64,000 nt of DNA from Nocardia sp. NBC_00565. GTDB lineage: Bacteria; Actinomycetota; Actinomycetes; Mycobacteriales; Mycobacteriaceae. A program made the translations under genes and the position numbers. Of the stretch, positions 1 through 64,000 are shown one piece after another (position 1 is the stretch's first letter; every line of letters begins with the position of its first letter). Location of the stretch: assembly GCF_036345915.1 (NCBI RefSeq), contig NZ_CP107785.1, positions 8,494,001 through 8,558,000 on the forward strand, in the 5' to 3' direction. The notes beneath the pieces are model-generated. The model saw nothing but the letters and a program-made list of their open reading frames with translations, searched no databases and was not told the DNA's origin.

Positions 1-3000
1 TCGCTGAACACCCGGTACGCGCTGGTCGGTGAGGTCGCCGCGTTCCCCGAGGTACTACGTAGCCCGACCACTGGAACGCAGAGCGTGCTCACCGCGGCCA
101 GCACCGAGCGGTCGCTGCTCAACGTGCTCGCGCACCGTTTTCCGGATGCCGACACCTCGATCGCCGACCTGCGGGCCGGCATCGATAATCGGGTCTCGCT
201 GATGAACAGCCCGGAGGCGCAGTCCGGCAAGATTCCGATCGGTGATCTGAAGAACTCGCTCACCGGCAGCCTCGACGTCTACGAACGCGTGGTCGCCAAG
301 TCCACCAAGGACATCGACTCCGCGATGAGTTCGCTGGTGTCGAAGGCAAATACCGGCGCGTGGACCTACACCGCGGTCGTCATCGCGACCATCCTCGCCG
401 CGCTGCTGCTCGCCGTCTTCGTGGCGCGCTCGATGATCGTGCCGCTGCACCGGCTGCGGCTGGCGGCACTGCGGGTGGCCGAGAGCGATCTGCCGCACGA
501 GGTCGCCCAGCTCCGCAACGGCGCGTCCCCCGAGGACGTACCGCTGGAGCCGATGCCGATCCGCAGCAGCGAGGAGATCGGCCAGCTGGCCCGCGCCGTC
601 GACGACATCCACGGCCAGGCGCTGCGTCTGGCCAGTGATCAGGCGCAGATGCGCGCCCAGGTCAACGACATGTTCGAGACCCTGGCCCGGCGCTCCAAAT
701 CGCTCGTTGACCACCAGCTCAGCCTGATCGAGGCGATGGAGTACGACGAGAAGGATCCGCGCCTGCTGGAGAACTTGTTCCGGCTGGACCATCTCGCGGC
801 CCGCATGCGCCGTAACGGCGACAACCTGCTGATTCTCGCCGGTACTCGGCAGCGGCGCAGCAAGTCCGCGCCGGTCGAGATCGCCGACGTGCTGCGCGCG
901 GCGATCTCCGAGGTCGAGGACTACGAGCGGGTGAAGCTCGGTGCGACCCCGCGTGGTTCGCTGGTCGAGCCCGCCGCATCGGATATGGCGCACCTGTTCG
1001 CCGAGCTGCTGGACAACGCGCTACGCGCCTCGCCGCCGGAGACCGACGTGAAGTTCACCTTCGCGCAGGGACACGACCAGGGCATGCTCATCGAGGTCGC
1101 GGACCGCGGCATCGGTATGCCGCCCTCCGAGATGGCCGATATCAACCGGCGACTCGAGCAGACCGCCGAGCCCGGTCCCGATACCGCCCGCCACATGGGT
1201 CTTTTCGTGGTCGGCCGATTGGCCGAGCGGCACGGGCTCACCGTGCGGCTGCGTCCAACCTTCGATACCGCGCGCGATCCCGGCGTCACGGTCACCGTGC
1301 AGGTTCCGATCGGTCTGATCGTCCTCGAACGGGGACAGACCACCGCGATGCCGCAGGCCGCGCCGCAGGTTTCCGCCAATGCGCCGCAACGGCAGTCGAC
1401 TCCGTCGTCGATGCAGACGCGCGCGATCACCAGGACGCCGGGCGGCAACGTCATGGTCACCGTCGATCCCGGTGTCAGCGGTCCGATTCCGGTGACGCCG
1501 AGTCCGGCGCCGTCCGGGACCAGTGGTCCGATTCCGGCGGCGGGCGGCCTACCGCAGCGCTCGCCCGGCTCGACCATGGCCTCGGGTCTGCGTCAGGACG
1601 CGGCACCGGCCGGTCCGACCCTGCGGCCCGCGTCCGGACAGACGCCGAGTGGTCCACAGCGCGGCAAGCTCGCGGCCGCGAGTCTGCCCAAGCGCAATGT
1701 CACCCCCGGCGGTCCGCCGCCGAACCGGCCCGGGGCCGAGCCGACCATCTCCGGTGGCGGTCTGCCACCGCGGAATCTCAACTCCGGTGGACTGCCGCAG
1801 CGGCAGCCCGGCACGAACGGTGTGCCGCAGCCGCCCGAGGGCGGTCAGCCCAGTGGTGGTCTGCCGCAGCGTCAGCCGGGTGCCAACGGTGTGCCGCAGC
1901 GCTCGGGCGGTCTGCCGCAGCGTCCATCGGGGCTGAACGGTCTGCCGCAGCGGGAGCCGGGCGCCGGTGGCGTGCCGTCGCGCGATACCGGATCTGGTCT
2001 GCCGCAGCGGGACGCTTCGGGTGGTCTGCCGCAGCGCGATGCTGGTGGCAGCGGGTTGCCGCAACGTGATTCGAGTGCCGGTGGTCTGCCGCAGCGTGAT
2101 CCGTCGTCGGGGAGTCTGCCTGCGCGTGATCCGTTGCGTGATCCGTTGCCGGGTGGTTTGCCGCAGCGTGATTCGGCGCAGCGTGATTCGGCCTCGGGTG
2201 GTTTGCCGCAGCGGGAGCCGGGTGCGACCGGTCTGCCGCAGCGTCAGTCGCCCGCGGCGAATCTGCCGCAGCGCGAGGCGCCCAGTGGTTTGCCGCAGCG
2301 TGATGCCGGGGGCAGTGGTCTGCCGCAACGGGATTCCGGGTCGACCGGTCTGCCGCAGCGTGAGTCCGGTCTGAACGGTCTCCCGCAGCGGGATACCGGC
2401 TCGGGTGGTTTGCCGCAGCGTGATCCCGGGTCGAGTGGTTTGCCGCAGCGTCAAGCCGGCTCGGGTGGTTTGCCGCAGCGTGATCCCGGGTCGAGTGGTT
2501 TGCCGCAGCGTCAAGCCGGGTCGGGTGGTTTGCCGCAGCGTGATCCCGCTTCCGGTGGTTTGCCGCAGCGTGATCCGTCGTCGGGTAGCCTGCCTGCGCG
2601 TGATCCGTTGCGTGATCCGTTGCCGCCTGCGCGTGATCCGTTGCGTGATCCGTTGCCGGGTGGTTTGCCGCAGCGTGATTCGGCCTCGGGTGGTTTGCCG
2701 CAGCGGGAGCCGGGTGCGACCGGTCTGCCGCAACGGCAGTCGCCCGCGGCGAATCTGCCGCAGCGCGAAGCGCCCAACGGTCTGCCACAGCGGCAGCCGG
2801 GTGCGCAGACGCCCAGTGGCCTACCCCAGCGCGACGGTCTGCCGTCGCGGGACAGTCTGCCGCAGCGGCAGCCGGGTGCCACCGTGCTGCCCCAGCGCGA
2901 GCCCGGCGCGGCCGCACTGCCGCGTCGCGAGGCCACACCGGGAATCGGTCTGTCGCAACGGGATCGCGGTGCGACCCAGTCCGCGCCGAGTGGTGAGGTA

Positions 3001-3465
3001 TCCGCGGTTTCCGAGAGCGGGACCACGGGCGCAGCGCGGCACAGCTTCAAGCCCGATCCGGAGAAGGCGGCGTCGTTCTTCCAGACCAGGTTGCAGCCCG
3101 CGGCCGATTCTGATTCGGTCATGGGCGGCACCCCGATCTTCGCCGAGATGATGTCGGCGTGGCTCTCGGATCCGAATCAGGACCGGTCCCAGGTGGCCGC
3201 CTCCTTCGAATCACCGGGTGACGAAGGATGGCAGGCCGCGCGCCGGGCAAGTGAGGCGCAGACCGAAACAAAGACGGCCGCCGGGTTGCCGCAACGCAAT
3301 CCGGGCGGGAGGCTGGTGCCCGGCGGTGTCAACGGCAACGCCGGTCGCGCGCCGCGTCGCGATCCAGAAACGATCAGGTCCAGCTTGAGTCGTCACCAGC
3401 AGGGCGTCCGGGATGGCCGCGCAATGAAGCCAATGAACTTAACCGGAGATAAAGGAGACCGATGA
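1..3465 (+). CDS. cvnA: Conservon sensor histidine kinase (CvnA-like), 5' end cut by window edge
   Basis: The frame is open from base 1, so the N-terminus lies outside the window; 1154 codons are visible. In order: part of an extracytoplasmic sensor region, a transmembrane helix near codons 122-142, a HAMP linker ([10 protein letters not shown]), a dimerisation helix with the candidate phospho-acceptor His near codon 264 in [11 protein letters not shown], and a GHKL ATPase domain (N box [11 protein letters not shown]1 ADRGIGMP, G2 [13 protein letters not shown]) to about codon 420. Then comes a tail of some 700 residues rich in Pro, Gly, Gln and Arg, built on LPQR units. The next three genes are roadblock, DUF742 and GTPase genes, the classic conservon order, in which the kinase-like membrane protein signals to a small GTPase instead of a response regulator. 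The conservon assignment is firm; the input signal is unknown. Confidence 0.9.
1840..2960 (+). repeat. In-frame LPQR-repeat region inside the sensor kinase gene
   Basis: The DNA is a run of degenerate units encoding GLPQR followed by an acidic or polar linker such as DPGSS, QAGSG or EPGAT; more than 25 LPQR units can be counted. Bases 2401-2460 and 2461-2520 are a tandem 60-bp duplication differing at one base. A longer block around 2092-2300 (with the submotif [12 protein letters not shown]) recurs at about 2565-2790. The repeats keep the reading frame. The pattern indicates recent expansion by slippage or unequal recombination, so length may vary between strains. Confidence 0.9.
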
Positions 3466-3875
3466 ACCCCGATCTAGGTGGTACGAATCGTCAGCTGGAT
3501 TGGCTGGTTTCGAACTTCGCCAACGAGGTTCCTGGCGTAGCTCATGCCGTCCTGGTCTCGGCTGACGGACTACTCATGGCCGCGAGCGCGCAGCTGCCCG
3601 TGGACCGTGCCGAACAACTCTCGGCCGTCACCGCCGGACTTGCCAGCCTCTCGGTGGGCGTCTCGAACCTATTCGAAGGCGGCACCGTCCTGCAGTCCGT
3701 GGTCGAGATGGAGCACGGCTATCTGCTACTCATGGCAGTCGGCGATGGCTCGTATCTCGCGGTGCTGACCAATACCTCTTGCGATATCGGCCAGGTCGGT
3801 TACGAAATGGCCTTGTTGGTCGAGCGTGTCGGCCAGACCGTCCAGGCCACGCCACGCGTCACGATGGGTTCCTGA
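3462..3875 (+). CDS. cvnB: Roadblock/LC7 domain protein (conservon CvnB-like)
   Basis: This 137-residue protein matches the single-domain roadblock/LC7 fold seen in conservons and MglB-type GTPase regulators: [26 protein letters not shown] at the start, then [22 protein letters not shown]. It starts 4 nt inside the end of the kinase gene (overlapping stop/start), with a GGAG-type ribosome site just upstream, so the two are translationally coupled. By family knowledge it is likely to bind the GTPase encoded two genes downstream and modulate its nucleotide state at the membrane. No signal peptide or transmembrane segment is seen. Confidence 0.93.
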
Positions 3876-3882
3876 TGGTCGG

Positions 3883-4257
3883 ATGGACATAGACGATCAC
3901 CGCATGGGGAGTGCCGAGCCCAGCCTCGTTCGCCCGTACTCGTTGACTGCGGGCCGCACCCGGCCCGCAATCGAGTTGGCGTTGGAGGCGCTCGTCGCAT
4001 CGCATCCGGTCGCCCTGGAGCGGCAGTTCGAACTGACCAACATCGAGACGTCCATCGTGGAGTTGTGCAGAGAATCGCCGTCCGTTGCTGAAGTGGCAGC
4101 GCGTTTGGGTATCCCTATCGGGGTGGCCCGCGTGCTGGTGGCCGACCTCATCGAGGCCGGGCATGTGCGCGTTTCGGCGACTTTGAAAGACGATTCCAGC
4201 GACGATGAACGTCGCGAGCTGATCGAAAGGGTTCTCAGTGGACTCCGGCGTATTTGA
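3883..4257 (+). CDS. cvnC: DUF742 protein (conservon CvnC-like)
   Basis: A protein of about 124 residues with the DUF742 hallmarks LVRPYSLTAGRTRP near the N-terminus and a winged-helix-like C-terminal half (SPSVAEVAARLGIPIGVARVLVADLIEAGHVRV). I chose the ATG at 3883 because it sits 7 bp after the roadblock stop; ATG 3904 is an alternative. It overlaps the following GTPase gene by 20 bp. In conservons this protein accompanies the roadblock/GTPase pair; its biochemical role is not settled, and DNA binding is only a possibility suggested by the helical motif. Confidence 0.9.
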   Translation: MDIDDHRMGSAEPSLVRPYSLTAGRTRPAIELALEALVASHPVALERQFELTNIETSIVELCRESPSVAEVAARLGIPIGVARVLVADLIEAGHVRVSATLKDDSSDDERRELIERVLSGLRRI

Positions 4258-4840
4258 TTCGACGGCGCAGGTCGATACCCGCACCAGTAAGCCGACCTCG
4301 GCGAAGATCGTTGTCGCGGGTGGGTTCGGTGTCGGTAAGACCACGTTGGTCGGTGCAGTCTCGGAGATTGTTCCGCTGCGCACCGAAGCTCTGGTGACCA
4401 ATGCCAGCACCGGAATCGACAATCTGACCGGCATTCCGATGAAGTCGACTACCACGGTGGCGATGGACTTCGGCCGGATCAGCCTCGCCGACGATCTGGT
4501 GTTGTACCTGTTCGGTACGCCGGGCCAGTACCGCTTCTGGTTCATGTGGGACGACCTGATCCGCGGCGCCATCGGCGCGGTGGTGCTGGTCGACACCCGC
4601 AGACTCGAGGACAGCTTCGCCGCCGTCGACTATTTCGAAGCGCGCAGCCTACCGTTCCTGGTGGCGCTCAACGAATTCGACGACGCACCGCGGTATCCGA
4701 TCGAGGACATCCGGCAGGCACTCGCGGTGCCCGCCGATGTGCCGATCCTGTCCATCGACGCCCGGCGTCGTGAGCCCGCCAAGCAGGCGCTGGTCTCGCT
4801 CACCGAGTACGCACTGCGCAAGGTCATGCAGGGCTACTGA
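4238..4840 (+). CDS. cvnD: Conservon small GTPase (CvnD-like)
   Basis: A 200-residue Ras/MglA-like GTPase. Visible motifs: P-loop GGFGVGKTT, the switch II region LFGTPGQYRFW, and NEFD as the NKxD-equivalent base-recognition motif. It begins at a GTG inside the DUF742 gene and ends the four-gene conservon. In the family the GTPase is the output of the complex and is thought to work at the membrane with the kinase-like protein. No lipidation signal is obvious. A 53-bp gap separates it from the next gene, so read-through is possible. Confidence 0.93.
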   Translation: MDSGVFDSTAQVDTRTSKPTSAKIVVAGGFGVGKTTLVGAVSEIVPLRTEALVTNASTGIDNLTGIPMKSTTTVAMDFGRISLADDLVLYLFGTPGQYRFWFMWDDLIRGAIGAVVLVDTRRLEDSFAAVDYFEARSLPFLVALNEFDDAPRYPIEDIRQALAVPADVPILSIDARRREPAKQALVSLTEYALRKVMQGY

Positions 4841-4893
4841 GCGGTCGTGTCGCTGTCGCGGCGCCTTGCGAACCGAGTGGCTAAGCTCGCTCG

Positions 4894-6441
4894 GTGAGGA
4901 TTTCGGCGCGGGAGCTGCTCGAGCAACTGCTCGACTCGGACTCGTTCGTCAGCTGGGATCGGCCACCGGTGACGGTGGCCGTATCCCCGCGCTACCGCGA
5001 GGATCTGCGCAGGGCCGCCGTGGCGGCGGGCACCGATGAAGCGGTGTGCACCGGCGAGGGGCTGCTGCGTGGTCGACGCATGGCCGTAATCGCCTGCGAG
5101 TTCGGATTCTTGGCCGGGTCGATCGGTGTGGCCGCGGCGGAGCGGATCGTCGCTGCGGTCGAGCGGGCTACCGAACTCGGCTTGCCCCTGGTCGCATCGC
5201 CGACCTCCGGCGGCACCCGAATGCAAGAGGGCACAGTCGCTTTCGTGCAGATGGTGAAGATCGCGGGCGCGGTCGCGGTGCACAAGGCGGCCGGATATCC
5301 GTACCTGGTCTACCTGCGCGACCCGACGATGGGCGGCGTTTTCGCGTCCTGGGGGTCGTTGGGGCACATCACCTTTGCCGAACCCGGCGCAATGATCGGG
5401 TTTCTCGGTCCGCGCGTCTATAAAGCTCTGTACGGCAGGAATTTTCCGGAGGGCGTCCAGGTCGCCGAGAATCTGTATCGCAGCGGTGTGATCGATGGTG
5501 TCCTTCCGGTCCCGGTATTCCGCCGGATCGCGCATCGCGCGTTGAGCGTGCTCAGCGGCGTGCCGGATCCCGTTGCGGCCGAACCCGGTTGGGCCGCGCC
5601 GGTACATGGGTTGACCGGCGAGTCAACCGACGTGCATCCCGCGCCGAGCGGGCTCGATGCGAATACCGATGTCCCGGCATGGGATTCGGTGCGCATCTCG
5701 CGCCGTCCGGGTCGGCCGGGCATTCGTGATCTGTTGCGCCATGTGACACAACGGGTTCCGCTCAGCGGTACCGGTCAGGGCGAATCCGACCGCACCATCG
5801 TGCACGCACTGGCGCGCTTACGCGGTGAGCCCTGCATCGTATTCGGCCACGATCGCTCGGGGCAGGCGGGTGAGCACACCATGGGCCCGGCCGCGCTGCG
5901 CGAGGCGCGGCGCAGCATGGCCCTCGCCCAGGAGTTGCGGTTGCCGCTGGTCCTGGTGATCGACACGGTCGGCGCCGCACTGTCCAAGGAGGCCGAGGAG
6001 CGTGGCCTCGCCCCCGAGATCGCCCGCTGCATAGCGGATCTGGTGACCCTGGACACCCCGACCATCTCGATCCTGCTCGGCCAGGGCACCGGTGGCGGCG
6101 CACTGGCCCTGCTGCCGGCCGATCGCGTCCTGGCCGCCACGCACGGCTGGCTCGCGCCGCTGCCGCCGGAGGGCGCGAGCGCGATCGTCTACCGCGATAT
6201 CGCCCACGCTCCCGAGCTGGCCGAGGCGCAGGGCATCCGGTCCGCCGATCTGCTCGCCGACGGTGTGGTCGACCGCATCGTCCCGGAGTTTCCGGACGCC
6301 GCCGACGAACCGGTCGAATTCGCCCGCCGCATGGTCGCCGCCATCGCCGCCGAACTGGCCGATCTGCGTGCTCGCCCGCTGGCCGAACTCCGTGCCGCCC
6401 GGCATACCCGCTATCGCCGCATCGGCCTCCCACCCAGCTGA
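4894..6441 (+). CDS. accD3: Acyl-CoA carboxylase carboxyltransferase, AccD3-like
   Basis: A 515-residue protein with two crotonase-fold carboxyltransferase halves in one chain: an N-terminal beta-like half (SGGTRMQEGTVAFVQM, GGVFASWGSLGH, GFLGPRVYK) and a C-terminal alpha-like half (GPAALREARRSMALA, LGQGTGGGALAL, PPEGASAI). The pattern and length agree with mycobacterial AccD3, which also lies beside echA6 and the Rv0906-type hydrolase. It would transfer carboxyl groups from biotin to an acyl-CoA, but its physiological substrate is unknown even in mycobacteria. The start is a GTG at 4894. Assignment by remembered family pattern, not by a search. Confidence 0.85.
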   Translation: MRISARELLEQLLDSDSFVSWDRPPVTVAVSPRYREDLRRAAVAAGTDEAVCTGEGLLRGRRMAVIACEFGFLAGSIGVAAAERIVAAVERATELGLPLVASPTSGGTRMQEGTVAFVQMVKIAGAVAVHKAAGYPYLVYLRDPTMGGVFASWGSLGHITFAEPGAMIGFLGPRVYKALYGRNFPEGVQVAENLYRSGVIDGVLPVPVFRRIAHRALSVLSGVPDPVAAEPGWAAPVHGLTGESTDVHPAPSGLDANTDVPAWDSVRISRRPGRPGIRDLLRHVTQRVPLSGTGQGESDRTIVHALARLRGEPCIVFGHDRSGQAGEHTMGPAALREARRSMALAQELRLPLVLVIDTVGAALSKEAEERGLAPEIARCIADLVTLDTPTISILLGQGTGGGALALLPADRVLAATHGWLAPLPPEGASAIVYRDIAHAPELAEAQGIRSADLLADGVVDRIVPEFPDAADEPVEFARRMVAAIAAELADLRARPLAELRAARHTRYRRIGLPPS

Positions 6442-6590
6442 ATTCCCGGGCACGGCGCCCAGCTTTCCGGTGATCTCGATCGCCCGCCCGGCGCGGTCCG
6501 TGCCAGGGCATAGTGTGCTCCGACCAGCAAAAAGTGGTCAACACACCAGGGGGCTTCGTTGACGACTCGCCGCGGCACTTCTACGGTCGG

Positions 6591-7445
6591 ATGGTGACCT
6601 TCAGAAGCGAGACCTGCGCCATTGCCTCGATCGTGCTGAACGACGGGAACGTGATCCCGCAGCTCGGTTTCGGTGTGTTCCAAGTTCCGCCCGATGACGT
6701 CTACCCGGTCGTCACCACCGCACTCGAGGCGGGCTATCGCAGCATCGACACCGCGGCGATCTACGGCAACGAGGAGGGCACCGGTCGCGCCATCCGGGAA
6801 TTCGGGCTGCCGCGCGACCAGGTGTACGTCACCACCAAGCTGTGGAACTCCGAACAGGGCTACGACGCCACGCTGCGCGCCTTCGACGTGAGTATGGCTC
6901 GGCTCGGCCTGGACTACCTCGACCTCTATCTCATCCACTGGCCGGTCGCGCAGGCCGATCGCTTCGTCGAGTCCTTCAAGGCCTTCCAGACGCTGAAAGC
7001 ACACGGCCGGATCCGCTCGATCGGCGTCTCGAACTTCACTGTCCCCGACTTGCAACGGGTCATCGGTGAGACCGGTGAGATCCCGGTGGTCAACCAGATC
7101 GAACTGCACCCCCGGCTGGCGCAGCGCGAGCTACGCGCCTTCCATGACGCGAACGCCATCGCCACCGAGGCATGGAGCCCGCTCGGCCAGGGCACCCTGC
7201 TCGACGATCACACCATCGTCGCTATCGCCGACGAGGTCGACCGCACCCCGGCCCAGGTGATCATCCGCTGGCATCTGCAACAGGGCATCGTGGTGATCCC
7301 GAAGTCGGTCACGCCCTCGCGCATCCAGACCAACTTCGACGTCTTCGGCTTCGAGCTGAGCCGGGAACAGATGCGTGCCATCAACGCGCTCGAGAAGGGT
7401 GCTCGCATCGGCCCCGATCCGGCCACCTTCACCGCCGGTTTGTAG
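6591..7445 (+). CDS. Aldo/keto reductase (AKR5-like)
   Basis: From ATG 6591 this encodes 284 residues with a complete NADPH-dependent aldo/keto reductase barrel: LGFGVFQVP at the start, the catalytic tetrad Asp/Tyr in SIDTAAIYGNE, Lys in VTTKLWN, and His in LIHWPV, then IGVSNF and the NADPH site IPKSVTPSRIQTN. An upstream GTG at 6513 would add 26 residues unlike the family, so the later start is preferred. It probably reduces carbonyls (2,5-diketo-gluconate reductase-type family). Its stop codon abuts the stop of the convergent monooxygenase gene with no gap. Confidence 0.9.
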   Translation: MVTFRSETCAIASIVLNDGNVIPQLGFGVFQVPPDDVYPVVTTALEAGYRSIDTAAIYGNEEGTGRAIREFGLPRDQVYVTTKLWNSEQGYDATLRAFDVSMARLGLDYLDLYLIHWPVAQADRFVESFKAFQTLKAHGRIRSIGVSNFTVPDLQRVIGETGEIPVVNQIELHPRLAQRELRAFHDANAIATEAWSPLGQGTLLDDHTIVAIADEVDRTPAQVIIRWHLQQGIVVIPKSVTPSRIQTNFDVFGFELSREQMRAINALEKGARIGPDPATFTAGL

Positions 7446-8573
7446 TTATCGCAGGCCGAGGTGCGCGGTGAGTTCTTGCGCGGCGGCTCGGCCCGCGCGG
7501 TTCGCGCCGATGGTGCTGGCGGACGGTCCGTAGCCGATCAGGTGGATTCGCGGATCGACCGCGACCCGGGTGGCCAGCCGTCCGGTCATGGTGATGCCAC
7601 CACCGGGGCCACGAAGCCGCAGCGGTGCCAAATGGTCCAGGGAACTGCGGAATCCGGTGGCCCACAGGATGACGTCCGCGTGCTGGAACGTGCCGTCGGC
7701 CCAGCGCACCCCATCGGGTTCGATGCTCGCGAACATCGGGTGCCGCGCCAGTGCCCCGCGGGCTCGAGCGGCGCGTAGCCGATCGTCGAGTCGCAACCCG
7801 GTCACCGAGACCACCGAACCCGGCGGCAGCCCGTGCCGCACTCGGTCCTCCACGATGGCGACGGCGGCGCGGCCGTCCTGCTCGGCGAATGGCGAATCGC
7901 GGAAGACCGGTTCGCGGCGTGTTACCCACGTGGTGGTGGTGATCTGCGAGATCTCGTCGAGCAGCTGTACGGCCGAGATGCCGCCGCCGACCACGACCAC
8001 ATGTTGGTCCGCGAATTCGTCGGCGGTGCGGTAGTCGCGGGTGTGTAGCTGTCGCCCGGCGAAGGTCTCCGCACCCGGGTAACGCGGAATGAAGGGACGC
8101 TCCCAGGTGCCGGTGCAGTTGATCAGCCCGCGCACCCGGATGACACCGGACGCGTCGGTCTCCACGTTCAAGTTCTGGCCGCGGCCGGTGGCGAGATCGG
8201 GCCCTGCGGCACAAGGGGTTCCGTCCGCATTGCGGTCGCAGACCACGGTGACCGTGACCGGTCTGCGGACCTGTAGGTCGAACCGCTTCTCGTACAACTC
8301 GTAATAGTGCGGCACCGCGGTCGCCGCGGGCACGGCGTCCGAATCCGGCGGCAAGGTTTCGGCGAACGACATGCCCGGCAGGTCGTGCACCCGGTTGACG
8401 GTGGTCAATGTGAGCGATGGCCACCTGAATTGCCAGGCCCCGCCGGGTCCCGGCGCGTGATCGACGATGCGGAAGTCCTGTTCGGGCCGCAATCCGAGGC
8501 GCTGCAGGTGGTAACCGGCCGACAGCCCGGCCTGACCAGCACCGATCACCAGGATGGAGAACTCTGTCGGCAC
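7446..8573 (-). CDS. FAD-dependent NAD(P)-binding monooxygenase-like oxidoreductase
   Basis: A 375-residue flavoprotein with an N-terminal FAD-binding Rossmann motif (VIGAGQAGLSAGYHLQR), a second dinucleotide motif (VVVGGGISAVQ) and a C-terminal ATGF-type motif (ILWATGFRSS). This matches the flavin-containing monooxygenase / YUCCA-like class of group B oxidoreductases. I start it at GTG 8573, immediately before the FAD motif; the longer open frame to 8810 would overlap the divergent echA6-like gene and encode unlikely sequence. Substrate unknown. The 91-bp gap to the divergent gene holds both promoters. Confidence 0.85.
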   Translation of the reverse strand: MPTEFSILVIGAGQAGLSAGYHLQRLGLRPEQDFRIVDHAPGPGGAWQFRWPSLTLTTVNRVHDLPGMSFAETLPPDSDAVPAATAVPHYYELYEKRFDLQVRRPVTVTVVCDRNADGTPCAAGPDLATGRGQNLNVETDASGVIRVRGLINCTGTWERPFIPRYPGAETFAGRQLHTRDYRTADEFADQHVVVVGGGISAVQLLDEISQITTTTWVTRREPVFRDSPFAEQDGRAAVAIVEDRVRHGLPPGSVVSVTGLRLDDRLRAARARGALARHPMFASIEPDGVRWADGTFQHADVILWATGFRSSLDHLAPLRLRGPGGGITMTGRLATRVAVDPRIHLIGYGPSASTIGANRAGRAAAQELTAHLGLR

Positions 8574-8664
8574 AAGCCGTGATCGTATCGGCCTTGGTCG
8601 GTATACGCCGTCAACTATGGCAGAGTTGATGTAACCACTCGAACCGGTCAGTTGGGGAGAATGA

Positions 8665-9390
8665 ATGCTCGGAGTGAGCCGTGATGGCGACGTCGTCACC
8701 ATCGAACTACAGCGCGAGCAGCGGCGTAACGCGCTGAACAACGAACTCGTCGCCGCGCTGCGCGATGCGGTGTGGACCGCGGCCGAGGATGCCCGGGTGA
8801 TCGTACTCACTGGCCAGGGGCCGATGTTCAGCGCGGGTGCGGACCTGTCGGGCGTCTACTCCCAGGAATTCCTCGATGGCCTGCTCGACATGCTGCACAC
8901 CATCGAATCCGTTCCGGTCCCGGTGATATCGGCGATCAACGGCGCCGCGCTCGGCGCGGGGGTGCAGATTGCCCTGGCTTCGGACCTGCGGGTGATCGAA
9001 CCGGACGCCTATATCGCGATTCCGGCGGCCAAGCTGGGTATCTCGGTCGATCGCTGGACCATGCGGCGACTGGCATCGCTGATCGGCGGCGGTCCGGCCA
9101 GGACCATGCTGCTCGGTGCCGAACCGATCACGGCCACCGACGCCTACGCCTTCGGCTTCGCCAACCGGCTCGGCACCCTGGCCGACGCCCAGAAGTGGGC
9201 GAAGTCGATCGCCGAGCTGGCACCGATGTCGCTACGCCATATGAAGTTGGTGCTGAACGACGACGGCACCCGCGAACCGGCCACCGAGGTGCAGCGCGTG
9301 GCCCTCGAGGCCGCCTGGACCAGCGAGGACGCCAAGGAAGGGCGATTAGCCAGACAAGAGAAGCGTGCGGCGAAGTTCCTCGGGCGATGA
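8665..9390 (+). CDS. echA6: EchA6-like crotonase homologue, probably non-catalytic acyl-CoA binder
   Basis: A 241-residue crotonase-fold protein (ELQREQRRNALN, FSAGADLSG oxyanion loop, INGAALGAG). The two glutamates used by true enoyl-CoA hydratases are replaced: the first position is Gln in GAGVQIAL and the second is Ala in IPAAKLG. Mycobacterial EchA6 shows the same losses and acts as an acyl-CoA-binding partner of mycolate synthesis rather than a hydratase. Neighbours (accD3-like upstream, Rv0906-like hydrolase downstream) repeat the mycobacterial order. ATG 8665 follows GGGGAG. Ortholog call from pattern and synteny. Confidence 0.87.
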   Translation: MLGVSRDGDVVTIELQREQRRNALNNELVAALRDAVWTAAEDARVIVLTGQGPMFSAGADLSGVYSQEFLDGLLDMLHTIESVPVPVISAINGAALGAGVQIALASDLRVIEPDAYIAIPAAKLGISVDRWTMRRLASLIGGGPARTMLLGAEPITATDAYAFGFANRLGTLADAQKWAKSIAELAPMSLRHMKLVLNDDGTREPATEVQRVALEAAWTSEDAKEGRLARQEKRAAKFLGR

Positions 9391-9400
9391 TTGGGTGGCG

Positions 9401-10546
9401 ATGATGAACCTGAAGAAACTTATCGGCATGGCGGCCGGCGCGGTCGGCGTCGCCTGGGTGGTGCGCGCGGTCTGGGATATCCCCTCCGCCATCGGCGCTT
9501 CGATCAACGCCATTCAGCCCTACGCCGCGGGTGCGGTGAGCTACCGCAATCGGCAGTTCCACAACTCCGAGCCGAGCACCCAGTTCGTCTCGGGTTCGGC
9601 TCCGTCCCTGCTGTTTTCGGCGCTGACCCGGCGCAACGCCGGTCGCCCGCAGGTCGCGATTCCGCTGGCGCGGCCGGAGGTGCCGACCGAGGCGGCCGAT
9701 CTCGCGGTCACCTGGTACGGGCACGCCTCGGCGCTCATCGAGGTGGACGGCTACCGGATTCTCACCGATCCGGTATGGAGCGAACGGGTTTCGCCGTCCG
9801 CGCTGGTCGGTCCGGCCCGGTTGCATCCGGTGCCGACGCCGTTGTCGGAGCTGCCGCCGGTGGACGCCGTGATCATCTCCCATGATCACTACGACCATCT
9901 GGACAAGGCCACCGTCCGGCAACTGGTACTCGGTCAGGCCGCGCCCTTCCTGGTGCCGATCGGCATCGGCGCGCATTTGCGGCACTGGGGTGTGCCCGAG
10001 CATCGGATCGTCGAATTGGATTGGGGCGGTTCGGTTTCCCTCGCCTCACTGGGCCGGGAGCGCGATGGCACGGATCTAGTGCTCACCTGTACCGAGGCGC
10101 GGCATTTCTCCGGTCGCGGCCTGCTGCGCAACACCACGCTGTGGGCGTCCTGGTCCATCGTCGGCCCGACCCGCCGGGTGTACTTCGGCGGTGACACCGG
10201 ATACACCAAGGCCTTCGCCGAGGCCGGTGCGGCACTCGGCCCGTTCGATCTGACGCTGCTGCCGATCGGGGCCTACGACGAGGCCTGGCCGGATATCCAC
10301 ATGAATCCGGAGGAGGCGGTGCGCGCGCACGCGGACCTGTGCGTCGGCGATCCGGGCCACGGGCTGCTGGTGCCCATCCATTGGGCGACGTTCAATCTGG
10401 CCTTCCATGGATGGTCGGAGCCGGTCCGGCGGATGGTCGAGGCGGCGCGGGCAGCGGGTACCGCTGTGGCGGTGCCGATGCCGGGGCAGCGCATCGATCC
10501 CAATGGCGTGCCGGTACGCGATTCGTGGTGGGAGGATGTGGGGTGA
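9401..10546 (+). CDS. Membrane-anchored metallo-beta-lactamase-fold hydrolase (Rv0906-like)
   Basis: A 381-residue protein with a short N-terminal hydrophobic segment (LIGMAAGAVGVAWVVRAVW) followed by a metallo-hydrolase domain of the UlaG/NAPE-PLD type: WYGHASALIEVDGYRILTDP, the metal motif SHDHYDHLD, FGGDTGY, and MNPEEAVRAH with LVPIHWATF. The start ATG at 9401 is 10 bp after the echA6-like stop, so the pair is likely co-transcribed. The family includes N-acyl-phosphatidylethanolamine phospholipase D, which suggests a lipid or lactone substrate, but this is inference. Confidence 0.85.
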   Translation: MMNLKKLIGMAAGAVGVAWVVRAVWDIPSAIGASINAIQPYAAGAVSYRNRQFHNSEPSTQFVSGSAPSLLFSALTRRNAGRPQVAIPLARPEVPTEAADLAVTWYGHASALIEVDGYRILTDPVWSERVSPSALVGPARLHPVPTPLSELPPVDAVIISHDHYDHLDKATVRQLVLGQAAPFLVPIGIGAHLRHWGVPEHRIVELDWGGSVSLASLGRERDGTDLVLTCTEARHFSGRGLLRNTTLWASWSIVGPTRRVYFGGDTGYTKAFAEAGAALGPFDLTLLPIGAYDEAWPDIHMNPEEAVRAHADLCVGDPGHGLLVPIHWATFNLAFHGWSEPVRRMVEAARAAGTAVAVPMPGQRIDPNGVPVRDSWWEDVG

Positions 10547-10580
10547 ATACCTCGGTTCGTCGACAGGAAGGAACGAAGGC

Positions 10581-10853
10581 ATGAGTCTCGCGGACACCCT
10601 GAAAGGCCTGGTCGGCAAAGGGAAGGAAGCGGCGGCAAAAAACGCCGACAAAATCAACGAAGCGGTCGACAAGACCGGTAGTTTCATCGACCAGAAAACC
10701 GGTCACAAATACTCGGACAAGATCGGGAAGGCCCAGGAGGCTGCCAAGAAGGCCGTCCCGACGGACCAGCCCGAGGTAGCGCCGGAACCGCCCGTCGAGC
10801 CGGCGCCGGAACCGCCCGTCGCGCCGGAGGAGCCGGGGAAACCACAGGCCTGA
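10581..10853 (+). CDS. MT0933-family antitoxin-like small protein
   Basis: A 90-residue soluble helical protein with the family pattern NADKINEAVDKTGSFIDQKT and AQEAAKKAV, then a low-complexity Pro/Glu/Ala tail (PPVEPAPEPPVAPEEP). ATG 10581 is preceded by AGGAAGG. Members of this family are annotated as antitoxins after mycobacterial Rv0909, but no toxin gene lies next to this one. A related gene (13309-13488) sits just beyond ligD. A stress or DNA-associated role without a toxin is equally possible. Confidence 0.75.
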   Translation: MSLADTLKGLVGKGKEAAAKNADKINEAVDKTGSFIDQKTGHKYSDKIGKAQEAAKKAVPTDQPEVAPEPPVEPAPEPPVAPEEPGKPQA

Positions 10854-10902
10854 TATGTGGCGGGGACCGGTTTCTGTCGGTCCCCGCCCCTAAAATTCAT
10901 TC

Positions 10903-13227
10903 ATGGTGACCCGCCGGGAATTCGGTGGCAGCCCGGGCGGCCCGGGCATAGAGGTTGAATTGAGCAACCTCGACAAGGTGCTGTATCCGGCGACCGGAAC
11001 CACCAAGGGCGAGGTCATCGCCTACTACACGGCCATCGCGCCCGCCATGCTCGCGCATATTGCCGGGCGGCCGGTCACGCGCAAGCGCTGGCCCAACGGG
11101 GTCGACGAACCGTCGTTCTTCGAAAAGAATCTCGCGGAGCACGCACCGTCCTGGCTGGAGCGCCACACCATCGAGCATCGCGGTCGCCGGGTCGTCTATC
11201 CGGTGATCGATACCGAGGCCGGGCTGGCCTGGATCGGGCAGCAGGCGGCGCTGGAAGTCCATGTGCCGCAATGGCGTTTCGACGGCGATGCGATCGGCCC
11301 GGCGACTCGGCTGGTATTCGACCTCGATCCCGGTCCGGGCGCCGGACTGGCCGAATGCGCGCGGGTCGCGGTGGCGGTGCGCGATATGGTCGAGGGTATC
11401 GGGCTGCACGCGTTCCCGGTAACCAGTGGTAGCAAGGGAATTCACATCTATGTCCCGCTGGACCGTGAGCTGAGTCCGGGGGGCGCGTCGACGGTGGCCA
11501 AGCAGGTGGCCACGAATCTCGAGCAGCTGCACCCGGATCTGGTCACCGCGACGATGGCCAAATCGGCGCGCGGCGGGAAGGTGTTCCTGGACTGGAGCCA
11601 GAACAATCCGTCCAAGACCACCATCGCACCGTATTCGCTGCGCGGCCGGACCGAACCCAATGCCGCGGCGCCGCGCAGCTGGGCCGAGATCGAGAACCGG
11701 AAGAAGCTGCGGCACTTGCGGTTCGACGAGGTGCTCGCGCGCTGGCGCGATGACGGCGACCTGCTCGCCGAATTGGATCCGCCCGCATCGGATTCGTCCG
11801 GCAGCGACGCGCTGACGAGGTATCGATCGATGCGTGACGCGACGGCCACCCCCGAACCGGTGCCCGCCGAAGCGCCGACGTCCGGTGCGAACAATCGCTT
11901 CGTCGTCCAGGAACACCACGCCCGGCGGCTGCACTGGGATGTGCGGCTGGAACGCGATGGTGTGCTGGTGTCGTGGGCGGTACCGAAGGGTCCGCCGACC
12001 TCCTCGGATCAGAACCGGCTCGCCGTGCACACCGAGGATCATCCCTTGGAGTACTTGGACTTTCACGGCGCGATTCCGAAGGGGCAGTACGGCGCGGGGG
12101 AGATGACGATCTGGGATTCGGGCACCTATGACACCGAGAAGTGGCGCGCGGACGAGGTCATCGTCGCATTCCACGGCAAGCGACTGCGCGGCCGCTACGC
12201 GCTGATCCGGACCAACGGCACCCAGTGGCTGATGCATCTCATGCGTGAGCAGCAGGTGCACGAGAGTGGTTCGACCAGAGTATCCAGCGGCCCGATCGGA
12301 CCCGAAGCGGCGTTCACCGTGCCGAGAACGCCCGGGCCGGTGCCCTTTCCGCGCGGCCTCGCGCCGATGCTCGCCACCGCGGGCGAGGTCGCCGATCTCG
12401 ACGATGTCGAGTGGTGCTTCGAGACCAAGTGGGACGGCTTCCGCCTCATCGCCGAAATCGATTCCGGGACACTGACTTTACGTAGCCGAGCGGGCAATGT
12501 GGTGACCAAGCGCTATCCGGGCATGTCGGTGCTGGCCGCGGAATTGGCCGGACACAATGTGGTGCTCGACGGCGAGGCCGTGGTCTTCGACGATCACGGC
12601 GTCGCCAATCTCGGTCTGCTGCAGGCGGATGCGGCCCGCGCGGTCTTCGTCGCCTTCGATGTGCTGTATCTGGACGGGACATCCCTGGTCCGCAAAAGGT
12701 ATTCGGATCGTCGCCGGGTGCTGGAGGCGATCGCCGCCAACGCGCCGTCGCTGCGGGTGCCGCCGCGCCTGGACGGCTCCGGTGCGGACGCGCTGCGCTA
12801 CAGCCAGGAGCAGGGCTTGGAGGGCGTGGTCGCCAAGCGCAGGGATTCGGTGTATCTGCCTGGTAAGCGCGGACATTCGTGGGTGAAGCAACGCAATTGG
12901 CGCACTCAGCAGGTGCTGGTCGGCGGTTGGCGCCGCAGCGACGCACGGGAATTCGCCTCACTGCTGGTCGGCATCCAGCACGAGGGCAGGCTGTATTACG
13001 TCGGCCGGGTCGGCACCGGTTTCGGTGCTGCCGAGATGCGGGATCTGGCCTCGCGGCTGCGCAAGCTGGCGCGCAAGACCAATCCGTTCGACAATGAGTT
13101 GACCGCCGACGAGCGCAAGGACGCGGTCTGGGTGACGCCGAAAGTCGGTGGGACGGTGCGGTTCATGAACTGGACCGAAACCGGGCGTTTATGGCATCCG
13201 GCCTGGCTGGGCCGAATATCGGACTGA
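10903..13227 (+). CDS. ligD: ATP-dependent DNA ligase LigD (polymerase, phosphoesterase, ligase)
   Basis: A 774-residue multidomain non-homologous end-joining ligase in the mycobacterial domain order. POL/primase domain at about 15-300 (DLDPGPG metal motif, VTSGSKGIH). 3'-phosphoesterase domain at about 325-440 (FVVQEHHARRLHWDVRLE, HPLEYLDFHGAIPKGQYGAG). Ligase domain from about 480, with the adenylated Lys near 509 in ETKWDGFRL and a C-terminal OB fold. It would fill, trim and seal broken ends with Ku; no ku gene is in the window. It starts 49 bp after the antitoxin-like gene. Confidence 0.95.
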   Translation: MVTRREFGGSPGGPGIEVELSNLDKVLYPATGTTKGEVIAYYTAIAPAMLAHIAGRPVTRKRWPNGVDEPSFFEKNLAEHAPSWLERHTIEHRGRRVVYPVIDTEAGLAWIGQQAALEVHVPQWRFDGDAIGPATRLVFDLDPGPGAGLAECARVAVAVRDMVEGIGLHAFPVTSGSKGIHIYVPLDRELSPGGASTVAKQVATNLEQLHPDLVTATMAKSARGGKVFLDWSQNNPSKTTIAPYSLRGRTEPNAAAPRSWAEIENRKKLRHLRFDEVLARWRDDGDLLAELDPPASDSSGSDALTRYRSMRDATATPEPVPAEAPTSGANNRFVVQEHHARRLHWDVRLERDGVLVSWAVPKGPPTSSDQNRLAVHTEDHPLEYLDFHGAIPKGQYGAGEMTIWDSGTYDTEKWRADEVIVAFHGKRLRGRYALIRTNGTQWLMHLMREQQVHESGSTRVSSGPIGPEAAFTVPRTPGPVPFPRGLAPMLATAGEVADLDDVEWCFETKWDGFRLIAEIDSGTLTLRSRAGNVVTKRYPGMSVLAAELAGHNVVLDGEAVVFDDHGVANLGLLQADAARAVFVAFDVLYLDGTSLVRKRYSDRRRVLEAIAANAPSLRVPPRLDGSGADALRYSQEQGLEGVVAKRRDSVYLPGKRGHSWVKQRNWRTQQVLVGGWRRSDAREFASLLVGIQHEGRLYYVGRVGTGFGAAEMRDLASRLRKLARKTNPFDNELTADERKDAVWVTPKVGGTVRFMNWTETGRLWHPAWLGRISD

Positions 13228-13308
13228 GTTCGGGTATCCGGTCTTCCTGTCGTGCTGGGTAGGGTGAGTCCGCGGTTTGTTTCGGCTCGACATCTAGGGA
13301 GTGACAGC

Positions 13309-13488
13309 GTGGACTTCAAGAACCTGGCGAACAAGGCGATGGACCTGGCCCAGCAGAACTCGGACAAGGTCGAGATGGCCATCGATAAGGCGGGCGATCT
13401 CGTCGACAAGCAGACTGACGGCAAATTCGCCGGCCAGGTCGACGCCGCGCAGGATGCCGCGAAGAAGGCCGTCCGCAAGGAAGGCTGA
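13309..13488 (+). CDS. MT0933-family antitoxin-like small protein (second copy)
   Basis: A 59-residue protein (the length of mycobacterial Rv0909) starting at GTG 13309. It shares the pattern NSDKVEMAIDKAGDLVDKQTDGKF and AQDAAKKAV with the gene at 10581 but lacks that protein's Pro-rich tail. No adjacent toxin gene. The two copies bracket ligD, all on the same strand. Confidence 0.78.
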   Translation: MDFKNLANKAMDLAQQNSDKVEMAIDKAGDLVDKQTDGKFAGQVDAAQDAAKKAVRKEG

Positions 13489-13493
13489 ACCGA

Positions 13494-13556
13494 CCGTTTC
13501 GAGCGACCTGCAAGCAGTCGCTGCTGACCCTTTCGAGCGACCTGCAAGCAGTCGCT
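13494..13556. repeat. Tandem pair of a short interspersed palindromic repeat
   Basis: The sequence TTTCGAGCGACCTGCAAGCA followed by GTCGCT occurs twice, starting at 13497 and 13531 (34-bp period). Within it AGCGAC and GTCGCT form an inverted repeat around CTGCAAGCA. A diverged copy lies on the other strand at about 26222-26256. The unit is not part of a gene. Confidence 0.8.
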
Positions 13557-13559
13557 ACG

Positions 13560-13590
13560 GCCGGCGGATCGGGCATTTCGATCCGCCGGC
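13560..13590. terminator. Bidirectional hairpin terminator between convergent genes
   Basis: GCCGGCGGATC and GATCCGCCGGC form a perfect 11-bp stem with the 9-nt loop GGGCATTTC. It lies between the 3' ends of the antitoxin-like gene (plus strand) and the isochorismatase-like gene (minus strand). There is no T-tract, as is common for actinobacterial hairpin terminators. Confidence 0.75.
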
Positions 13591-13595
13591 ACGGC

Positions 13596-14243
13596 TCAGC
13601 TGTGTTCGCGCTCCAGCAGCGCAATGATGGTGGCGCTGTCGGTGATCATCGTGTGCCCCTGGAACTCGAACTCGTCGTAGGCCCGCGCCATCGCCTCCTT
13701 GTCGCGGCCGCCGACGGCATCGGTGATGACCACCGGCACGAAGCCGAGGTCGGTCGAATGGGTGACCGTGGGTGCGATGCCGATCTCCAACGCGACGCCG
13801 GTGATCGCGTAGGTGCCGATGCCCAGATCGCGCAGCACCGCGGCCAGTGGCGTGCCCTCGAACGCCGACATCGAGGTCTTGTCGAAGACCACCTCGTCGG
13901 CCGTCGGCCGCAGCTCCGGAACCAGTTCGAAGGGCGGAGTATCGCGCTGCAGGATGAATTTCACGTCATCGACGGAATCGACCTGCTGCCAGCTCATCGC
14001 CATCCGCAGCGCGAAGGTGCCGCTGAGGCGGCGCGGTAGGAAGAAGTGCCGCAGGAAGATCACCGGATAACCGCCGCGCCGCGCCGCCTCCACTATGCGT
14101 GCCACCCGCGCGATGATCTCGGGGCCGTCCGGTAGCTGGGAGAGCACGCCGACCTGCATGTCGTAGACGATCACCGCCATGCGGTTCGGCGCGCACACAT
14201 CGGCGAGTCCTTCTGGAATGTCGAGTCCGTTGCCGTGCCGCAT
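13596..14243 (-). CDS. Isochorismatase-fold hydrolase homologue lacking the catalytic Cys
   Basis: A 215-residue isochorismatase/cysteine-hydrolase fold protein. The Asp (VIVYDMQVG) and Lys (VFDKTSMSAF) of the usual Asp-Lys-Cys triad are present. In the segment ITGVALEIGIAPT, which aligns with the GV-x-T-x-x-CV motif, the nucleophilic Cys position is Gly. The protein is otherwise full length and well ordered, so it is not a decayed gene. Either it works without a thiol nucleophile or it binds ligands without turnover. Stand-alone gene. Confidence 0.85.
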   Translation of the reverse strand: MRHGNGLDIPEGLADVCAPNRMAVIVYDMQVGVLSQLPDGPEIIARVARIVEAARRGGYPVIFLRHFFLPRRLSGTFALRMAMSWQQVDSVDDVKFILQRDTPPFELVPELRPTADEVVFDKTSMSAFEGTPLAAVLRDLGIGTYAITGVALEIGIAPTVTHSTDLGFVPVVITDAVGGRDKEAMARAYDEFEFQGHTMITDSATIIALLEREHS

Positions 14244-14524
14244 GGTCAGCTCACTCCTGTTCGATACCCATCACCGTCGGGGTACGACCCGACGACGAAT
14301 CGGTTGCGCGGTAGACACTTTCGAAGCGTGCCGCAGCCAGCTTCGACCCCACTGTAACGATGTCGGAAATCGGACACGCGCGGCGTTACCGGTGCCCGCC
14401 TGTGACCGTTGCCGGGGGCTCTGATCAGGCAGTACGGTGGTGGCAGTCGTTGCCGGGCGGAGTCGGCACTGACGCGATCCCGGCGCACTGTGCGTCGCGC
14501 CGCGTCGGAACACTGGAGGCCCCG

Positions 14525-15766
14525 ATGAAATATCTGCATGCACCATTCGTCGGAGGTCACCGAGTATCGGCTCGGGCAGGCATTCTGGTCGTCCTCGCGC
14601 TCGTGGCGTTCGTGTTCGTGCCGACCGCGCGCGCGGTGCCGCCGCCGGATGCGGACCCGTTCTATGCGGCATCGGTCGACCTGGCCGACCATCGCGCCGG
14701 GGCCATCTTGCGGACCCGCTCGATCGTGTTGTACGGTCTGCCGCTACCGGTTTCGGCCTGGCAGGTGCAGTACCGGACCAACGATGCGAACGGCTTACCG
14801 ATCGCCGGTATGACCACCGTGCTGGTGCCGAATTGGCCGTGGTTCGGTCCCGGCCAGCGGCCGCTGCTCTCGTATCAGATCGCGGAGGACAGTCTCGGCA
14901 CCCGGTGCGCGCCGTCGTACGCACTGCGCGGCGGCTGGGATCTCGGCGGCGCGAACACCTTCATCGACACGCCCTTCATCGCCGAGGCGCTTCGCCGCGG
15001 CTGGGCGGTGGTGACCAGTGATTACGAGGGGCCGCAGTCCCGATTCCTGGACGGCGTCAATGCCGGCCGGGCGGTGCTCGACGGTATCCGCGCCGCTCGT
15101 GCGCTCGCGCCGGACGGGGTCGGCCCGGCCAGTCCCGTTGGTGGGTGGGGCTATTCCGGCGGTGCGTTCGCCACGCTGTGGGCGGCCCAGATGCAATCGG
15201 AGTACGCGCCGGATGTCCAGCTCGCGGGTGTCACCGCGGGTGGGATTCCCGCCGATTGGCCCGCCATGGTCCACGGTGTGGACGGCGGCACGCAGGCGGG
15301 TCTGGCGATGCTCGCGTTGACCGCGATCGCGAAGAACGAGCCGAATTCCGGTGTGCTGGAACTACTCAACGAGCGTGGTCGCAGCAACTTCGCCGAGGAT
15401 GTGAACGCCTGCGGACCGGATTTCGTCATCAAGTACATCAACGCGCATGTCGACGATTTCGCGACCGTACCGGATGTGTTGTCGCATCCGGACTTTCGGG
15501 CGGCGATCGACCGGCAGGAGCTCGGCGGCGGCGCACCCGTCGCGCCGATGTACCTGTACCACAGCACAACCGACGATGTGATCCCGGTCGCGGGGTTCAC
15601 CGATCTGCTCGGGCGGTATTGCGCGCAGGGTGCGGATATCACCTCCGTGCACTCGACATTGCCCGGACACAATCTGACCGCCATCGGTGAGGCGGCCGGT
15701 GCGATGGGCTACCTCGCCGATCGTTTCGCCGGTGTGCCCGTGGCTCCCGGCTGTCACGGCCGATAG
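14525..15766 (+). CDS. Secreted lipase (fungal-type secretory lipase family)
   Basis: Starting at ATG 14525, this encodes a 413-residue protein with an N-terminal signal sequence (hydrophobic ILVVLALVAFVFVPTARA, cleavage near ARA-VP). The alpha/beta-hydrolase core has the nucleophile Ser in GWGYSGGAFATLW, the acid in STTDDVIPVAGF and the His in LPGHNLTAIG, matching the secretory lipase family. It is likely exported to hydrolyse acylglycerols or other esters. An upstream GTG at 14360 would put 55 unlikely residues before the signal peptide and was rejected. Confidence 0.88.
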   Translation: MKYLHAPFVGGHRVSARAGILVVLALVAFVFVPTARAVPPPDADPFYAASVDLADHRAGAILRTRSIVLYGLPLPVSAWQVQYRTNDANGLPIAGMTTVLVPNWPWFGPGQRPLLSYQIAEDSLGTRCAPSYALRGGWDLGGANTFIDTPFIAEALRRGWAVVTSDYEGPQSRFLDGVNAGRAVLDGIRAARALAPDGVGPASPVGGWGYSGGAFATLWAAQMQSEYAPDVQLAGVTAGGIPADWPAMVHGVDGGTQAGLAMLALTAIAKNEPNSGVLELLNERGRSNFAEDVNACGPDFVIKYINAHVDDFATVPDVLSHPDFRAAIDRQELGGGAPVAPMYLYHSTTDDVIPVAGFTDLLGRYCAQGADITSVHSTLPGHNLTAIGEAAGAMGYLADRFAGVPVAPGCHGR

Positions 15767-15823
15767 CACGAAAACGCGGCGCACACCGGGGATCGGCTGT
15801 GCGCCGCGTGCGCAGCCGCGGGC

Positions 15824-16468
15824 CTACTTGACCGGCGTCTCCTGCCACTTGGTGGTGCCGGGCGGGGCGGCCAGGGTGCTGAACAGATCGATGCCGGCGA
15901 TGATCAGTGTCGGTCCGCCCACCACGATGGTGCCGATGATGCCGCCGATACCCGCGCCCGCGATGACGCTGGCGATCACGGTTGGTCCGCCGATGATGCC
16001 GGTCAGTCCGACCAGGGCACCGATCACCGTGCCGATGAATCCGCCGATGACGGTGGCGAGGCCGAACTGCGACAGAAAGTTGTCCTGTGCGCGCAGGTTC
16101 TCCCGCGGCGACGCGACCGGCGTCGCCACCTGCCGCGCCGAGGTGTAGTCCTTGACCGCGGTCAACTCCAGCACCCGGCCCGCTTCGCGCACCTCGTGCG
16201 GTAGCGCGAATTCGAGCCCGTCCTGCCGGAACGACAGCGGTAGCGTCACAACCGTATTGCCCGCGATGTCCTTGATATTCACCGTGGCGTCGGATATCTC
16301 GAACGACCCGTTGGTCAGTGTGGTGACAATCTTGGCGCCCACCAGTTCTGCCTCGTAGCCGATATCGGGTACAGGTGTGGCGCTCGGCTGCGCGTAGGAG
16401 GTGCCCGCGCCGACCGCGACCGCGGCGACTATCGGCACCGCTGCCGTGGTGATCTTGCGGAGAATCAT
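15824..16468 (-). CDS. Secreted glycine-zipper protein of unknown function (paralog of 44155-44859)
   Basis: A 214-residue protein with a signal peptide (MILRKITTAAVPIVAAVAVG, cleavage near SYA-QP), a beta-rich domain of about 90 residues (IVTTLTNGSFEIS, TVVTLPLSF), and a C-terminal block of Gly/Ile/Val-rich hydrophobic segments with glycine-zipper spacing (GGFIGTVIGALVG, GAGIGGIIGTIVVGG). The layout is the same as that of the gene at 44155-44859. Such proteins are common in Nocardia; no function is known to me. The C-terminal segment could insert into membranes. Confidence 0.7.
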   Translation of the reverse strand: MILRKITTAAVPIVAAVAVGAGTSYAQPSATPVPDIGYEAELVGAKIVTTLTNGSFEISDATVNIKDIAGNTVVTLPLSFRQDGLEFALPHEVREAGRVLELTAVKDYTSARQVATPVASPRENLRAQDNFLSQFGLATVIGGFIGTVIGALVGLTGIIGGPTVIASVIAGAGIGGIIGTIVVGGPTLIIAGIDLFSTLAAPPGTTKWQETPVK

Positions 16469-16680
16469 TCCGGTGGTCCAATCTTCATCATCTTGTGCAA
16501 GCCGTAGCAACACTCCGCATGCGAAAAATCCTCCCCCCAGGCGCTATGCAGAGTCACGATGTGATCTAGAGAACAGCACTCCGATCAGACTGTACCGCGT
16601 ACGAATAGTTTCGAAGCGAAAATATTGGGGTAATCAATTTGCCCGAGCGGCGAATTGTATTATAGCTCTTAGCTATACGG

Positions 16681-17367
16681 TCACGAGTCGCTGTGCAGGA
16701 CGTTGATCGCCCGTGCGATCACCAAGATCACCAGGATCAGCGAGATCGTCGATTGCGCCATCATCGTCAACTTCGCCCAGCGTGACATCGGCATCACATC
16801 GGTCGGGCTGAACGCGGTCGCGTTGGTGAACGACAGATACAGGTAGTCCACGAACTGCGGCTCCCACTCCGGCGGGGCCAACTCCGGATTCTGCATCTGC
16901 ACGAACAGGAAGTCCGGCAGTGGCTTTCGCGCATGCGCCCGCGCCGCGGGCCCGCCGCGATCGAACTCCCAGTACCAGAGCCCGAACACCACCACATTGG
17001 TCAACCAGATCGCCCCGCCCGAGGCGAGCAATGCCGAGGCATTGTCGCTGAGCGGCCCATGGATCAGTTCGAACACCAGTCGATCCGCCGAGACCGCCGT
17101 GGCCAAGCTCAACAGCCCGGTCAGCAACAACCCGCCATTGCGCAGCCACCGCTCCTCCCGGTTGATCCGGAACGGATTGGCCACCACCAGCACACCGAGC
17201 AACAGAATCTCGAGTCCGGGCAGCAGCCACGCGGGCTGCGGCCGGAGCTGTTGCGGGAGCGCGACCTGCAGAACGACGATCGCCAACACGGCCAGCGTCG
17301 CCGCGATCCGTGACTCACCCTCCGTCTTACGCTGCCACGCGGGCACATCGTCGTCTCGGTCCGTCAC
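16681..17367 (-). CDS. Ion-channel-like integral membrane protein of unknown function
   Basis: A 228-residue protein with about five to six predicted membrane helices (IAATLAVLAIVVLQVAL, LLTGLLSLATAVS, IWLTNVVVFGLWYWEF and a C-terminal pair). The last part (YLYLSFTNATAFSPTDVMP followed by a hydrophobic helix) has the layout of a pore loop plus inner helix but lacks a TVGYG potassium filter. The family occurs widely in actinobacteria without an assigned role. It lies 18 bp from the end of the ECF transporter genes and on the same strand. Confidence 0.65.
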   Translation of the reverse strand: MTDRDDDVPAWQRKTEGESRIAATLAVLAIVVLQVALPQQLRPQPAWLLPGLEILLLGVLVVANPFRINREERWLRNGGLLLTGLLSLATAVSADRLVFELIHGPLSDNASALLASGGAIWLTNVVVFGLWYWEFDRGGPAARAHARKPLPDFLFVQMQNPELAPPEWEPQFVDYLYLSFTNATAFSPTDVMPMSRWAKLTMMAQSTISLILVILVIARAINVLHSDS

Positions 17368-17385
17368 AGCGGCCAGTATCGCCGA

Positions 17386-18123
17386 TCAGGTCAGCAGATC
17401 GAGTGCGACCGCGCCGAGGCAGACCGCGATGACGACCGATAGCGCGATCACGTCGTTGCGTCCCGGTGCGCTGGGGCGGGCGGTCAGTTGCCCGGTGCCG
17501 CCGCGGGCGGTGATGGCCTCGCCGAGTTCGGTTGCCCGGCGGGTGGAGACGGCCATAGCGGCGGTGAGGATGTCGATGAACGGATTGTCGGCGGCGCGGT
17601 TGAGCAGGCTCACCTGCGGGCGTAGCCGCCGCGCCGCCCGCAGCACCCGGATCTCCTCCATCAGCAGTGGCAGCCCGCGCAGCGTGAGCGCGATGACCAC
17701 GGCCCATTCATCCACCGGCACCCGGAGTTTGCGCAACGGAGACCCGAGTTTCGCCAGCGCCGGCGCGATATCGCCCATCGGGGTGGTCCAGGCGATGAGG
17801 AAGGACGAAGCGAGCAGGATCAGGCCGAAGATCGCGGCATTGGTGTAGCGCAGCACGGCATCGCCACCGATCGGCACATTGAGCAACGCGCCCGCCCCGA
17901 GCATTGCCCAGAACCACCATGGCAGGCGCGGCAGCGTGCTCAGCGGGAGCCGGGCCAGTACGCCGATCGCGATCAGGAACGTGATCATCAGGCCGAGCAC
18001 CGGCCAAGAGGGCAGGAACATCAGCACCACGCTGATCAGGAACGCCCCGATCATCTTGGTGCCCGCCCACAGGCTGTGTACCGGACTGGTGACCGGTACC
18101 TCGCGGAACAGGACGGTACTCAT
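17386..18123 (-). CDS. ecfT: ECF transporter transmembrane component EcfT
   Basis: A 245-residue CbiQ/EcfT-type membrane protein: N-terminal TKMIGAFLISVVLMFLPSW helix, several further helices, and the coupling motifs VIALTLRGLPLLMEEI and LRAARRLRPQ typical of EcfT. ATG 18123 lies 1 bp after the stop of the upstream ATPase fusion gene, so the two are translated together. It should couple ATP hydrolysis to substrate uptake through an S component. The gene pair resembles mycobacterial Rv2325c-Rv2326c. Confidence 0.88.
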   Translation of the reverse strand: MSTVLFREVPVTSPVHSLWAGTKMIGAFLISVVLMFLPSWPVLGLMITFLIAIGVLARLPLSTLPRLPWWFWAMLGAGALLNVPIGGDAVLRYTNAAIFGLILLASSFLIAWTTPMGDIAPALAKLGSPLRKLRVPVDEWAVVIALTLRGLPLLMEEIRVLRAARRLRPQVSLLNRAADNPFIDILTAAMAVSTRRATELGEAITARGGTGQLTARPSAPGRNDVIALSVVIAVCLGAVALDLLT

Positions 18124-18124
18124 G

Positions 18125-20257
18125 TCAACGCCCTCCGTTCCCGAGCCGCCACGCCGGATCGCCGGGCCGGGGTCCGGGGACCGTCGGGCGGGAATCCGGC
18201 TGGTGCGCAGGCGTATTCGTGGCCGCGGCGATATCGCGCGCAGGGTCGGCCTCCAAGATTTGCCCGGCCTCCAGATGAACGGTCCGATCACAGACCGCGG
18301 CCATATCGTGCACGTCATGTGAGATGACGATCAGCGTGAGCCCGGAATCCCGTAGGCGGGCAAGCAGTTCCACGACATCGGTCCGGCCCTCGGGGTCCAG
18401 TCCGGCCAGTGGCTCGTCGAGCACGACGACCGGCGCGCGGCTGGCCACGATGGCCGCGAGCACGACCCGCTTGGCCTGCCCGCCGCTGAGTTCTTCGATG
18501 GATCGGGCGGCGAGTGCCCGATCGAGACCGACCGCGTCCAGCGCGCGTCCGACCGCGCCCGAGCCGGTCGCCCGCCCGCCCCAGTCCGCGATCTCGTCAC
18601 CGACCGTCTGCTTGTGCAACTGCAACCGCGAGTGCTGGAAGGCCAGCTCGACCTGGCCGATCTGCTTGGCGATCGGCTTGTCGTGCAATTCGCAACGGCC
18701 GGAACTGGGGTCGATCAATCCGGCCATGATCCAGGCCAGCGTGGACTTACCGGATCCATTGCCGCCCACCACGAGTAGCGCCTCGCCGCGGCGCACGGTC
18801 AGATCGACGCCGTGCAAAGCCGGTGCCGCCCAGGGAGTTCCGCGGTTGTAGGTGTGCCGGACATCGCGTAACCGCAGTATGGTCTCGCCCATCGGTCGGC
18901 ACCGGATCTCGCGCACCGGCCGCGGCCAGGCGGGCAGCCGCTCGACGGTCCGGCCGGCGGCCAGGTGCACCACCCGGTCGGCCGCGGCCGCATCGGCCTC
19001 GTGATGGGTCACCAGTATGACCGCCATGGGATGGCGTTTCGGCAGTTCGGCGAGCAGTGCGACCAGATCGCGGCGGCCCTCTGGGTCGATCATCGAGGTG
19101 GCTTCGTCGGCGATGAGCAGGGCGGGGCGGCGGGCCAGCGCCGCGGCGACCGCAAGTCGCTGCTGCTGACCGCCGGAGAGGGTGGTGGTCTCCCGATCAC
19201 CCATGCCGTCCAGGCCGACCTCGCGCAACAGGCTCTCGATATCGACCGCCGCGGCGAGTTCGGTGGACAGGCCCCACACCACATCGTCGGCGACGAGTAC
19301 GCCGAGGGTCTGACTCTCCGGCCGTTGCAGCACCAGTGCGGTGCCGCCCAGGTGGCCGAGCCCCGCCGCGCCTGGCCGGTCGACACTGCCCGTGGTCGGC
19401 GGGCGGCCGGCGAGCAGCCGGGTCAGCGTGGATTTCCCGGATCCGTTGTGGCCGACGACGGCGACGAATTCACCGATCTCGACCGTGAGATCGATCCCGG
19501 TCAGCGCGTCGACCGACCTGCCGGGGTAGCGGAAGCCGACGCCGCGCAGCCGTACCGGCAGCGGCGCGATGGGCCGGTTGTCGGGCGGTGCGTCGAGCCG
19601 ATCCTGGCTCGGTAACCAGGCCAGTCGGTCGAGCACCGAACCGAGCACGAACCAGGAGAAGACCGCCGTCGCGATGATGCCGGCCACGACACCGCCGCCG
19701 ACCAGGGCCCACCACCAGCGGATCGCGGCGTCGGCGGCGTCGGCGGCGCCACGCCCGAGCGGTGCCAGTTGCGGTTGCCGGGCCGCGAGGTTCTCCAGAC
19801 CGTCCGCGGTGCTGCGGATGGTGCTGAACAGCAGCGTCCGGGACCGGGACAGCACCAGCAGCGATCCGATGGCGAAGGCCGCGAACCCGACACTGGCGAC
19901 CACCGATAACCCGAGCACCGCGGGCAATCCGCCGCGCCGCCGTTTCACGATGCCGATGATGCCCGCGATGGTCGCGGTGCTGACGATGCCGAAGGCGGGC
20001 ACGATGCCCGCGGCGACGAAGCTGACCAGTGCGGCCGCGCCGGTCGCGGTGACCAGGGCGCGCAGCCGGTAGCGGTGCGCGATCATGGCCAACGGCACCG
20101 CGGCGACCAGTTGCAGTGCGGCGGCGAACGGGATCACCGCCCCGACGGTCACCAATCCGACGGTGGCGCCGCCGAGCACCGCCCCGGCGGCCAGCTCGAT
20201 CGGGCGCAGTGGGCCGCGCACGATGGCTAACTCGTTGGTGCTGGGCAGATCACTCAC
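18125..20257 (-). CDS. ECF transporter fusion: membrane (S-like) domain plus two ATPase domains
   Basis: A 710-residue fusion. Residues 1-210 form about six hydrophobic helices resembling a substrate-binding S component. Then come two ABC ATPases: the first with Walker [10 protein letters not shown], signature LSGGQQQR and Walker B LLIADEAT; the second with [17 protein letters not shown] and [10 protein letters not shown]. Together with ecfT it makes a complete importer from two polypeptides. The transported nutrient (vitamin, cobalt, nickel or other) cannot be told from the sequence; no riboswitch is obvious in the 63-bp upstream gap. Confidence 0.88.
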
Positions 20258-20320
20258 GCAACAAGTCTGCCAGCTTCGGGTGGATAGTTTGTGTGCTCTT
20301 CCTGTGGAGAGTGTGTGCTA

Positions 20321-21787
20321 TCAGGCAACACGGGTCAGCTCGTAATCGTCGGCATCGAGCTTGCGGACGCGACGGCGATAGGCGAGCTGCATGCCTGGCC
20401 AGTTGTTCGTGATGCGACCGGAGGCGGTGCGGTACCAGCTGGAGCAGAAGTTCCACGGTGTGCGCGCGAGGCGTTCCTGGATCGCGGTGTTGAACCGTTC
20501 TTCGGTCTCGGGACGCACCTCGAGCACGTGGCCGGGGCGCGCGGCGAGCAGTTGCACAGCCTGGCGGATATAGCGGGCCTGCGATTCGATCATGTAGATG
20601 ATCGAGCCGACACCGAGGTTGGTGTTGGGGCCGTAGACCAGGAACAGATTCGGGAAGTCGGGCACGGTGATGCCGCAGTAGGCGTGCGCGCCGCCCTGCC
20701 AGGCATCGGAGAGCTTGCCGCCCGCGCGGCCGTAAATGTTCATTGGCCAGAGGAATTCGGTGCCTTTGAATCCGGTGCCGTAGATGATCACGTCCGCCTC
20801 GTGCACCGCGCCGTCGGCGGTGCGCACGCCGTTGGGGACGATTTCGGTGATAGCGGTGGTCTCCACCAGTACATTCGATTCGGTCAGCGCCGGGTAGTAG
20901 TCGTTGGAGAACAGTCCGCGCTTGCAACCGATCGGATAGTCGGGGGTGAGCTTGGCGCGCAGCTGCGGGTCCGGGACCTGCTCTTCCAGATGTTTCGTCG
21001 CGATCCGGCCGACGAGCCGTACGATCCACGGGAATTCGACCAGGCCGAGCGCGACGAATTCGGCGATGGCCCACCACCCGAAGCGTTCGACGAGCAGCGC
21101 GCCGGGCAGCCGGGCGAAGAGTTTGTGCTGGATCGGGGTGTAGTCGGTGTCGAATTTGGGCAGCACCCAGGCCGGTGTGCGCTGGAACAGCGTGAGGTGC
21201 TCGACCCGCGGTTGGATCTGCGGGATGTACTGGATGGCGCTGGCGCCGGTGCCGATGCAGGCGACGCGTTTGCCGGTCAGCTCGACGCCGTGGTCCCATT
21301 CGGCGGAGTGGAAGGCCTGGCCGGTGAAGGTATCGATGCCGGGAATGCTCGGCAGGGCGGGCCGGGACAGCTGGCCGACCGCGGGGATCAGCACGTCGGC
21401 GGTGCGGGCCGTGCCATCGGTTGTCCGCACGGTCCAGCGGCCGGAGCCGTCGTCGAATTCGGCGTCGGTCACCTCGGCGCCGAAACGGATCGCGTCCAAC
21501 AGCCGGTGTCGCTCGGCGACGCCACGCAGGTAATCGTGGATCGCGGCCTGACCCGAGTAGCGCTGCGGCCAGTCCGGCTTGGGCTCGTAGGAGAACGAGT
21601 ACAGCGGCGAGGGCACATCGCAGGCCGCGCCCGGATAGGTGTTCTCCCGCCAGACGCCGCCGATGTCGGCCCCGCGCTCCAGGATGGCGATATCGTCGAA
21701 ACCATTGCGCCGCAGCTCTATTGCCATCCCGATGCCGCCGAATCCAGCACCGATGATGATGACCGACGGCCGCTCGCCAGCTGTCAT
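20321..21787 (-). CDS. Baeyer-Villiger-type flavin monooxygenase
   Basis: A 488-residue FAD/NADPH monooxygenase. FAD motif IIIGAGFGGIGMAIEL at the N-terminus, the Baeyer-Villiger fingerprint FTGQAFHSAEW (FxGxxxHxxxW), NADPH motif IGTGASAIQYIP, and IIYGTGFKGTEF. It would insert oxygen next to a carbonyl or oxidise heteroatoms. It is divergent from an AraC regulator with 86 bp between starts. This recalls the mycobacterial virS-mymA arrangement, although the sequence is not obviously MymA itself. Confidence 0.9.
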   Translation of the reverse strand: MTAGERPSVIIIGAGFGGIGMAIELRRNGFDDIAILERGADIGGVWRENTYPGAACDVPSPLYSFSYEPKPDWPQRYSGQAAIHDYLRGVAERHRLLDAIRFGAEVTDAEFDDGSGRWTVRTTDGTARTADVLIPAVGQLSRPALPSIPGIDTFTGQAFHSAEWDHGVELTGKRVACIGTGASAIQYIPQIQPRVEHLTLFQRTPAWVLPKFDTDYTPIQHKLFARLPGALLVERFGWWAIAEFVALGLVEFPWIVRLVGRIATKHLEEQVPDPQLRAKLTPDYPIGCKRGLFSNDYYPALTESNVLVETTAITEIVPNGVRTADGAVHEADVIIYGTGFKGTEFLWPMNIYGRAGGKLSDAWQGGAHAYCGITVPDFPNLFLVYGPNTNLGVGSIIYMIESQARYIRQAVQLLAARPGHVLEVRPETEERFNTAIQERLARTPWNFCSSWYRTASGRITNNWPGMQLAYRRRVRKLDADDYELTRVA

Positions 21788-21873
21788 GTGACACTCCTCA
21801 CAACAGGGTGGATGAGTTCCACTCTAGGACCGTCCGATCCTGACATCGAGATTTTCGGCCATAATGGTCCGCT

Positions 21874-22932
21874 GTGGAGCGGGTGCAGGATCCGGGAATC
21901 CGCGACTGGAACTTTCCGCGCGGCATCGCCAGCGTGGCGCTGATGGTCGGCTACGCCGATGAGCACGCGGTGCCCGCCGCGCCCATGCTCGCCGGAACCG
22001 GGCTCACCGAGGCGCAGCTGCACGACCCGGACGTCCAGATCGACGCGCGGATCGAACTCGCCGTGATCCGCAATCTGGTCCGCGAACTGGCCGACAAACC
22101 TGCGCTCGGCGTCGAGATCGGCCGCCGCTACCGGATCACCACCTTCGGGATCTTCGGCTTCGCCTGCGTGAGCAGTCCCACGCTCGGCGAGGCGATCTCG
22201 TTCGCGCTGCGCTTTCTGGAACTGAGCTTCACCTTCTGCCTGCCCGTCGCGGAGTGGGGCGACGGTGAATTCATCGCGTGGGTGCACGACGAATCGATTC
22301 CCGCCGATGTCCGCCAGTTCCTGGTCGAACGCGATGTCACCGCCATGCATCAGGTCATGTGCGATCTGATCGGCAGGCAGTTGCCGCTCACCAGGGCCGA
22401 ATTCCGTTTTCCCGAACCGACATACGCCGATCGGATCATGGCGGTCACTCAGGTTCGGCCGCGCTTCGGCCGGCCGCACAACCTGTTCGCCATCGATCCG
22501 GTGCTGCTGGAACAGCCACTGCCGCAGGCGAATGAGCACACCTGGGCCATGTGCCTGGCGCAATGCCGGGATCTGGTGGACCGCCGCCGCGCGCGTACCG
22601 GCATCGCGGCCGAGGTGCGTGAACTGCTGGTCCCCGGCGGCGCCGACGGTTTCGCCGCACCGCTCGGAATCGACGCCGTGGCACGCGATCTCAATATGAG
22701 CACCCGCACCCTGCGCCGCCACCTCGACGCCGCGGGCACCAGCTATCGCGCGCTGCTGGACGAGGTCCGCCGTGCGCTCGCCGAGGAGATGCTCACCGCC
22801 ACACCGCTTTCGGTGAGCGATGTGGCGATCCGGCTCGGTTATGCCGAATCTTCCACCTTCATCTACGCGTTCAAGCGCTGGACCGGCGCGACACCGGCGG
22901 CATACCGCAGGGCCCGCGCCGTGCGGCGCTAG
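21874..22932 (+). CDS. AraC-family transcriptional regulator
   Basis: A 352-residue regulator: N-terminal ligand-binding domain of the arabinose-binding-like AraC type used by VirS/OruR proteins, then a C-terminal double helix-turn-helix (MSTRTLRRHLDAAGTSYRAL and VSDVAIRLGYAESSTFIYAF, RWTGATPAAYRR). Starts at GTG 21874. Divergent from the monooxygenase gene, so it most likely controls that gene and itself from the shared 86-bp region. Its stop overlaps the stop of the convergent phosphoesterase gene by 4 bp through the sequence CTAG. Confidence 0.9.
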   Translation: MERVQDPGIRDWNFPRGIASVALMVGYADEHAVPAAPMLAGTGLTEAQLHDPDVQIDARIELAVIRNLVRELADKPALGVEIGRRYRITTFGIFGFACVSSPTLGEAISFALRFLELSFTFCLPVAEWGDGEFIAWVHDESIPADVRQFLVERDVTAMHQVMCDLIGRQLPLTRAEFRFPEPTYADRIMAVTQVRPRFGRPHNLFAIDPVLLEQPLPQANEHTWAMCLAQCRDLVDRRRARTGIAAEVRELLVPGGADGFAAPLGIDAVARDLNMSTRTLRRHLDAAGTSYRALLDEVRRALAEEMLTATPLSVSDVAIRLGYAESSTFIYAFKRWTGATPAAYRRARAVRR

Positions 22933-23708
22933 GCGGGCTGCACGCTGATCCAGCCGCCCATTGCCACGCTGCGGAAATGCGTTGTCATGCGGTGGTTTTC
23001 GTCGATCACATGGAGGGCTAGGGCGGGATCGGGCGCGTAGTCCATGACGCGGTCGGGCAGTTCTAGCTCCCACTCGCCGCCGAGGACCGATGCGGTGCTC
23101 GGCGCGATGAGCAGCGGACGGCCCGCGAAGGTGGTCGCGGCCGAGGAGTGCGCGTGCCCGGTGATCACACCGACGATGCGTTCGTCGGAGGCGACGACCT
23201 CGGCCAGTTTCTCCGGCTCGGTCAGCGAGATCTCATCGATGACCGGGCTGAACAGGTGCGCGGGCGGATGGTGCAGCGCAAGGAGAATGGGTGCGTCGGC
23301 GGGTGCGGCGGCGAGTACACCGCGCAGCCAGTCGTAGGTCTCCTCGGTCAGTCGGCCGCTGGCTTCGCCCGGAATACTCGAATCCAGCAGGGCAACGGTC
23401 AGATTGCCGACGCGGTGTGCGTGGTTGATCGGCGCCGACGAAGCGGGCTCGCCGAGTAGGGCGGTGCGGAAGGCGGCGCGGTCGTCGTGGTTGCCCGGAA
23501 TCGGATAGACCGGGATATCGGCAGCGAGCACCACGCGCGCCTCGGCGTACTGCTCGGGCTTGCCGGAATCGGTGACATCACCGGTCACCAGGATGACGTC
23601 GGGCCTGCGCCGCAGATCGGCGAGATACGCGAGTACCCGCTCGGCGCGTTCGGCGTTGCGAGCGCCGAGGTCGAAGTGGGTATCGCTGATCTGAGCCACC
23701 AAGATCAT
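22929..23708 (-). CDS. Class III cyclic-nucleotide phosphodiesterase / metallophosphoesterase (CpdA/Rv0805-like)
   Basis: A 259-residue calcineurin-like phosphoesterase with the full metal-binding set: SDTHF, TGDVTDSG, PGNHDDR, LHHPP and GHAHSS. The length and motif spacing match the CpdA/Rv0805 group, which hydrolyses cAMP and related phosphodiesters. It also fits the presence of an adenylate cyclase at 26310-27317, although the two are not in one operon. No signal peptide; cytosolic. Confidence 0.88.
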   Translation of the reverse strand: MILVAQISDTHFDLGARNAERAERVLAYLADLRRRPDVILVTGDVTDSGKPEQYAEARVVLAADIPVYPIPGNHDDRAAFRTALLGEPASSAPINHAHRVGNLTVALLDSSIPGEASGRLTEETYDWLRGVLAAAPADAPILLALHHPPAHLFSPVIDEISLTEPEKLAEVVASDERIVGVITGHAHSSAATTFAGRPLLIAPSTASVLGGEWELELPDRVMDYAPDPALALHVIDENHRMTTHFRSVAMGGWISVQPA

Positions 23709-23889
23709 CAGCGTTCGCTTTCTCTGGGGGATCGCTCCGTTGCGGCAGAGTGTGCCGATGTCGCGCGGGGCACGTCTTCAGGCTAGATGACCTGCGCGTT
23801 CCGTGTCGTCATGAGGCCGACCACCGGTATCGGGCCGTGGGGTCGGTAGTGGCGGCGGGCACAGCGGTACCCGTGGGTTTCGGATCCGA

Positions 23890-24318
23890 TCAGTCCGTGA
23901 CCGATTCCGACAGCGTCCGCAGCGACCGCAGGAATACTTTGCGATCGGCCGCGGGCAGCTGCGACAGCAGCCGGTCCTCCTGCTCCTGGATCTCGCGTTG
24001 CGCCTGGTCGCGGGTGGTCCGGCCGGTCGGGGTGAGCGAGACCAGGCGCGCGCGGCGGTCGGCCGGATCCGGATCGCGCCGGATGAGCCCGCGCTGCTGG
24101 AGTTCGTCGAGTACACCGATGATGCGGGTCTTGTCCGCGCGGATCTTTTTGGCCAGTGCGGCCTGGGTGTAGACGGGTTCGTCGCCCAAGCCGAGCAGGA
24201 CCACATAACCCCACATCGTCAGTCCGTGCCGCTCGAGTACGGGCAGCTCCGCCGCGACGAGGGCGCGGCCGAGCGGCGCGAGCATCGCGGCGAGATCGGG
24301 GCGCTTCACTTCCGGCAT
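23890..24318 (-). CDS. MarR-family transcriptional regulator
   Basis: A 142-residue MarR winged-helix protein (YTQAALAKKIRADKTRIIGVLDELQQRGLIRRDPDPADRR region with the typical DxRxR wing). Starts at ATG 24318; the longer frame beyond it runs through AT-rich promoter sequence. It is divergent from the TIGR03086 gene, and the 86 bp between them carry repeats that could be its operators. Ligand unknown. The 181 bp downstream (23709-23889) contain nothing I recognise. Confidence 0.88.
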   Translation of the reverse strand: MPEVKRPDLAAMLAPLGRALVAAELPVLERHGLTMWGYVVLLGLGDEPVYTQAALAKKIRADKTRIIGVLDELQQRGLIRRDPDPADRRARLVSLTPTGRTTRDQAQREIQEQEDRLLSQLPAADRKVFLRSLRTLSESVTD

Positions 24319-24404
24319 GAGTAGAAAATACTTCTTGGCATATGATAAGCATGAGCATACGATAGGCAGGTGATTATCATTATGGATGTATCGAGAGGAC
24401 TGAC
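24319..24404. promoter_or_regulatory. Divergent promoter region with likely MarR operator repeats
   Basis: This AT-rich stretch contains the direct repeat GCATATGATA / GCATACGATA and, close to the plus-strand gene, the near-perfect palindrome TGATTATCA. It separates a marR gene from its divergent neighbour, so autoregulation and control of the neighbour are expected. Boundaries are by eye. Confidence 0.55.
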
Positions 24405-25049
24405 ATGACCACCGATTCCGATACCGGTGCCGCCCTGCGCACCCTTGATGAGCTGGGGGCAAAGGTCGATCTCAGCGCGCTCAACGCGCAAACCGTGCGC
24501 ACCAGCATCGATGTGGTTTCCCAGGTCACGGCAGCCGATCTGGCCAAGCCCACGCCCTGTGCGGGCTGGACGCTGCACGGGCTGCTTGCGCACATGATCA
24601 CCCAGCACTACGGTTTCGCGGCCGCCTCGCGCGGCGAGGGCGACCTGTCGCTATGGCGGCTGCGTCCCCTCGGTCCGGACCCGGTCGCGGAGTACCGGGC
24701 CGCCGCCGAACATGTGCTCGCGTCCTTCGCTGAGGACGGCGTACTCGAGCGGACCTTCCCGCTGCCGGAGTTCACCAGGGACTTCGAATTCTCCGGGGCC
24801 GAGGCGGTGAGCTTTCACTTCATCGACTACGTCGTGCACTCGTGGGATGTCGCCCGAACACTCGGGCGGACAGTGCGTTTCGACGATGACCTGCTCGCGG
24901 CGGCACTACCGGTCGCCCAGGTGGTGCCGGGCGGTAAGGCGCGGTTGGCGCCGGGTGCGGCGTTCGCTCCGGAGGTCGCGTGGTCGGGTGACTCCACGCT
25001 GGACGAGATCGTGGCGATTCTCGGGCGCTCGCCCAGCTGGCCCGAGTAG
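24405..25049 (+). CDS. TIGR03086-family (DinB/maleylpyruvate-isomerase-like) protein
   Basis: A 214-residue protein with the mycothiol-dependent maleylpyruvate-isomerase-like N-terminal domain: PTPCAGWTLHGLLAHMITQH (metal-binding His), FIDYVVHSWDVARTLG and a C-terminal region typical of TIGR03086. Such DinB-fold proteins bind a divalent metal and may be thiol-dependent transferases in actinobacteria; the specific reaction is unknown. Divergent from marR, which probably represses it. Confidence 0.82.
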   Translation: MTTDSDTGAALRTLDELGAKVDLSALNAQTVRTSIDVVSQVTAADLAKPTPCAGWTLHGLLAHMITQHYGFAAASRGEGDLSLWRLRPLGPDPVAEYRAAAEHVLASFAEDGVLERTFPLPEFTRDFEFSGAEAVSFHFIDYVVHSWDVARTLGRTVRFDDDLLAAALPVAQVVPGGKARLAPGAAFAPEVAWSGDSTLDEIVAILGRSPSWPE

Positions 25050-25271
25050 TCCGCGAGGCGAGCGCATGCCGGGTGCGGTGTCGGCGACGGCAATTCTGCC
25101 ACCGTGATGCGTTTGCCCGCTCAGGCCCGTGAGTCGGTGGATGTAGTCGGGCCGCACCTGGTGACCTGCGGCGGCGTCGTAATCGCGCCCGGCGACCTGT
25201 GCGACATCCAAGATGTCGATCCGTAGCGCATTCGGGACGGTGCCGCAGTTCTGTATCGGTGGACGTCGGGC

Positions 25272-26066
25272 CTATTCGCTTGCGGGCAGCGGTGATCGGC
25301 TGCCGCGCAGCAATTCGTCGGCCCGCCGGAGTGTCGCTTCGGCGGCTGCCGGATCGGCGTGCACCGGTCGCCAGAAGTCGGCATCCGGTGTCGCCCGCAG
25401 GGCGAGTTCCGGGGGAGTGCGCCAGGGTGCGACCAGGCCGAGCTGCCAGGAGTGCAGATGGGTCCGGTCGTACCGGGCGGATTTGTCGAACAGCGGGTCG
25501 CCGACGATCGGATGCCCGATCCAGGCCAGGTGCACCCGGATCTGGTGGCGTCGGCCGGTGATCGGGCGGACCGCGAGCACGGTCCGCTCATCGGTGCGCA
25601 GGACCGTGCTGAACTCGGTGACCGACGGATAGTTCTTGGCGGCCAACAGATCCGCGTCATCGACGAACCAGCGTCCCGCCTGCGCACGAATGCTCTCGCG
25701 AGGCGCGGCGATCCGCACCCGGTTCTTACGGCCGACGCTGAGCGGCAGCTCGATGACGCCCCGATCGGGCAGCCCGGTCGACTCGACAATCGCCAGATAC
25801 GCCTTCTCCGCCGTCTGCTTGTTGAACTGCCTGGTCAGCTGCCCGTGCGCACCCAACTCCTTGGCCAGCAGGACCAGCCCGGAGGTCACCTTGTCGATCC
25901 GGTGCACCGGATAGAGCGTTTCCCCCGCCGCGGCCGCCGCCTCGACGATATCGCTGTCGTGCCGCTCCCCGGTCACCGAAATCCCGGCCGGCTTGTTCAA
26001 CGCCAACACCGCCGCGTCCTCCTCGACGACGCAGCTCTTGCGCAACTCGGCCCACTGGAATTCCAC
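25272..26066 (-). CDS. RluA-family pseudouridine synthase
   Basis: A 264-residue pseudouridine synthase of the RluA type: VLALNKPAGISVTGER, the catalytic motif YPVHRIDKVTSGLVLLAK (Asp nucleophile in HRIDKVTSG), and TGRRHQIRVHLAWIGHPIVGDPLF. There is no N-terminal S4 domain. Substrate RNA (rRNA or tRNA) cannot be assigned from sequence. The 222 bp to the previous gene (25050-25271) contain only a 39-codon ORF with no recognisable features. Confidence 0.88.
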   Translation of the reverse strand: MEFQWAELRKSCVVEEDAAVLALNKPAGISVTGERHDSDIVEAAAAAGETLYPVHRIDKVTSGLVLLAKELGAHGQLTRQFNKQTAEKAYLAIVESTGLPDRGVIELPLSVGRKNRVRIAAPRESIRAQAGRWFVDDADLLAAKNYPSVTEFSTVLRTDERTVLAVRPITGRRHQIRVHLAWIGHPIVGDPLFDKSARYDRTHLHSWQLGLVAPWRTPPELALRATPDADFWRPVHADPAAAEATLRRADELLRGSRSPLPASE

Positions 26067-26221
26067 CGGTCGAGCTTAGGTCGTCGCGCGGCGCACCCAC
26101 CCGAGCGACCAGGATCGGGTCCTTGCGAGCGGCGTTCGCGGCCCATCTCGTGTCCGCGCCGAAAGAGCATCGCCGTTGAACACAGCCGAGTGCATGCGCG
26201 AGTCTCGACGGCACAGCCGCT

Positions 26222-26256
26222 AGCGATGGCTTGTAGATCGCTCGAAAGGGTCAGCG
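26222..26256 (-). repeat. Diverged copy of the interspersed repeat at 13494-13556
   Basis: On the minus strand the sequence GCTGACCCTTTCGAGCGA matches exactly the start of the second unit at 13525, followed by TCTACAAGCCATCGCTA, which differs at four positions while keeping the AGCGA...TCGCT inverted arms. It lies in the gap between the pseudouridine synthase and adenylate cyclase genes. Confidence 0.7.
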
Positions 26257-26309
26257 AGAAATCGGGACCGGGAACACGCCGTGGCGCAGGTGCGCCAAAT
26301 CCAACACAG

Positions 26310-27317
26310 CTACCGGTACTTGCCGTTGCGGCGGAGCACGTGCGGACGCAGGCGGTTGAAGCCGCGGACGCGGACGCTGCGGAGGTTGCGGATGTCGAAT
26401 TCCGGGTTGCCGTCCAGCGCCAAGGCGGCATGGTCGTCGATCATGACGCTGCCGGGGCGGGCGACGCCGGTGAGGCGGGAGGCGATATTGACCACCGAGC
26501 CGTATAGGTCACCGAAGCGCTGTAGCACCGGACCGTAGGCCACCGCGACGCGCAGTTCGGGAGTGCCGCCGACCATCATCGTGCTCTCTTGGATGGCCAG
26601 TGCGATCCGCGCCGCGTCGGCCGGATCCTCGGCCGCGAACATGACTTCGTCGCCGACGTTCTTGATGACCCAGCCGCCGTTCTCGGTGATTGCGGCGGTG
26701 GTGGTGGATTCGAACGCTTCGAGCAGCATCGATAATTCGTCCGGATGCAAGTGCCTGGTGAGCCGGGTGTAGCCGACCATATCGGCGAAGCCGACCGCCA
26801 ACTCCCGGACCGCTTCACCCGCGGTGGTGCCCGGGTCGAGGGAACGGGCCAGTGCCGCGGCGAGATGGCGCCGCCAGGCGTAGTTGTTGAGCTGTTCGAG
26901 GGTGGAGATGGCCGCCTCGGTGGCAGTGCGGGCGGTCTCGGCCGGGTCGGCGCCGGGCACTGCCCCGGCGATGCGACCGCGGATCTCGTCGAGTACCAGG
27001 TCGACCTGCCATTCCGCGAGTCGCGCCATGCCCTGGCCGAGGGTGCGCGCGGTCGCGGCCTGCTGTCGGGAATCGGCGGAGGAGAGCACGTTGAGCGCGC
27101 GGAAATTGCGGACCGCGGCGATATCGGCGTCGGTGTAGTCGACGGCGGTGTCATCGACACCGGCCGGGAAGCCGAGCGCCATCCACAGCCGTTTGGTGAG
27201 GTCGGTGGTCGTTCCGGATTGTTCGGCGACCTGGGTCCGGTTGTAGCGGCGCGGTCCGTCGAGCAGATACGACTCCACGACCGACTCGACCAGCTCGGAT
27301 ATCTCGGTGGGAACCAT
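26310..27317 (-). CDS. Class III adenylate cyclase (Rv1264/Rv2212-like)
   Basis: A 335-residue soluble cyclase: an N-terminal helical regulatory domain of about 160 residues with a helix-turn-helix-like start (YNRTQVAEQSGTTTDLTKRL), then a class III catalytic domain with the metal Asp in VGFADMVGYT, Lys and second Asp in VIKNVGDEVMF, and transition-state Asn/Arg in NIASRLTG. The layout fits the mycobacterial Rv1264/Rv2212 group, in which the N-terminal domain autoinhibits. It should make cAMP. The adenine-recognition position before VVNIA is Ser (YGS), so base specificity deserves a check. Confidence 0.88.
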   Translation of the reverse strand: MVPTEISELVESVVESYLLDGPRRYNRTQVAEQSGTTTDLTKRLWMALGFPAGVDDTAVDYTDADIAAVRNFRALNVLSSADSRQQAATARTLGQGMARLAEWQVDLVLDEIRGRIAGAVPGADPAETARTATEAAISTLEQLNNYAWRRHLAAALARSLDPGTTAGEAVRELAVGFADMVGYTRLTRHLHPDELSMLLEAFESTTTAAITENGGWVIKNVGDEVMFAAEDPADAARIALAIQESTMMVGGTPELRVAVAYGPVLQRFGDLYGSVVNIASRLTGVARPGSVMIDDHAALALDGNPEFDIRNLRSVRVRGFNRLRPHVLRRNGKYR

Positions 27318-27445
27318 GATCGGTACCTTACGGGCCGGGCGGGTGCCGATGGCCGCAACCGAGCAGTCGACAGTGACCGCACGGTCGCCCCGGTCGAGGA
27401 CTGTGAACGGTCACAATCGGCGGGTGCGACAGCAGCGCGGCGGGG

Positions 27446-29776
27446 TCAGCTCAGATGCAGCCACTGTCCGGTCGATGGCAGGCCCTGGTCGTTCACGACG
27501 AACATCAGGTACCAGCCCGGCGGCGCGAGCGCCGGATTCGACGGCAGCGTGATCTTCACCGAATCCGGTGCGGTGGGGGTGAATTCGAGATCGATCAGGC
27601 GCTGCTCGTTATCGGAGGAGTGGGTGCACGCGCCGGGGCGGACCAGATTGACCTCGCGCAGGGGCGCGGTGCTGGTCGCGGTCATGGTCGCGCCGTAGGT
27701 GACGGTGCCCGTCGCGAGTTCCAGCTGTGGCCGCTCACCCTGGAAAAGATAAGGCGGCCAATAGGTTTCGATGCGCAATTCCTCGGTCTTGCGCGCGGGA
27801 TTCGAGCCGGCGGTGATCACCTTGCCATCGGGGGTGAGCAGGGCGATGGAGTGGTACAGCCGTGGCACCCGGCAGGGTGCGGTGTGCATCCAGGTATTCA
27901 TCGCCGGGTCGAAGATCTCGGCATGCGGTGGCGCGTCGTGCGCCATCTCCTCCATGCCGGAACCGCCGGTGGCCAGCACCGTACGGTCGGGGAGCAGAAC
28001 CGCGCTCAGGTGCATCCTGGCATGGTCCATCGGCGGCGCGGGTTGATACTCCGGTGTCGCCGCGGTCAGGTCGACGATCCTGGTATCGGCCAAAGCCGGT
28101 GCGGGACTGTGCATATCGAAGCCGCCACCGCCGAGGATCATGACGCGCTGCTGTTGCGCAGGCGGCAGCAGCACGCTGGCGGATTGATTGCGCGATCCCG
28201 GGTCGGTGAGGCCGGGTACCTCGGTGGTGGCCCCGGTCGCCGGATCCCAGATCGACGGGCGCATACCGTTGTTCGCGCCGTACTGGCCGCCGGTGTAGAA
28301 CAACCTGCCGTCGGTGAGCAGCACGAGATGGCCGTACATCGGGATCGGACCGGGTGCGGGCAGCTGTGACCAGGTTTCGGTGCCGGCGTCGAAGAGCTCC
28401 GGGACGACGGAGAGGAAGTTGTCGGCGCCGAGGCCGGATATCGCGACGATATTGCCGCTCGGCAGCGGTGCCAGTGCCGGATACCAGCGACCGAAGGCCA
28501 TGTCCGGCTTGGTATTCCAGGTCAGATTCGACGGATCGAAGATGAGCGCGTCCTTGAGGCCGTAGAACGGGTCGTAGCGTTCGGTCCCACCCGCCGCGAG
28601 CAGTCTGCCGTCCGGCAGGAACGCATGGCCGACGCAGAACAGATCGATCGGGGTATCGGGCGCGCTCAAGCCCGGTTTCGGGTAATGCCAAACGCGCGTG
28701 CGGAATTCGTGCGCGTCGTGCTTATCGGGATCATTGCCGGAACCGGCGAAGAACAGCACGTCGCCGGTGTTCAGCAGGGCGGCGTGCACCGGGTTGATCT
28801 CGGTGCCGAAATCGAGGATGCGCCACAGGCCCATATGCGGCGCATGCGTCAGATCGGTCTCCAACTCGAGCACCCGCAGGTAGCCGGCGTTGGGGCCCTC
28901 CGGTGCGTCGATGGTGAATATCACCAGCTCCGGCGGGGCACCCTCGTGTGGCAGCAAAGCCACTGCCGCGCCCTGGTTTTCGGCGAATCCCCACTGGGTC
29001 TGGGTCCAGACGCTCCACCCGTCGACCGCGTGACCGGATCCTTCCAGCCCCCAGCCGATGGTGTACACGCCGGTGTTCACGCCCTCGGGATTGTCCACCG
29101 CGAATACGATCAGCTCCGGCCTGCCGTCGCCATCGAGATCCGCGGCCGCGATACCCACGCCCTGGTTTTCCCAGCCGTACCAGTCGGGCACCGCGACCCA
29201 GGGCGTCCATTCGCCGACCGTCCCGTCCGCGGTCAAGCCCTTGGCCAGCCGGAACTGCCCGCTGTTCTGGCCCGGCGGATTGTCGACGGTCAACACGACC
29301 AGGGTGGTCTGCCCGTCGATCGTGGTGAGGCAGATATCGGCGCCCTGGTTTTCCCAGCCGTACCAGTCCGGTACCGCGATCCACGGTGTCCACCCGCCGG
29401 TCACCGTGCCATCGGCGGCCAGATCACGTCCGATCCGGTAGTAGCCCTGGTTCTGGCCGGGCGGATTGTCCACGACGAACACCACCAGATCGAACTGGCC
29501 GTTACCGTTCAGATCGGCGATCGCGATGCCCGCGCCCTGGTTCTCCCCGCCGAACCAATCCGGCACCGGCAGCCACGGTCCCCAGGCCTGCGTCGAACCA
29601 TCGGCGGCCAAACCCTTGCCCACCCGATAGTTGCCGGTGTTCTGGCCCTGCGGGTCGTCCACCATGAGTACGACGACATCGGGGGTGCCGTCACCGTCGA
29701 GATCCGCGATCGCGATGCCGCAATCCTGGTTCTCCCATGCGAACCAGTCGGGGATCGGAACGAATTGTCCTGCCAC
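27446..29776 (-). CDS. Galactose-oxidase-like copper radical oxidase with five FG-GAP/VCBS-type repeats
   Basis: A 776-residue protein. Residues 1-320 are five repeats of about 62 residues built on PDWYGWENQG, ADLDGDG and VDNPPGQN. Residues 320-690 are kelch blades and 690-776 a DUF1929-type C-terminal domain. The copper radical ligands are all visible: Cys in FCVGHAFLPDG, Tyr in GRWYPALAP, Tyr-His in RLYHSIALL, His in ACTHSSDNEQR. The start is GTG 29776, with an in-frame TAA two codons upstream, so no signal peptide can be added. Function is probably alcohol or aldehyde oxidation with peroxide formation. Confidence 0.85.
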   Translation of the reverse strand: MAGQFVPIPDWFAWENQDCGIAIADLDGDGTPDVVVLMVDDPQGQNTGNYRVGKGLAADGSTQAWGPWLPVPDWFGGENQGAGIAIADLNGNGQFDLVVFVVDNPPGQNQGYYRIGRDLAADGTVTGGWTPWIAVPDWYGWENQGADICLTTIDGQTTLVVLTVDNPPGQNSGQFRLAKGLTADGTVGEWTPWVAVPDWYGWENQGVGIAAADLDGDGRPELIVFAVDNPEGVNTGVYTIGWGLEGSGHAVDGWSVWTQTQWGFAENQGAAVALLPHEGAPPELVIFTIDAPEGPNAGYLRVLELETDLTHAPHMGLWRILDFGTEINPVHAALLNTGDVLFFAGSGNDPDKHDAHEFRTRVWHYPKPGLSAPDTPIDLFCVGHAFLPDGRLLAAGGTERYDPFYGLKDALIFDPSNLTWNTKPDMAFGRWYPALAPLPSGNIVAISGLGADNFLSVVPELFDAGTETWSQLPAPGPIPMYGHLVLLTDGRLFYTGGQYGANNGMRPSIWDPATGATTEVPGLTDPGSRNQSASVLLPPAQQQRVMILGGGGFDMHSPAPALADTRIVDLTAATPEYQPAPPMDHARMHLSAVLLPDRTVLATGGSGMEEMAHDAPPHAEIFDPAMNTWMHTAPCRVPRLYHSIALLTPDGKVITAGSNPARKTEELRIETYWPPYLFQGERPQLELATGTVTYGATMTATSTAPLREVNLVRPGACTHSSDNEQRLIDLEFTPTAPDSVKITLPSNPALAPPGWYLMFVVNDQGLPSTGQWLHLS

Positions 29777-29850
29777 GCATTACATCGTCGTCCCGAAAGC
29801 GATCTTCCGCGCCGCTTGCGCCGAAGTTGTCGGCTGTTGTCCGGAACCCG

Positions 29851-30465
29851 CTAGGGCTGTTGGTAGGGCAGCAGCGATTCCCGGGACCAGGTGAGGGTGC
29901 CCGCCGCCAGATCGGCGATAACACCGTCGAGCCAACGCAATTCGGCCTCGGTGACGGCACGCTGGTATTCGTCCTCCAACATCACCACCCGGGGTAGGTG
30001 CATCGCGGCGGCCTGCGTCGCGTCGGTATCTATCTGGGCGAGTTCGGTGCGCACCGACGTTGCGCGCCGCTCCAGTTCGGTGCGGGCGCCGTCGGGGCCG
30101 AGCAGCATCAGGAATGACAGCGCGGCAGGGAATTCCGGATATTCGTTGCGCGGCTCGCCGAGCATCTCGGCCAGCCAGTTCGCGCAGGCCGCGCGGCCCG
30201 CTTCGGTGATCTCGTAGACGGTCCGCTCCGGATATTGCTGATCTCGGCCGGTCTCACGGACGGTGACCAGTCCGGCCTCCTGGAGCCTGGCGATCGTCTT
30301 GTAGAGCGCGGCGCGCTGGGCGACATTGACGACCTTGTCCTTGCCCCACTCCTTGATCCGCCGCTGGATCGCATAGGGGTGCATCGGTTCCAGATGCAGG
30401 ATGCCGAGCAGCGCCATCGCCAGGGGAGAGCGCTTGAACTGCGTCGATGCCGTCATACCGACCAT
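29851..30465 (-). CDS. PadR-family transcriptional regulator
   Basis: A 204-residue PadR protein: N-terminal winged helix (LLGILHLEPMHPYAIQRRIKEW, ALYKTIARLQEAGLV, YEITEAGR) and a C-terminal helical dimerisation domain (VMLEDEYQRAVTEAELRWLDGVI). Starts at ATG 30465 or at 30456. It is divergent from a small protein gene, with a perfect inverted repeat between them, so autoregulation and control of the neighbour are likely. Confidence 0.88.
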   Translation of the reverse strand: MVGMTASTQFKRSPLAMALLGILHLEPMHPYAIQRRIKEWGKDKVVNVAQRAALYKTIARLQEAGLVTVRETGRDQQYPERTVYEITEAGRAACANWLAEMLGEPRNEYPEFPAALSFLMLLGPDGARTELERRATSVRTELAQIDTDATQAAAMHLPRVVMLEDEYQRAVTEAELRWLDGVIADLAAGTLTWSRESLLPYQQP

Positions 30466-30493
30466 TCTAGTGGTGTCCGGACAACTAGGTTCC

Positions 30494-30524
30494 TACAAAC
30501 TAGTTGCAAAGAAACTAGTTTGTA
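30494..30524. promoter_or_regulatory. PadR-type operator (perfect inverted repeat)
   Basis: TACAAACTAGTT and AACTAGTTTGTA are perfect 12-bp arms around the 7-bp spacer GCAAAGA. Each arm itself contains the palindrome ACTAGT. A partial extra half-site ACAACTAGGTT lies at 30481-30491. The site sits between a padR gene and its divergent neighbour, 29 bp from the padR start. Confidence 0.85.
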
Positions 30525-30572
30525 TGCCACTATTGGTTCATCAGCAGAAGCCACCGCCCGAAAGGACCGAAA

Positions 30573-31034
30573 ATGACCGCCAAGACCACCACCCGGATCC
30601 ACGTCGACCACGAGACCGCCAAGCGCCTCGGCAACTGGACCGACGCGGACACCTTCGATGTCACCGCCCGCTACGGCAGCGTCGTCATCGACCTGCGCTC
30701 GCCGCGGATCGCGGGCGATGGCGAGATCGTGTTGCACGCCGATCTCGACCACGCCATGGTGAAGCTGCTCGTCCCGGACGACGCCGTCATCGACCAGACC
30801 GCGCTGCGCTGGACCGGCCGCGGCCGGGTGAAGGATTTCGCGTGCCCCCAGGACGCCGCGGGGCGGGTCATCCGGCTCACCGGCACCAGCACCCGCAGTG
30901 AATTCCGCGTGCACCGCGCCGGGATAGCCGTGCTGTCGGCGATGTTCTCCCGTGAGTTCTTCGAGGACGCCCGCCGCGCCCACCGTGAAGGCGCGCATCC
31001 GACCGTCGCCGATCCGGCCAACAGCCCGCGTTGA
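30573..31034 (+). CDS. Conserved hypothetical protein, probable PadR target
   Basis: A 153-residue soluble protein rich in beta strands (DTFDVTARYGSVVIDL, GEIVLHADLDHAMVKLLVP, VIRLTGTSTRSEFRV). The alternation of short strands ending in VKLLVP resembles the C-terminal beta-helix domain of LiaF-like cell-envelope response proteins, but I am not certain. No signal peptide or membrane helix. It is divergent from padR across the operator at 30494-30524, so it is probably inducible. Confidence 0.65.
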   Translation: MTAKTTTRIHVDHETAKRLGNWTDADTFDVTARYGSVVIDLRSPRIAGDGEIVLHADLDHAMVKLLVPDDAVIDQTALRWTGRGRVKDFACPQDAAGRVIRLTGTSTRSEFRVHRAGIAVLSAMFSREFFEDARRAHREGAHPTVADPANSPR

Positions 31035-31083
31035 GCGGCGATCAGTGCCCCGATCTCGGTTTGCGCCGAGGTTGGGGCGCTTG

Positions 31084-31647
31084 TCATTTCGATTCTTTAC
31101 ACCACGGGTGCGCTTTGTCGAGGCACACCGAATCGGAGCTGTGGGCGCCTTGTCGAGCTGCCATTCGACTCGCGTCGTCGAGGCCGGTTGTCAGGTAGCT
31201 GACGAAGAATTCGTTGTTCAGCGCATAAGGTGAGCGCTGCTGGCGGATCAGGGGTATGGCGTCCTCGACCGAGTAGCCCAGATCCAGCAGGGTCTGCGCG
31301 ACCACCAAGCCCGAACGGTTGTAACCGTATTGGCAGCGCACCATGACCGTGCGGTGCGCGCGGACCGCGGCGGCGGCGATGGTGGCCAGCTGCCGCGCCG
31401 CCGTCAGTTGATCGGCGTGTAGCGGCGCATCCGGAATCGTGAGGTGATGGTGTTCGACGCTGGGGTCCGGACCGTGCCCCTCGGCCTGGAACAGGCTGAT
31501 CACCATGTCGAATTCGGTGCCGACCACTGCGGGAACCCGCACGCCATCGGCGTTTCCGTAATGATGTCCGCCCATCCACAGCTCGGGGATGATCTCGTTC
31601 CACGGCGCATCGGGATCGGGTGTCTGCATCCCCTTGATCCGCACCAT
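31084..31647 (-). CDS. Dual-specificity/tyrosine phosphatase family protein
   Basis: A 187-residue protein from ATG 31647, which is preceded by GGGGAGG at good spacing. It has the phosphatase signature Cx5R in VRCQYGYNRSGLV, the general acid in a TIPDAPL loop, and the substrate-site segment IRQQRSPYALNN. These define the cysteine-dependent dual-specificity fold. Partner kinases are unknown. It runs in the same direction as the resolvase-fold-like gene upstream, 85 bp away. Confidence 0.85.
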   Translation of the reverse strand: MVRIKGMQTPDPDAPWNEIIPELWMGGHHYGNADGVRVPAVVGTEFDMVISLFQAEGHGPDPSVEHHHLTIPDAPLHADQLTAARQLATIAAAAVRAHRTVMVRCQYGYNRSGLVVAQTLLDLGYSVEDAIPLIRQQRSPYALNNEFFVSYLTTGLDDASRMAARQGAHSSDSVCLDKAHPWCKESK

Positions 31648-31732
31648 CGCTGCCTCCCCGTGGTTCTCGGCCGACACGCGGCCTGCTTCCACGGTACCCA
31701 GGCCGCCGCGACGGCTCGGGAGAATGCGCGGG

Positions 31733-32065
31733 TTACTCGGCCTGCATCCGAATCGGCGGGAGGCTGTGCCGGTCGTAGGTTTCGACGGGGTTGACGGTGA
31801 TCACGTCGCACACCCGCACCAGTGCTGCCGGTTGGTTGTCCAGATGTGCGAGATTCGGCATGATCACTGCTTCGGCTTCCGTGTCCCGGATAACCTCGCG
31901 CAACGCCGCGACAATGTGGGTGGCAGTGGAGTCCAACAGCACGATCTCGGCGATGTCATATCCCAATCGCTTTGCCAACTTGCGGATCTGGGCCGTATCC
32001 CAAGCCTGTGAGCTGCCCGAAATATCTCGGTGAATGAATCCGATCGCGGTCGGCGTCGGCCTCAT
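31733..32065 (-). CDS. Small resolvase-fold-like protein of unknown function
   Basis: A 110-residue protein reminiscent of the N-terminal half of serine recombinases (AIGFIHRDISGSSQAWDTAQIRKLAKRLGYDI, then VIMPNLAHLDNQPAALVRVCDVITVNP). It lacks the DNA-binding half, and where a resolvase would have the catalytic Ser the context is ISGS. Proteins of this kind are frequent in nocardiae and streptomycetes as stand-alone genes. Recombinase activity is unlikely; function unknown. The 239 bp upstream (32066-32304) hold the tetR promoter and nothing else I recognise. Confidence 0.55.
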   Translation of the reverse strand: MRPTPTAIGFIHRDISGSSQAWDTAQIRKLAKRLGYDIAEIVLLDSTATHIVAALREVIRDTEAEAVIMPNLAHLDNQPAALVRVCDVITVNPVETYDRHSLPPIRMQAE

Positions 32066-32304
32066 CGACTTGCCCCGTTCCGTCGTGTACCCGATCTACC
32101 AGTGCTCGATGTCGCATGGCCGCGGCGGTGGTGACTGCGCTCATGCCAGCGTCGTTTCGCGTCAGCAAATGCAACGCAACCGTAGCAATTTTGCCTACCG
32201 AATACAACACATGTGTATCTTGGTCGGTCGAATTTCTTGCGGTCGAACCGATTCCACATGATAAGCAATATCTGTCAGTATGAACCGGTGGAGGTGAAGC
32301 GGTA

Positions 32305-32958
32305 GTGGCGGGATCGCGAACCGCGTCGGAACGGCCGAAAAGGCGTTATGCCCCCCGCTTGCCACCCGAACAGCGGCGCGCTCAGCTACTCGATGCCGCC
32401 TTCGCGGTGCTACATCGTGTGGAGTTGCCGGAGCTGAACATGGAAGCGGTAGCTCAGCAGGCCGGCGTCGGGAAACCCGTCCTATATACGGTTTTCAAGA
32501 CCCGTGCCGAGTTGGTCGCCGCGCTCTTGGAACGCGAACGCGAACGCGGACTGGACCAGGTGGTCACGGCCCTACCGACCGATTTGATCGGATCCGATCC
32601 CGTCGCCGCGGCCTCGGCGACGGTGGAAGCTTTCGTCGGTATGGCCCTGGAGAATCCGACGCGCTGGCGGTTGATTCTCGCCACTCCGGGCGGAGCTCCC
32701 AGCGAATATCGTGAGGCACTGAGAAATTCGCGCTCCATTATTCTCGAACACGCCGAGGCGCTGGTGCGCATGGGTCTGGCGCTCGAACCCCGCTGGGCCG
32801 GTGCGGATTCCGCACTGCTCGCTAATTCGCTGCTGACCGTCGCCGAGATGCTCGGCAGACTAGCGGTCAACGATCCGGGCCAGTATCCAAGGGAACGCCT
32901 ACTCGGCTTCCCGCGCACCCTCGTTCGGCTGGTGATGGGGGTGCCACCCGGCGATTAG
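32305..32958 (+). CDS. TetR-family transcriptional regulator
   Basis: A 217-residue TetR protein: N-terminal HTH (RAQLLDAAFAVLHRVELPELNMEAVAQQAGVGKPVLYTVFKTRAELVAALL) and a variable ligand-binding domain. GTG 32305 is preceded by GGTGGAGG. A direct repeat CGGTCGAA (two copies 7 bp apart, about 32226-32248) lies in its promoter. It is upstream of a P450 gene whose promoter carries a perfect palindrome, so it is the simplest candidate regulator of that P450. Confidence 0.9.
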   Translation: MAGSRTASERPKRRYAPRLPPEQRRAQLLDAAFAVLHRVELPELNMEAVAQQAGVGKPVLYTVFKTRAELVAALLERERERGLDQVVTALPTDLIGSDPVAAASATVEAFVGMALENPTRWRLILATPGGAPSEYREALRNSRSIILEHAEALVRMGLALEPRWAGADSALLANSLLTVAEMLGRLAVNDPGQYPRERLLGFPRTLVRLVMGVPPGD

Positions 32959-32992
32959 CCCCGATTCCGCGGCAACTCTTCTTCTCGGGAGC

Positions 32993-33029
32993 GTCTAGAA
33001 CGCGTTCTAGACAAAATTGGCATTTTGTC
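32993..33029. promoter_or_regulatory. KstR-type operator and second inverted repeat upstream of the P450 gene
   Basis: GTCTAGAACGCGTTCTAGAC (32993-33012) is a perfect 20-bp palindrome. Its core TAGAACGCGTTCTA (32996-33009) fits the KstR consensus TNNAACNNGTTNNA known from cholesterol-catabolism genes of mycobacteria and rhodococci. An overlapping inverted repeat GACAAAAT-TGGC-ATTTTGTC covers 33010-33029. The sites end 14 bp before the P450 start codon, a position suited to repression. Confidence 0.8.
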
Positions 33030-33042
33030 TTACATTCGAACC

Positions 33043-34263
33043 ATGCAGACAGAGCTGTCTCACCGACCTCGTTTCGAGTTGAGATCCGCGGAGACCTGGC
33101 GTGACCCGTGGCAGATGTACGCCGAGCTGCGCGCCGACGATCCGGTGCATCACGTTGTGCCCGAGGATGATCCGGCCGGCGACTACTACGTCCTGTCCCG
33201 CTACGCGGACGTGTACGCGGCCGCTCGGGACGTCACAACGTTCTCCTCCGCGTCCGGCCTGACCATCGACTACCGCGATCTCGACGAGATCGGCCTGCCC
33301 CAGCCTCGGCCGTTCGTCTTCACCGATCCACCCGGCCACACCACCTTCCGCAAACAGGTCATGAAGGGCTTCACGCCGCGTCAGGTGCGCTCGGTCGAAC
33401 CGCAGGTGCGCGCATTCGTCGTCGAGCGTTTGGAGCGGCTGCGCGCGGCAGGTGGGGGCGATATCGTCGTCGAACTGTTCAAGCCGCTGCCGAGCATGGT
33501 GGTCGCGCATTATCTCGGTGTGCCCGAAGCGGATCGGCCGAAATTCGACGAGTGGACCGACCTCATCATGACCGCCTCGGCCGGCGGCAGTCCGCTCGAC
33601 GCCCAAGACGCGATCGCCGAATTGATGCAGTACTTCAGCCAACTCATCGAACGCCGCCGCGCCGAGCCCGCCGATGACACCATCTCGCATCTGGTCGCCG
33701 CCGGCATGGGCGCGGACGGCGACTACGCGGGCATCATCTCGATCCTCGGCTTCGCGTTCACCATGATCACCGGCGGAAACGACACCACCACCGGCAATCT
33801 CGGCGGTGCGGTGCAGTTGCTCACCGAGCGTCCGGATCAGCGACGGCTGCTGATCGAGAATCCGGCGCTCATTCCGGACGCGGTCGAGGAATTCCTGCGG
33901 CTCACCTCGCCGGTGCAGGGTTTGGCACGAACCCTGGTGCGCGACACCGAGATCCACGGCAGCACCATTCCAGCCGGACGCCGCGCGCTACTGCTGTACG
34001 CCTCCGCCAACCGCGACGAACGCGAATTCGGCCCCGCCGCAGGCGAACTCGATGTGCTGCGGCGGCCCAAGCAGATCCTGACCTTCAGTCATGGCAACCA
34101 TCACTGCCTCGGCGCGGCCGCCGCACGCATGGTCGCATGCGTCGCACTCGAGGAGTTACTGTCGCGCTGCCCGGATTTCGCCGTCGATATCGACCGCGTG
34201 CGTTATGCCCCGGGAAGTTACGTGCGCTGGCCCGATCGCGTCCCGTTCCGGGTGTCTCGATGA
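33043..34263 (+). CDS. Cytochrome P450
   Basis: A 406-residue bacterial class I P450 from ATG 33043. I-helix oxygen motif TGGNDTTT, K-helix ExxR in EEFLRLTSP, and heme-binding motif FSHGNHHCLG with the Cys ligand. It overlaps the following tetR gene by 4 bp (ATGA), so the regulator is co-translated. The upstream palindrome matches the KstR consensus, hinting at a steroid or lipid substrate, but substrate is unproven. No ferredoxin gene is adjacent. Confidence 0.92.
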   Translation: MQTELSHRPRFELRSAETWRDPWQMYAELRADDPVHHVVPEDDPAGDYYVLSRYADVYAAARDVTTFSSASGLTIDYRDLDEIGLPQPRPFVFTDPPGHTTFRKQVMKGFTPRQVRSVEPQVRAFVVERLERLRAAGGGDIVVELFKPLPSMVVAHYLGVPEADRPKFDEWTDLIMTASAGGSPLDAQDAIAELMQYFSQLIERRRAEPADDTISHLVAAGMGADGDYAGIISILGFAFTMITGGNDTTTGNLGGAVQLLTERPDQRRLLIENPALIPDAVEEFLRLTSPVQGLARTLVRDTEIHGSTIPAGRRALLLYASANRDEREFGPAAGELDVLRRPKQILTFSHGNHHCLGAAAARMVACVALEELLSRCPDFAVDIDRVRYAPGSYVRWPDRVPFRVSR

Positions 34264-34871
34264 GGGCGGCATCGCACGGCGATTCGATGAGTGGGCCGGG
34301 TGGTCCCGGAGATTGGTTGCGTCCCAGGCGCGCCGATATCGCGGCCGAACAGATTCTCGACGCCGCCGCGCGGCTGTTCGTCGAGCGCGGTGTCACCAAC
34401 ACCGGGATGGGCGATGTCGCGCGGGCCGCGGGCTGCTCGCGCGCCACCCTGTACCGCTACTTCCCGAACCGCCAGGCCCTGCGCATCGCGTTCGTACACC
34501 GCGAAGCGCGCCGGGTCGCGGCCGCCGTCGCCGAGCAGACCCGCGATATCGCCGATCCGGGCGAGCGCATCGTCGCCGTCATGCTCGCTTCGCTGCGGAT
34601 GGTCCGCGCCGATCCGACACTGATCGCCTGGTTCACCGCGGGTGATGCGGGCATCGCCAATGAGATCGGTCAATCCTCCGAGGTCATCGAGGCTATTGCC
34701 GCGGGTTTGCTGCCGCGGACCGTCGATGACGATCGCGCCCGCCTGGCCCGCTGGCTGGCCCGCATCATCATGTCGCTGCTCACCGCCCCCGGTCGGGACG
34801 AGACCGATGAGCGAGCCATGCTCGAGCAGTTCGTCGTTCCGGTCGTCATCGGCGGCGTCACCAACTCTTGA
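34260..34871 (+). CDS. TetR-family transcriptional regulator
   Basis: A 203-residue TetR protein starting at ATG 34260, which overlaps the P450 stop (ATGA). HTH region QILDAAARLFVERGVTNTGMGDVARAAGCSRATLYRYFPNRQALR, followed by a helical ligand domain. ATG 34287 is an alternative start. Coupled translation with the P450 suggests that it controls that gene or the pathway. Its stop codon overlaps the -35 box of the next gene's promoter. Confidence 0.9.
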   Translation: MRAASHGDSMSGPGGPGDWLRPRRADIAAEQILDAAARLFVERGVTNTGMGDVARAAGCSRATLYRYFPNRQALRIAFVHREARRVAAAVAEQTRDIADPGERIVAVMLASLRMVRADPTLIAWFTAGDAGIANEIGQSSEVIEAIAAGLLPRTVDDDRARLARWLARIIMSLLTAPGRDETDERAMLEQFVVPVVIGGVTNS

Positions 34872-34898
34872 CTAGGAGTGCACTCCAGGTCGTAGCGT
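34868..34898 (+). promoter_or_regulatory. MerR-type promoter with 19-bp spacer
   Basis: A -35 box TTGACT (34868-34873) and a -10-like TAGCGT (34893-34898) are separated by 19 bp. The perfect palindrome GGAGTGCACTCC (34875-34886) lies within the spacer. An overlong spacer with a central palindrome is the hallmark of promoters activated by MerR-family proteins. No merR gene is in the window near it. Confidence 0.75.
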
Positions 34899-34943
34899 CG
34901 AGGTGTGAGTCAATCGATCGCCGACCAAGGAGGAGAGCCACGC

Positions 34944-35927
<984 letters not shown>

Positions 35928-35989
35928 TCGACAACGCCGTGGCGGTGGCGTCCTTCGCACCGCCCGGCCGCGTCAATGGTGGACCTGGA

Positions 35990-37006
35990 TCAGGGACTTT
36001 GGTCACCGAGGCCGTGCAGCCTGCGTTCGAGATCGGTCAGGTTCTCCAGTGTGCGATCGCGGTTGAGCACGGCGACCGATTCGAGGAGCTGGACACAGAC
36101 CTCGTCTACCGCGCGCCGGGCGCGATCGCGCTGCGCGGTGATGGTCGCGTGCAGCAATGCGGTGAGCGCGATCGATCCATTGAATGCCTGCAGCGCAATC
36201 ATTTTCGTCGTCAGGTCGAGGTCCGCGAAGGCGGGGAAATCGCGAGATGCCGCATAGGTGGTGGCTGCGGAGGCGATGAAGGCGCACGGTATCGCGCCCG
36301 CCAGGTGAAAACGCATCGCGGCCCAGATGACGAACGGGAAGACCAGGAACAACAGATTCGTCGACACGGTGGTGGCGACCAGTACGACCAGCAACGTGCC
36401 CGTTATCAGCGCCGTGGCCTCCACTGCGCGTACGGGCTTGACCTTCTTCGGTTTTCCGGCCGTCATCAGCAATATCAAGGGAGTGACCGTCAGCACGCCC
36501 ATCGCGTCTCCGGTCCACCACACCGCCCATATTTGGGTCAGATCACGCGCCGCGAGTCTGCCGCTGACGAACAGCGTCAGGCTACCGACCGTCGAGCTGA
36601 CCAACATCCCGGTCAAGGCCCCGAGAAATACCAGCGCCAGCGCGTCTTTGATCCGGTCGAAATCCCGTTGGAACCCGGCCCGTTGTAGCAGCAGATAAGC
36701 AATGATCGGTGCCGCTGTGTTCCCGGCGGCGATGATCAGCACGGCGGGCAGCGTCGGCCCCAGCAAGATATTCACCGCGAAGGCCCCCAGTGCGATACCC
36801 GGCCAAGCGCGCAGTCCCAGCAACAACAGGCAGGCCACGCCGATCCCGGTCGGCGGCCATAGCGCGGTAACCTGCCCGCCCACCAATGCCATCCGCAATC
36901 CGACCTGTCCGGTCGCGAAGTACGCGACCGCGATAGCGGCGATCCAGAGGATCAGAGCGGTGCGCCTGCCGGGACGACCCACTGACCGAGCATAGTTCGA
37001 ATTCAC
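35990..37006 (-). CDS. MASE1-domain integral membrane protein without output domain
   Basis: A 338-residue protein with eight or more membrane helices matching the MASE1 sensor domain (GQVTALWPPTGIGVACLLLLG, VWWTGDAMGVLTVTPLIL). MASE1 usually precedes GGDEF, EAL or histidine-kinase modules. Here only about 50 soluble residues follow (RDRARRAVDEVCVQLLESVAV...), with no catalytic domain. It may act through a partner or be a truncated receptor. Convergent with the aldo/keto reductase, 62 bp apart. Confidence 0.82.
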   Translation of the reverse strand: MNSNYARSVGRPGRRTALILWIAAIAVAYFATGQVGLRMALVGGQVTALWPPTGIGVACLLLLGLRAWPGIALGAFAVNILLGPTLPAVLIIAAGNTAAPIIAYLLLQRAGFQRDFDRIKDALALVFLGALTGMLVSSTVGSLTLFVSGRLAARDLTQIWAVWWTGDAMGVLTVTPLILLMTAGKPKKVKPVRAVEATALITGTLLVVLVATTVSTNLLFLVFPFVIWAAMRFHLAGAIPCAFIASAATTYAASRDFPAFADLDLTTKMIALQAFNGSIALTALLHATITAQRDRARRAVDEVCVQLLESVAVLNRDRTLENLTDLERRLHGLGDQSP

Positions 37007-37086
37007 CTCCGGTGCTCACGAATCAGGGGATGGCCCAGTCGATACGCCGTACCGCCCGTGGCGCTGAGCAGCAGCATCGGCGGCGC

Positions 37087-37435
37087 TCGCCTCTCGCTAC
37101 CTGCGACGCGCACCCGACTTCGACCGCGCAGCGCTGTGGCGTCCGAATGCGCTTCGCGCGCAATCACGTTCGATGGCGAGTCTGGCGGGCACGAGTGCCG
37201 TCGCACTCACCGCGGCCGTGGCGCTGCTACAGCGAAAGAATCTCTTCGACCTGCCGCGAACCAATCCGCGGCTGTGGATGGCAGTAATGGTGCTGTATCC
37301 GGTGGCGAGCTGTTCACCGCATCCGTCGAGCATTCGATCTATGGGATCGTCATCTTCACCGTCGGCCTGGGCACGTACTTCTATCACGGCGCGGAGCAGG
37401 CGCGGCTAGCGCAGCACCTCGCCGATGCCGAATAG
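37087..37435 (+). pseudogene. Remnant of a CPBP-family intramembrane metalloprotease
   Basis: Two frames together resemble a CPBP/Abi protease. One gives FDRAALWRPNALRA and NLFDLPRTNPRLWMAVMVLYP up to about 37305. The other gives ASVEHSIYGIVIFTVGLG and TYFYHG to the stop at 37435. The catalytic middle (the E-x-x-x-R and His motifs) is missing at the junction, and the frame changes. The order of the surviving parts is the family order, so this is a gene with an internal deletion and frameshift. The N-terminal membrane helices are also absent. Confidence 0.65.
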
Positions 37436-37505
37436 TAGGTCCTTCTTTCCTGTCATTTCCACAGGTCAGGGGATTTTTAAAGCCTAATTGCGCGATTTCT
37501 AGTCA

Positions 37506-37519
37506 AACTGAAATCAGTT
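37506..37519. promoter_or_regulatory. Palindromic operator AACTGANNTCAGTT (copy 1)
   Basis: AACTGA-AA-TCAGTT lies 39 bp before the P450 start. The same 14-bp palindrome occurs at 42391 and 62428, each time before an oxidoreductase gene of the same presumed pathway. The half-site and symmetry suit a TetR- or GntR-type regulator, which is not identified. Confidence 0.8.
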
Positions 37520-37558
37520 CAGTATGCTGGCGTCGAAACCGACCGAGGAGACGTCGCC

Positions 37559-38800
37559 ATGACGCAGACCACAAGCCTTTCCGAGACACCCGATCGAGAC
37601 CTGGGTGGCTGCCCGGTCATGCATCGCGACTTCGCGCCCGCGCAGGCGGCCGGCCACCATTGGGAGTTGGCGGACGAACTGCGCGAGACGAGCCCGGTCT
37701 TCTTCAATACCTTCGCCCAGGGCTACTGGGTGTTCACCCGCCATGACGCGGTCCGCGACATCTACAAATTGCCGGAGGTGTTCTCGAGCGAGTCGATCAC
37801 ACCCTGGGAGCCGGACCCGATCTACCGCTTCGTCCCGACGCAGATCGACGCGCCCGACCACATCAAGTACCGCAAGATCGTCAACGCGTGGTTCTCGCCG
37901 CACGCGATCGACGAGGCGGAACAGACGATGCGCGACCGGTGCCGCAGACTCGTCGAGGAGGTGGCTCCCACCGGCGCATCCAACTTCGTCGGCGAGTTCG
38001 CCCTGCGCTTTCCCACCGAGGCCTTCCTCAGCGTGATCGGCATCGATCCTTCCGACGCGGACCTCTTCGTGCCGTGGGTCGAGGACTTCTTCGGCGGGTT
38101 CAGCGGTGACCCCGCCGGTCTGGAGCCGATGGGGAAGGCACTCGAGGGTATCCGCGGGTACTGGGTCGCCGCCCTGGCGGAGCGACGGGCCGATCCGGTG
38201 CCTCGCCAAGGCGATCTCGCGACGCACCTACTGCATTCGACCTTCGACGATCGTCCGCTCACCGACGCCGAGATGCTCGACATGCTCACGGTGCTCGTGC
38301 TGGCCGGGCTCGATACGACCCGCGGCACGCTCGGCTACCTGTTCCGCCACCTCGCCACGCACCCTGAACATCGCAGGCAGCTGATCGAACAGCCGGAGCT
38401 GATCCCGTCCGCGGTGGAGGAGGTGCTGCGTTTGTACACCATCGTCTTCGGCGACGGCCGAAAGGTGACTCGCGACATCGAGTTTCACGGTGTTCAGCTG
38501 AAGCGGGGCGATATGGTCTATGCGCTCGTCTCCGGCGCGAACCGAGATCCGCGCGCGTACGACCAGGCCGACGAGTTCGTCATCGATCGCCAGCGCAATC
38601 AACATATGGGCTTCGCGAACGGCCCGCACCGGTGCCTCGGCTCCCATCTCGCGCGGCGCGAGCTGCGGATCGCGGTCGAGGAGTGGTTGCGGGTGATCCC
38701 GGACTTCCACATCGCGGGCGAGGCAGAGCTGACCGAGCGCGGCGGCGGCGCGATGATGACGCTGACCCGGCTTCCACTGGCCTGGGCGGTGCAGTCGTGA
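37559..38800 (+). CDS. Cytochrome P450 (first gene of catabolic cluster)
   Basis: A 413-residue P450. I-helix LVLAGLDTTRGTLG, ExxR in VEEVLRLYT, heme motif MGFANGPHRCLGSH. It is followed with a 4-bp overlap (GTGA) by a 3Fe-4S ferredoxin that should supply electrons, then by a GMC oxidoreductase and, further on, an aldehyde dehydrogenase. This order suggests hydroxylation of a hydrophobic substrate and stepwise oxidation of the alcohol to an acid. The promoter carries the AACTGANNTCAGTT palindrome. Confidence 0.92.
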   Translation: MTQTTSLSETPDRDLGGCPVMHRDFAPAQAAGHHWELADELRETSPVFFNTFAQGYWVFTRHDAVRDIYKLPEVFSSESITPWEPDPIYRFVPTQIDAPDHIKYRKIVNAWFSPHAIDEAEQTMRDRCRRLVEEVAPTGASNFVGEFALRFPTEAFLSVIGIDPSDADLFVPWVEDFFGGFSGDPAGLEPMGKALEGIRGYWVAALAERRADPVPRQGDLATHLLHSTFDDRPLTDAEMLDMLTVLVLAGLDTTRGTLGYLFRHLATHPEHRRQLIEQPELIPSAVEEVLRLYTIVFGDGRKVTRDIEFHGVQLKRGDMVYALVSGANRDPRAYDQADEFVIDRQRNQHMGFANGPHRCLGSHLARRELRIAVEEWLRVIPDFHIAGEAELTERGGGAMMTLTRLPLAWAVQS

Positions 38801-38994
38801 GAATCACGGTCGACGGCGCGAGCTGCACCGGGCACGGCCGCTGCTATTCGATGGCTCCGGACTTGCTCACCTGCGATGACGAGGGCTTCGTCGCGATGCG
38901 GGATCAGCCGATCGAGGTGCCCGCCGATCAGACCGAGGCCGCGGCCGACGCGGCCGGGACCTGCCCCGAAGGGGCCATCACGCTGGGTGCGTAG
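38797..38994 (+). CDS. 3Fe-4S ferredoxin partner of the P450
   Basis: A 65-residue ferredoxin starting at GTG 38797, overlapping the P450 stop by 4 bp. Cluster ligands are visible as CTGHGRC (Cx5C) and the C-terminal AGTCPEGAI Cys-Pro, the pattern of P450-associated 3Fe-4S ferredoxins. It would pass electrons from a ferredoxin reductase to the P450; no reductase gene is in the window. The longer frame beginning at 38632 is an out-of-phase extension within the P450 gene and is not used. Confidence 0.9.
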   Translation: MRITVDGASCTGHGRCYSMAPDLLTCDDEGFVAMRDQPIEVPADQTEAAADAAGTCPEGAITLGA

Positions 38995-39052
38995 TGACTG
39001 TCGCTACCCGAATGCCCACACCACCGATCGACGCTCATCGAGGAGACGCAAA

Positions 39053-40582
39053 ATGGCAAGACGCATAGTGGTGGTCGGCGCAGGCTCCGGCGGTTGTGTC
39101 ATGGCCGCCCGGCTATCCGAGGACGAGAACAATAACGTAGTGCTCGTCGAGGCCGGGCCCGACTATCCGACACTCGACGACCTGCACGAGCATGTGAAGG
39201 ATGCCTTTACCTTCGGGTTCACCACACACGACTGGGGCTATGTCTCGGAGGACCACATCCCCGGTTCTGCCAATGCGCCGACCTTCGCCATCGTCGAGCA
39301 GGGCGTCCTTCCGGTACTTCGCGGCAAAGTGATGGGTGGCTCGTCCGCGGTCAACGCCACGAACGCGCTGCGCCCGACCCCGCGCGATTTCGAACAGTGG
39401 GTAGGCCTCGGCTTGGACAAATGGTCCTGGGACGAGGTCCTGCCGTATCTGAAGCGACTCGAGCGCGATCCGGTCGGCGGTCCACTGCACGGCGTCGACG
39501 GACCTGTCCCGATAAAACGATGGAGCGAAGGCGACGGTCTGCGCCCGTTCATGGCGGCCTTTGTCGAATCGGCCGCCAGCCTGGGTTACCGGGTGGTCGA
39601 CGATCTCAACGGTGCAAGCCAGCTCGGCGTCGGCCCGGTCCCGATGAACCAGCAGGACGGAATCAGACAGAGCACCGCGGTGACTTATCTCGCGGCCGCT
39701 CGCGGCCGCAAGAATCTCACGGTACGTGGCGGCGCCGATGTCGACCGGCTCGAGATCGTGGACGGCCGACCACGTGCGGTCGTGCTCGCCGACGGCGAAC
39801 GCATCGACGCGGATCTGGTGGTGTTGTGCGCGGGATCGATCGGCACCCCGTCGATCCTGATGCGATCCGGAATCGGACCCGCGGAGGTGCTCGAGCAGTT
39901 GGACATCCCGGTCGAGGTGCCGCTGGCAGGCGTCGGGCGCAATCTCCGCGATCATCCCCTGGTGTACATGACCTATACCGGTGATGCGGAGGCCATCGGT
40001 GAACTCCTGCCACCGCTGCAGGTCGTGCTGACGACCAGCGCGGCGGGGCCGGACGGTTCGGCGGAGATCGACCTGCACATGATCCCGTTCACCCTCGAGC
40101 CCGGCTCGATTCTCGTCGCGGTCGGTCTCGTTCGTCCGTACTCGATCGGCTCCACCGAGATCAGATCCGCCGATCCCGGCACCGCCCCGCGGATTCTGCT
40201 GAATCTCCTGCATCATCCCGACGATCTGCGCCGCCTGGTGCGCGGCGTCGAACTCACGCGGCAGGTGATGAACTCCGGACCGCTCGCGAAATACGTCGGC
40301 GAAGAGTTGTGGCCCGGGCCGTCGGCAGCCACGACCGGTCAACTCACCCAGGCGGTCTTGGAAGCCAAGAACACTTATGCGCATGCGGTGGGCACCGCGG
40401 CCATGGGTGAGGCGGGCAGCCCGTGGGCGGTGGTCGGACAGGACTGCAAGGTGCACGGCCTCGATGCGCTGTACATCGCCGACGCGTCGGTGATGCCGAC
40501 CATCGTCGGTGTGCCGACCAATACCACCACGATGATGATCGCCGAAAGGTGCGCGGACTTCATCAAGGACATATTCAGGTAG
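39053..40582 (+). CDS. GMC-family oxidoreductase (alcohol dehydrogenase/oxidase)
   Basis: A 509-residue FAD enzyme from ATG 39053, preceded by GAGGAGA. FAD motif VVVGAGSGGCVMAARLSE, GMC signature region KVMGGSSAVNATNALRPT, second signature VVLCAGSIGTPSILMRSGIG, and the active-site His in YAHAVGTAAMG with the Asn in GVPTNTTTMM. It should oxidise a primary alcohol to an aldehyde, a fitting step after P450 hydroxylation. It is slightly shorter than choline dehydrogenase. Same strand and close behind the ferredoxin gene (58 bp). Confidence 0.9.
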   Translation: MARRIVVVGAGSGGCVMAARLSEDENNNVVLVEAGPDYPTLDDLHEHVKDAFTFGFTTHDWGYVSEDHIPGSANAPTFAIVEQGVLPVLRGKVMGGSSAVNATNALRPTPRDFEQWVGLGLDKWSWDEVLPYLKRLERDPVGGPLHGVDGPVPIKRWSEGDGLRPFMAAFVESAASLGYRVVDDLNGASQLGVGPVPMNQQDGIRQSTAVTYLAAARGRKNLTVRGGADVDRLEIVDGRPRAVVLADGERIDADLVVLCAGSIGTPSILMRSGIGPAEVLEQLDIPVEVPLAGVGRNLRDHPLVYMTYTGDAEAIGELLPPLQVVLTTSAAGPDGSAEIDLHMIPFTLEPGSILVAVGLVRPYSIGSTEIRSADPGTAPRILLNLLHHPDDLRRLVRGVELTRQVMNSGPLAKYVGEELWPGPSAATTGQLTQAVLEAKNTYAHAVGTAAMGEAGSPWAVVGQDCKVHGLDALYIADASVMPTIVGVPTNTTTMMIAERCADFIKDIFR

Positions 40583-40590
40583 CCGATCTC

Positions 40591-40968
40591 GTGGAGATCA
40601 AGGCATTTCATATCGCGAGCCCGGAGCAGAAGTCGCAATACCTTGCGCCCTTGGCGAGTGGTGAGATCAGGTCGGCGTTCGCGATGACCGAGCCCGCTCC
40701 GGGCGCGGGCTCGGATCCGTCGGCGCTGATGACCCGGGCCGAGCGGACACCGGCCGGGTGGCGCATCAACGGACGCAAATGGTTCATCACCGGAGCCGAC
40801 GGCGCCGGGTTCTTCATCATCATGGCGCGTACGTCGGGTGTGCCGGGAGAGCGTGGCGGCGCAACGATGTTCCTGGCTCCGGCCGAAACGCCGGGGCTGC
40901 ACGTCGGGCGGCACATCCCGACAGCGGACCGCTCGATGCTCGGTGGTCACTGTGAGGTCATCTTCGAT
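40591..40968 (+). pseudogene. Acyl-CoA dehydrogenase remnant (central domain only)
   Basis: From GTG 40591 the frame encodes the middle beta-domain of an acyl-CoA dehydrogenase: ASPEQKSQYLAPLASGEIRS, AFAMTEPAPGAGSDPSA, GRKWFITGADGAGFFIIMA and GGHCEVIFD. The N-terminal helical domain and the whole C-terminal domain with the catalytic base are missing. The frame then runs on to 41229 as meaningless sequence antisense to the next gene. The fragment ends within about 35 bp of the stop of the convergent FAD gene, pointing to deletion at a recombination junction. Confidence 0.8.
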
Positions 40969-40999
40969 CGCGGCGACGCTGTTTCGAGCCCCAGGACGG

Positions 41000-42334
41000 T
41001 CAGGTCGCCGCGATGGCACGGTCGGCGGCCGCTCGGTCGGCCGCGGCAAGTCCGAATACGAGTGCGGCCGCGATGCCGCCGGTGTACGCGCGGTCGTAGA
41101 GACCGCCGATATCGGCGCCCGCCGCGAAGAGTCCATCGATGGTTGCACCGCTTGCGGCAAGGACTCTGCCATCCCGGTCGATGCGGATGCCGTGGAACGG
41201 AAATGTCAGGGCGGGGCACACCTCGATGACGTAATACGGGCCATGGTCGAGCGGTCGCGCGTCGTAGGCGCGCGGGGGCCGCGCGGCTGAACCGGCGGCG
41301 TTGACGGCGCGGATCTGCTCAGCGATGTCGACGCCGTCGTAGCCCCACTCGGTGGGCAGATATGCGAAGTCGTCGAGGTTTTCGGCGATCCCGCAGCGCC
41401 CGCACCGGCGTTGTGCCAGATCGAATTTGTCGAGCGCGTCCGCACCTTCGACGTAACTTCCGGTGATCCAGTCGCGGTAGACCCGCTCGTCGGCGACGAG
41501 CAATCCGCGGGCCTCCGGTTGGTCCAGCAGTTCCATAGTGGTCAGGTGGTCGCCGACGGTTTCGTCGGTGAACCGGCGGTTGTGGAGGTTGAACAGCAGG
41601 GCGTGCTCGCTGTAATACAACGACAGCGCGACGAAGTCGGACGGATCGCGGAACTCTACCCCGGTGGGAATGAGGTGGCCGTAGAAACCGGAGCGTTCCA
41701 TGCCCGTCGCGGCCCCGACCTCCTCGGCAAGCCGAAGTCCGTCGCCGACGCTGGTCGGATTGGACCGCAACTGCATCGCGCTCGCAGCGGGATGGATGTA
41801 CTTATCGACCAGCTCCGGATTCGCCTGGAACCCACCAGTCGCGAGTATCGTTGCGCCAGCGCGAATCTCGCGTTCGGTGCCGTCCGGAAGTCGCACCCGA
41901 GCGCCGACGACGGCACCGTCTTCGGTGAGCAGGGCTCGAGTGTCGGTCTCGGTGAGCAGCTCGCCCCCGGCGCGGATCCGTCGGCGGCATTCGTCGATGT
42001 ACCGGTTGGTGTCGAATTGGTGACCGGAACCGTAGCGCAGGACGGTAACCGCGTCGGCGCATTCGACGCCGAGCGACCGGATCCAGGTGATACCAGGCCC
42101 GAACCCGTCGACGAGTGCGCGGCGCAGCTCGATATCGCCGCGGGGGTTGACCTCGTCCATGATCGGGTGGGAGGGGGCGGTCCAGGCATATCCCGCGAAT
42201 TGGGCGGATCCGCCTACTGCGGTTGCCTTTTCGACGACGATCACGGAATTGCCTCGATGCAGTGATCGTGCCGCCGCGGTGAGCCCGGCCATCCCGCCGC
42301 CGATGACAAGTACGTCCGTGTGGACCTCTGGCAT
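41000..42334 (-). CDS. FAD-dependent dehydrogenase (fumarate reductase / ketosteroid dehydrogenase-like)
   Basis: A 444-residue flavoprotein: N-terminal FAD motif VLVIGGGMAGLTAAARSL with EKATAVGGSAQFAGY, FAD-contact segment TILATGGFQANPEL, and C-terminal GLFAAGADIGGLYDRAYTGGIAAALVFG. These define the FAD_binding_2 family containing fumarate reductases and 3-ketosteroid delta-1-dehydrogenases. An odd CxxC (RRCGRCGI) lies in the middle. It is divergent from the aldehyde dehydrogenase across the palindrome at 42391. It probably desaturates or reduces an intermediate of the pathway. Confidence 0.88.
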   Translation of the reverse strand: MPEVHTDVLVIGGGMAGLTAAARSLHRGNSVIVVEKATAVGGSAQFAGYAWTAPSHPIMDEVNPRGDIELRRALVDGFGPGITWIRSLGVECADAVTVLRYGSGHQFDTNRYIDECRRRIRAGGELLTETDTRALLTEDGAVVGARVRLPDGTEREIRAGATILATGGFQANPELVDKYIHPAASAMQLRSNPTSVGDGLRLAEEVGAATGMERSGFYGHLIPTGVEFRDPSDFVALSLYYSEHALLFNLHNRRFTDETVGDHLTTMELLDQPEARGLLVADERVYRDWITGSYVEGADALDKFDLAQRRCGRCGIAENLDDFAYLPTEWGYDGVDIAEQIRAVNAAGSAARPPRAYDARPLDHGPYYVIEVCPALTFPFHGIRIDRDGRVLAASGATIDGLFAAGADIGGLYDRAYTGGIAAALVFGLAAADRAAADRAIAAT

Positions 42335-42390
42335 TCGATGCTCCTCACGCGTCGCGGTCGTTCCCAGCGTGATGATCAGCCTAACTCTAA

Positions 42391-42404
42391 AACTGAAGTC
42401 AGTT
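42391..42404. promoter_or_regulatory. Palindromic operator AACTGANNTCAGTT (copy 2), with degenerate copy at 42468-42481
   Basis: AACTGA-AG-TCAGTT lies 57 bp before the start of the minus-strand FAD gene and 128 bp before the aldehyde dehydrogenase. A degenerate second site, AACTCAGTTTAGTT (two mismatches to the half-sites), occupies 42468-42481, nearer the aldehyde dehydrogenase. One regulator could therefore control both divergent genes. Confidence 0.8.
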
Positions 42405-42531
42405 CAAGTACGGATTTGCTTGTGAAGTGGATCACGGTGCATGTACGGTGTTACCCGAACCGAGTTCAACTCAGTTTAGTTCGGCGACAGCGCGCCGACG
42501 ACAGGAACCTTGCCTTCGAGAGGAGCTTCGC

Positions 42532-44091
42532 GTGATCGATCGCGAATTCACTGGATTCTTTATTGGGGGATCTTGGCGAAAGACGTCCTCCGATGACCGA
42601 TTCGAGGTGATTTCGCCGGCGAGCGGTAAGCCGATCGGTTCGGTGCCCGCGGCCACCGAAGCGGATATCGACGCGGCCGTTGCCGCCGCCCGAGAGGCTT
42701 TCGACGGGTCCGACTGGCCGAAACTCACGCCTGCGCAGCGCGGAGCGCATCTGGTCCGGCTGGCAACGGCGATCGCTACCCACGAGGCGGAATTCGCCGA
42801 ACTCATCACTGACGAACTGGGCTGCAGCCATCTGCTCTCCCAGGTGTACCAGGCCGTCGCGCCGGTGATGAGCCTGAATTACGTCGCCGAAGTGGCGAAG
42901 TCGCTGCAGACCAGTGAGCTCCGCGTGAGCGACCTGTCCCCGTTCGCGGGATCGGGGGATGCGGTCGGCGTCATCCCGATGGCAGGTAAGAGCCTGGTCG
43001 TCAAGGAGCCGGTGGGCGTTGTCGCGGTATTTCCCGCCTATAACTTCGCTCTTCCGGCCGTGGCGCAAAAGATCGGTCCCGCCTTGGTCGCCGGCTGCAC
43101 GGTTGTTGTCAAGGCGACGGAGCCGAACCCGCTGGCGATCTTCAACCTGGGAAATCTGTTGCAGGAGATAGGTTTTCCCGCCGGAGTCATCAATATCGTT
43201 GCCGCGCGAGCAGGTGCGTCCGAGTATCTCGTCGGACATCCCGGTGTCGATATGGTGAGCTTCACCGGATCCACCGAAGTCGGCAAGAGGATCGGTGCGG
43301 CGTGCGGCGAACTGATTCGACCGGTGGTCCTGGAACTCGGTGGAAAGTCGGCGGCGGTAGTCCTGTCGGATGCCGATCCCGAGATCGTCGTTCCCACTCT
43401 CGTCGGAGCGAGTGTCGCCACCAATTCCGGCCAGAGCTGCGTTGCTCAGACCCGATTCCTGGTACCCGAGGAACAGTACGAGTTCTACGCCGATGCGTTC
43501 ACGCGGGCGTTCGAGGCGCTGAAGGTGGGCGATCCGCGCGACGCCGACACAGTAGTGGGACCGGTGATCAGTAAGTCGCATCTCGAGCGCATCGAAGCGC
43601 ACCTGGCCCGGGCCGTCGAGCAAGGAGCGACGATTCGCACCGGCGGTCGACGACCGGCGCAGCTCTCGGAGGGCTGGTACATCGAACCGACGTTGGTCAC
43701 CGGCGTCACGAACGATATGGATATCGCGCAGAACGAGATATTCGGACCGGTAGCGGTTTTGATCGCGCACAACGGTGAAGAGGATGCCGTCCGGATCGCC
43801 AATCAGAGCCGCTACGGTCTTGCCGGATCAGTCTTCACGGCCGACTCCGCACATGGTTTCGAGGTCGCACGCCGAATTCGAACGGGAACCTTCTCCGTGA
43901 ACACATTCGCCGCGGATCTCGGCTCTCCTTTCGGCGGCTACAAAGAGTCCGGCCTCGGGCGCGAGCACGGCGTCGGCGCGGTGCAGGAGTACCTGCTGCA
44001 GAAGACGATCTCCATCGACCCCAGCCTCGATCTCCCCGAAGAAGTCGTGTCCGGCGTACCGGTCGGACGCGGTCCGGGCATTACCGCCTGA
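42532..44091 (+). CDS. Aldehyde dehydrogenase
   Basis: A 519-residue NAD(P)-dependent aldehyde dehydrogenase starting at GTG 42532 behind AGAGGAG. Family landmarks: VGVVAVFPAYNFALP (the usual Trp-Asn pair is Tyr-Asn), SFTGSTEVGKRI, the base Glu in LELGGKSAAVVL, the nucleophile Cys in TNSGQSCVAQTRF, and EIFGPVAVLI. It should oxidise the aldehyde produced by the GMC enzyme. Shares its upstream region and operator with the divergent FAD gene. Confidence 0.92.
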   Translation: MIDREFTGFFIGGSWRKTSSDDRFEVISPASGKPIGSVPAATEADIDAAVAAAREAFDGSDWPKLTPAQRGAHLVRLATAIATHEAEFAELITDELGCSHLLSQVYQAVAPVMSLNYVAEVAKSLQTSELRVSDLSPFAGSGDAVGVIPMAGKSLVVKEPVGVVAVFPAYNFALPAVAQKIGPALVAGCTVVVKATEPNPLAIFNLGNLLQEIGFPAGVINIVAARAGASEYLVGHPGVDMVSFTGSTEVGKRIGAACGELIRPVVLELGGKSAAVVLSDADPEIVVPTLVGASVATNSGQSCVAQTRFLVPEEQYEFYADAFTRAFEALKVGDPRDADTVVGPVISKSHLERIEAHLARAVEQGATIRTGGRRPAQLSEGWYIEPTLVTGVTNDMDIAQNEIFGPVAVLIAHNGEEDAVRIANQSRYGLAGSVFTADSAHGFEVARRIRTGTFSVNTFAADLGSPFGGYKESGLGREHGVGAVQEYLLQKTISIDPSLDLPEEVVSGVPVGRGPGITA

Positions 44092-44154
44092 TTCCCGAAT
44101 CAGTAGTATTGCCAACTTGTTTCGCCAGATGAAGAACCGATGAGGATTCAAGCA

Positions 44155-44859
44155 ATGAAATTCGAGAAGTTCGCGGTGACGGCCGCGCTGGTGACCACCG
44201 GATTCGGTATCACCGCGGGCACGGTCAATGCCGCGCCCGCGCCGAGTAGCGATGACGTCAAGTTCGCCACCTCGGTCACCGATGGGTCGACGATCATCAA
44301 CACCGAGGCCGGTTCGATGGTTGTCGAGGATGGGGTGTTCAAGATCAAGGCGGCCAACGGGGTCACTCTGGCCGGCTCCGAATTGCGGTTCCGTGTCGAT
44401 GATTTCGAATTCCCGATCGCCGCGGATATCGCCGGTCGCACCGCGACCCTGACCCCGCAGTTCGACATGGCACACGCGACCTACAAGCCGGTCGCGCTGC
44501 CGTTCGAGGACCAGGCTCCCTGGAAAACCCAATACGACCGTGAACAGGCCGCTTTCACTCGCATGATGAGCACCGTCACCATGGGCTCCACCATCGGCGG
44601 CATCGTCGGCGGCCTCGGTGGCGGCGCCATCGGCTGTGTCCTCGGCGGCATCGCCGGGGCCACCGTCGCCTCGGCCACCATCATCGGCCTGGTCGGCGCC
44701 TTCATCCCCGCGGCCGCCATCGGCTGCCTCGGTGGCATCGTGGCCATCGGTGCGGTCGGCACTTTGGCCGGTCAGCTGTTCATCGCCGCCCCGCTGGCGA
44801 TCATGGCGGTGGCCCAGTACTTCACCACCATCAACCAGCCGATGCCCACCCCGAAGTAG
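44155..44859 (+). CDS. Secreted glycine-zipper protein of unknown function (paralog of 15824-16468)
   Basis: A 234-residue protein from ATG 44155 (ATG 44140 possible). Signal peptide MKFEKFAVTAALVTTGFGIT with cleavage near VNA-AP, a beta-rich domain with TSVTDGSTIINTEAGSMVV and SELRFRVDDFEFPI, then two or three Gly-rich hydrophobic segments (GGIVGGLGGGAIGCVLGGIAG, AIGCLGGIVAIGAVG). Domain order and length match the gene at 15824-16468. It lies between the catabolic cluster and the island boundary and has no recognised function. Confidence 0.72.
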   Translation: MKFEKFAVTAALVTTGFGITAGTVNAAPAPSSDDVKFATSVTDGSTIINTEAGSMVVEDGVFKIKAANGVTLAGSELRFRVDDFEFPIAADIAGRTATLTPQFDMAHATYKPVALPFEDQAPWKTQYDREQAAFTRMMSTVTMGSTIGGIVGGLGGGAIGCVLGGIAGATVASATIIGLVGAFIPAAAIGCLGGIVAIGAVGTLAGQLFIAAPLAIMAVAQYFTTINQPMPTPK

Positions 44860-44978
44860 CCCGCCGATTGCGCCTGTAAGCAACGTCAAGCTCACGCCCT
44901 GCTCGGATCCCTCGCCGAGCGGGGCGTGAGTAGGTGTACGGCCGCTATGTGCGGTCACCCGCACGATGAGCGTCGCGA

Positions 44979-45057
44979 GCTAGCCCGATCGGACACCCGT
45001 GTCCGTGATCGCCTGCGCCGCAGCGTATCCCTCCGCCATCGCGTGCGAGACCCGGCG
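44979..45057. repeat. Left copy of a 79-bp direct repeat bounding the island (OYE 3'-end remnant)
   Basis: These 79 bp match 60412-60490 in the same orientation with five mismatches. Read on the minus strand they encode RRVSHAMAEGYAAAQAIT and a stop, the C-terminus of the OYE-type protein encoded at 60413-62371. Further inward (about 45080-45093) GATCCCTTCTCCG resembles GATCCTTTCTCCG of the intact gene, so the remnant may extend beyond the repeat with a deletion of about 60 bp. The rest of 44860-45259 shows nothing else I recognise. Confidence 0.85.
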
Positions 45058-45259
45058 CCTCTTCGGCCGACCGCTACGAGATCCCTTCTCCGCTGCTGCC
45101 ACCACGCCACGGCATAACGAAAATCTGCCCGAAGTTGGGGGTCTGGCGGGGGGATTGCGATCGCTGCCATGCCGCGAAACTGTGGGGTTGAATGCGTCAC
45201 GGTCTCCGGTAACCCGGCCGATGTGCTGCATCGGATTTCATTGGCTAGCCGCCACCGAA

Positions 45260-46516
45260 CTAGAACGCAGTCATGGGAGAGGTAGGAGAGAAGTCGACCG
45301 GTAGCACGGCCAGGGCCCGATGAAAAGGGCCCGGCCGCCAGGCTATTTCACCGACCGGTACGGCCAGCCGCATCTCGGGCAGCGCATCGAGAAGCTGATG
45401 GATCGCGTCCTCAGCGATCAGGTAGGCCATCGACCGCGCCGGGCAGGCATGCGGGCCGAGGCCCCACGCCAAATGTGAGCGATTGCCCGTGTGATCCCCG
45501 GTGCGGATTGCGGGGTCGTTGTTGCAGCCGGCCATGCTGACCAGGACCGGTTGGTGCGCGGGTAGCCAGGCGTCGTTGATGAGGATCGGCTGCCGGGGAT
45601 AGCTGGCGCAGAAGTTTGCCAGTGGCGGGTCGCTGAACAGGACTTCGTCGAGTGCGTCGCGCGTGGACAAGCTCCCGGCGAGGACGTCGCCTGCGAACCG
45701 GTCGTCGGTGAGGATCAGCAGCAGAGTGTTGGCTGTCAGGTTTTGCTGCAACTCGAACGCCGCAGCATAGAAGCCCGCCACTTGGTGGAGCATCTCGGCC
45801 TCGTCCAGCCGGGCCGGGTGCCGCAGCAATCGCGAGGTAATGTCGTCGCCGGGTTCGGCCCGTTTGAGGGCAATCAATTCCCGCAGCGCCTCGCTGAGCA
45901 TTTCGTTGCCCGAGTCGGCGTCTATGCCCTCGAACATCGCGGCCATAGCCGTCGCGGCCCGCTGGCCTATCTCCAGCGGGCAACCGAGCAGGAGATTGAC
46001 AACTTCGAACGCCACCGGGAAGGCGTACTGCCTGATCAGGTCGGCCGTACCGGCCTGGCAAAAAGTATTGATCCGTTGGACGGCGATCTGCTCCACAGTG
46101 TCATGGAGTGCATGCAGATCCACTTCGTCGATGCTCGCTGTGATCGCCTGCCGGTAGCGCTCATACTCCGCTCCGGCGCTTCTACTCGCGATGGGCCGCC
46201 ACCCCAGCATCGGCAGGATAGGGCAGTCGGCGGGGATGTTCTTCTGCCACGTGCGCGGATCAGCCGGAAAATGGTCGTGGTCATGGAGGACCCGTATCGC
46301 GGTATAATAGCCGATCACCAACGTCGCGGGCACGCCTGGGGCCAAGTCCACCGGCACCAAAGAGCCGTACTGCGTGCGCATTTCACGGTAGGCGCGGTGA
46401 GGATCCGCAGCGAAGTCCGGCGAGTACATCGATACCCGCGGACCATCGCCACCATTCGGTGAGCCGTAATCGACCGGACCGGATTGGGTGTGTGACGGAT
46501 AATGCGGGTTGGTCAT
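45260..46516 (-). CDS. Cytochrome P450 lacking ExxR (CYP157-like), in the RiPP island
   Basis: A 418-residue P450 from ATG 46516. The heme motif WGLGPHACPARSMAYL has the Cys ligand but the usual Phe is Trp and the residue after Cys is Pro. The K-helix ExxR is not present: the matching position reads DEVLF. The I-helix segment AGFYAAAFELQQN lacks the usual Gly-x-x-Thr oxygen-activating pair. Streptomyces CYP157 enzymes are known to lack ExxR and have similar heme loops. It is divergent from the RiPP genes across a 1.3-kb region and could tailor the peptide; this link is inference. Confidence 0.82.
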   Translation of the reverse strand: MTNPHYPSHTQSGPVDYGSPNGGDGPRVSMYSPDFAADPHRAYREMRTQYGSLVPVDLAPGVPATLVIGYYTAIRVLHDHDHFPADPRTWQKNIPADCPILPMLGWRPIASRSAGAEYERYRQAITASIDEVDLHALHDTVEQIAVQRINTFCQAGTADLIRQYAFPVAFEVVNLLLGCPLEIGQRAATAMAAMFEGIDADSGNEMLSEALRELIALKRAEPGDDITSRLLRHPARLDEAEMLHQVAGFYAAAFELQQNLTANTLLLILTDDRFAGDVLAGSLSTRDALDEVLFSDPPLANFCASYPRQPILINDAWLPAHQPVLVSMAGCNNDPAIRTGDHTGNRSHLAWGLGPHACPARSMAYLIAEDAIHQLLDALPEMRLAVPVGEIAWRPGPFHRALAVLPVDFSPTSPMTAF

Positions 46517-47791
46517 GGAATGTCGCTCCAAACTCTCCATTTGTGACGCAGCGCAACCACAGAGCGGGCGGCGCCCAGGTCGACACGCACCTGAGGTCAT
46601 CGACAGCGCCATAGTGTGACATCGGCTGGGGGCGCAGGGGCAGGACCGAAGGTGCCAGCAAGCTGGCAGACCGCGCCAGAAGTCACGGCACAAACCCGTC
46701 GGCTTCACCTCACATCGGCGGACTGGGCCCCTGGCCGGTCACCGCCCGGGTCGCGATTTCGGCTGCAATTCAGTACTTCACCACGGTCAGTTCCGCATCC
46801 CGCTTGGAGCGTCCCCGTCGTTGTATCCACTGCGACCGAAGCATGTGCCCACTGGTACCCGTAGCCGCGGAGCGTGATGATCAAGTGGGGCTGGTTCAGC
46901 TTGGTACGGAGTCTGGCCATGTGTACGTCCAGCGAGTCCAGCGCTGTGCGCATCAGGGCTTGCCCGACGCCCGTCTTGTGCCGGTCCGGCAACACATGCC
47001 AGGAATGCACTTGGCCCGCACCATCCGGGCGGAGGGACGCCTCTACGTAGTGGCCGGAACAATCTCGGACGTCGGTATGAAGCTCGTGGCATCGGCAGGC
47101 TGCTGGCCGGAAATACCTGCTCGGAGTCCGTCGCTTCCTCGGTCGGTGTGCGATTGCAATCCTCGGCCGCGGGCTGTGTTGATTGCGCCGGCGCAATCAC
47201 TATCGACCACCGCTGAGTTCCGGGCAATTTCACGTAGATTGCCGGTCGCCGGCCGGTAGTAATAGCGATCGACGGCGCTGCTGGCTGTCTCGGCCGCATC
47301 GACTGCACGATTGGCCATCCCGGTAAGTATTCGGCCGAAATCGGCAACCACAGATAAACCTTCCTGCCGCCGGTGACCGCACAAGACTCCGTCTCATCGG
47401 TTCTTGGTCGGCTTGGTCGTCTGCGTGTCACGATCGGCTCAATAGACGAGAACGACAGGTTCCTCCAGGCCGGTAACGTCCTGGAGTTGACGGAGTCGCG
47501 GCTCCCGGAGTCACGCTCCACGGGTTGGCTTGTCCGACAACGAGATTCTGTACTGCACGCACCCGCCCTGCCAGAACAGAAACAAGTTGTAACGTTCTCG
47601 TAAGGAAGACGGGAACCGCGGGCATAGGTAATGCTGTTGTGCCGCAATACGCTTGATCAACCGGGCCGACGACCTGTCGCCCGGCGACGATCATCTCCCG
47701 TACCTGCATGCCGGAATCTTCTGCCGGGTATTTCGCCTTGTGACCGGCAGCTCCGCCATTCGCAACGGGAGAGATACAGGGAGGTTCTGTC
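46517..47791. other. 1.3-kb region without an intact gene, between the P450 and RiPP precursor
   Basis: No frame here looks like a real full-length gene: the open frames have shadow-type composition (runs of Arg, Pro, Ser). The only recognisable piece is a response-regulator DNA-binding fragment at 46831-46962. The precursor's ribosome site AGGGAGG lies at 47778-47784. The promoters of the P450 and of the RiPP operon must be in this region. A minus-strand frame at 47043-47384 (VVADFGRILTGMANRAVDAAE...) might be a decayed gene, but I cannot name it. Confidence 0.55.
46831..46962 (-). pseudogene. Fragment of an OmpR-type winged-helix DNA-binding domain
   Basis: The minus-strand frame reads ALDSLDVHMARLRTKLNQP followed by HLIITLRGYGYQW. 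This is the recognition helix and wing end of OmpR/PhoB-type response regulators (consensus VDVHIxRLRxKL ... IxTVRGxGYxx). The receiver domain is absent, and the sequence upstream in frame has only weak resemblance. Most likely a relic of a regulator that once accompanied the RiPP genes, or a truncated SARP-like regulator. Confidence 0.6.
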
Positions 47792-47935
47792 ATGGAAAAT
47801 CTTGCCGAACTCGCCGAGCTGGATCCTGAGCAGTTGATGGCCAACTCCAGTCCCGCATTGCGGGCCGCGATCGAACGTCACAAGACGCAATCCAGAGGTA
47901 ACGGCTTCACGTCGTTCATCAGCCCCGATAAGTAG
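47792..47935 (+). CDS. RiPP precursor peptide (FxsA-like, two tandem F-x-S motifs)
   Basis: A 47-residue peptide starting at ATG 47792, preceded by AGGGAGG at 8-bp spacing. An acidic, Leu-rich leader (MENLAELAELDPEQLM, then SPALRAAIERH) resembles leaders of FxSxx-COOH peptides. The C-terminus SRGNGFTSFISPDK contains FTS (39-41) and FIS (42-44), two consecutive F-x-S triplets, then PDK. It sits 92 bp ahead of an FxsB-type radical SAM gene on the same strand. In that family the maturase forms cyclophane cross-links between an aromatic residue and a residue two positions later. The gene is shorter than normal ORF cut-offs; I read it by translation. Confidence 0.85.
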   Translation: MENLAELAELDPEQLMANSSPALRAAIERHKTQSRGNGFTSFISPDK

Positions 47936-48027
47936 CCCGGATGTAAACCTTCCGCGGGCGACTGGTGTGCAGGCCAGCCCCGTGGGAGGACACAGCGCAG
48001 AGCGAACGAGGGATGGAGGCGGGGCCG

Positions 48028-49251
48028 GTGACCGTAAAACGTTCCGGGAGTCAAATGTATTGGCCCACAGTCGGGTTAGACGTCGCAAAGTTGATTCGCG
48101 GCGGTTGGGAGCCGCAGCCCTTCGTGGAGTTCGTCGTCAAGATCCACAGTCGGTGCAATCTGGCCTGTGACTACTGCTACATCTACGAGATGGCCGACCA
48201 GAGTTGGCGAGAGCAGCCGAGGACGATGAGCCGCCAGGTTTTCGCCGACGCTTGCCGGATGATCGGCGAGCATGCCCGCCGATTCGCGCTGCCCGCAGTT
48301 GATCTCGTATTCCACGGTGGGGAGCCATTACTGGCGGGACATCGGAACCTGGAGTACTTCGCCCGACAGGCCCGGGAACTGCTCGAGCCGAACACCGAAG
48401 TGCGTCTGGGGATGCAGACCAACGGCACGCTGCTCGATGCGGAGTTCCTGCGTATCTGCGATGAATCGGGTATCCAGATCGGAGTCAGTATCGATGGCAG
48501 TGAAGACGGGCATGACCGACATCGGCGGGATCGGCGAGGTGCGGGAAGCTACGCTCGGGTCACCGCGGGGCTCGGCCAGCTGCTGGCCGCCGATCGGCGC
48601 CACCTGTTCTCCGGCCTACTGTGCACGATCGAGGTGGCCAACGACCCGGTGGAAACCTACGAAGCGCTCGCGAAGTTCCGCCCGCCGGCGATCGATTTCT
48701 TACTACCGCATGGCAATTGGACAACTCCGCCACCGGCGTTGACAGTCGGCGACCCCGCCACACCCTATGCGGACTGGCTCATCGCGGTATTCGATCGCTG
48801 GTATCACGCACCGACGTTCGAAACCCACGTACGGCTCTTCGACGACATCATCGACCTCCTGCTGGGCGGGCAGCCGACATCGGAAGCCGTTGGACTCGCG
48901 CCCATTCGACTGGCCGTGATCGAGACCGACGGCACTCTCGAACAGGTCGACGAACTGAAGTCGACCTTCGCGGGGGCCACCAGACTTCTCCTCGAGGGCG
49001 AGGGTAATCCGCTCGACCAGGCGCTGCGGGAACCGTCCATGGTCGCCCGCCAGATCGGGGTCGCCGCGCTCAGCGACACCTGCCGCGCCTGCCCGGTACG
49101 CGCCGTGTGCGGCGGTGGGCACTACGCGCACCGATATCGCGCGGACAACGGCTTCCGCAACCCATCAGTGTATTGCTCCGACCTGCAGAAGTTGATCTAC
49201 CACATCGAATCCCGAATCCGCGCGGATGTCGACACCGCAATCAGCACTTAG
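48028..49251 (+). CDS. fxsB: FxsB-family radical SAM/SPASM cyclophane-forming peptide maturase
   Basis: A 407-residue radical SAM enzyme. The 4Fe-4S motif CNLACDYC (Cys 43, 47, 50) sits in the FxsB-typical context WPTVGLDVAKLIRGGWEPQP, EFVVKIHSRC, CYIYEMADQSWREQP; HGGEPLLAG and MQTNGTLLD follow. A C-terminal SPASM region (DTCRACPVRAVCGGG ... VYC) binds auxiliary clusters. The start GTG 48028 has GGAGG 8 bp upstream; ATG 48013 and GTG 47965 are alternatives. It should cross-link the core of the peptide encoded just upstream. Confidence 0.9.
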   Translation: MTVKRSGSQMYWPTVGLDVAKLIRGGWEPQPFVEFVVKIHSRCNLACDYCYIYEMADQSWREQPRTMSRQVFADACRMIGEHARRFALPAVDLVFHGGEPLLAGHRNLEYFARQARELLEPNTEVRLGMQTNGTLLDAEFLRICDESGIQIGVSIDGSEDGHDRHRRDRRGAGSYARVTAGLGQLLAADRRHLFSGLLCTIEVANDPVETYEALAKFRPPAIDFLLPHGNWTTPPPALTVGDPATPYADWLIAVFDRWYHAPTFETHVRLFDDIIDLLLGGQPTSEAVGLAPIRLAVIETDGTLEQVDELKSTFAGATRLLLEGEGNPLDQALREPSMVARQIGVAALSDTCRACPVRAVCGGGHYAHRYRADNGFRNPSVYCSDLQKLIYHIESRIRADVDTAIST

Positions 49252-49267
49252 CGACAGGAGACCGACC

Positions 49268-51061
49268 GTGACCGCGACATTCGCCGGGATCGACGATGCC
49301 ACCGCCGATTTGAGCTCCGGCCACGGAACCGAGCGGTCCATTGCGGTACTGGCGAACGGCCTGTTGACGACGCGGACGATTCTGCTGCGCACAGCCATTG
49401 CCGAAATCACCACACAGCTACCCGAAATCGCTGACCGCGCCGGACTTTCCCTGGCCTATCAGACCATGGCCGAACTCCAACGATCACATCCAGCGGCGGT
49501 CACAGCGTTACTGTCGTACCCGCACACCGGCCCATGGCTCGCCCGCGTCCTGCATCGCATTCACGCCGCACCCGACGACGAGACGACCCCCCTGTGGGCT
49601 GACTGCGGCTATCTGGGCTGGCTCGCCGCCGCCGGTGGTATCACCTGCCGGGCCGAGGGCTCAATGAAACTCGTGGTGCGCAACGGTGTCGTGATGCTGC
49701 CCGGGATCGGCATGGTTCGCTTCGGATCCGCCGAGGACTGCGGGCACTGCGAACTGCGCTGGACAAGTGAGGGCGCCTTGCACTTCACTCGGGACACGAC
49801 CACCGTCCTGATCTCGTGCACGGATGAGGAGTCCGACCCGGTATGGCTACCCCTGCGGCGACTGTGCGGGGCAGCGGACGAGCCGGAGGTTTTTCTCGAC
49901 GACCTCGATCCGTTCCGTGACTTCCTCGATGACAGAACGCCGGCCCGGCTGACGGCGGCACAAGCCGAATTGTGGCAGCAGGATTTCGCGGCGGCCTGGG
50001 ACCTGTTGGACCGTGATTTCGACCGATATCTGGTACCGATGCGCAGTTGCTTGCAGGCCCTGGCACCCCTGAGTGTCCGACCGCTTGTGGCCAGCACCAG
50101 CCACACCTCGTCCACCGGGCTCGGGTGCGTCTACACCACCGCCCCAGCGGATCCCTGTCAGCTGGCACTTTCGCTGATCCACGAGATCCAGCACACCAAG
50201 TTCACCCTCCTGACCGATCAGGTGGTCCTGGTGGATCCGGATCCGGCATGCCACTTCTACGCACCATGGCGCGACGACCCGCGCCCGATCTTCGGACTGC
50301 TACACGGGATTTACGCATTCTTCGGCGTCACCGACTTCTGGCGAGTCCATCGTCACGCCGACTGCCACCGCTCCCAGCAGGCGCACGTCGATTTCGAATT
50401 GTGGCGCATACAGGTGGAAGCGGCTATGACGCACGCGTCGACCTCCGGGCTGCTCACCGACTCCGGTGCACAATTCATCGACACGCTCCGGGCGGGCATG
50501 CGTCCCTGGAGCAGCGAGGATGTGTCCGCCGAGGCCAGGCTGGCCGCATCCGAAGCGTCCGCCGCGCATCGGACGTTCTGGCAGGTGCGCAACCTGATAC
50601 CGGACGCCGGGGGCATCGCCAACCTGGCTGCCCAGTGGACGGCACAGGCGTCACGGCCCACAGTGCTACCGTCCGCGGGGCACGCGGATCAGCAGACCGT
50701 GCCGGATGGATATCGCCGCCTTCACCTTTCGGCACAACTGAAGGTGTTCGACAGTGGACCGGCCGGAGCCCTCGCGAGCCCGGACCAGCCGCACGGTGAC
50801 CGGGCCTACCTGGCCGGCGACCTGTCCGAAGCGGTCGCGCTGTACGCCCGGGAGTTGCACGCCGACCCGCTCCGGCCACAACTGTGGGCGGGCTTGGCGT
50901 TGACCATGCCGAAGCTGTACCCGGACAGCAACTTCAGCATCCTGAACACCAGGGCAGAGGTGGCGGCCCGGCTGTATCGGACGGTGCGGGCGGATACCGG
51001 CACTGCCGCGATCATCGATCTGGTTCGATGGTTGTCGAACTGCCCTGACGTCGATGGATAG
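49268..51061 (+). CDS. HExxH-motif RiPP-associated protein (stand-alone)
   Basis: A 597-residue protein starting at GTG 49268 behind CAGGAG, 16 bp after fxsB. The motif SLIHEIQHTKFTLL (HEIQH at 305-309) is followed by GLLHGIYAFFGVTDFWR, the layout of the HExxH domain found beside or fused to FxsB-type enzymes. HExxH domains fused to cyclophane-forming radical SAM enzymes have been shown to be 2-oxoglutarate-dependent beta-hydroxylases rather than proteases. The N-terminal 250 residues and the C-terminal TPR-like part (AYLAGDLSEAVALYAREL) are less conserved. Likely second tailoring step on the same peptide. Confidence 0.85.
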   Translation: MTATFAGIDDATADLSSGHGTERSIAVLANGLLTTRTILLRTAIAEITTQLPEIADRAGLSLAYQTMAELQRSHPAAVTALLSYPHTGPWLARVLHRIHAAPDDETTPLWADCGYLGWLAAAGGITCRAEGSMKLVVRNGVVMLPGIGMVRFGSAEDCGHCELRWTSEGALHFTRDTTTVLISCTDEESDPVWLPLRRLCGAADEPEVFLDDLDPFRDFLDDRTPARLTAAQAELWQQDFAAAWDLLDRDFDRYLVPMRSCLQALAPLSVRPLVASTSHTSSTGLGCVYTTAPADPCQLALSLIHEIQHTKFTLLTDQVVLVDPDPACHFYAPWRDDPRPIFGLLHGIYAFFGVTDFWRVHRHADCHRSQQAHVDFELWRIQVEAAMTHASTSGLLTDSGAQFIDTLRAGMRPWSSEDVSAEARLAASEASAAHRTFWQVRNLIPDAGGIANLAAQWTAQASRPTVLPSAGHADQQTVPDGYRRLHLSAQLKVFDSGPAGALASPDQPHGDRAYLAGDLSEAVALYARELHADPLRPQLWAGLALTMPKLYPDSNFSILNTRAEVAARLYRTVRADTGTAAIIDLVRWLSNCPDVDG

Positions 51062-52268
51062 GTCGGGGATCCACACCAATCGGAATTTCCTCCTACTGTG
51101 GTCCGGCAACGCTACATCGCTTGTGGGGTTCCACGGCGTCCGAATCGCCTATCCACTGCTGGCGCTCACGGTGACCGGCTCCCCAGCCGCCGCCGGTTGG
51201 GTCGGGTTCGCACTGAGCGTGCCGAGCCTGATCTTCCAGATTCCCGCCGGCGTGGTTGCGGACTGTTCCGACCGACTGCGAACCTTGCTGCTATGCCAGG
51301 TCATCGGGCTGACAGCGACGTGCCTGGCCGCCGTGGCGGTCGCGGCCCAGCTGTCCGGCCTCGGCCAGTTGCTCGGTGCCGCAGCGTTCGTCGAGGGCAG
51401 CGTCTATGTCTTCCTCGGCCTCAGCGAGCTGGCCGCGGTCCGTGACCTGGTGACCCTCGCGCAACGACCCGCGGCGTTCTCTTTCCTCGAAGCCGAACAG
51501 CCGATCGCCATCCTGGTCGGGCGAGCGGCAGGTGCCGCGATCTACGGCGTCGCCCGCTGGCTGCCATTCGCGGCCAACGCCGTGTCATATCTGTACTGCT
51601 TCGCCACACTGGTGCTGATCCGTTCGAACTCGTCGCGGTCGTATGCCGACGAGTCCGCGGACCGGTCGGTCGGCCGCAATATCGCAGCCGGTGTTCGCGT
51701 CGTGTGGACCGAACCGTTCCTGCGGGTGTCGACGGCCATGATCGGTGGGTCGAATATCGTCATTCAAGTTGTCCTGCTGCTGATCCTGGTGGAGCTGAAG
51801 CGCGGCGGCCACCCTGCATGGACGGTGGGTGTCGTGCTCGGTACCGCGGGAGTGGGCGGAGTCCTCGGCGCGGCCGCGGCATCATGGGTCACCCGCCGCA
51901 TCCCACCCCGGCTCGTCTATCGGGGAGCATTGTGGGCCTGGACCGCCCTGCTGGTCCCGATTGCGTTGAGCGCCAACACCATTGTGCTGGCCGTGTGCTG
52001 GGGCGCAATCGGCGGCGTCGGTGTGGTCAGCAACGTCGCGTTGACCCTGTGCCGGGTCGAGGTCATACCCGAACACACGCTCGGTCGTACCGTCGCGGCC
52101 ATGGCGATTGTCTGCGACGGCGCGGTAGCGATCGGTGCGCTCGGCGCTGGCTACCTGCTCTCCACTGTCGGGATCGTCACCACGCGATGGACCGCGCTTG
52201 CGGCGATGTGCACACTCGCCGTGTATGCGACCATCCGCACCGCTGCGAGGACAACCGCTCAGAGATGA
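51054..52268 (+). CDS. MFS transporter, probable exporter of the RiPP
   Basis: A 404-residue major facilitator of the MFS_3 (exporter) type with about 12 membrane helices (NFLLLWSGNATSLVGFHGVRI, AGVVADCSDRLRTLL as the loop 2-3 motif, FLEAEQPIAILVGRAAGAAI). ATG 51054 lies inside the end of the HExxH gene (8-bp overlap), so it is the last gene of a precursor-FxsB-HExxH-MFS operon. This coupling makes peptide export or self-resistance its most likely job. Confidence 0.87.
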   Translation: MDRSGIHTNRNFLLLWSGNATSLVGFHGVRIAYPLLALTVTGSPAAAGWVGFALSVPSLIFQIPAGVVADCSDRLRTLLLCQVIGLTATCLAAVAVAAQLSGLGQLLGAAAFVEGSVYVFLGLSELAAVRDLVTLAQRPAAFSFLEAEQPIAILVGRAAGAAIYGVARWLPFAANAVSYLYCFATLVLIRSNSSRSYADESADRSVGRNIAAGVRVVWTEPFLRVSTAMIGGSNIVIQVVLLLILVELKRGGHPAWTVGVVLGTAGVGGVLGAAAASWVTRRIPPRLVYRGALWAWTALLVPIALSANTIVLAVCWGAIGGVGVVSNVALTLCRVEVIPEHTLGRTVAAMAIVCDGAVAIGALGAGYLLSTVGIVTTRWTALAAMCTLAVYATIRTAARTTAQR

Positions 52269-52520
52269 CGTCACCCGGCTACAACGCTCGCAGTGACCCG
52301 GGGCCCAGCGGCTGTCCGTCCGGGAGATCTGGACTTAGTGGGAGTGCAGGATCTGGGATGAGTAGTGGTGCCGGTCGAAGAACGCCAGCGCTGAGGGATG
52401 TTCTCGCCCGGGTGTTGCGGTCATCGCGCGTACGCTGCCGCGACGGGCTGCACAACTCGGGCTGGTCGCCCACTCGCGTCGAGGTGATCCATGCCGCGGG
52501 CCTGAGGAGTGAGTCGCGCC

Positions 52521-54185
52521 GTGTCCATTGAAGTACCGCACGAGGTGGCGCTGTTCCTGAATTACATGGGTGTCCCGTATCCGGACATCGATGAGGATCA
52601 GGTACGTGAATTGGCTGGTCAGGTGCGGGATTTCGCCACGAACCTACGCGACACCCACGAGTCGGCCACTGGCGCGATCCAGGATATGGGCTCGGTCTAT
52701 TCGGGATATTCCTACGAGCAACTGGTCACGGTGTGGGCGCGGATGAGCTCATCGCACATGGCGGACTTGGATGGGGCGTGCCATGTGGTGGCGAAGGTCC
52801 TGGACGTCGCCGCGGAGGTGATCACCGTGGTGAAGGTCGCTGTGCTTGCCGGATTGGCTGCGATGGCGGCGAGTTACACGGCCCTCATGGCTGCCACCGT
52901 GCCCACCGTGGGTTTATCGGCCGCACTCACCGCAGCTATCCGGGCGGCCGCGACCAAGGTGGTCACCGCGATGGAGCAGATGGTGATCGGTTATATCGCC
53001 ACCGAGGTGATCGACAAGGCCATCGAACCGCTCGAGCACACCATCGAGCGCATGATCAACGGCGTCGTGTACGACGCTGCGAAACAGCTACTGGATGTAC
53101 CGCCCGACAGCTCGTCGGCACTGCCGCTGCACATCGAACCCGATGAGGTACTGCGGTACAGCGATATGCTCGACGAATACGCCGACGACGTCCTCCGGCA
53201 TGCCATGACCTTCGCCGACAACGTTGCCGCGCTGGACTTCAGCACGTCCAGCGAGCGCGATGATCTGGTTGGCCCCGGCCCGAACACCTCCGACATCACG
53301 CCCGGATCATCACATCCCGACACCGGTCCTGAACTGTCGTCCACTCCAACGACTTCGGCCGAGACGGCGCCGGAAGTAAGCGGATCGCGGCCGATGGAAG
53401 CCGCTCCGGTCGGCGCCAACAGTGCCGATTCCCGGACAGCGGACACATCCGACGACGGCCGTTCTGCTACCGCACCCGAGCGAGCTGCTGTGCCCAAGGC
53501 GCAAGCCGACACCGGCACCGCAGCTGTGCCCAGCGCACAAGAGCGCACCGATAGCGGCGGAGTGAACTCGGCCGCTATCGCCGCCGACCGCGCGGCAGCG
53601 ATGCCGACACCGGCCGACAACCGTTCCCTCCCGACGCCGACCGACGCGACGCATAATTTGCGCGAGATGACCCAGCGGCTACCGGAGATCTCGCCACATT
53701 CCTTGGAAAACGTCGCGCAACCTATCGAAGACTTTGCGCGGCATAGCCGTTCAGGCGAACATTCGCCGGCCTCGTTGGGAGCCGACACACCCGAAAACGT
53801 CCTGCCGCCTGGGTCCGACTCCGTCCAGAACAGTCACGCGAACACGACCGACGGCCAGCCGGGTGCTTCCCCAGTGCAGGGCACGCGGCAGGGTATTTCG
53901 TCGTCGACTCCGTGGCAGCGTTCCGTGCCGCCGGGCAAACGAGCAAAGGCAGCCGCGAAGCCTGCTGCGAGCAACGTTGGCAAGCAGCGCGCCACCGATC
54001 CGGCAACCGACAAACCGATAAGGACGCCGTGGTCGACGAAGCCCGAGCCCACCCCGGTCACCGATCCCAAGGTTTTCACGCCGGACACTGCGGGCCCGGC
54101 GCCTGTGCTCCCGGCCGACAGCCTCGCGACCGCAGCGGAGCGACCGAACAAGGCGGCCGATCGCGCCACCGAACCGCCCATCTGA
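52521..54185 (+). CDS. WXG100-like / CpnT-N-terminal-like protein with disordered tail, no toxin domain
   Basis: A 554-residue protein from GTG 52521 (GAGGAG at 52504). Residues 1-200 match the N-terminal helical domain of actinobacterial type VII-linked polymorphic toxins (SIEVPHEVALFLNYMGVPYP, VRELAGQVRDFATNLRDTHE, a hydrophobic stretch VVKVAVLAGLAAMAASYTALM). Residues 250-554 are low-complexity Ser/Thr/Pro/Ala sequence with no folded C-terminal effector, unlike normal toxins of this group. The 252 bp separating it from the exporter gene contain nothing I recognise. No immunity gene follows. Confidence 0.72.
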   Translation: MSIEVPHEVALFLNYMGVPYPDIDEDQVRELAGQVRDFATNLRDTHESATGAIQDMGSVYSGYSYEQLVTVWARMSSSHMADLDGACHVVAKVLDVAAEVITVVKVAVLAGLAAMAASYTALMAATVPTVGLSAALTAAIRAAATKVVTAMEQMVIGYIATEVIDKAIEPLEHTIERMINGVVYDAAKQLLDVPPDSSSALPLHIEPDEVLRYSDMLDEYADDVLRHAMTFADNVAALDFSTSSERDDLVGPGPNTSDITPGSSHPDTGPELSSTPTTSAETAPEVSGSRPMEAAPVGANSADSRTADTSDDGRSATAPERAAVPKAQADTGTAAVPSAQERTDSGGVNSAAIAADRAAAMPTPADNRSLPTPTDATHNLREMTQRLPEISPHSLENVAQPIEDFARHSRSGEHSPASLGADTPENVLPPGSDSVQNSHANTTDGQPGASPVQGTRQGISSSTPWQRSVPPGKRAKAAAKPAASNVGKQRATDPATDKPIRTPWSTKPEPTPVTDPKVFTPDTAGPAPVLPADSLATAAERPNKAADRATEPPI

Positions 54186-54290
54186 GCGCACAGCGACAGC
54201 AAGAGGCAGCCGACCACCCCAGGAGCTCATCGACCATCAACCAGTCGATGCCCGCTCCAGCGAAATAACCAGTCCCACAACAGAAGACGT

Positions 54291-54324
54291 CCCTCGCCCG
54301 ATGATCGGGCGAGGGTTGTCTTTT
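54291..54324 (+). terminator. Rho-independent-type terminator
   Basis: CCCTCGCCCGAT and ATCGGGCGAGGG form a perfect 12-bp inverted repeat around one base, followed by TTGTCTTTT. It lies 105 bp after the WXG100-like gene and before the 3' end of the convergent UDP-glucose dehydrogenase gene, so it can stop both. Confidence 0.8.
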
Positions 54325-54386
54325 CCTACGGCCATCGAAACCGCCACTCGTGCCCGCCGATCGACGGCATCGTCGCGTGGCAAAGG

Positions 54387-55700
54387 TCAGGCGGTGGCCC
54401 GCCCGAGTCCGCGAATCGTCCAGCCGGCGGTGCGCCAGGAATCCAGCGAGAGCACGTTCCGCCCGTCGAGAATGCGTGGGTGGTTCACCGTCTTGGCGAG
54501 CTCCGCCGGATCCAGTTCCCGGTATTCCCTCCACTCGGTCAGATGGAGCACGATGTCGGCGTGCTCACACGCCTTGGTCACCTCGCGCGCGTAGTCGAGC
54601 CCGGGAAACACCGCACGCGCGTTATCGAGTGCTTCGGGGTCATGCACTCGTACCCGGCCACCGCGCAGCTGAATCGCGGCCGCCACGTTGAGTGCCGGAG
54701 AATCCCGGACATCGTCGCTATCCGGTTTGAACGCCGCACCCAGTACCGCGACGGTGCGCCCGAGGAACGAGCCACCGACGAGCTGGCGAGCCAGCTCGAC
54801 CACGTGTTCCCGTCGCCGCATGTTGATCTCGTCGACCTCTTTCAGGAAACCCAATGACGCCCCGACGCCCAGCTCACCAGCTCGGGCCGTGAATGCACGG
54901 ATATCCTTCGGCAAGCAGCCACCGCCGAAGCCGAGTCCCGCGGACAGGAATCGGCGTCCGATGCGGTCGTCATGGCCGATCGCATCGGCGAGCGTGACGA
55001 CATCGGCACCGGCCGCCTCGCACACATCGGCAATCGCATTGATGAACGAAATCTTCGTCGCCAGGAAGGCATTCGCCGAGACCTTGACCAACTCCGCGGT
55101 GGCCAGATCCGTCGAGATGTACGGGATACCTTCTTCCAGGATCGGCGCGTAGACCGAACGCAGGATCGAGTCGGCCTCGGCCGATTGGACGCCGACCACC
55201 AGTCGGTCCGGCCTCAGCGTGTCCTGCACCGCGAAACCTTCGCGAAGGAATTCCGGGTTCCAGGCCACCTCGATACTGGCGGGCGCAAGCCGAGCCACCC
55301 GGGTCGCCAGCGCGGCCGCCGTCCCGACCGGCACGGTGGACTTGCCGACAATCAAGGCGTCCCGGTTCAAATGGGGCGCCAACCCGTCGATCACGTCGTT
55401 CACATACCGCAGGTCCGCGGCATATGACCCCGGCTCCTGCGGAGTACCGACACAAACGAAATGGATATCGCCGAACTCGGCGGCTTCGACGAGCGATGTC
55501 GTGAATCGCAGCTTGCCGGAGCTGACGTTGCGCTCCAACACCTCGGAAAGGCCGGGTTCGAAGAAGGGCGCTCGGCCCGCGGCCAGTACTTCGATCTTGT
55601 CGGCATCGAGGTCGACACCGAGTACTTCATGACCGATTTCGGCCATGCAGGCGGCATGGACCGCTCCCAGATATCCTGTTCCGATCACCGTAATCCGCAT
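54387..55700 (-). CDS. ugd: UDP-glucose 6-dehydrogenase
   Basis: A 437-residue UDP-glucose/GDP-mannose dehydrogenase family protein: NAD motif VIGTGYLGAVHAACMAEIGH, CVGTPQ, KSTVPVGT, NPEFLREG, the catalytic Cys in GFGGGCLPKDI, and C-terminal AFKPDSDDVRDSPAL. It oxidises UDP-glucose to UDP-glucuronate. It is on the same strand as the glycosyltransferase and UDP-glucuronate decarboxylase genes and supplies their precursor. A 218-bp gap upstream holds nothing I recognise. Confidence 0.92.
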   Translation of the reverse strand: MRITVIGTGYLGAVHAACMAEIGHEVLGVDLDADKIEVLAAGRAPFFEPGLSEVLERNVSSGKLRFTTSLVEAAEFGDIHFVCVGTPQEPGSYAADLRYVNDVIDGLAPHLNRDALIVGKSTVPVGTAAALATRVARLAPASIEVAWNPEFLREGFAVQDTLRPDRLVVGVQSAEADSILRSVYAPILEEGIPYISTDLATAELVKVSANAFLATKISFINAIADVCEAAGADVVTLADAIGHDDRIGRRFLSAGLGFGGGCLPKDIRAFTARAGELGVGASLGFLKEVDEINMRRREHVVELARQLVGGSFLGRTVAVLGAAFKPDSDDVRDSPALNVAAAIQLRGGRVRVHDPEALDNARAVFPGLDYAREVTKACEHADIVLHLTEWREYRELDPAELAKTVNHPRILDGRNVLSLDSWRTAGWTIRGLGRATA

Positions 55701-55918
55701 GTCGTTCTCCTGAGTGGAAAATCGGGGTGTTGGACAACCCGTGGTAGCCGTTGGTCGAGCCGTCGGAACCGTTACGCGTCATCGCATATAGCGGCCAGAT
55801 TTCGAGTGGTTCGCCAGCCCCATTTCCGCTCGACCCGGCTCACGTCGGCGATGAGGCACGCCACGTCATCGGGGCGTCGATCCACGATCCGATAAGGGAT
55901 CTCCGTGCCTTTCTGCAT

Positions 55919-57757
55919 TCACTTCCGAACCACGAACAGGGCAATCGCCGCAATGGCGGGAGTAATTGTCAGTGCGGCTATCGATAACGGGGCCGCCACG
56001 TTCTCGATAGCACGGCGAAAGCTCACGCCGGCCGCCTTGACGGTTTCCGCGGCATGCAGCAGACACACCGCGAACGTCACCGCGATAAAGACCGCCGCCC
56101 CCAATAGCGAAAGGAAGACGTAACTTGCCGTCGCACTGGACAACTCGCCGATGAACGCGGCAGCGGCCAACGTCGTTCCGATCACGGCATAAGGTGCGAT
56201 CAGTCTGGACGGCAGCGGCTCGAGCCCGTCCACCTCTTTGGGAGTCACCTTGATCGTGATCGTGCTGGGCCGGAACAGTTGCCAGACCGCCGCACCCACT
56301 CCCCAGGCGATGAACGGCCACCTGGTCAGGCGGTACAGCCAGTTCTCCCAGCTCAGAATTGGTGTATCGATCGGCCGGAGCAGCCCGGCTCTCCGCAACA
56401 CCACAGTGAGCAGGACGAGCCAGAGCGAATTGGCCACCCAGTACAGGAGCACCAGAATCGGGTTGGCGGCGAACCACTTCGCTCCGGTGACGGCACTGAT
56501 CGCCAGGGCCGCTATGCCGCATCCGATGGCCACGATCAACGCGGAGTGAAAAAGCATCGCGTACAGATACCGCAGCCGCAACCGCCAACTGAGCCGGCCG
56601 AAATGTAGCGGCACCACCCGCAACAGCAGGGTGGTCAGGCTTCGTGTCCATTGAAATTCTTGGACGAGCATCGCCGAAAACGTCAGTGGCCCGTTCCCGT
56701 GTGTACCGGCCGCAATGGCGAAGGCACCGCGCCAACCCGCTGATTCGAGTAGGAACCCGGTCGAGAAGTCTTCCAGGAGTTCTGGACCGATCCCACCGAT
56801 CTCGGCAAGGGCCTGTGTTCTGATCGCCCAGTGGGAGCCGATGGGGATCGGCGCCAGTCCGCGGTTGTGACCGAGTTGAACAGGACCGTGGAAGTACGCC
56901 TCACGATGTACCCGTCCGCGGGCCGACCACGAACTCGCCGCGTTGCGGTCGCAATTATTCGGTGCCGCGACATAACCGACGGCGGGATCGCCGAACGGCC
57001 GGACCATCTCGGCCAGCGTGCTCGAGTCCGGCACGTGATCGCAGTCGACGTGGACTGCGACATCGTAATTCTCGTACCCCACGCGATCGTAGAAGTACGC
57101 GAGGTTGCCCTCCTTGCACCGAGTACGGCGGGGCCAGGCGGCACAGTGGTATTCCTCGACACCGAATCGACTGGAAATCCGGACGCCGTGCGCCACACAC
57201 CAATCCGTCACCGCTGCGGTCGGCTGCTCGTCGCACAGCCACACGTCGTAGGGGTACGGGAACTCTTGCGCCAGCATCGACGACAGCGTCGTCCGCGCGA
57301 CGTCCCATGGTTCCGACGGTGCGCGTGTGACGACAAACGCCACCCGAAGCCCGGGCACCGGCAATCGCCGATCGACTTGCCACAGTCGGTTCGCCGCGGC
57401 GAGATAGGACAGCGGCTCGCAGGAGAGGTACAGCAATACCGTGCTGCCGATAAGGAACCCGATCCATCCCACCCGGTTTTCGGGCCACAGCCACCACCAC
57501 CAGAAGGCCAGGACGCCGACGAGCCAACCGATAGTCAGGCCGACGACGAGTACGCGCTCCCGGCGCCCCAGTGCGGGCACGAAGGTTTCCGGGTCGAAAG
57601 TCCGTTGCTGTTTCGTACCGCGATCGAATATCGGTCCGCGCGAAGAAATTTCGATGACATTGCCATCGGACAGTCGTCGGATCGCCGCGGTGCGGTCTCG
57701 ATCACCGGGGTCCTGGTGCGCCTGGGTTGGTGATTGTGTAGGACCGAGCGAGTTCAC
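55919..57757 (-). CDS. Membrane family-2 glycosyltransferase (cellulose/hyaluronan synthase-like)
   Basis: A 612-residue processive-type glycosyltransferase. Two N-terminal membrane helices ([23 protein letters not shown]), a GT-A domain with [12 protein letters not shown] (DxD-like), [11 protein letters not shown] and [14 protein letters not shown] (the QxxRW motif reads QWTRS), then about six C-terminal helices. GTG 57757 overlaps the decarboxylase stop by 4 bp (GTGA), so translation is coupled. With UDP-glucuronate and UDP-xylose made by its neighbours, it may polymerise or export a uronate- or xylose-containing glycan. Confidence 0.85.
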
Positions 57758-58761
57758 AGCTGTTCCTGGTATTCCGGGAACAGGTTGTCGCATTGCCCGC
57801 CGGCAACGGCGGGGGCGGCCGCGGCCACCTCCTCCGGCCTGGACCGGAACCACTCCACCGTGCGGCCTACACCGTCCTCGATATCGACTCGCGGTGACCA
57901 GCCGAGGGTCCTGCGCGCCTTGGTGATATCCGGGCGACGCCGAGTCGGGTCGTCGGTTGGCAGCGGGTGGAACTCGATGGGCGAGTGGGCGCCGGTGACC
58001 GCCAAGACCAGCTCGGCGAGTTCGGCCACGGTGCGTTCATTCGGGTTGCCCAGGTTGACCGGACCCGGCTCGGGCGAGTCGATCATGGCGACAATGCCGC
58101 GGATGAGATCATCGACGTAGCAGAAGCTTCGGGTTTGGCTCCCGTCGCCGTAGATTGTCAGCGGGTCACCATTCAGGGCCTGCGTGATGAAGCTGGTCAC
58201 CACGCGGCCATCATGGGGGCGCATCCGAGGACCATAGGTATTGAAGATCCGAATCACACCGGTATCGACGCCCAGAGTCCGTCGGTAGGCTGCGGTAAGC
58301 GCCTCGGCGAACCGTTTGGCTTCGTCGTACACACTGCGTGGGCCGATCGGGTTGACATTGCCCCAATACTCTTCGCGCTGCGGATGCATCAGTGGGTCAC
58401 CGTAGATCTCACTGGTCGATGCCAGCACGAAGCGAGCTCCATGCCGGTGCGCCAGCCGCAGGGCGTGCTCCGTTCCACGGCTCCCGACCGCAAGCGTCTC
58501 GAGCGGCAGCCGGTGATAGTCGGGCGGGGAGGCCGGGCTGGCCAGATGCGCAACCGCGGAAACCGTGCCCTCGATCTCCAGTCCGGCGCTGACATCAGCC
58601 TCATAGAATTCGAAGGCGGGATTTTCCGCCAAATACTCGATATTGGATTTGTTGCCGGTCGACAGGTCGTCCACACATATGACCTGATCACCTCGATCGA
58701 GGAGTAACGCACACAAATGGGAGCCGATAAAACCAGCGCCGCCAGTTACCAGAACACGCAT
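57754..58761 (-). CDS. UDP-glucuronate decarboxylase (UDP-xylose synthase)
   Basis: A 335-residue extended short-chain dehydrogenase: [50 protein letters not shown], the catalytic YDEAKR (Tyr-x-x-x-Lys), [18 protein letters not shown], and [16 protein letters not shown]. The phrases SPASPPDY and TSEIYGDP with MHPQ are diagnostic for UDP-xylose synthases. It would turn UDP-glucuronate into UDP-xylose. First gene of the operon with the glycosyltransferase and, further down, ugd. Confidence 0.9.
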
Positions 58762-59080
58762 CGATCACCTCGGTGATTTACAGGTTTGAGCTGGCGTCGC
58801 GTGGCCAACCCTATGCGAGAAGAATAAGCCACAACCAGACACCGATGCGCGACAGACTGAATGGTTTGGTTTGGCCGAAAACCGTACCGCGCCCGTACTC
58901 GACGACCTGCTGCGACCGAGTTGTATCGATCGAGCAGCAATTTTACCGCCCGGTAACGGGCGCGGCGGCGACATCTTTTCGTCAGCTCGTCCGCCCACTA
59001 TGGCACCTGACTCCGGAATGGCAGCGATGACGCGTGGGCCCTACCGCACTCGCGGGTAAATGAACGAAGGTTGAAATTAA
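58762..59080. other. Divergent intergenic region (319 bp)
   Basis: This stretch separates the sugar-nucleotide operon (minus strand) from an MFS gene (plus strand) and must hold both promoters. I see no clear palindrome, -10/-35 pair or small gene in it. A and T are more frequent than in the flanking genes, as expected for promoter DNA. Confidence 0.5.
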
Positions 59081-60340
59081 TTGAGCGGCGATTCAGTCGA
59101 ACTTTATAGTTCCTTGAGATTGCGGAAGGGCCAGTTCGATCACCCCGCGACGATCGCTGCGAGCGACTCGGCGACCCGCCTGGTGCGCGATCGCGTCACC
59201 TGGCTGCACTATGCGCAGCAAGGCGCCCTCGGATATTTCCAGTTCGGATTCGGTCCCGCCGTACTCCTGCTCAGACAGGAGGCGGATGTGAGCCGTACGG
59301 TCGCCGGCCTGTACGGACCGGCGTTGGCGGTCGGCGCAGTGCTCGGCGGCGCACTGTTCCCGCACTTGACGCGGCGGTCGCCACTAGCCGTCGTACTGTC
59401 GATCGCCCTGGGCGGAATGGCCACCGGCGTGGCCATATTCTGCCTGGCACCATCGGTGACCGGCACGCTTGTCGGTGCGGCATTCGCCATGACATTCGGC
59501 ATCCTCGTGCTCAGCGCAGTGTCCACCGGACTCTCCGACCACCACGGAACGACTTCCGGCGCAGCGATCAGCGAGGCCAACGCGGCCAGTGCCGGCATGG
59601 GGATCATCTCCCCATTGCTGATCAACGTCGCCGTGGACGCCGGACTGGGCTGGCGTGCGGCAATGGGCCTTTCGATTGTTTTCGCCTGTGTACTCGCCGC
59701 GGTAACCGCGCTGAGCCACCGACGGTCGACCGTTGCGGTCCGCATCGTTGCCGATCAACGACATTCGGATGGCGAGGGCCTGCCACCGCGATACTGGCTG
59801 GCGTGGACTTGCCTGCTGGCCACCGGTTCCGTCGAGGCGGGCCTGATGCTGTGGTCGCCCGAGGAACTTCGAATGCACACCGGAATGGCCGCGAACACGG
59901 CTGCTACCGGGGTCTCCGCTGTACTCGGCGGCATGGTGGTCGGCCGACTCGCGGGCGGATGGGTGGTAGCGCGGGTCCCCACCGTCGCCTTGATGTTGGC
60001 TGCACTGGCGGTCGCGGCGGCGGGATTCGCGGTGTTCTGGTCCACGGCCGACCCGGGAATCGCCATAGGCGGCCTCATTTGCTGCGGGTTGGGTATCTCG
60101 TTGCACTTCCCGCTCAGCGTGGCCCTCACCCTGCGGGCGTCGAATCAGCAGCCCGAACTCGCCATGTCGCGCAACTCCTACGGCGTCGCCTTCGGCTTGG
60201 GGGCTGCCCCTTTCCTCCTCGGCGCCGCGGCGGATCTGCTCGGGATTCGTGCGGCATTCGGGTTGATACCCCTCTGCCTGCTCGTCGCAGCCCTCTCGGT
60301 CGGACAACTGATGCGTCTGGCCCGACGTAACCACCTGTGA
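59081..60340 (+). CDS. MFS transporter (CynX/NimT-like)
   Basis: A 419-residue transporter with about 12 helices (GYFQFGFGPAVLLLRQEADVSR, AVLGGALFPHLTRRSPLAVV, GTTSGAAISEANAASAGMGI, GMVVGRLAGGWVVARVP). The start at TTG 59081 is weakly supported by GAAGG 15 bp upstream; a GTG at 59192 is another option. Substrate is unknown. It is the last gene inside the island; its 3' end is 72 bp from the right direct repeat. Confidence 0.8.
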   Translation: MSGDSVELYSSLRLRKGQFDHPATIAASDSATRLVRDRVTWLHYAQQGALGYFQFGFGPAVLLLRQEADVSRTVAGLYGPALAVGAVLGGALFPHLTRRSPLAVVLSIALGGMATGVAIFCLAPSVTGTLVGAAFAMTFGILVLSAVSTGLSDHHGTTSGAAISEANAASAGMGIISPLLINVAVDAGLGWRAAMGLSIVFACVLAAVTALSHRRSTVAVRIVADQRHSDGEGLPPRYWLAWTCLLATGSVEAGLMLWSPEELRMHTGMAANTAATGVSAVLGGMVVGRLAGGWVVARVPTVALMLAALAVAAAGFAVFWSTADPGIAIGGLICCGLGISLHFPLSVALTLRASNQQPELAMSRNSYGVAFGLGAAPFLLGAAADLLGIRAAFGLIPLCLLVAALSVGQLMRLARRNHL

Positions 60341-60411
60341 TGCGCGGCCGGCGGAGTGTCCATCGCTCTCGCGTTCACCGCGGTCTCTAGCGCGGTGCTG
60401 ATCCTGCGTGG

Positions 60412-60490
60412 GCTAGCCCGATCGGACACTCAGGACCGTGATCGCCTGCGCCGCAGCGTATCCCTCCGCCACCGCGTGCGAGACCCGGCG
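60412..60490. repeat. Right copy of the 79-bp direct repeat (3' end of the intact OYE gene)
   Basis: These bases contain the last 26 codons and the stop of the OYE gene on the minus strand. They match 44979-45057 at 74 of 79 positions in the same orientation. Four of the five differences fall together in the bases encoding VLSV versus DTGV near the C-terminus. Confidence 0.85.
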
Positions 60491-62371
60491 TGGCACCACC
60501 GCATCCCCGATCACCTGCACTCGTGTCCGCGCAAGGGCCTGCTCTAGGCCCTGCCAGCCGGAGGCGATCCTTTCTCCGACGGCAACAGCGTGTTCGCACG
60601 CAATCTCGAATATCCTGCCCGACAGGAGATGTCGGCAGCACACGACAGTGCCTGCGCTGTTCGTTCGTATCTCCGTCACTGCCGCGCCGACGACGAACTC
60701 CACCGGGCTCCCGGCGAGCCGCTGCATCAGTTGGACCCGACTTTCCGGTGGGATGCCGGCCGCAAATGCGGGTCCCGGAACCACCACGGTCACCTGTGCG
60801 GCTCCTGCTGCCAACGCGGCTTCCAGCGCGCCGACGGTAAGCCATGAGCCGAAGCCATCGTCGGCGATGATCACCCGATCTCCCGGTGATATCGCATGCC
60901 GATCGGCAATCAGGCCTGTCGAGGACAGCGCACCGGGCGTGCGGAGTTCAGTTGCACCGGTCGCGACGATGACCTCATCGAAATCGACCAGTTCACGCGG
61001 TGTTACGCGGTGTCCGAGCCGCACCTCGGCATTCCCGAGATTGTCTGTGTAGAACCGCAGTAACTTCGACCAGCCGGCCCTGTTCGGCGCCTGCGCCGCC
61101 ACGGCCAACTGCCCACCGATCCGCTCGTTCGCCTCGAACAGCGTTACGTCGTGCGTCGCGGTGAGTTGTAGCGTGGCCTCCAAACCTGCCGGTCCGGCGC
61201 CCACCACCGCCACTCGCCGCGACGATGCCGGTGGCAGGCCGAACTGGAGCGGCGACGCCGGGCGGGCGTCGTGGCCGGGCGGGGCCAAGGTTGGATTCAC
61301 CGAGCAGAGCAGGACTGGAGTGAATGTGCGACAGTCCTCATTGCACGATACGCACGGCCGGATCTGAGAGTCATTGCCCCGCAGTAACTTTTGCGGCAGT
61401 TGTGGATCGGCGATGAGCGGCCGAGCCATCCCGATCAGATCGGCTCCGGCCGCCAACGCGGATTCGATGTCCTGGCTGGAGCGAAACGCCTGCGACACCA
61501 GCAACGGCCGCGTCGTTGCCGTGCGCAGCCGCCGCACGTGCGCGAGCAGTGGCGGCTCGGCGGTCGCCATATCGCGCACATATGTGGTCCGCACCCCCGC
61601 GGTCACATTCACATAGTCGAACATGTCGAGCAACGGCATCAGCTCGCACAGTCCGTCCAGGTCCAGACCGGCCTCCTGCGCACCATCGATCGAAACGCGC
61701 ACCCCGAGCACCATTTCCGGACAAGCCGTCGTGATCTCGGCATGCAGCCGGTGCAGAACCTGCACCCGCCTCGCAACTTTGTCGGCCCCAGGCCGGTCGT
61801 TGGAAGCGGGCGAAAGGAACTGAGCCAGCAAATACCCATGGGCCGCATGTAGTTCGATCGCGGGGAACCCCGCTTCGACGGCGTGGCGGGAACTGGCGAC
61901 AAAGCTCGCAATCATTCGATCGACGTCGGCGTCGGTCATTGTCCTGGCGCGCACCGGCTCTCGCGGTGATCTGATGTTCGACGGCGCGATCGGGTGCTCC
62001 CAGATCTCGGCCCCTAGTGTTTCGCGGCCGAGGTGTACGAGCTGGCATACCGGAACCGCACCCTCGCTATTGATCGCGGTCGCGCGCGCCCGCAGCCCGC
62101 TGATCGCCTCGGGCCGCCATGCCTCGGTGATATTGCCGATTCGATTCGCCGATTCCGGACTCACCACCGTGCCACCCGCGATCACCATCGCCGCACCCCC
62201 GGCGGCGCAGCGCCGCCAGTAGTCCGCGTCACCGTGCTGTGCCAGGCCGCCGCCGACCACCCCGGATCCGTGCGCGGTGGCGACCAGACGATTCCGCAGC
62301 CGAACTGCGCCGATCCGCAGCGGCCGGGATGCCCGGCGAGTGGGCACAAGATCTTCTTGAACTGGATTCAC
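60413..62371 (-). CDS. Old-yellow-enzyme-type FMN/4Fe-4S/FAD oxidoreductase (2,4-dienoyl-CoA reductase/enoate reductase-like)
   Basis: A 652-residue protein with an N-terminal TIM barrel (PLRIGAVRLRNRLVATAHGS, ELHAAHGYLLAQFLSPASNDR), a Cys cluster for 4Fe-4S (PCVSCNEDCRTF then LLCSVNP), and C-terminal FAD/NAD domains (VAVVGAGPAGLEATLQL, EANERIGGQLAVAAQAP). This is the 2,4-dienoyl-CoA reductase / enoate reductase architecture. GTG 62371 is preferred over the upstream ATG at 62428, which lies on the operator. It would reduce an activated C=C bond in the pathway. Its 3' end is the island's boundary sequence. Confidence 0.88.
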   Translation of the reverse strand: MNPVQEDLVPTRRASRPLRIGAVRLRNRLVATAHGSGVVGGGLAQHGDADYWRRCAAGGAAMVIAGGTVVSPESANRIGNITEAWRPEAISGLRARATAINSEGAVPVCQLVHLGRETLGAEIWEHPIAPSNIRSPREPVRARTMTDADVDRMIASFVASSRHAVEAGFPAIELHAAHGYLLAQFLSPASNDRPGADKVARRVQVLHRLHAEITTACPEMVLGVRVSIDGAQEAGLDLDGLCELMPLLDMFDYVNVTAGVRTTYVRDMATAEPPLLAHVRRLRTATTRPLLVSQAFRSSQDIESALAAGADLIGMARPLIADPQLPQKLLRGNDSQIRPCVSCNEDCRTFTPVLLCSVNPTLAPPGHDARPASPLQFGLPPASSRRVAVVGAGPAGLEATLQLTATHDVTLFEANERIGGQLAVAAQAPNRAGWSKLLRFYTDNLGNAEVRLGHRVTPRELVDFDEVIVATGATELRTPGALSSTGLIADRHAISPGDRVIIADDGFGSWLTVGALEAALAAGAAQVTVVVPGPAFAAGIPPESRVQLMQRLAGSPVEFVVGAAVTEIRTNSAGTVVCCRHLLSGRIFEIACEHAVAVGERIASGWQGLEQALARTRVQVIGDAVVPRRVSHAVAEGYAAAQAITVLSVRSG

Positions 62372-62427
62372 TTCATGAGTTTGCCTCGATGTGATTGACA
62401 CCACAAGGGGCTGCGGATAGATTCTCA

Positions 62428-62441
62428 AACTGAGGTCAGTT
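62428..62441. promoter_or_regulatory. Palindromic operator AACTGANNTCAGTT (copy 3)
   Basis: AACTGA-GG-TCAGTT lies 57 bp before the OYE start on the minus strand and 96 bp before the lipoprotein gene on the plus strand. It is the third perfect copy of the palindrome in the window and can serve both divergent units. Confidence 0.8.
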
Positions 62442-62457
62442 CAGTTTCGGAGGTTCG

Positions 62458-62520
62458 ATGGATTTCTTGCTGGTGCACGGAGCCTGCCCGGCGAGCTGGC
62501 CGCTCTTCTCGATCAGGTAA
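62458..62520 (+). pseudogene. N-terminal remnant of an alpha/beta hydrolase
   Basis: ATG 62458, preceded by CGGAGG, opens a 20-residue peptide beginning MDFLLVHGACPASWPLF and then a stop. LVHGAxxxxW is the first strand and oxyanion loop of alpha/beta hydrolases of the esterase type. The rest is missing. It sits exactly where the first gene of the operator-controlled plus-strand unit would start, so an esterase gene was probably deleted, leaving its start; alternatively it is now a leader ORF. Confidence 0.6.
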
Positions 62521-62536
62521 GGAAACAGATTCCCTC

Positions 62537-63574
62537 ATGAAATCTCTGACCAAGGCGGTCGCGGCGCTCGCGATTGTCGCCTCGACATTCGGCCTGGCCG
62601 CCTGCGGTGGGAATTCGTCCGCCGCCAAGCCCGTCGATGGGAGCTGGGAGGACGTTGTCGCCGCGGCCAACGGGGAGGGCGCCGTGATGCTCTACTCGAG
62701 CCAGAAGCCGGCCAACCTCGAAGCCCTGAAGACCGCGTTCCAGGCGAAGTATCCGCGGATCAAGCTGGACTTCGTGCGCGGTACCGACGCCGACATCAAC
62801 CCGCGGGTGGAGACGGAGAAGAAGACCGGGAAGGGCACAGCCGATGTGCACATGCTGACCGATGCCGCGTGGATCGCCAATGCCGCGAAATCGGGGGCGT
62901 ACTCCACCGAGTTGGTCGGGCCGGATCTGAAGGCTCCCGAGTATCAGCCGGACAAGAGTGTGCTCAACAACCGGTTCTTGCTGACGAGCGCGGCAGTTTT
63001 CGCGCTGGGCTGGAACACCGGTGCGGTCCCGAACGGCCTGAAATCTCCCCAGGACATAGTGAATCCGGCCTATCGGGGCAAGATCGGAATCGTCAATCCG
63101 TCCGGCATCGCCTCCTACGTCGATCTGTACCGGTACTACGCGCGCACCTACGGCGAGGACTACTGGAAGCAACTCGCCGCCCTGAAGCCACGGATCTACC
63201 CAAGCGCTCTGGGTGTCGCCCAGGCGCTGACCTCCGGTGAAATTGTTGTGACGCCTTCGGTTCAGCCCTTGGTGACCGAAGTGGCCGCAGGGGCTCCGGT
63301 CAATTGGACCCTGCCACCGTCGCCGTGGGGCACCCCCTGGTACAGCCAGGTGACGAGTGTGGCGCCGCATCCCAATGCCGCTCAGGTCCTGGCGAATTTC
63401 ATGGTCACCCGCGAGGGACAGGCAGCGCTCAACGGGGGATACGCGGCGGTGTTATCCGATGTCCCCGGCGCGGTAGCCCGGGCTCAGGACATCGCTGCAC
63501 CGGACACCAGTGATCTGACGCCCGAGAAGATCGAGAAGTACTCCCAAGAGTGGTCCCAACTTTTCCAGAGCTGA
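62537..63574 (+). CDS. Extracellular solute-binding lipoprotein (iron(III)/2-aminoethylphosphonate ABC type)
   Basis: A 345-residue lipoprotein with a signal peptide ending in the lipobox LAAC-G (VASTFGLAACGG). The mature part is a type 2 periplasmic-binding fold of the extracellular solute-binding family 1/6 kind: VMLYSSQKPANLEALKTAF, VETEKKTGKGTADVHML, YRGKIGIVNPSGIASY, NFMVTREGQAALN. Such proteins feed ABC importers of Fe3+, phosphonates, polyols or organic acids. No permease is in the window. It is in the divergent partner unit of the OYE gene and 2 bp from the next gene, so it is probably part of the regulon. Confidence 0.87.
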   Translation: MKSLTKAVAALAIVASTFGLAACGGNSSAAKPVDGSWEDVVAAANGEGAVMLYSSQKPANLEALKTAFQAKYPRIKLDFVRGTDADINPRVETEKKTGKGTADVHMLTDAAWIANAAKSGAYSTELVGPDLKAPEYQPDKSVLNNRFLLTSAAVFALGWNTGAVPNGLKSPQDIVNPAYRGKIGIVNPSGIASYVDLYRYYARTYGEDYWKQLAALKPRIYPSALGVAQALTSGEIVVTPSVQPLVTEVAAGAPVNWTLPPSPWGTPWYSQVTSVAPHPNAAQVLANFMVTREGQAALNGGYAAVLSDVPGAVARAQDIAAPDTSDLTPEKIEKYSQEWSQLFQS

Positions 63575-63576
63575 CA

Positions 63577-64000
63577 GTGGACGGGAGTACTGCATTGCGT
63601 GGAGTCAACGTATTGGTCACCGGAGCGTCCGGCGGAATCGGCGGCGCGACCGCCGAACTGTTCGCGAGCAAGGGCGCGACGGTGTACCTCACCGACGTCG
63701 ACGACGCGGCGGGGGAGCGCCGCGCACATGAACTGGGGCCGACTGCGCATTACCGTCGGCTCGATGTGACTGCCGAATCCGATTGGCAGGCAGTCACATC
63801 CGATATGGATCGCGCGGGGCACCCCCTGCAGGTGCTGGTGAACAGCGCCGGGGCAGCGATGAAAGCGCCACTGACCCAAACCACGCTGCAGCAGTTCCGC
63901 AGGATGATCGACCTCAATCTGGTCGGCACCTTCCTCGGACTGCAGGCGGCCGCCGCGGCGATGGTCGCAGGTGGGTCGGTCATCAACATCTCGTCGCTGC
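63577..64000 (+). CDS. Short-chain dehydrogenase/reductase, 3' end cut by window edge
   Basis: From GTG 63577 the frame stays open to the window end (141 codons). It encodes an SDR Rossmann start: VLVTGASGGIGGATAELFAS (TGxxxGxG), TDVDD, LDVT, VNSAGAAM (NNAG position) and SVINISSL just before the catalytic Tyr-x-x-x-Lys region, which lies outside. The 2-bp gap after the lipoprotein gene indicates one operon. It would oxidise a hydroxyl group in the same pathway. Confidence 0.88.
   Translation, partial: MDGSTALRGVNVLVTGASGGIGGATAELFASKGATVYLTDVDDAAGERRAHELGPTAHYRRLDVTAESDWQAVTSDMDRAGHPLQVLVNSAGAAMKAPLTQTTLQQFRRMIDLNLVGTFLGLQAAAAAMVAGGSVINISSL

Follow-up and report, generated by a model that had tools for sequence, protein, structure and literature searches.

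An FxsB-type RiPP operon with an unfused, predicted HExxH hydroxylase in Nocardia sp. NBC_00565, and a neighboring CYP157-like P450 that is most likely a bystander

Results and Discussion

A candidate cyclophane operon in Nocardia sp. NBC_00565

A 64,000-nucleotide stretch of contig NZ_CP107785.1 (hereafter the window) contains a probable RiPP operon of the FxsB/triceptide type: genes for a precursor peptide, an FxsB maturase, an HExxH protein, and an MFS transporter form one operon on the forward strand (47792-52268; Table 1). We consider it likely that the pathway would form one ring on the precursor, followed by hydroxylation and export, and that the P450 encoded nearby is unrelated to it. 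The operon is probably a new example of known FxsB/HExxH chemistry, in which an FxS three-residue cyclophane is hydroxylated. All five genes named in a first-pass annotation of this DNA (precursor, FxsB, HExxH, MFS, and P450) are present where it had placed them, and its description of a tight precursor-FxsB-HExxH-MFS operon is supported by gene content and family matches. Gene content, family membership, conservation of the precursor and its neighbors, the predicted fold of the hydroxylase, the boundaries of the surrounding island, and the rarity of the P450 beside FxsB are what the analysis shows.

Table 1. Positions of the operon, the P450, and the surrounding island in the window
Feature	Position	Strand	Basis or remark
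RiPP precursor, 47 aa	47792..47935	+	ATG 47792 to stop 47935; homologues in related loci
Probable cyclophane synthase (radical SAM/SPASM, FxsB family)	48028..49251	+	TIGR04269; ORF open from 47965
Stand-alone aKG-HExxH-type peptide hydroxylase (predicted)	49268..51061	+	TIGR04267; ORF open from 49226
MFS transporter, likely exporter for the operon (predicted)	51054..52268	+	PF07690
CYP157-like P450 (ExxR Arg replaced by Phe, without I-helix Thr), judged a bystander	45260..46516	-	ORF open to 46708
Spacer between P450 and precursor, 1.27 kb	46517..47791		Holds probable winged-helix regulator remnant
Probable winged-helix regulator remnant	46705-47196	-	PF00486 at E 1.7e-6, covering only profile positions 44-76 of 77
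Left direct repeat, 79 bp	44979..45057	+	Copy of flavin oxidoreductase gene 3' end
Right direct repeat	60412..60490	+	3' end of oxidoreductase gene 60413-62428 (-)
Island, 15.4 kb	45058..60411		Absent from two close relatives

The two direct repeats that flank the island share 94% identity. Between them lie the P450 gene, the RiPP operon, and genes for a WXG100-like protein, a UDP-glucose dehydrogenase, a glycosyltransferase, an epimerase, and an MFS protein.

Conservation of the precursor peptide

A GGGAGG stretch lies directly upstream of the precursor ATG. The leader of the encoded peptide contains SPALRAAIERH, and its C-terminal end is GFTSFISPDK; the FxS motif (F39-T40-S41) is thus located near the C-terminus of a peptide encoded beside the maturase gene. 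Neighborhoods were compared across 24 related Nocardia FxsB loci (L065-L088; 12 to 19.5 kb each, several ending at contig ends) and 23 loci outside Nocardia (3.6 to 19.2 kb). L160, a 29% partial match, was dropped from an initial 24 loci outside Nocardia, which leaves these 23; L126, L127, and L156 entered the core counts from outside the set of 24 Nocardia loci; and L094 (at a contig edge), L089-L093, and L095 (<57% identity) were excluded from locus and core counts alike.

Precursor homologues were identified in 22 of the 24 Nocardia loci; in 19 they reached E ≤ 1e-3 against a profile for which the window peptide and 12 relatives served as seeds. The precursors of L072, L082, and L083 gave weak profile scores (E 0.005-0.07) and were identified by their repeated FxS cores upstream of FxsB; neither L077 nor L081 yielded a precursor. 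Because of these homologues, the precursor reading frame is more than a chance occurrence, and the peptide is kept beside FxsB in relatives as the first-pass annotation had anticipated. In the wider neighborhood comparison that it proposed, MFS genes were found in 19 loci, HExxH genes in 11, and a P450 of the window's family near a single one. The FxsB gene of L078 lies on the strand opposite to its precursor, HExxH, and MFS genes.

The window peptide gave no match up to E 10 to the FxSxx-COOH model TIGR04268, and the L073 precursor reached 13.6 bits against a cut-off of 28; this mismatch speaks to the model, not to the chemistry. A whole-database precursor search returned only the query itself and missed homologues detected by the profile, and is therefore uninformative on the spread of the family.

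One ring or two

The core counts were made by hand, with L072, which holds at least nine repeats, entered with nine; weak profile matches in L106, L107, and L077, judged to be chance, and a 36-residue fragment in L066 (9786-9893) were excluded. The Phe and the Ser of FxS are each present in 48 of 49 cores, and the motif is broken in two, the second ORF of L076 and L127. Whole units of the FNSFI type are repeated in nine relatives. All nine multi-core precursors occur without HExxH and adjoin a LuxR/AAA regulator gene, and the FxsB proteins of these nine loci form one clade (SH-aLRT 99). Inspection by eye revealed no core residue that distinguishes loci having HExxH from loci lacking it.

The first-pass annotation had described a two-ring peptide. 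The window core does hold two triplets, FTS and FIS, 40 of 49 cores retain the second Phe, and ChlB is called a multiple cyclophane synthase in the title of a 2025 paper, as cited in PMC12636437. Even so, cyclophanes at both FTS and FIS appear rather unlikely, since Ser fills the third position of the second triplet in just 8 of 48 cores and Gly, which has no C-beta, in 4 of 48, one further core stops before this position, and the nine multi-core relatives duplicate the whole unit rather than the second triplet. As a rule for the family, two rings are not indicated by residue conservation over the 49 cores and were rejected on the variation at core positions 4 and 6.

The FxsB maturase and known cyclophane synthases

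The maturase scored 458 bits against NCBIfam TIGR04269 (cut-off 370), and the structure of ChlB (9gm3) aligns with its residues 55-423 at E 3.8e-72. Its CxxxCxxC motif and three SPASM cysteines are invariant across 11 aligned FxsB rows. A start at GTG 48028, preceded by GGAGG as judged by eye, is more likely than one at 47965.

Family membership and the ChlB alignment place the enzyme with the FxsB triceptide synthases MscB and ChlB, and the FxS motif of the window precursor is a further likeness to MscB, which, according to a review (PMC11002830), joins Phe C4 to Ser C-beta. The window precursor differs from those of the MscB and ChlB systems in lacking an FxSxx-COOH match and in having FIS directly after FTS. 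Novelty of the FxsB/HExxH combination is not supported, a fused enzyme, ChlBH, being already characterized (PMC12636437; PDB 8s5f, 9gm3, and 22ob).

A stand-alone, predicted HExxH hydroxylase and the proposed pathway

The HExxH protein, likely starting at GTG 49268 with AGGAG upstream, matched NCBIfam TIGR04267 with 139 bits (cut-off 40), and all 14 homologues in an alignment keep its HExQH motif. Sequence comparison gave E 2.7e-37 for 22nu, whose chain is identical to SjiH 22ob, and E 3.5e-9 for ChlH (8s5f). The predicted structure (pLDDT 89) matched SjiH 22ob (E 1.8e-21, TM 0.85 of target) and also ChlH 8s5f (E about 1e-8 to 1e-7), and the protein is accordingly modeled with the ChlH/SjiH fold. 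It thus shares family, motif, and predicted fold with the aKG-HExxH hydroxylases ChlH, SjiH, BpmH, and PflC/PosC. Whereas the hydroxylase of ChlBH is fused, that of the window is a separate gene whose product is extended at its C-terminus by ~170 residues that give a weak TPR signal; this extension is present in all 14 aligned homologues. Between FxsB and MFS, no HExxH gene was found in the closest FxsB relatives, L065 and L126; hydroxylation may therefore be dispensable. The start of the MFS gene overlaps the end of the HExxH gene by 8 bases. Its product matched PF07690 with 81 bits, and the MFS relatives of the other Nocardia loci lie on the FxsB strand in 15 of 19 cases.

In the pathway that we propose, FxsB would form a bond between the Phe39 ring and the Ser41 beta-carbon within FTS, forming a three-residue cyclophane with a loss of 2 Da. 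The separate aKG/Fe(II) HExxH enzyme would then hydroxylate the cross-linked core (+16 Da), the reaction, its site, and the order of steps being presumed. A protease encoded outside the operon would remove the leader, and the MFS protein would be expected to export the leaderless product. The P450 would be an unrelated CYP157-like heme protein carried in the same acquired island. Thus, of the hydroxylated and possibly P450-oxidized cyclophane originally envisaged, cyclophane formation and hydroxylation are probable, and the P450 oxidation is not upheld.

The P450 belongs to a large family without ExxR

The window P450, which probably starts at 46516, gave no match to Pfam p450 even at E 10 and weak matches to NCBIfam P450 models. 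In a phmmer comparison with PikC, 378 residues were aligned (E 1.4e-25); the heme Cys is kept, and DEVLF aligns with EEMLR of PikC, so that Phe occupies the position of the ExxR Arg. The absence of ExxR noted in the first-pass annotation is therefore real. In an alignment of 47 family members that includes the window copy, all 47 have this Phe, all 47 retain the heme Cys, and none has a Thr after the I-helix acid. The genome encodes 13 full-length copies at ≥52% identity, the window copy included (counted by hand, as were the 18 P450 loci with flanks described below). For CYP157, EVLW and EQSLW are reported at ExxR (PMC3599690); the window protein likewise has an aromatic residue for the Arg, Phe (EVLF) in place of Trp, and is called CYP157-like on the strength of these motif descriptions. 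Since loss of ExxR is common to a large Nocardia P450 family, it gives no indication of new RiPP chemistry.

The P450 as bystander, regulator, or tailoring enzyme

In searches with three P450 queries, a family P450 was found close to only one of the 24 Nocardia loci, L082 (56% identity), and the 23 loci outside Nocardia gave no P450. On these counts and the number of paralogues, the P450 is rejected as a conserved operon partner, and most likely it is a bystander without a part in the pathway. None of the titles listed from the open-access PMC literature, a scope that leaves subscription papers mostly outside, concerned an FxsB operon with such a P450.

A heme-based, CvnE-like role for the P450, regulating the RiPP operon or serving conservon signaling (for example, of the conservon at window positions 1-4840), seems unlikely. 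A monooxygenase would not usually lack both the ExxR Arg and the I-helix Thr, P450-type CvnE accessories have been proposed to modulate conservon kinases (PMC13343842), and 5 of 18 family P450s with flanks (L116-L119 and L124) sit in conservons, where they come immediately after genes for roadblock, DUF742, and GTPase proteins and are followed by a second P450. However, the other 13 have no conservon genes within the flanks examined, nor do the flanked members of the 12-row clade to which the window P450 belongs (L097, L098, L102, L115, and L120-L123). The window copy itself is solitary, and the window conservon is 40 kb distant, the gene after it encoding a carboxyltransferase.

Still less probable is the original proposal that the P450 is a true tailoring enzyme acting on the cyclophane peptide. 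It is divergent from the operon inside the same island, and family P450s are close to two of the three FxsB places in this genome; in L096 (from this genome), L106, and L107, one stands in line with genes for an FxsB-HExxH fusion, a second HExxH protein, and an F420-dependent LLM protein. Yet the P450s of these three loci form one clade (SH-aLRT 100) that leaves out the window P450, and on the 47-row tree the five FxsB-adjacent P450s, set against 42 others, require 3 changes; a tree group table with only 10 labeled rows permits a single origin. The one occurrence in 24 loci (436 kb) compares with a chance expectation of ~0.6, an estimate that assumes the density in this genome of 13 copies in 9.7 Mb. 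The 1.27-kb spacer holding a probable regulator remnant, and the absence of both catalytic motifs from a protein that keeps its heme Cys, also argue against tailoring. That a CYP157-type heme protein was recruited more than once into Nocardia FxsB/HExxH pathways, as a third oxidase or heme sensor, is likewise highly doubtful; the places concerned are the window island and, separately, the cluster of fused FxsB-HExxH, HExxH, P450, and F420-LLM genes in this genome and two close relatives.

Significance

The loss of ExxR in the neighboring P450 characterizes a large Nocardia family, and recognizing this removes a false lead. The FxsB/HExxH operon is a compact addition to the known set that should be easy to test: its predicted hydroxylase is unfused, and its closest relatives lack that enzyme, which makes them a natural comparison for the effect of hydroxylation.

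The operon belongs to an already known RiPP kind

The four operon genes lie where the first-pass annotation had placed them (see the table), the starts of the FxsB and HExxH genes having been chosen by eye from ribosome-site sequence. The operon is a well-supported member of an already known RiPP kind. Relatives of FxsB at E ≤ 1e-40 occurred in 34 of 150 genus genomes, counting the window's own; named relatives came from Nocardia species and, more distantly, Actinomadura, Nonomuraea, Nocardiopsis, and others. Neighborhoods were sampled at 24 related Nocardia FxsB loci (L065 to L088), where conservation of the precursor beside fxsB was borne out: a homologue was detected in 22, three of them weak matches, and none was found in L077 and L081. 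An MFS relative was present in 19 of these loci (on the FxsB strand in 15) and an HExxH gene in 11 (on the FxsB strand in 10). The window FxsB clusters with two HExxH-less loci (SH-aLRT 97). At L066, L067, and L068, one HExxH-MFS pair sits between two FxsB genes (B-H-MFS-A-B), and a TGA lies inside the first FxsB match of L066.

Features of the window and of compared loci (positions are those of the window or, for L numbers, of the fetched locus)
Feature	Position or locus	Strand	Remarks
Precursor	47792-47935	+	47 residues; C-terminus GFTSFISPDK
FxsB-family radical SAM/SPASM enzyme	48028-49251	+	likely start GTG 48028; TIGR04269, 458 bits vs cut-off 370
Stand-alone aKG-HExxH peptide hydroxylase-domain protein	49268-51061	+	likely start GTG 49268; TIGR04267, 139 bits vs cut-off 40
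MFS protein	51054-52268	+	last gene of operon, after HExxH gene
P450	45260-46516	-	CYP157-like
Probable OmpR-type winged-helix domain remnant	46705-47196	-	P450-precursor spacer; C-terminal part only
Island	~45058-60411		15.4 kb
Direct repeat, 79 bp	44979-45057 and 60412-60490		94% identical; 3' end of flavin oxidoreductase gene; bounds island
Conservon	1-4840		kinase-like, roadblock, DUF742, GTPase; no P450 directly after
Two canonical P450 genes (PF00067)	33025-34263; 37559-38800		GMC oxidoreductase gene adjoins second
FxsB-HExxH fusion, second HExxH, ExxR-less P450, F420-dependent LLM	L096 5660-11849; L106 6132-12005; L107 10113-16072	one strand	fusion cluster
Multi-core sub-type	L070, L072, L074, L075, L082, L083, L085, L086, L087		two to at least nine FNSFI- or FNSAI-type repeats

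In nine of the precursors the core is repeated, giving two or more copies each. The FxsB proteins at these loci fall into a single clade (SH-aLRT 99), a LuxR/AAA regulator gene encoding ~900 aa adjoins all nine, and an HExxH gene was found beside none of the nine.

One FxS is the conserved unit

Across 49 cores from 30 precursor ORFs, both the first Phe and the Ser of FxS were present in 48. The second Phe was retained in 40 of 49, and the second triplet ended in Ser in 8 and in Gly in 4 of 48. Based on these counts, the conserved unit is a single FxS, and the two rings of the first-pass proposal were not upheld; judged from sequence, the window peptide could carry a second ring, but the counts give no indication of one.

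The P450 is most likely a bystander

The P450 probably starts at 46516, not 46708, as most relatives among the matches listed align from about 46516; its gap to the precursor is therefore 1.27 kb. The protein fails to match the Pfam p450 model, and 378 residues aligned with PikC (E 1.4e-25). In 47 family sequences (window copy included, all drawn from best matches), the heme Cys was invariant, Phe replaced the ExxR Arg, and the I-helix acid was never followed by Thr. Thirteen full-length copies (52% identity or more, window copy included) and two fragments were found in the window's genome, and all 58 other genus genomes among the matches listed had a match at E ≤ 1e-163. Genus genomes such as G000 show expansion of this family lacking the ExxR Arg and I-helix Thr. 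Published work describes CYP157 proteins, linked to conservons, in which EVLW or EQSLW replaces ExxR (PMC3599690), and CvnE conservon accessories of P450 type (PMC13343842). Conservon genes (roadblock, DUF742, GTPase) directly preceded the P450, with a second P450 after it, in 5 of 18 relatives with fetched flanks; this placement was not found for the other 13 or for the window P450.

The P450 had been proposed as a tailoring enzyme co-occurring with the operon genes, a role that neighborhood comparison did not favor. A family P450 was near 1 of the 24 Nocardia FxsB loci (L082, 56% identity), versus ~0.6 expected by chance (13 copies per 9.7 Mb; 436 kb examined), an estimate that assumes the window genome's P450 density elsewhere. 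A canonical P450 was near another of the 24 (L087), and three P450 queries found none near 23 FxsB loci outside Nocardia. A link to the FxsB/HExxH pathway does find some support at L096, a locus of the window's genome, and at L106 and L107 from two close relatives: each has an FxsB-HExxH fusion, another HExxH gene and, in line with these, a P450 of the family plus an F420-dependent LLM gene. In L106 and L107, precursors ending ...TTGISFSSALI lie ahead of the fusion; no precursor was recognized in the L096 cluster, whose module order is swapped relative to the other two beside the same right flank. However, the P450s of these loci cluster together (SH-aLRT 100) to the exclusion of the window copy, the three loci have a single right flank in common, and five other fusion loci (L105, L108 to L111) gave no P450 match. 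Together, these data reduce the association to about one event that does not directly concern the window P450. On a tree with 42 other P450s, the five FxsB-adjacent copies require three changes.

The P450 and the operon lie in one acquired stretch

The island is missing from two close relatives, G183 and G184, whose flanking DNA is ~90 to 96% identical. A search of the genome matched the two boundary repeats and no other copy (9 of 70 first-look candidates scored). G183 also carries a partial second copy, and the short insert between the two is a different one. Because the island is absent from relatives and repeat-bounded, we place the P450 and RiPP operon in one acquired stretch. It also carries surface-sugar genes (UDP-glucose dehydrogenase, glycosyltransferase, and epimerase), an MFS gene, and a WXG100-like gene, and no integrase was recognized among its larger annotated ORFs. 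The layout, with a gene's 3' end repeated at both sides, resembles site-specific insertion.

Proposed chemistry

FxsB aligned with ChlB (9gm3) at E 3.8e-72; its family, TIGR04269, is presumably also MscB's InterPro family. The HExxH protein aligned in sequence with 22nu (E 2.7e-37) and ChlH (8s5f, E 3.5e-9), and its AlphaFold2 model (pLDDT 89) matched SjiH (22ob, E 1.8e-21) and 8s5f (~1e-8 to 1e-7). The HExQH motif was invariant in 14 of 14 aligned HExxH homologues. A review (PMC11002830) describes MscB as linking C4 of Phe to the C-beta of Ser. A 2025 preprint (PMC12636437) summarizes work on a fused radical SAM-HExxH enzyme that beta-hydroxylates Asp and His in a precursor whose cyclophane is preinstalled, as well as Gln hydroxylation and backbone cutting by PflC and PosC. 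Given the ChlB, SjiH, and ChlH matches and this reported chemistry, the likely order is that FxsB would cyclize the precursor core and the HExxH enzyme would then hydroxylate it, before leader removal and, finally, export.
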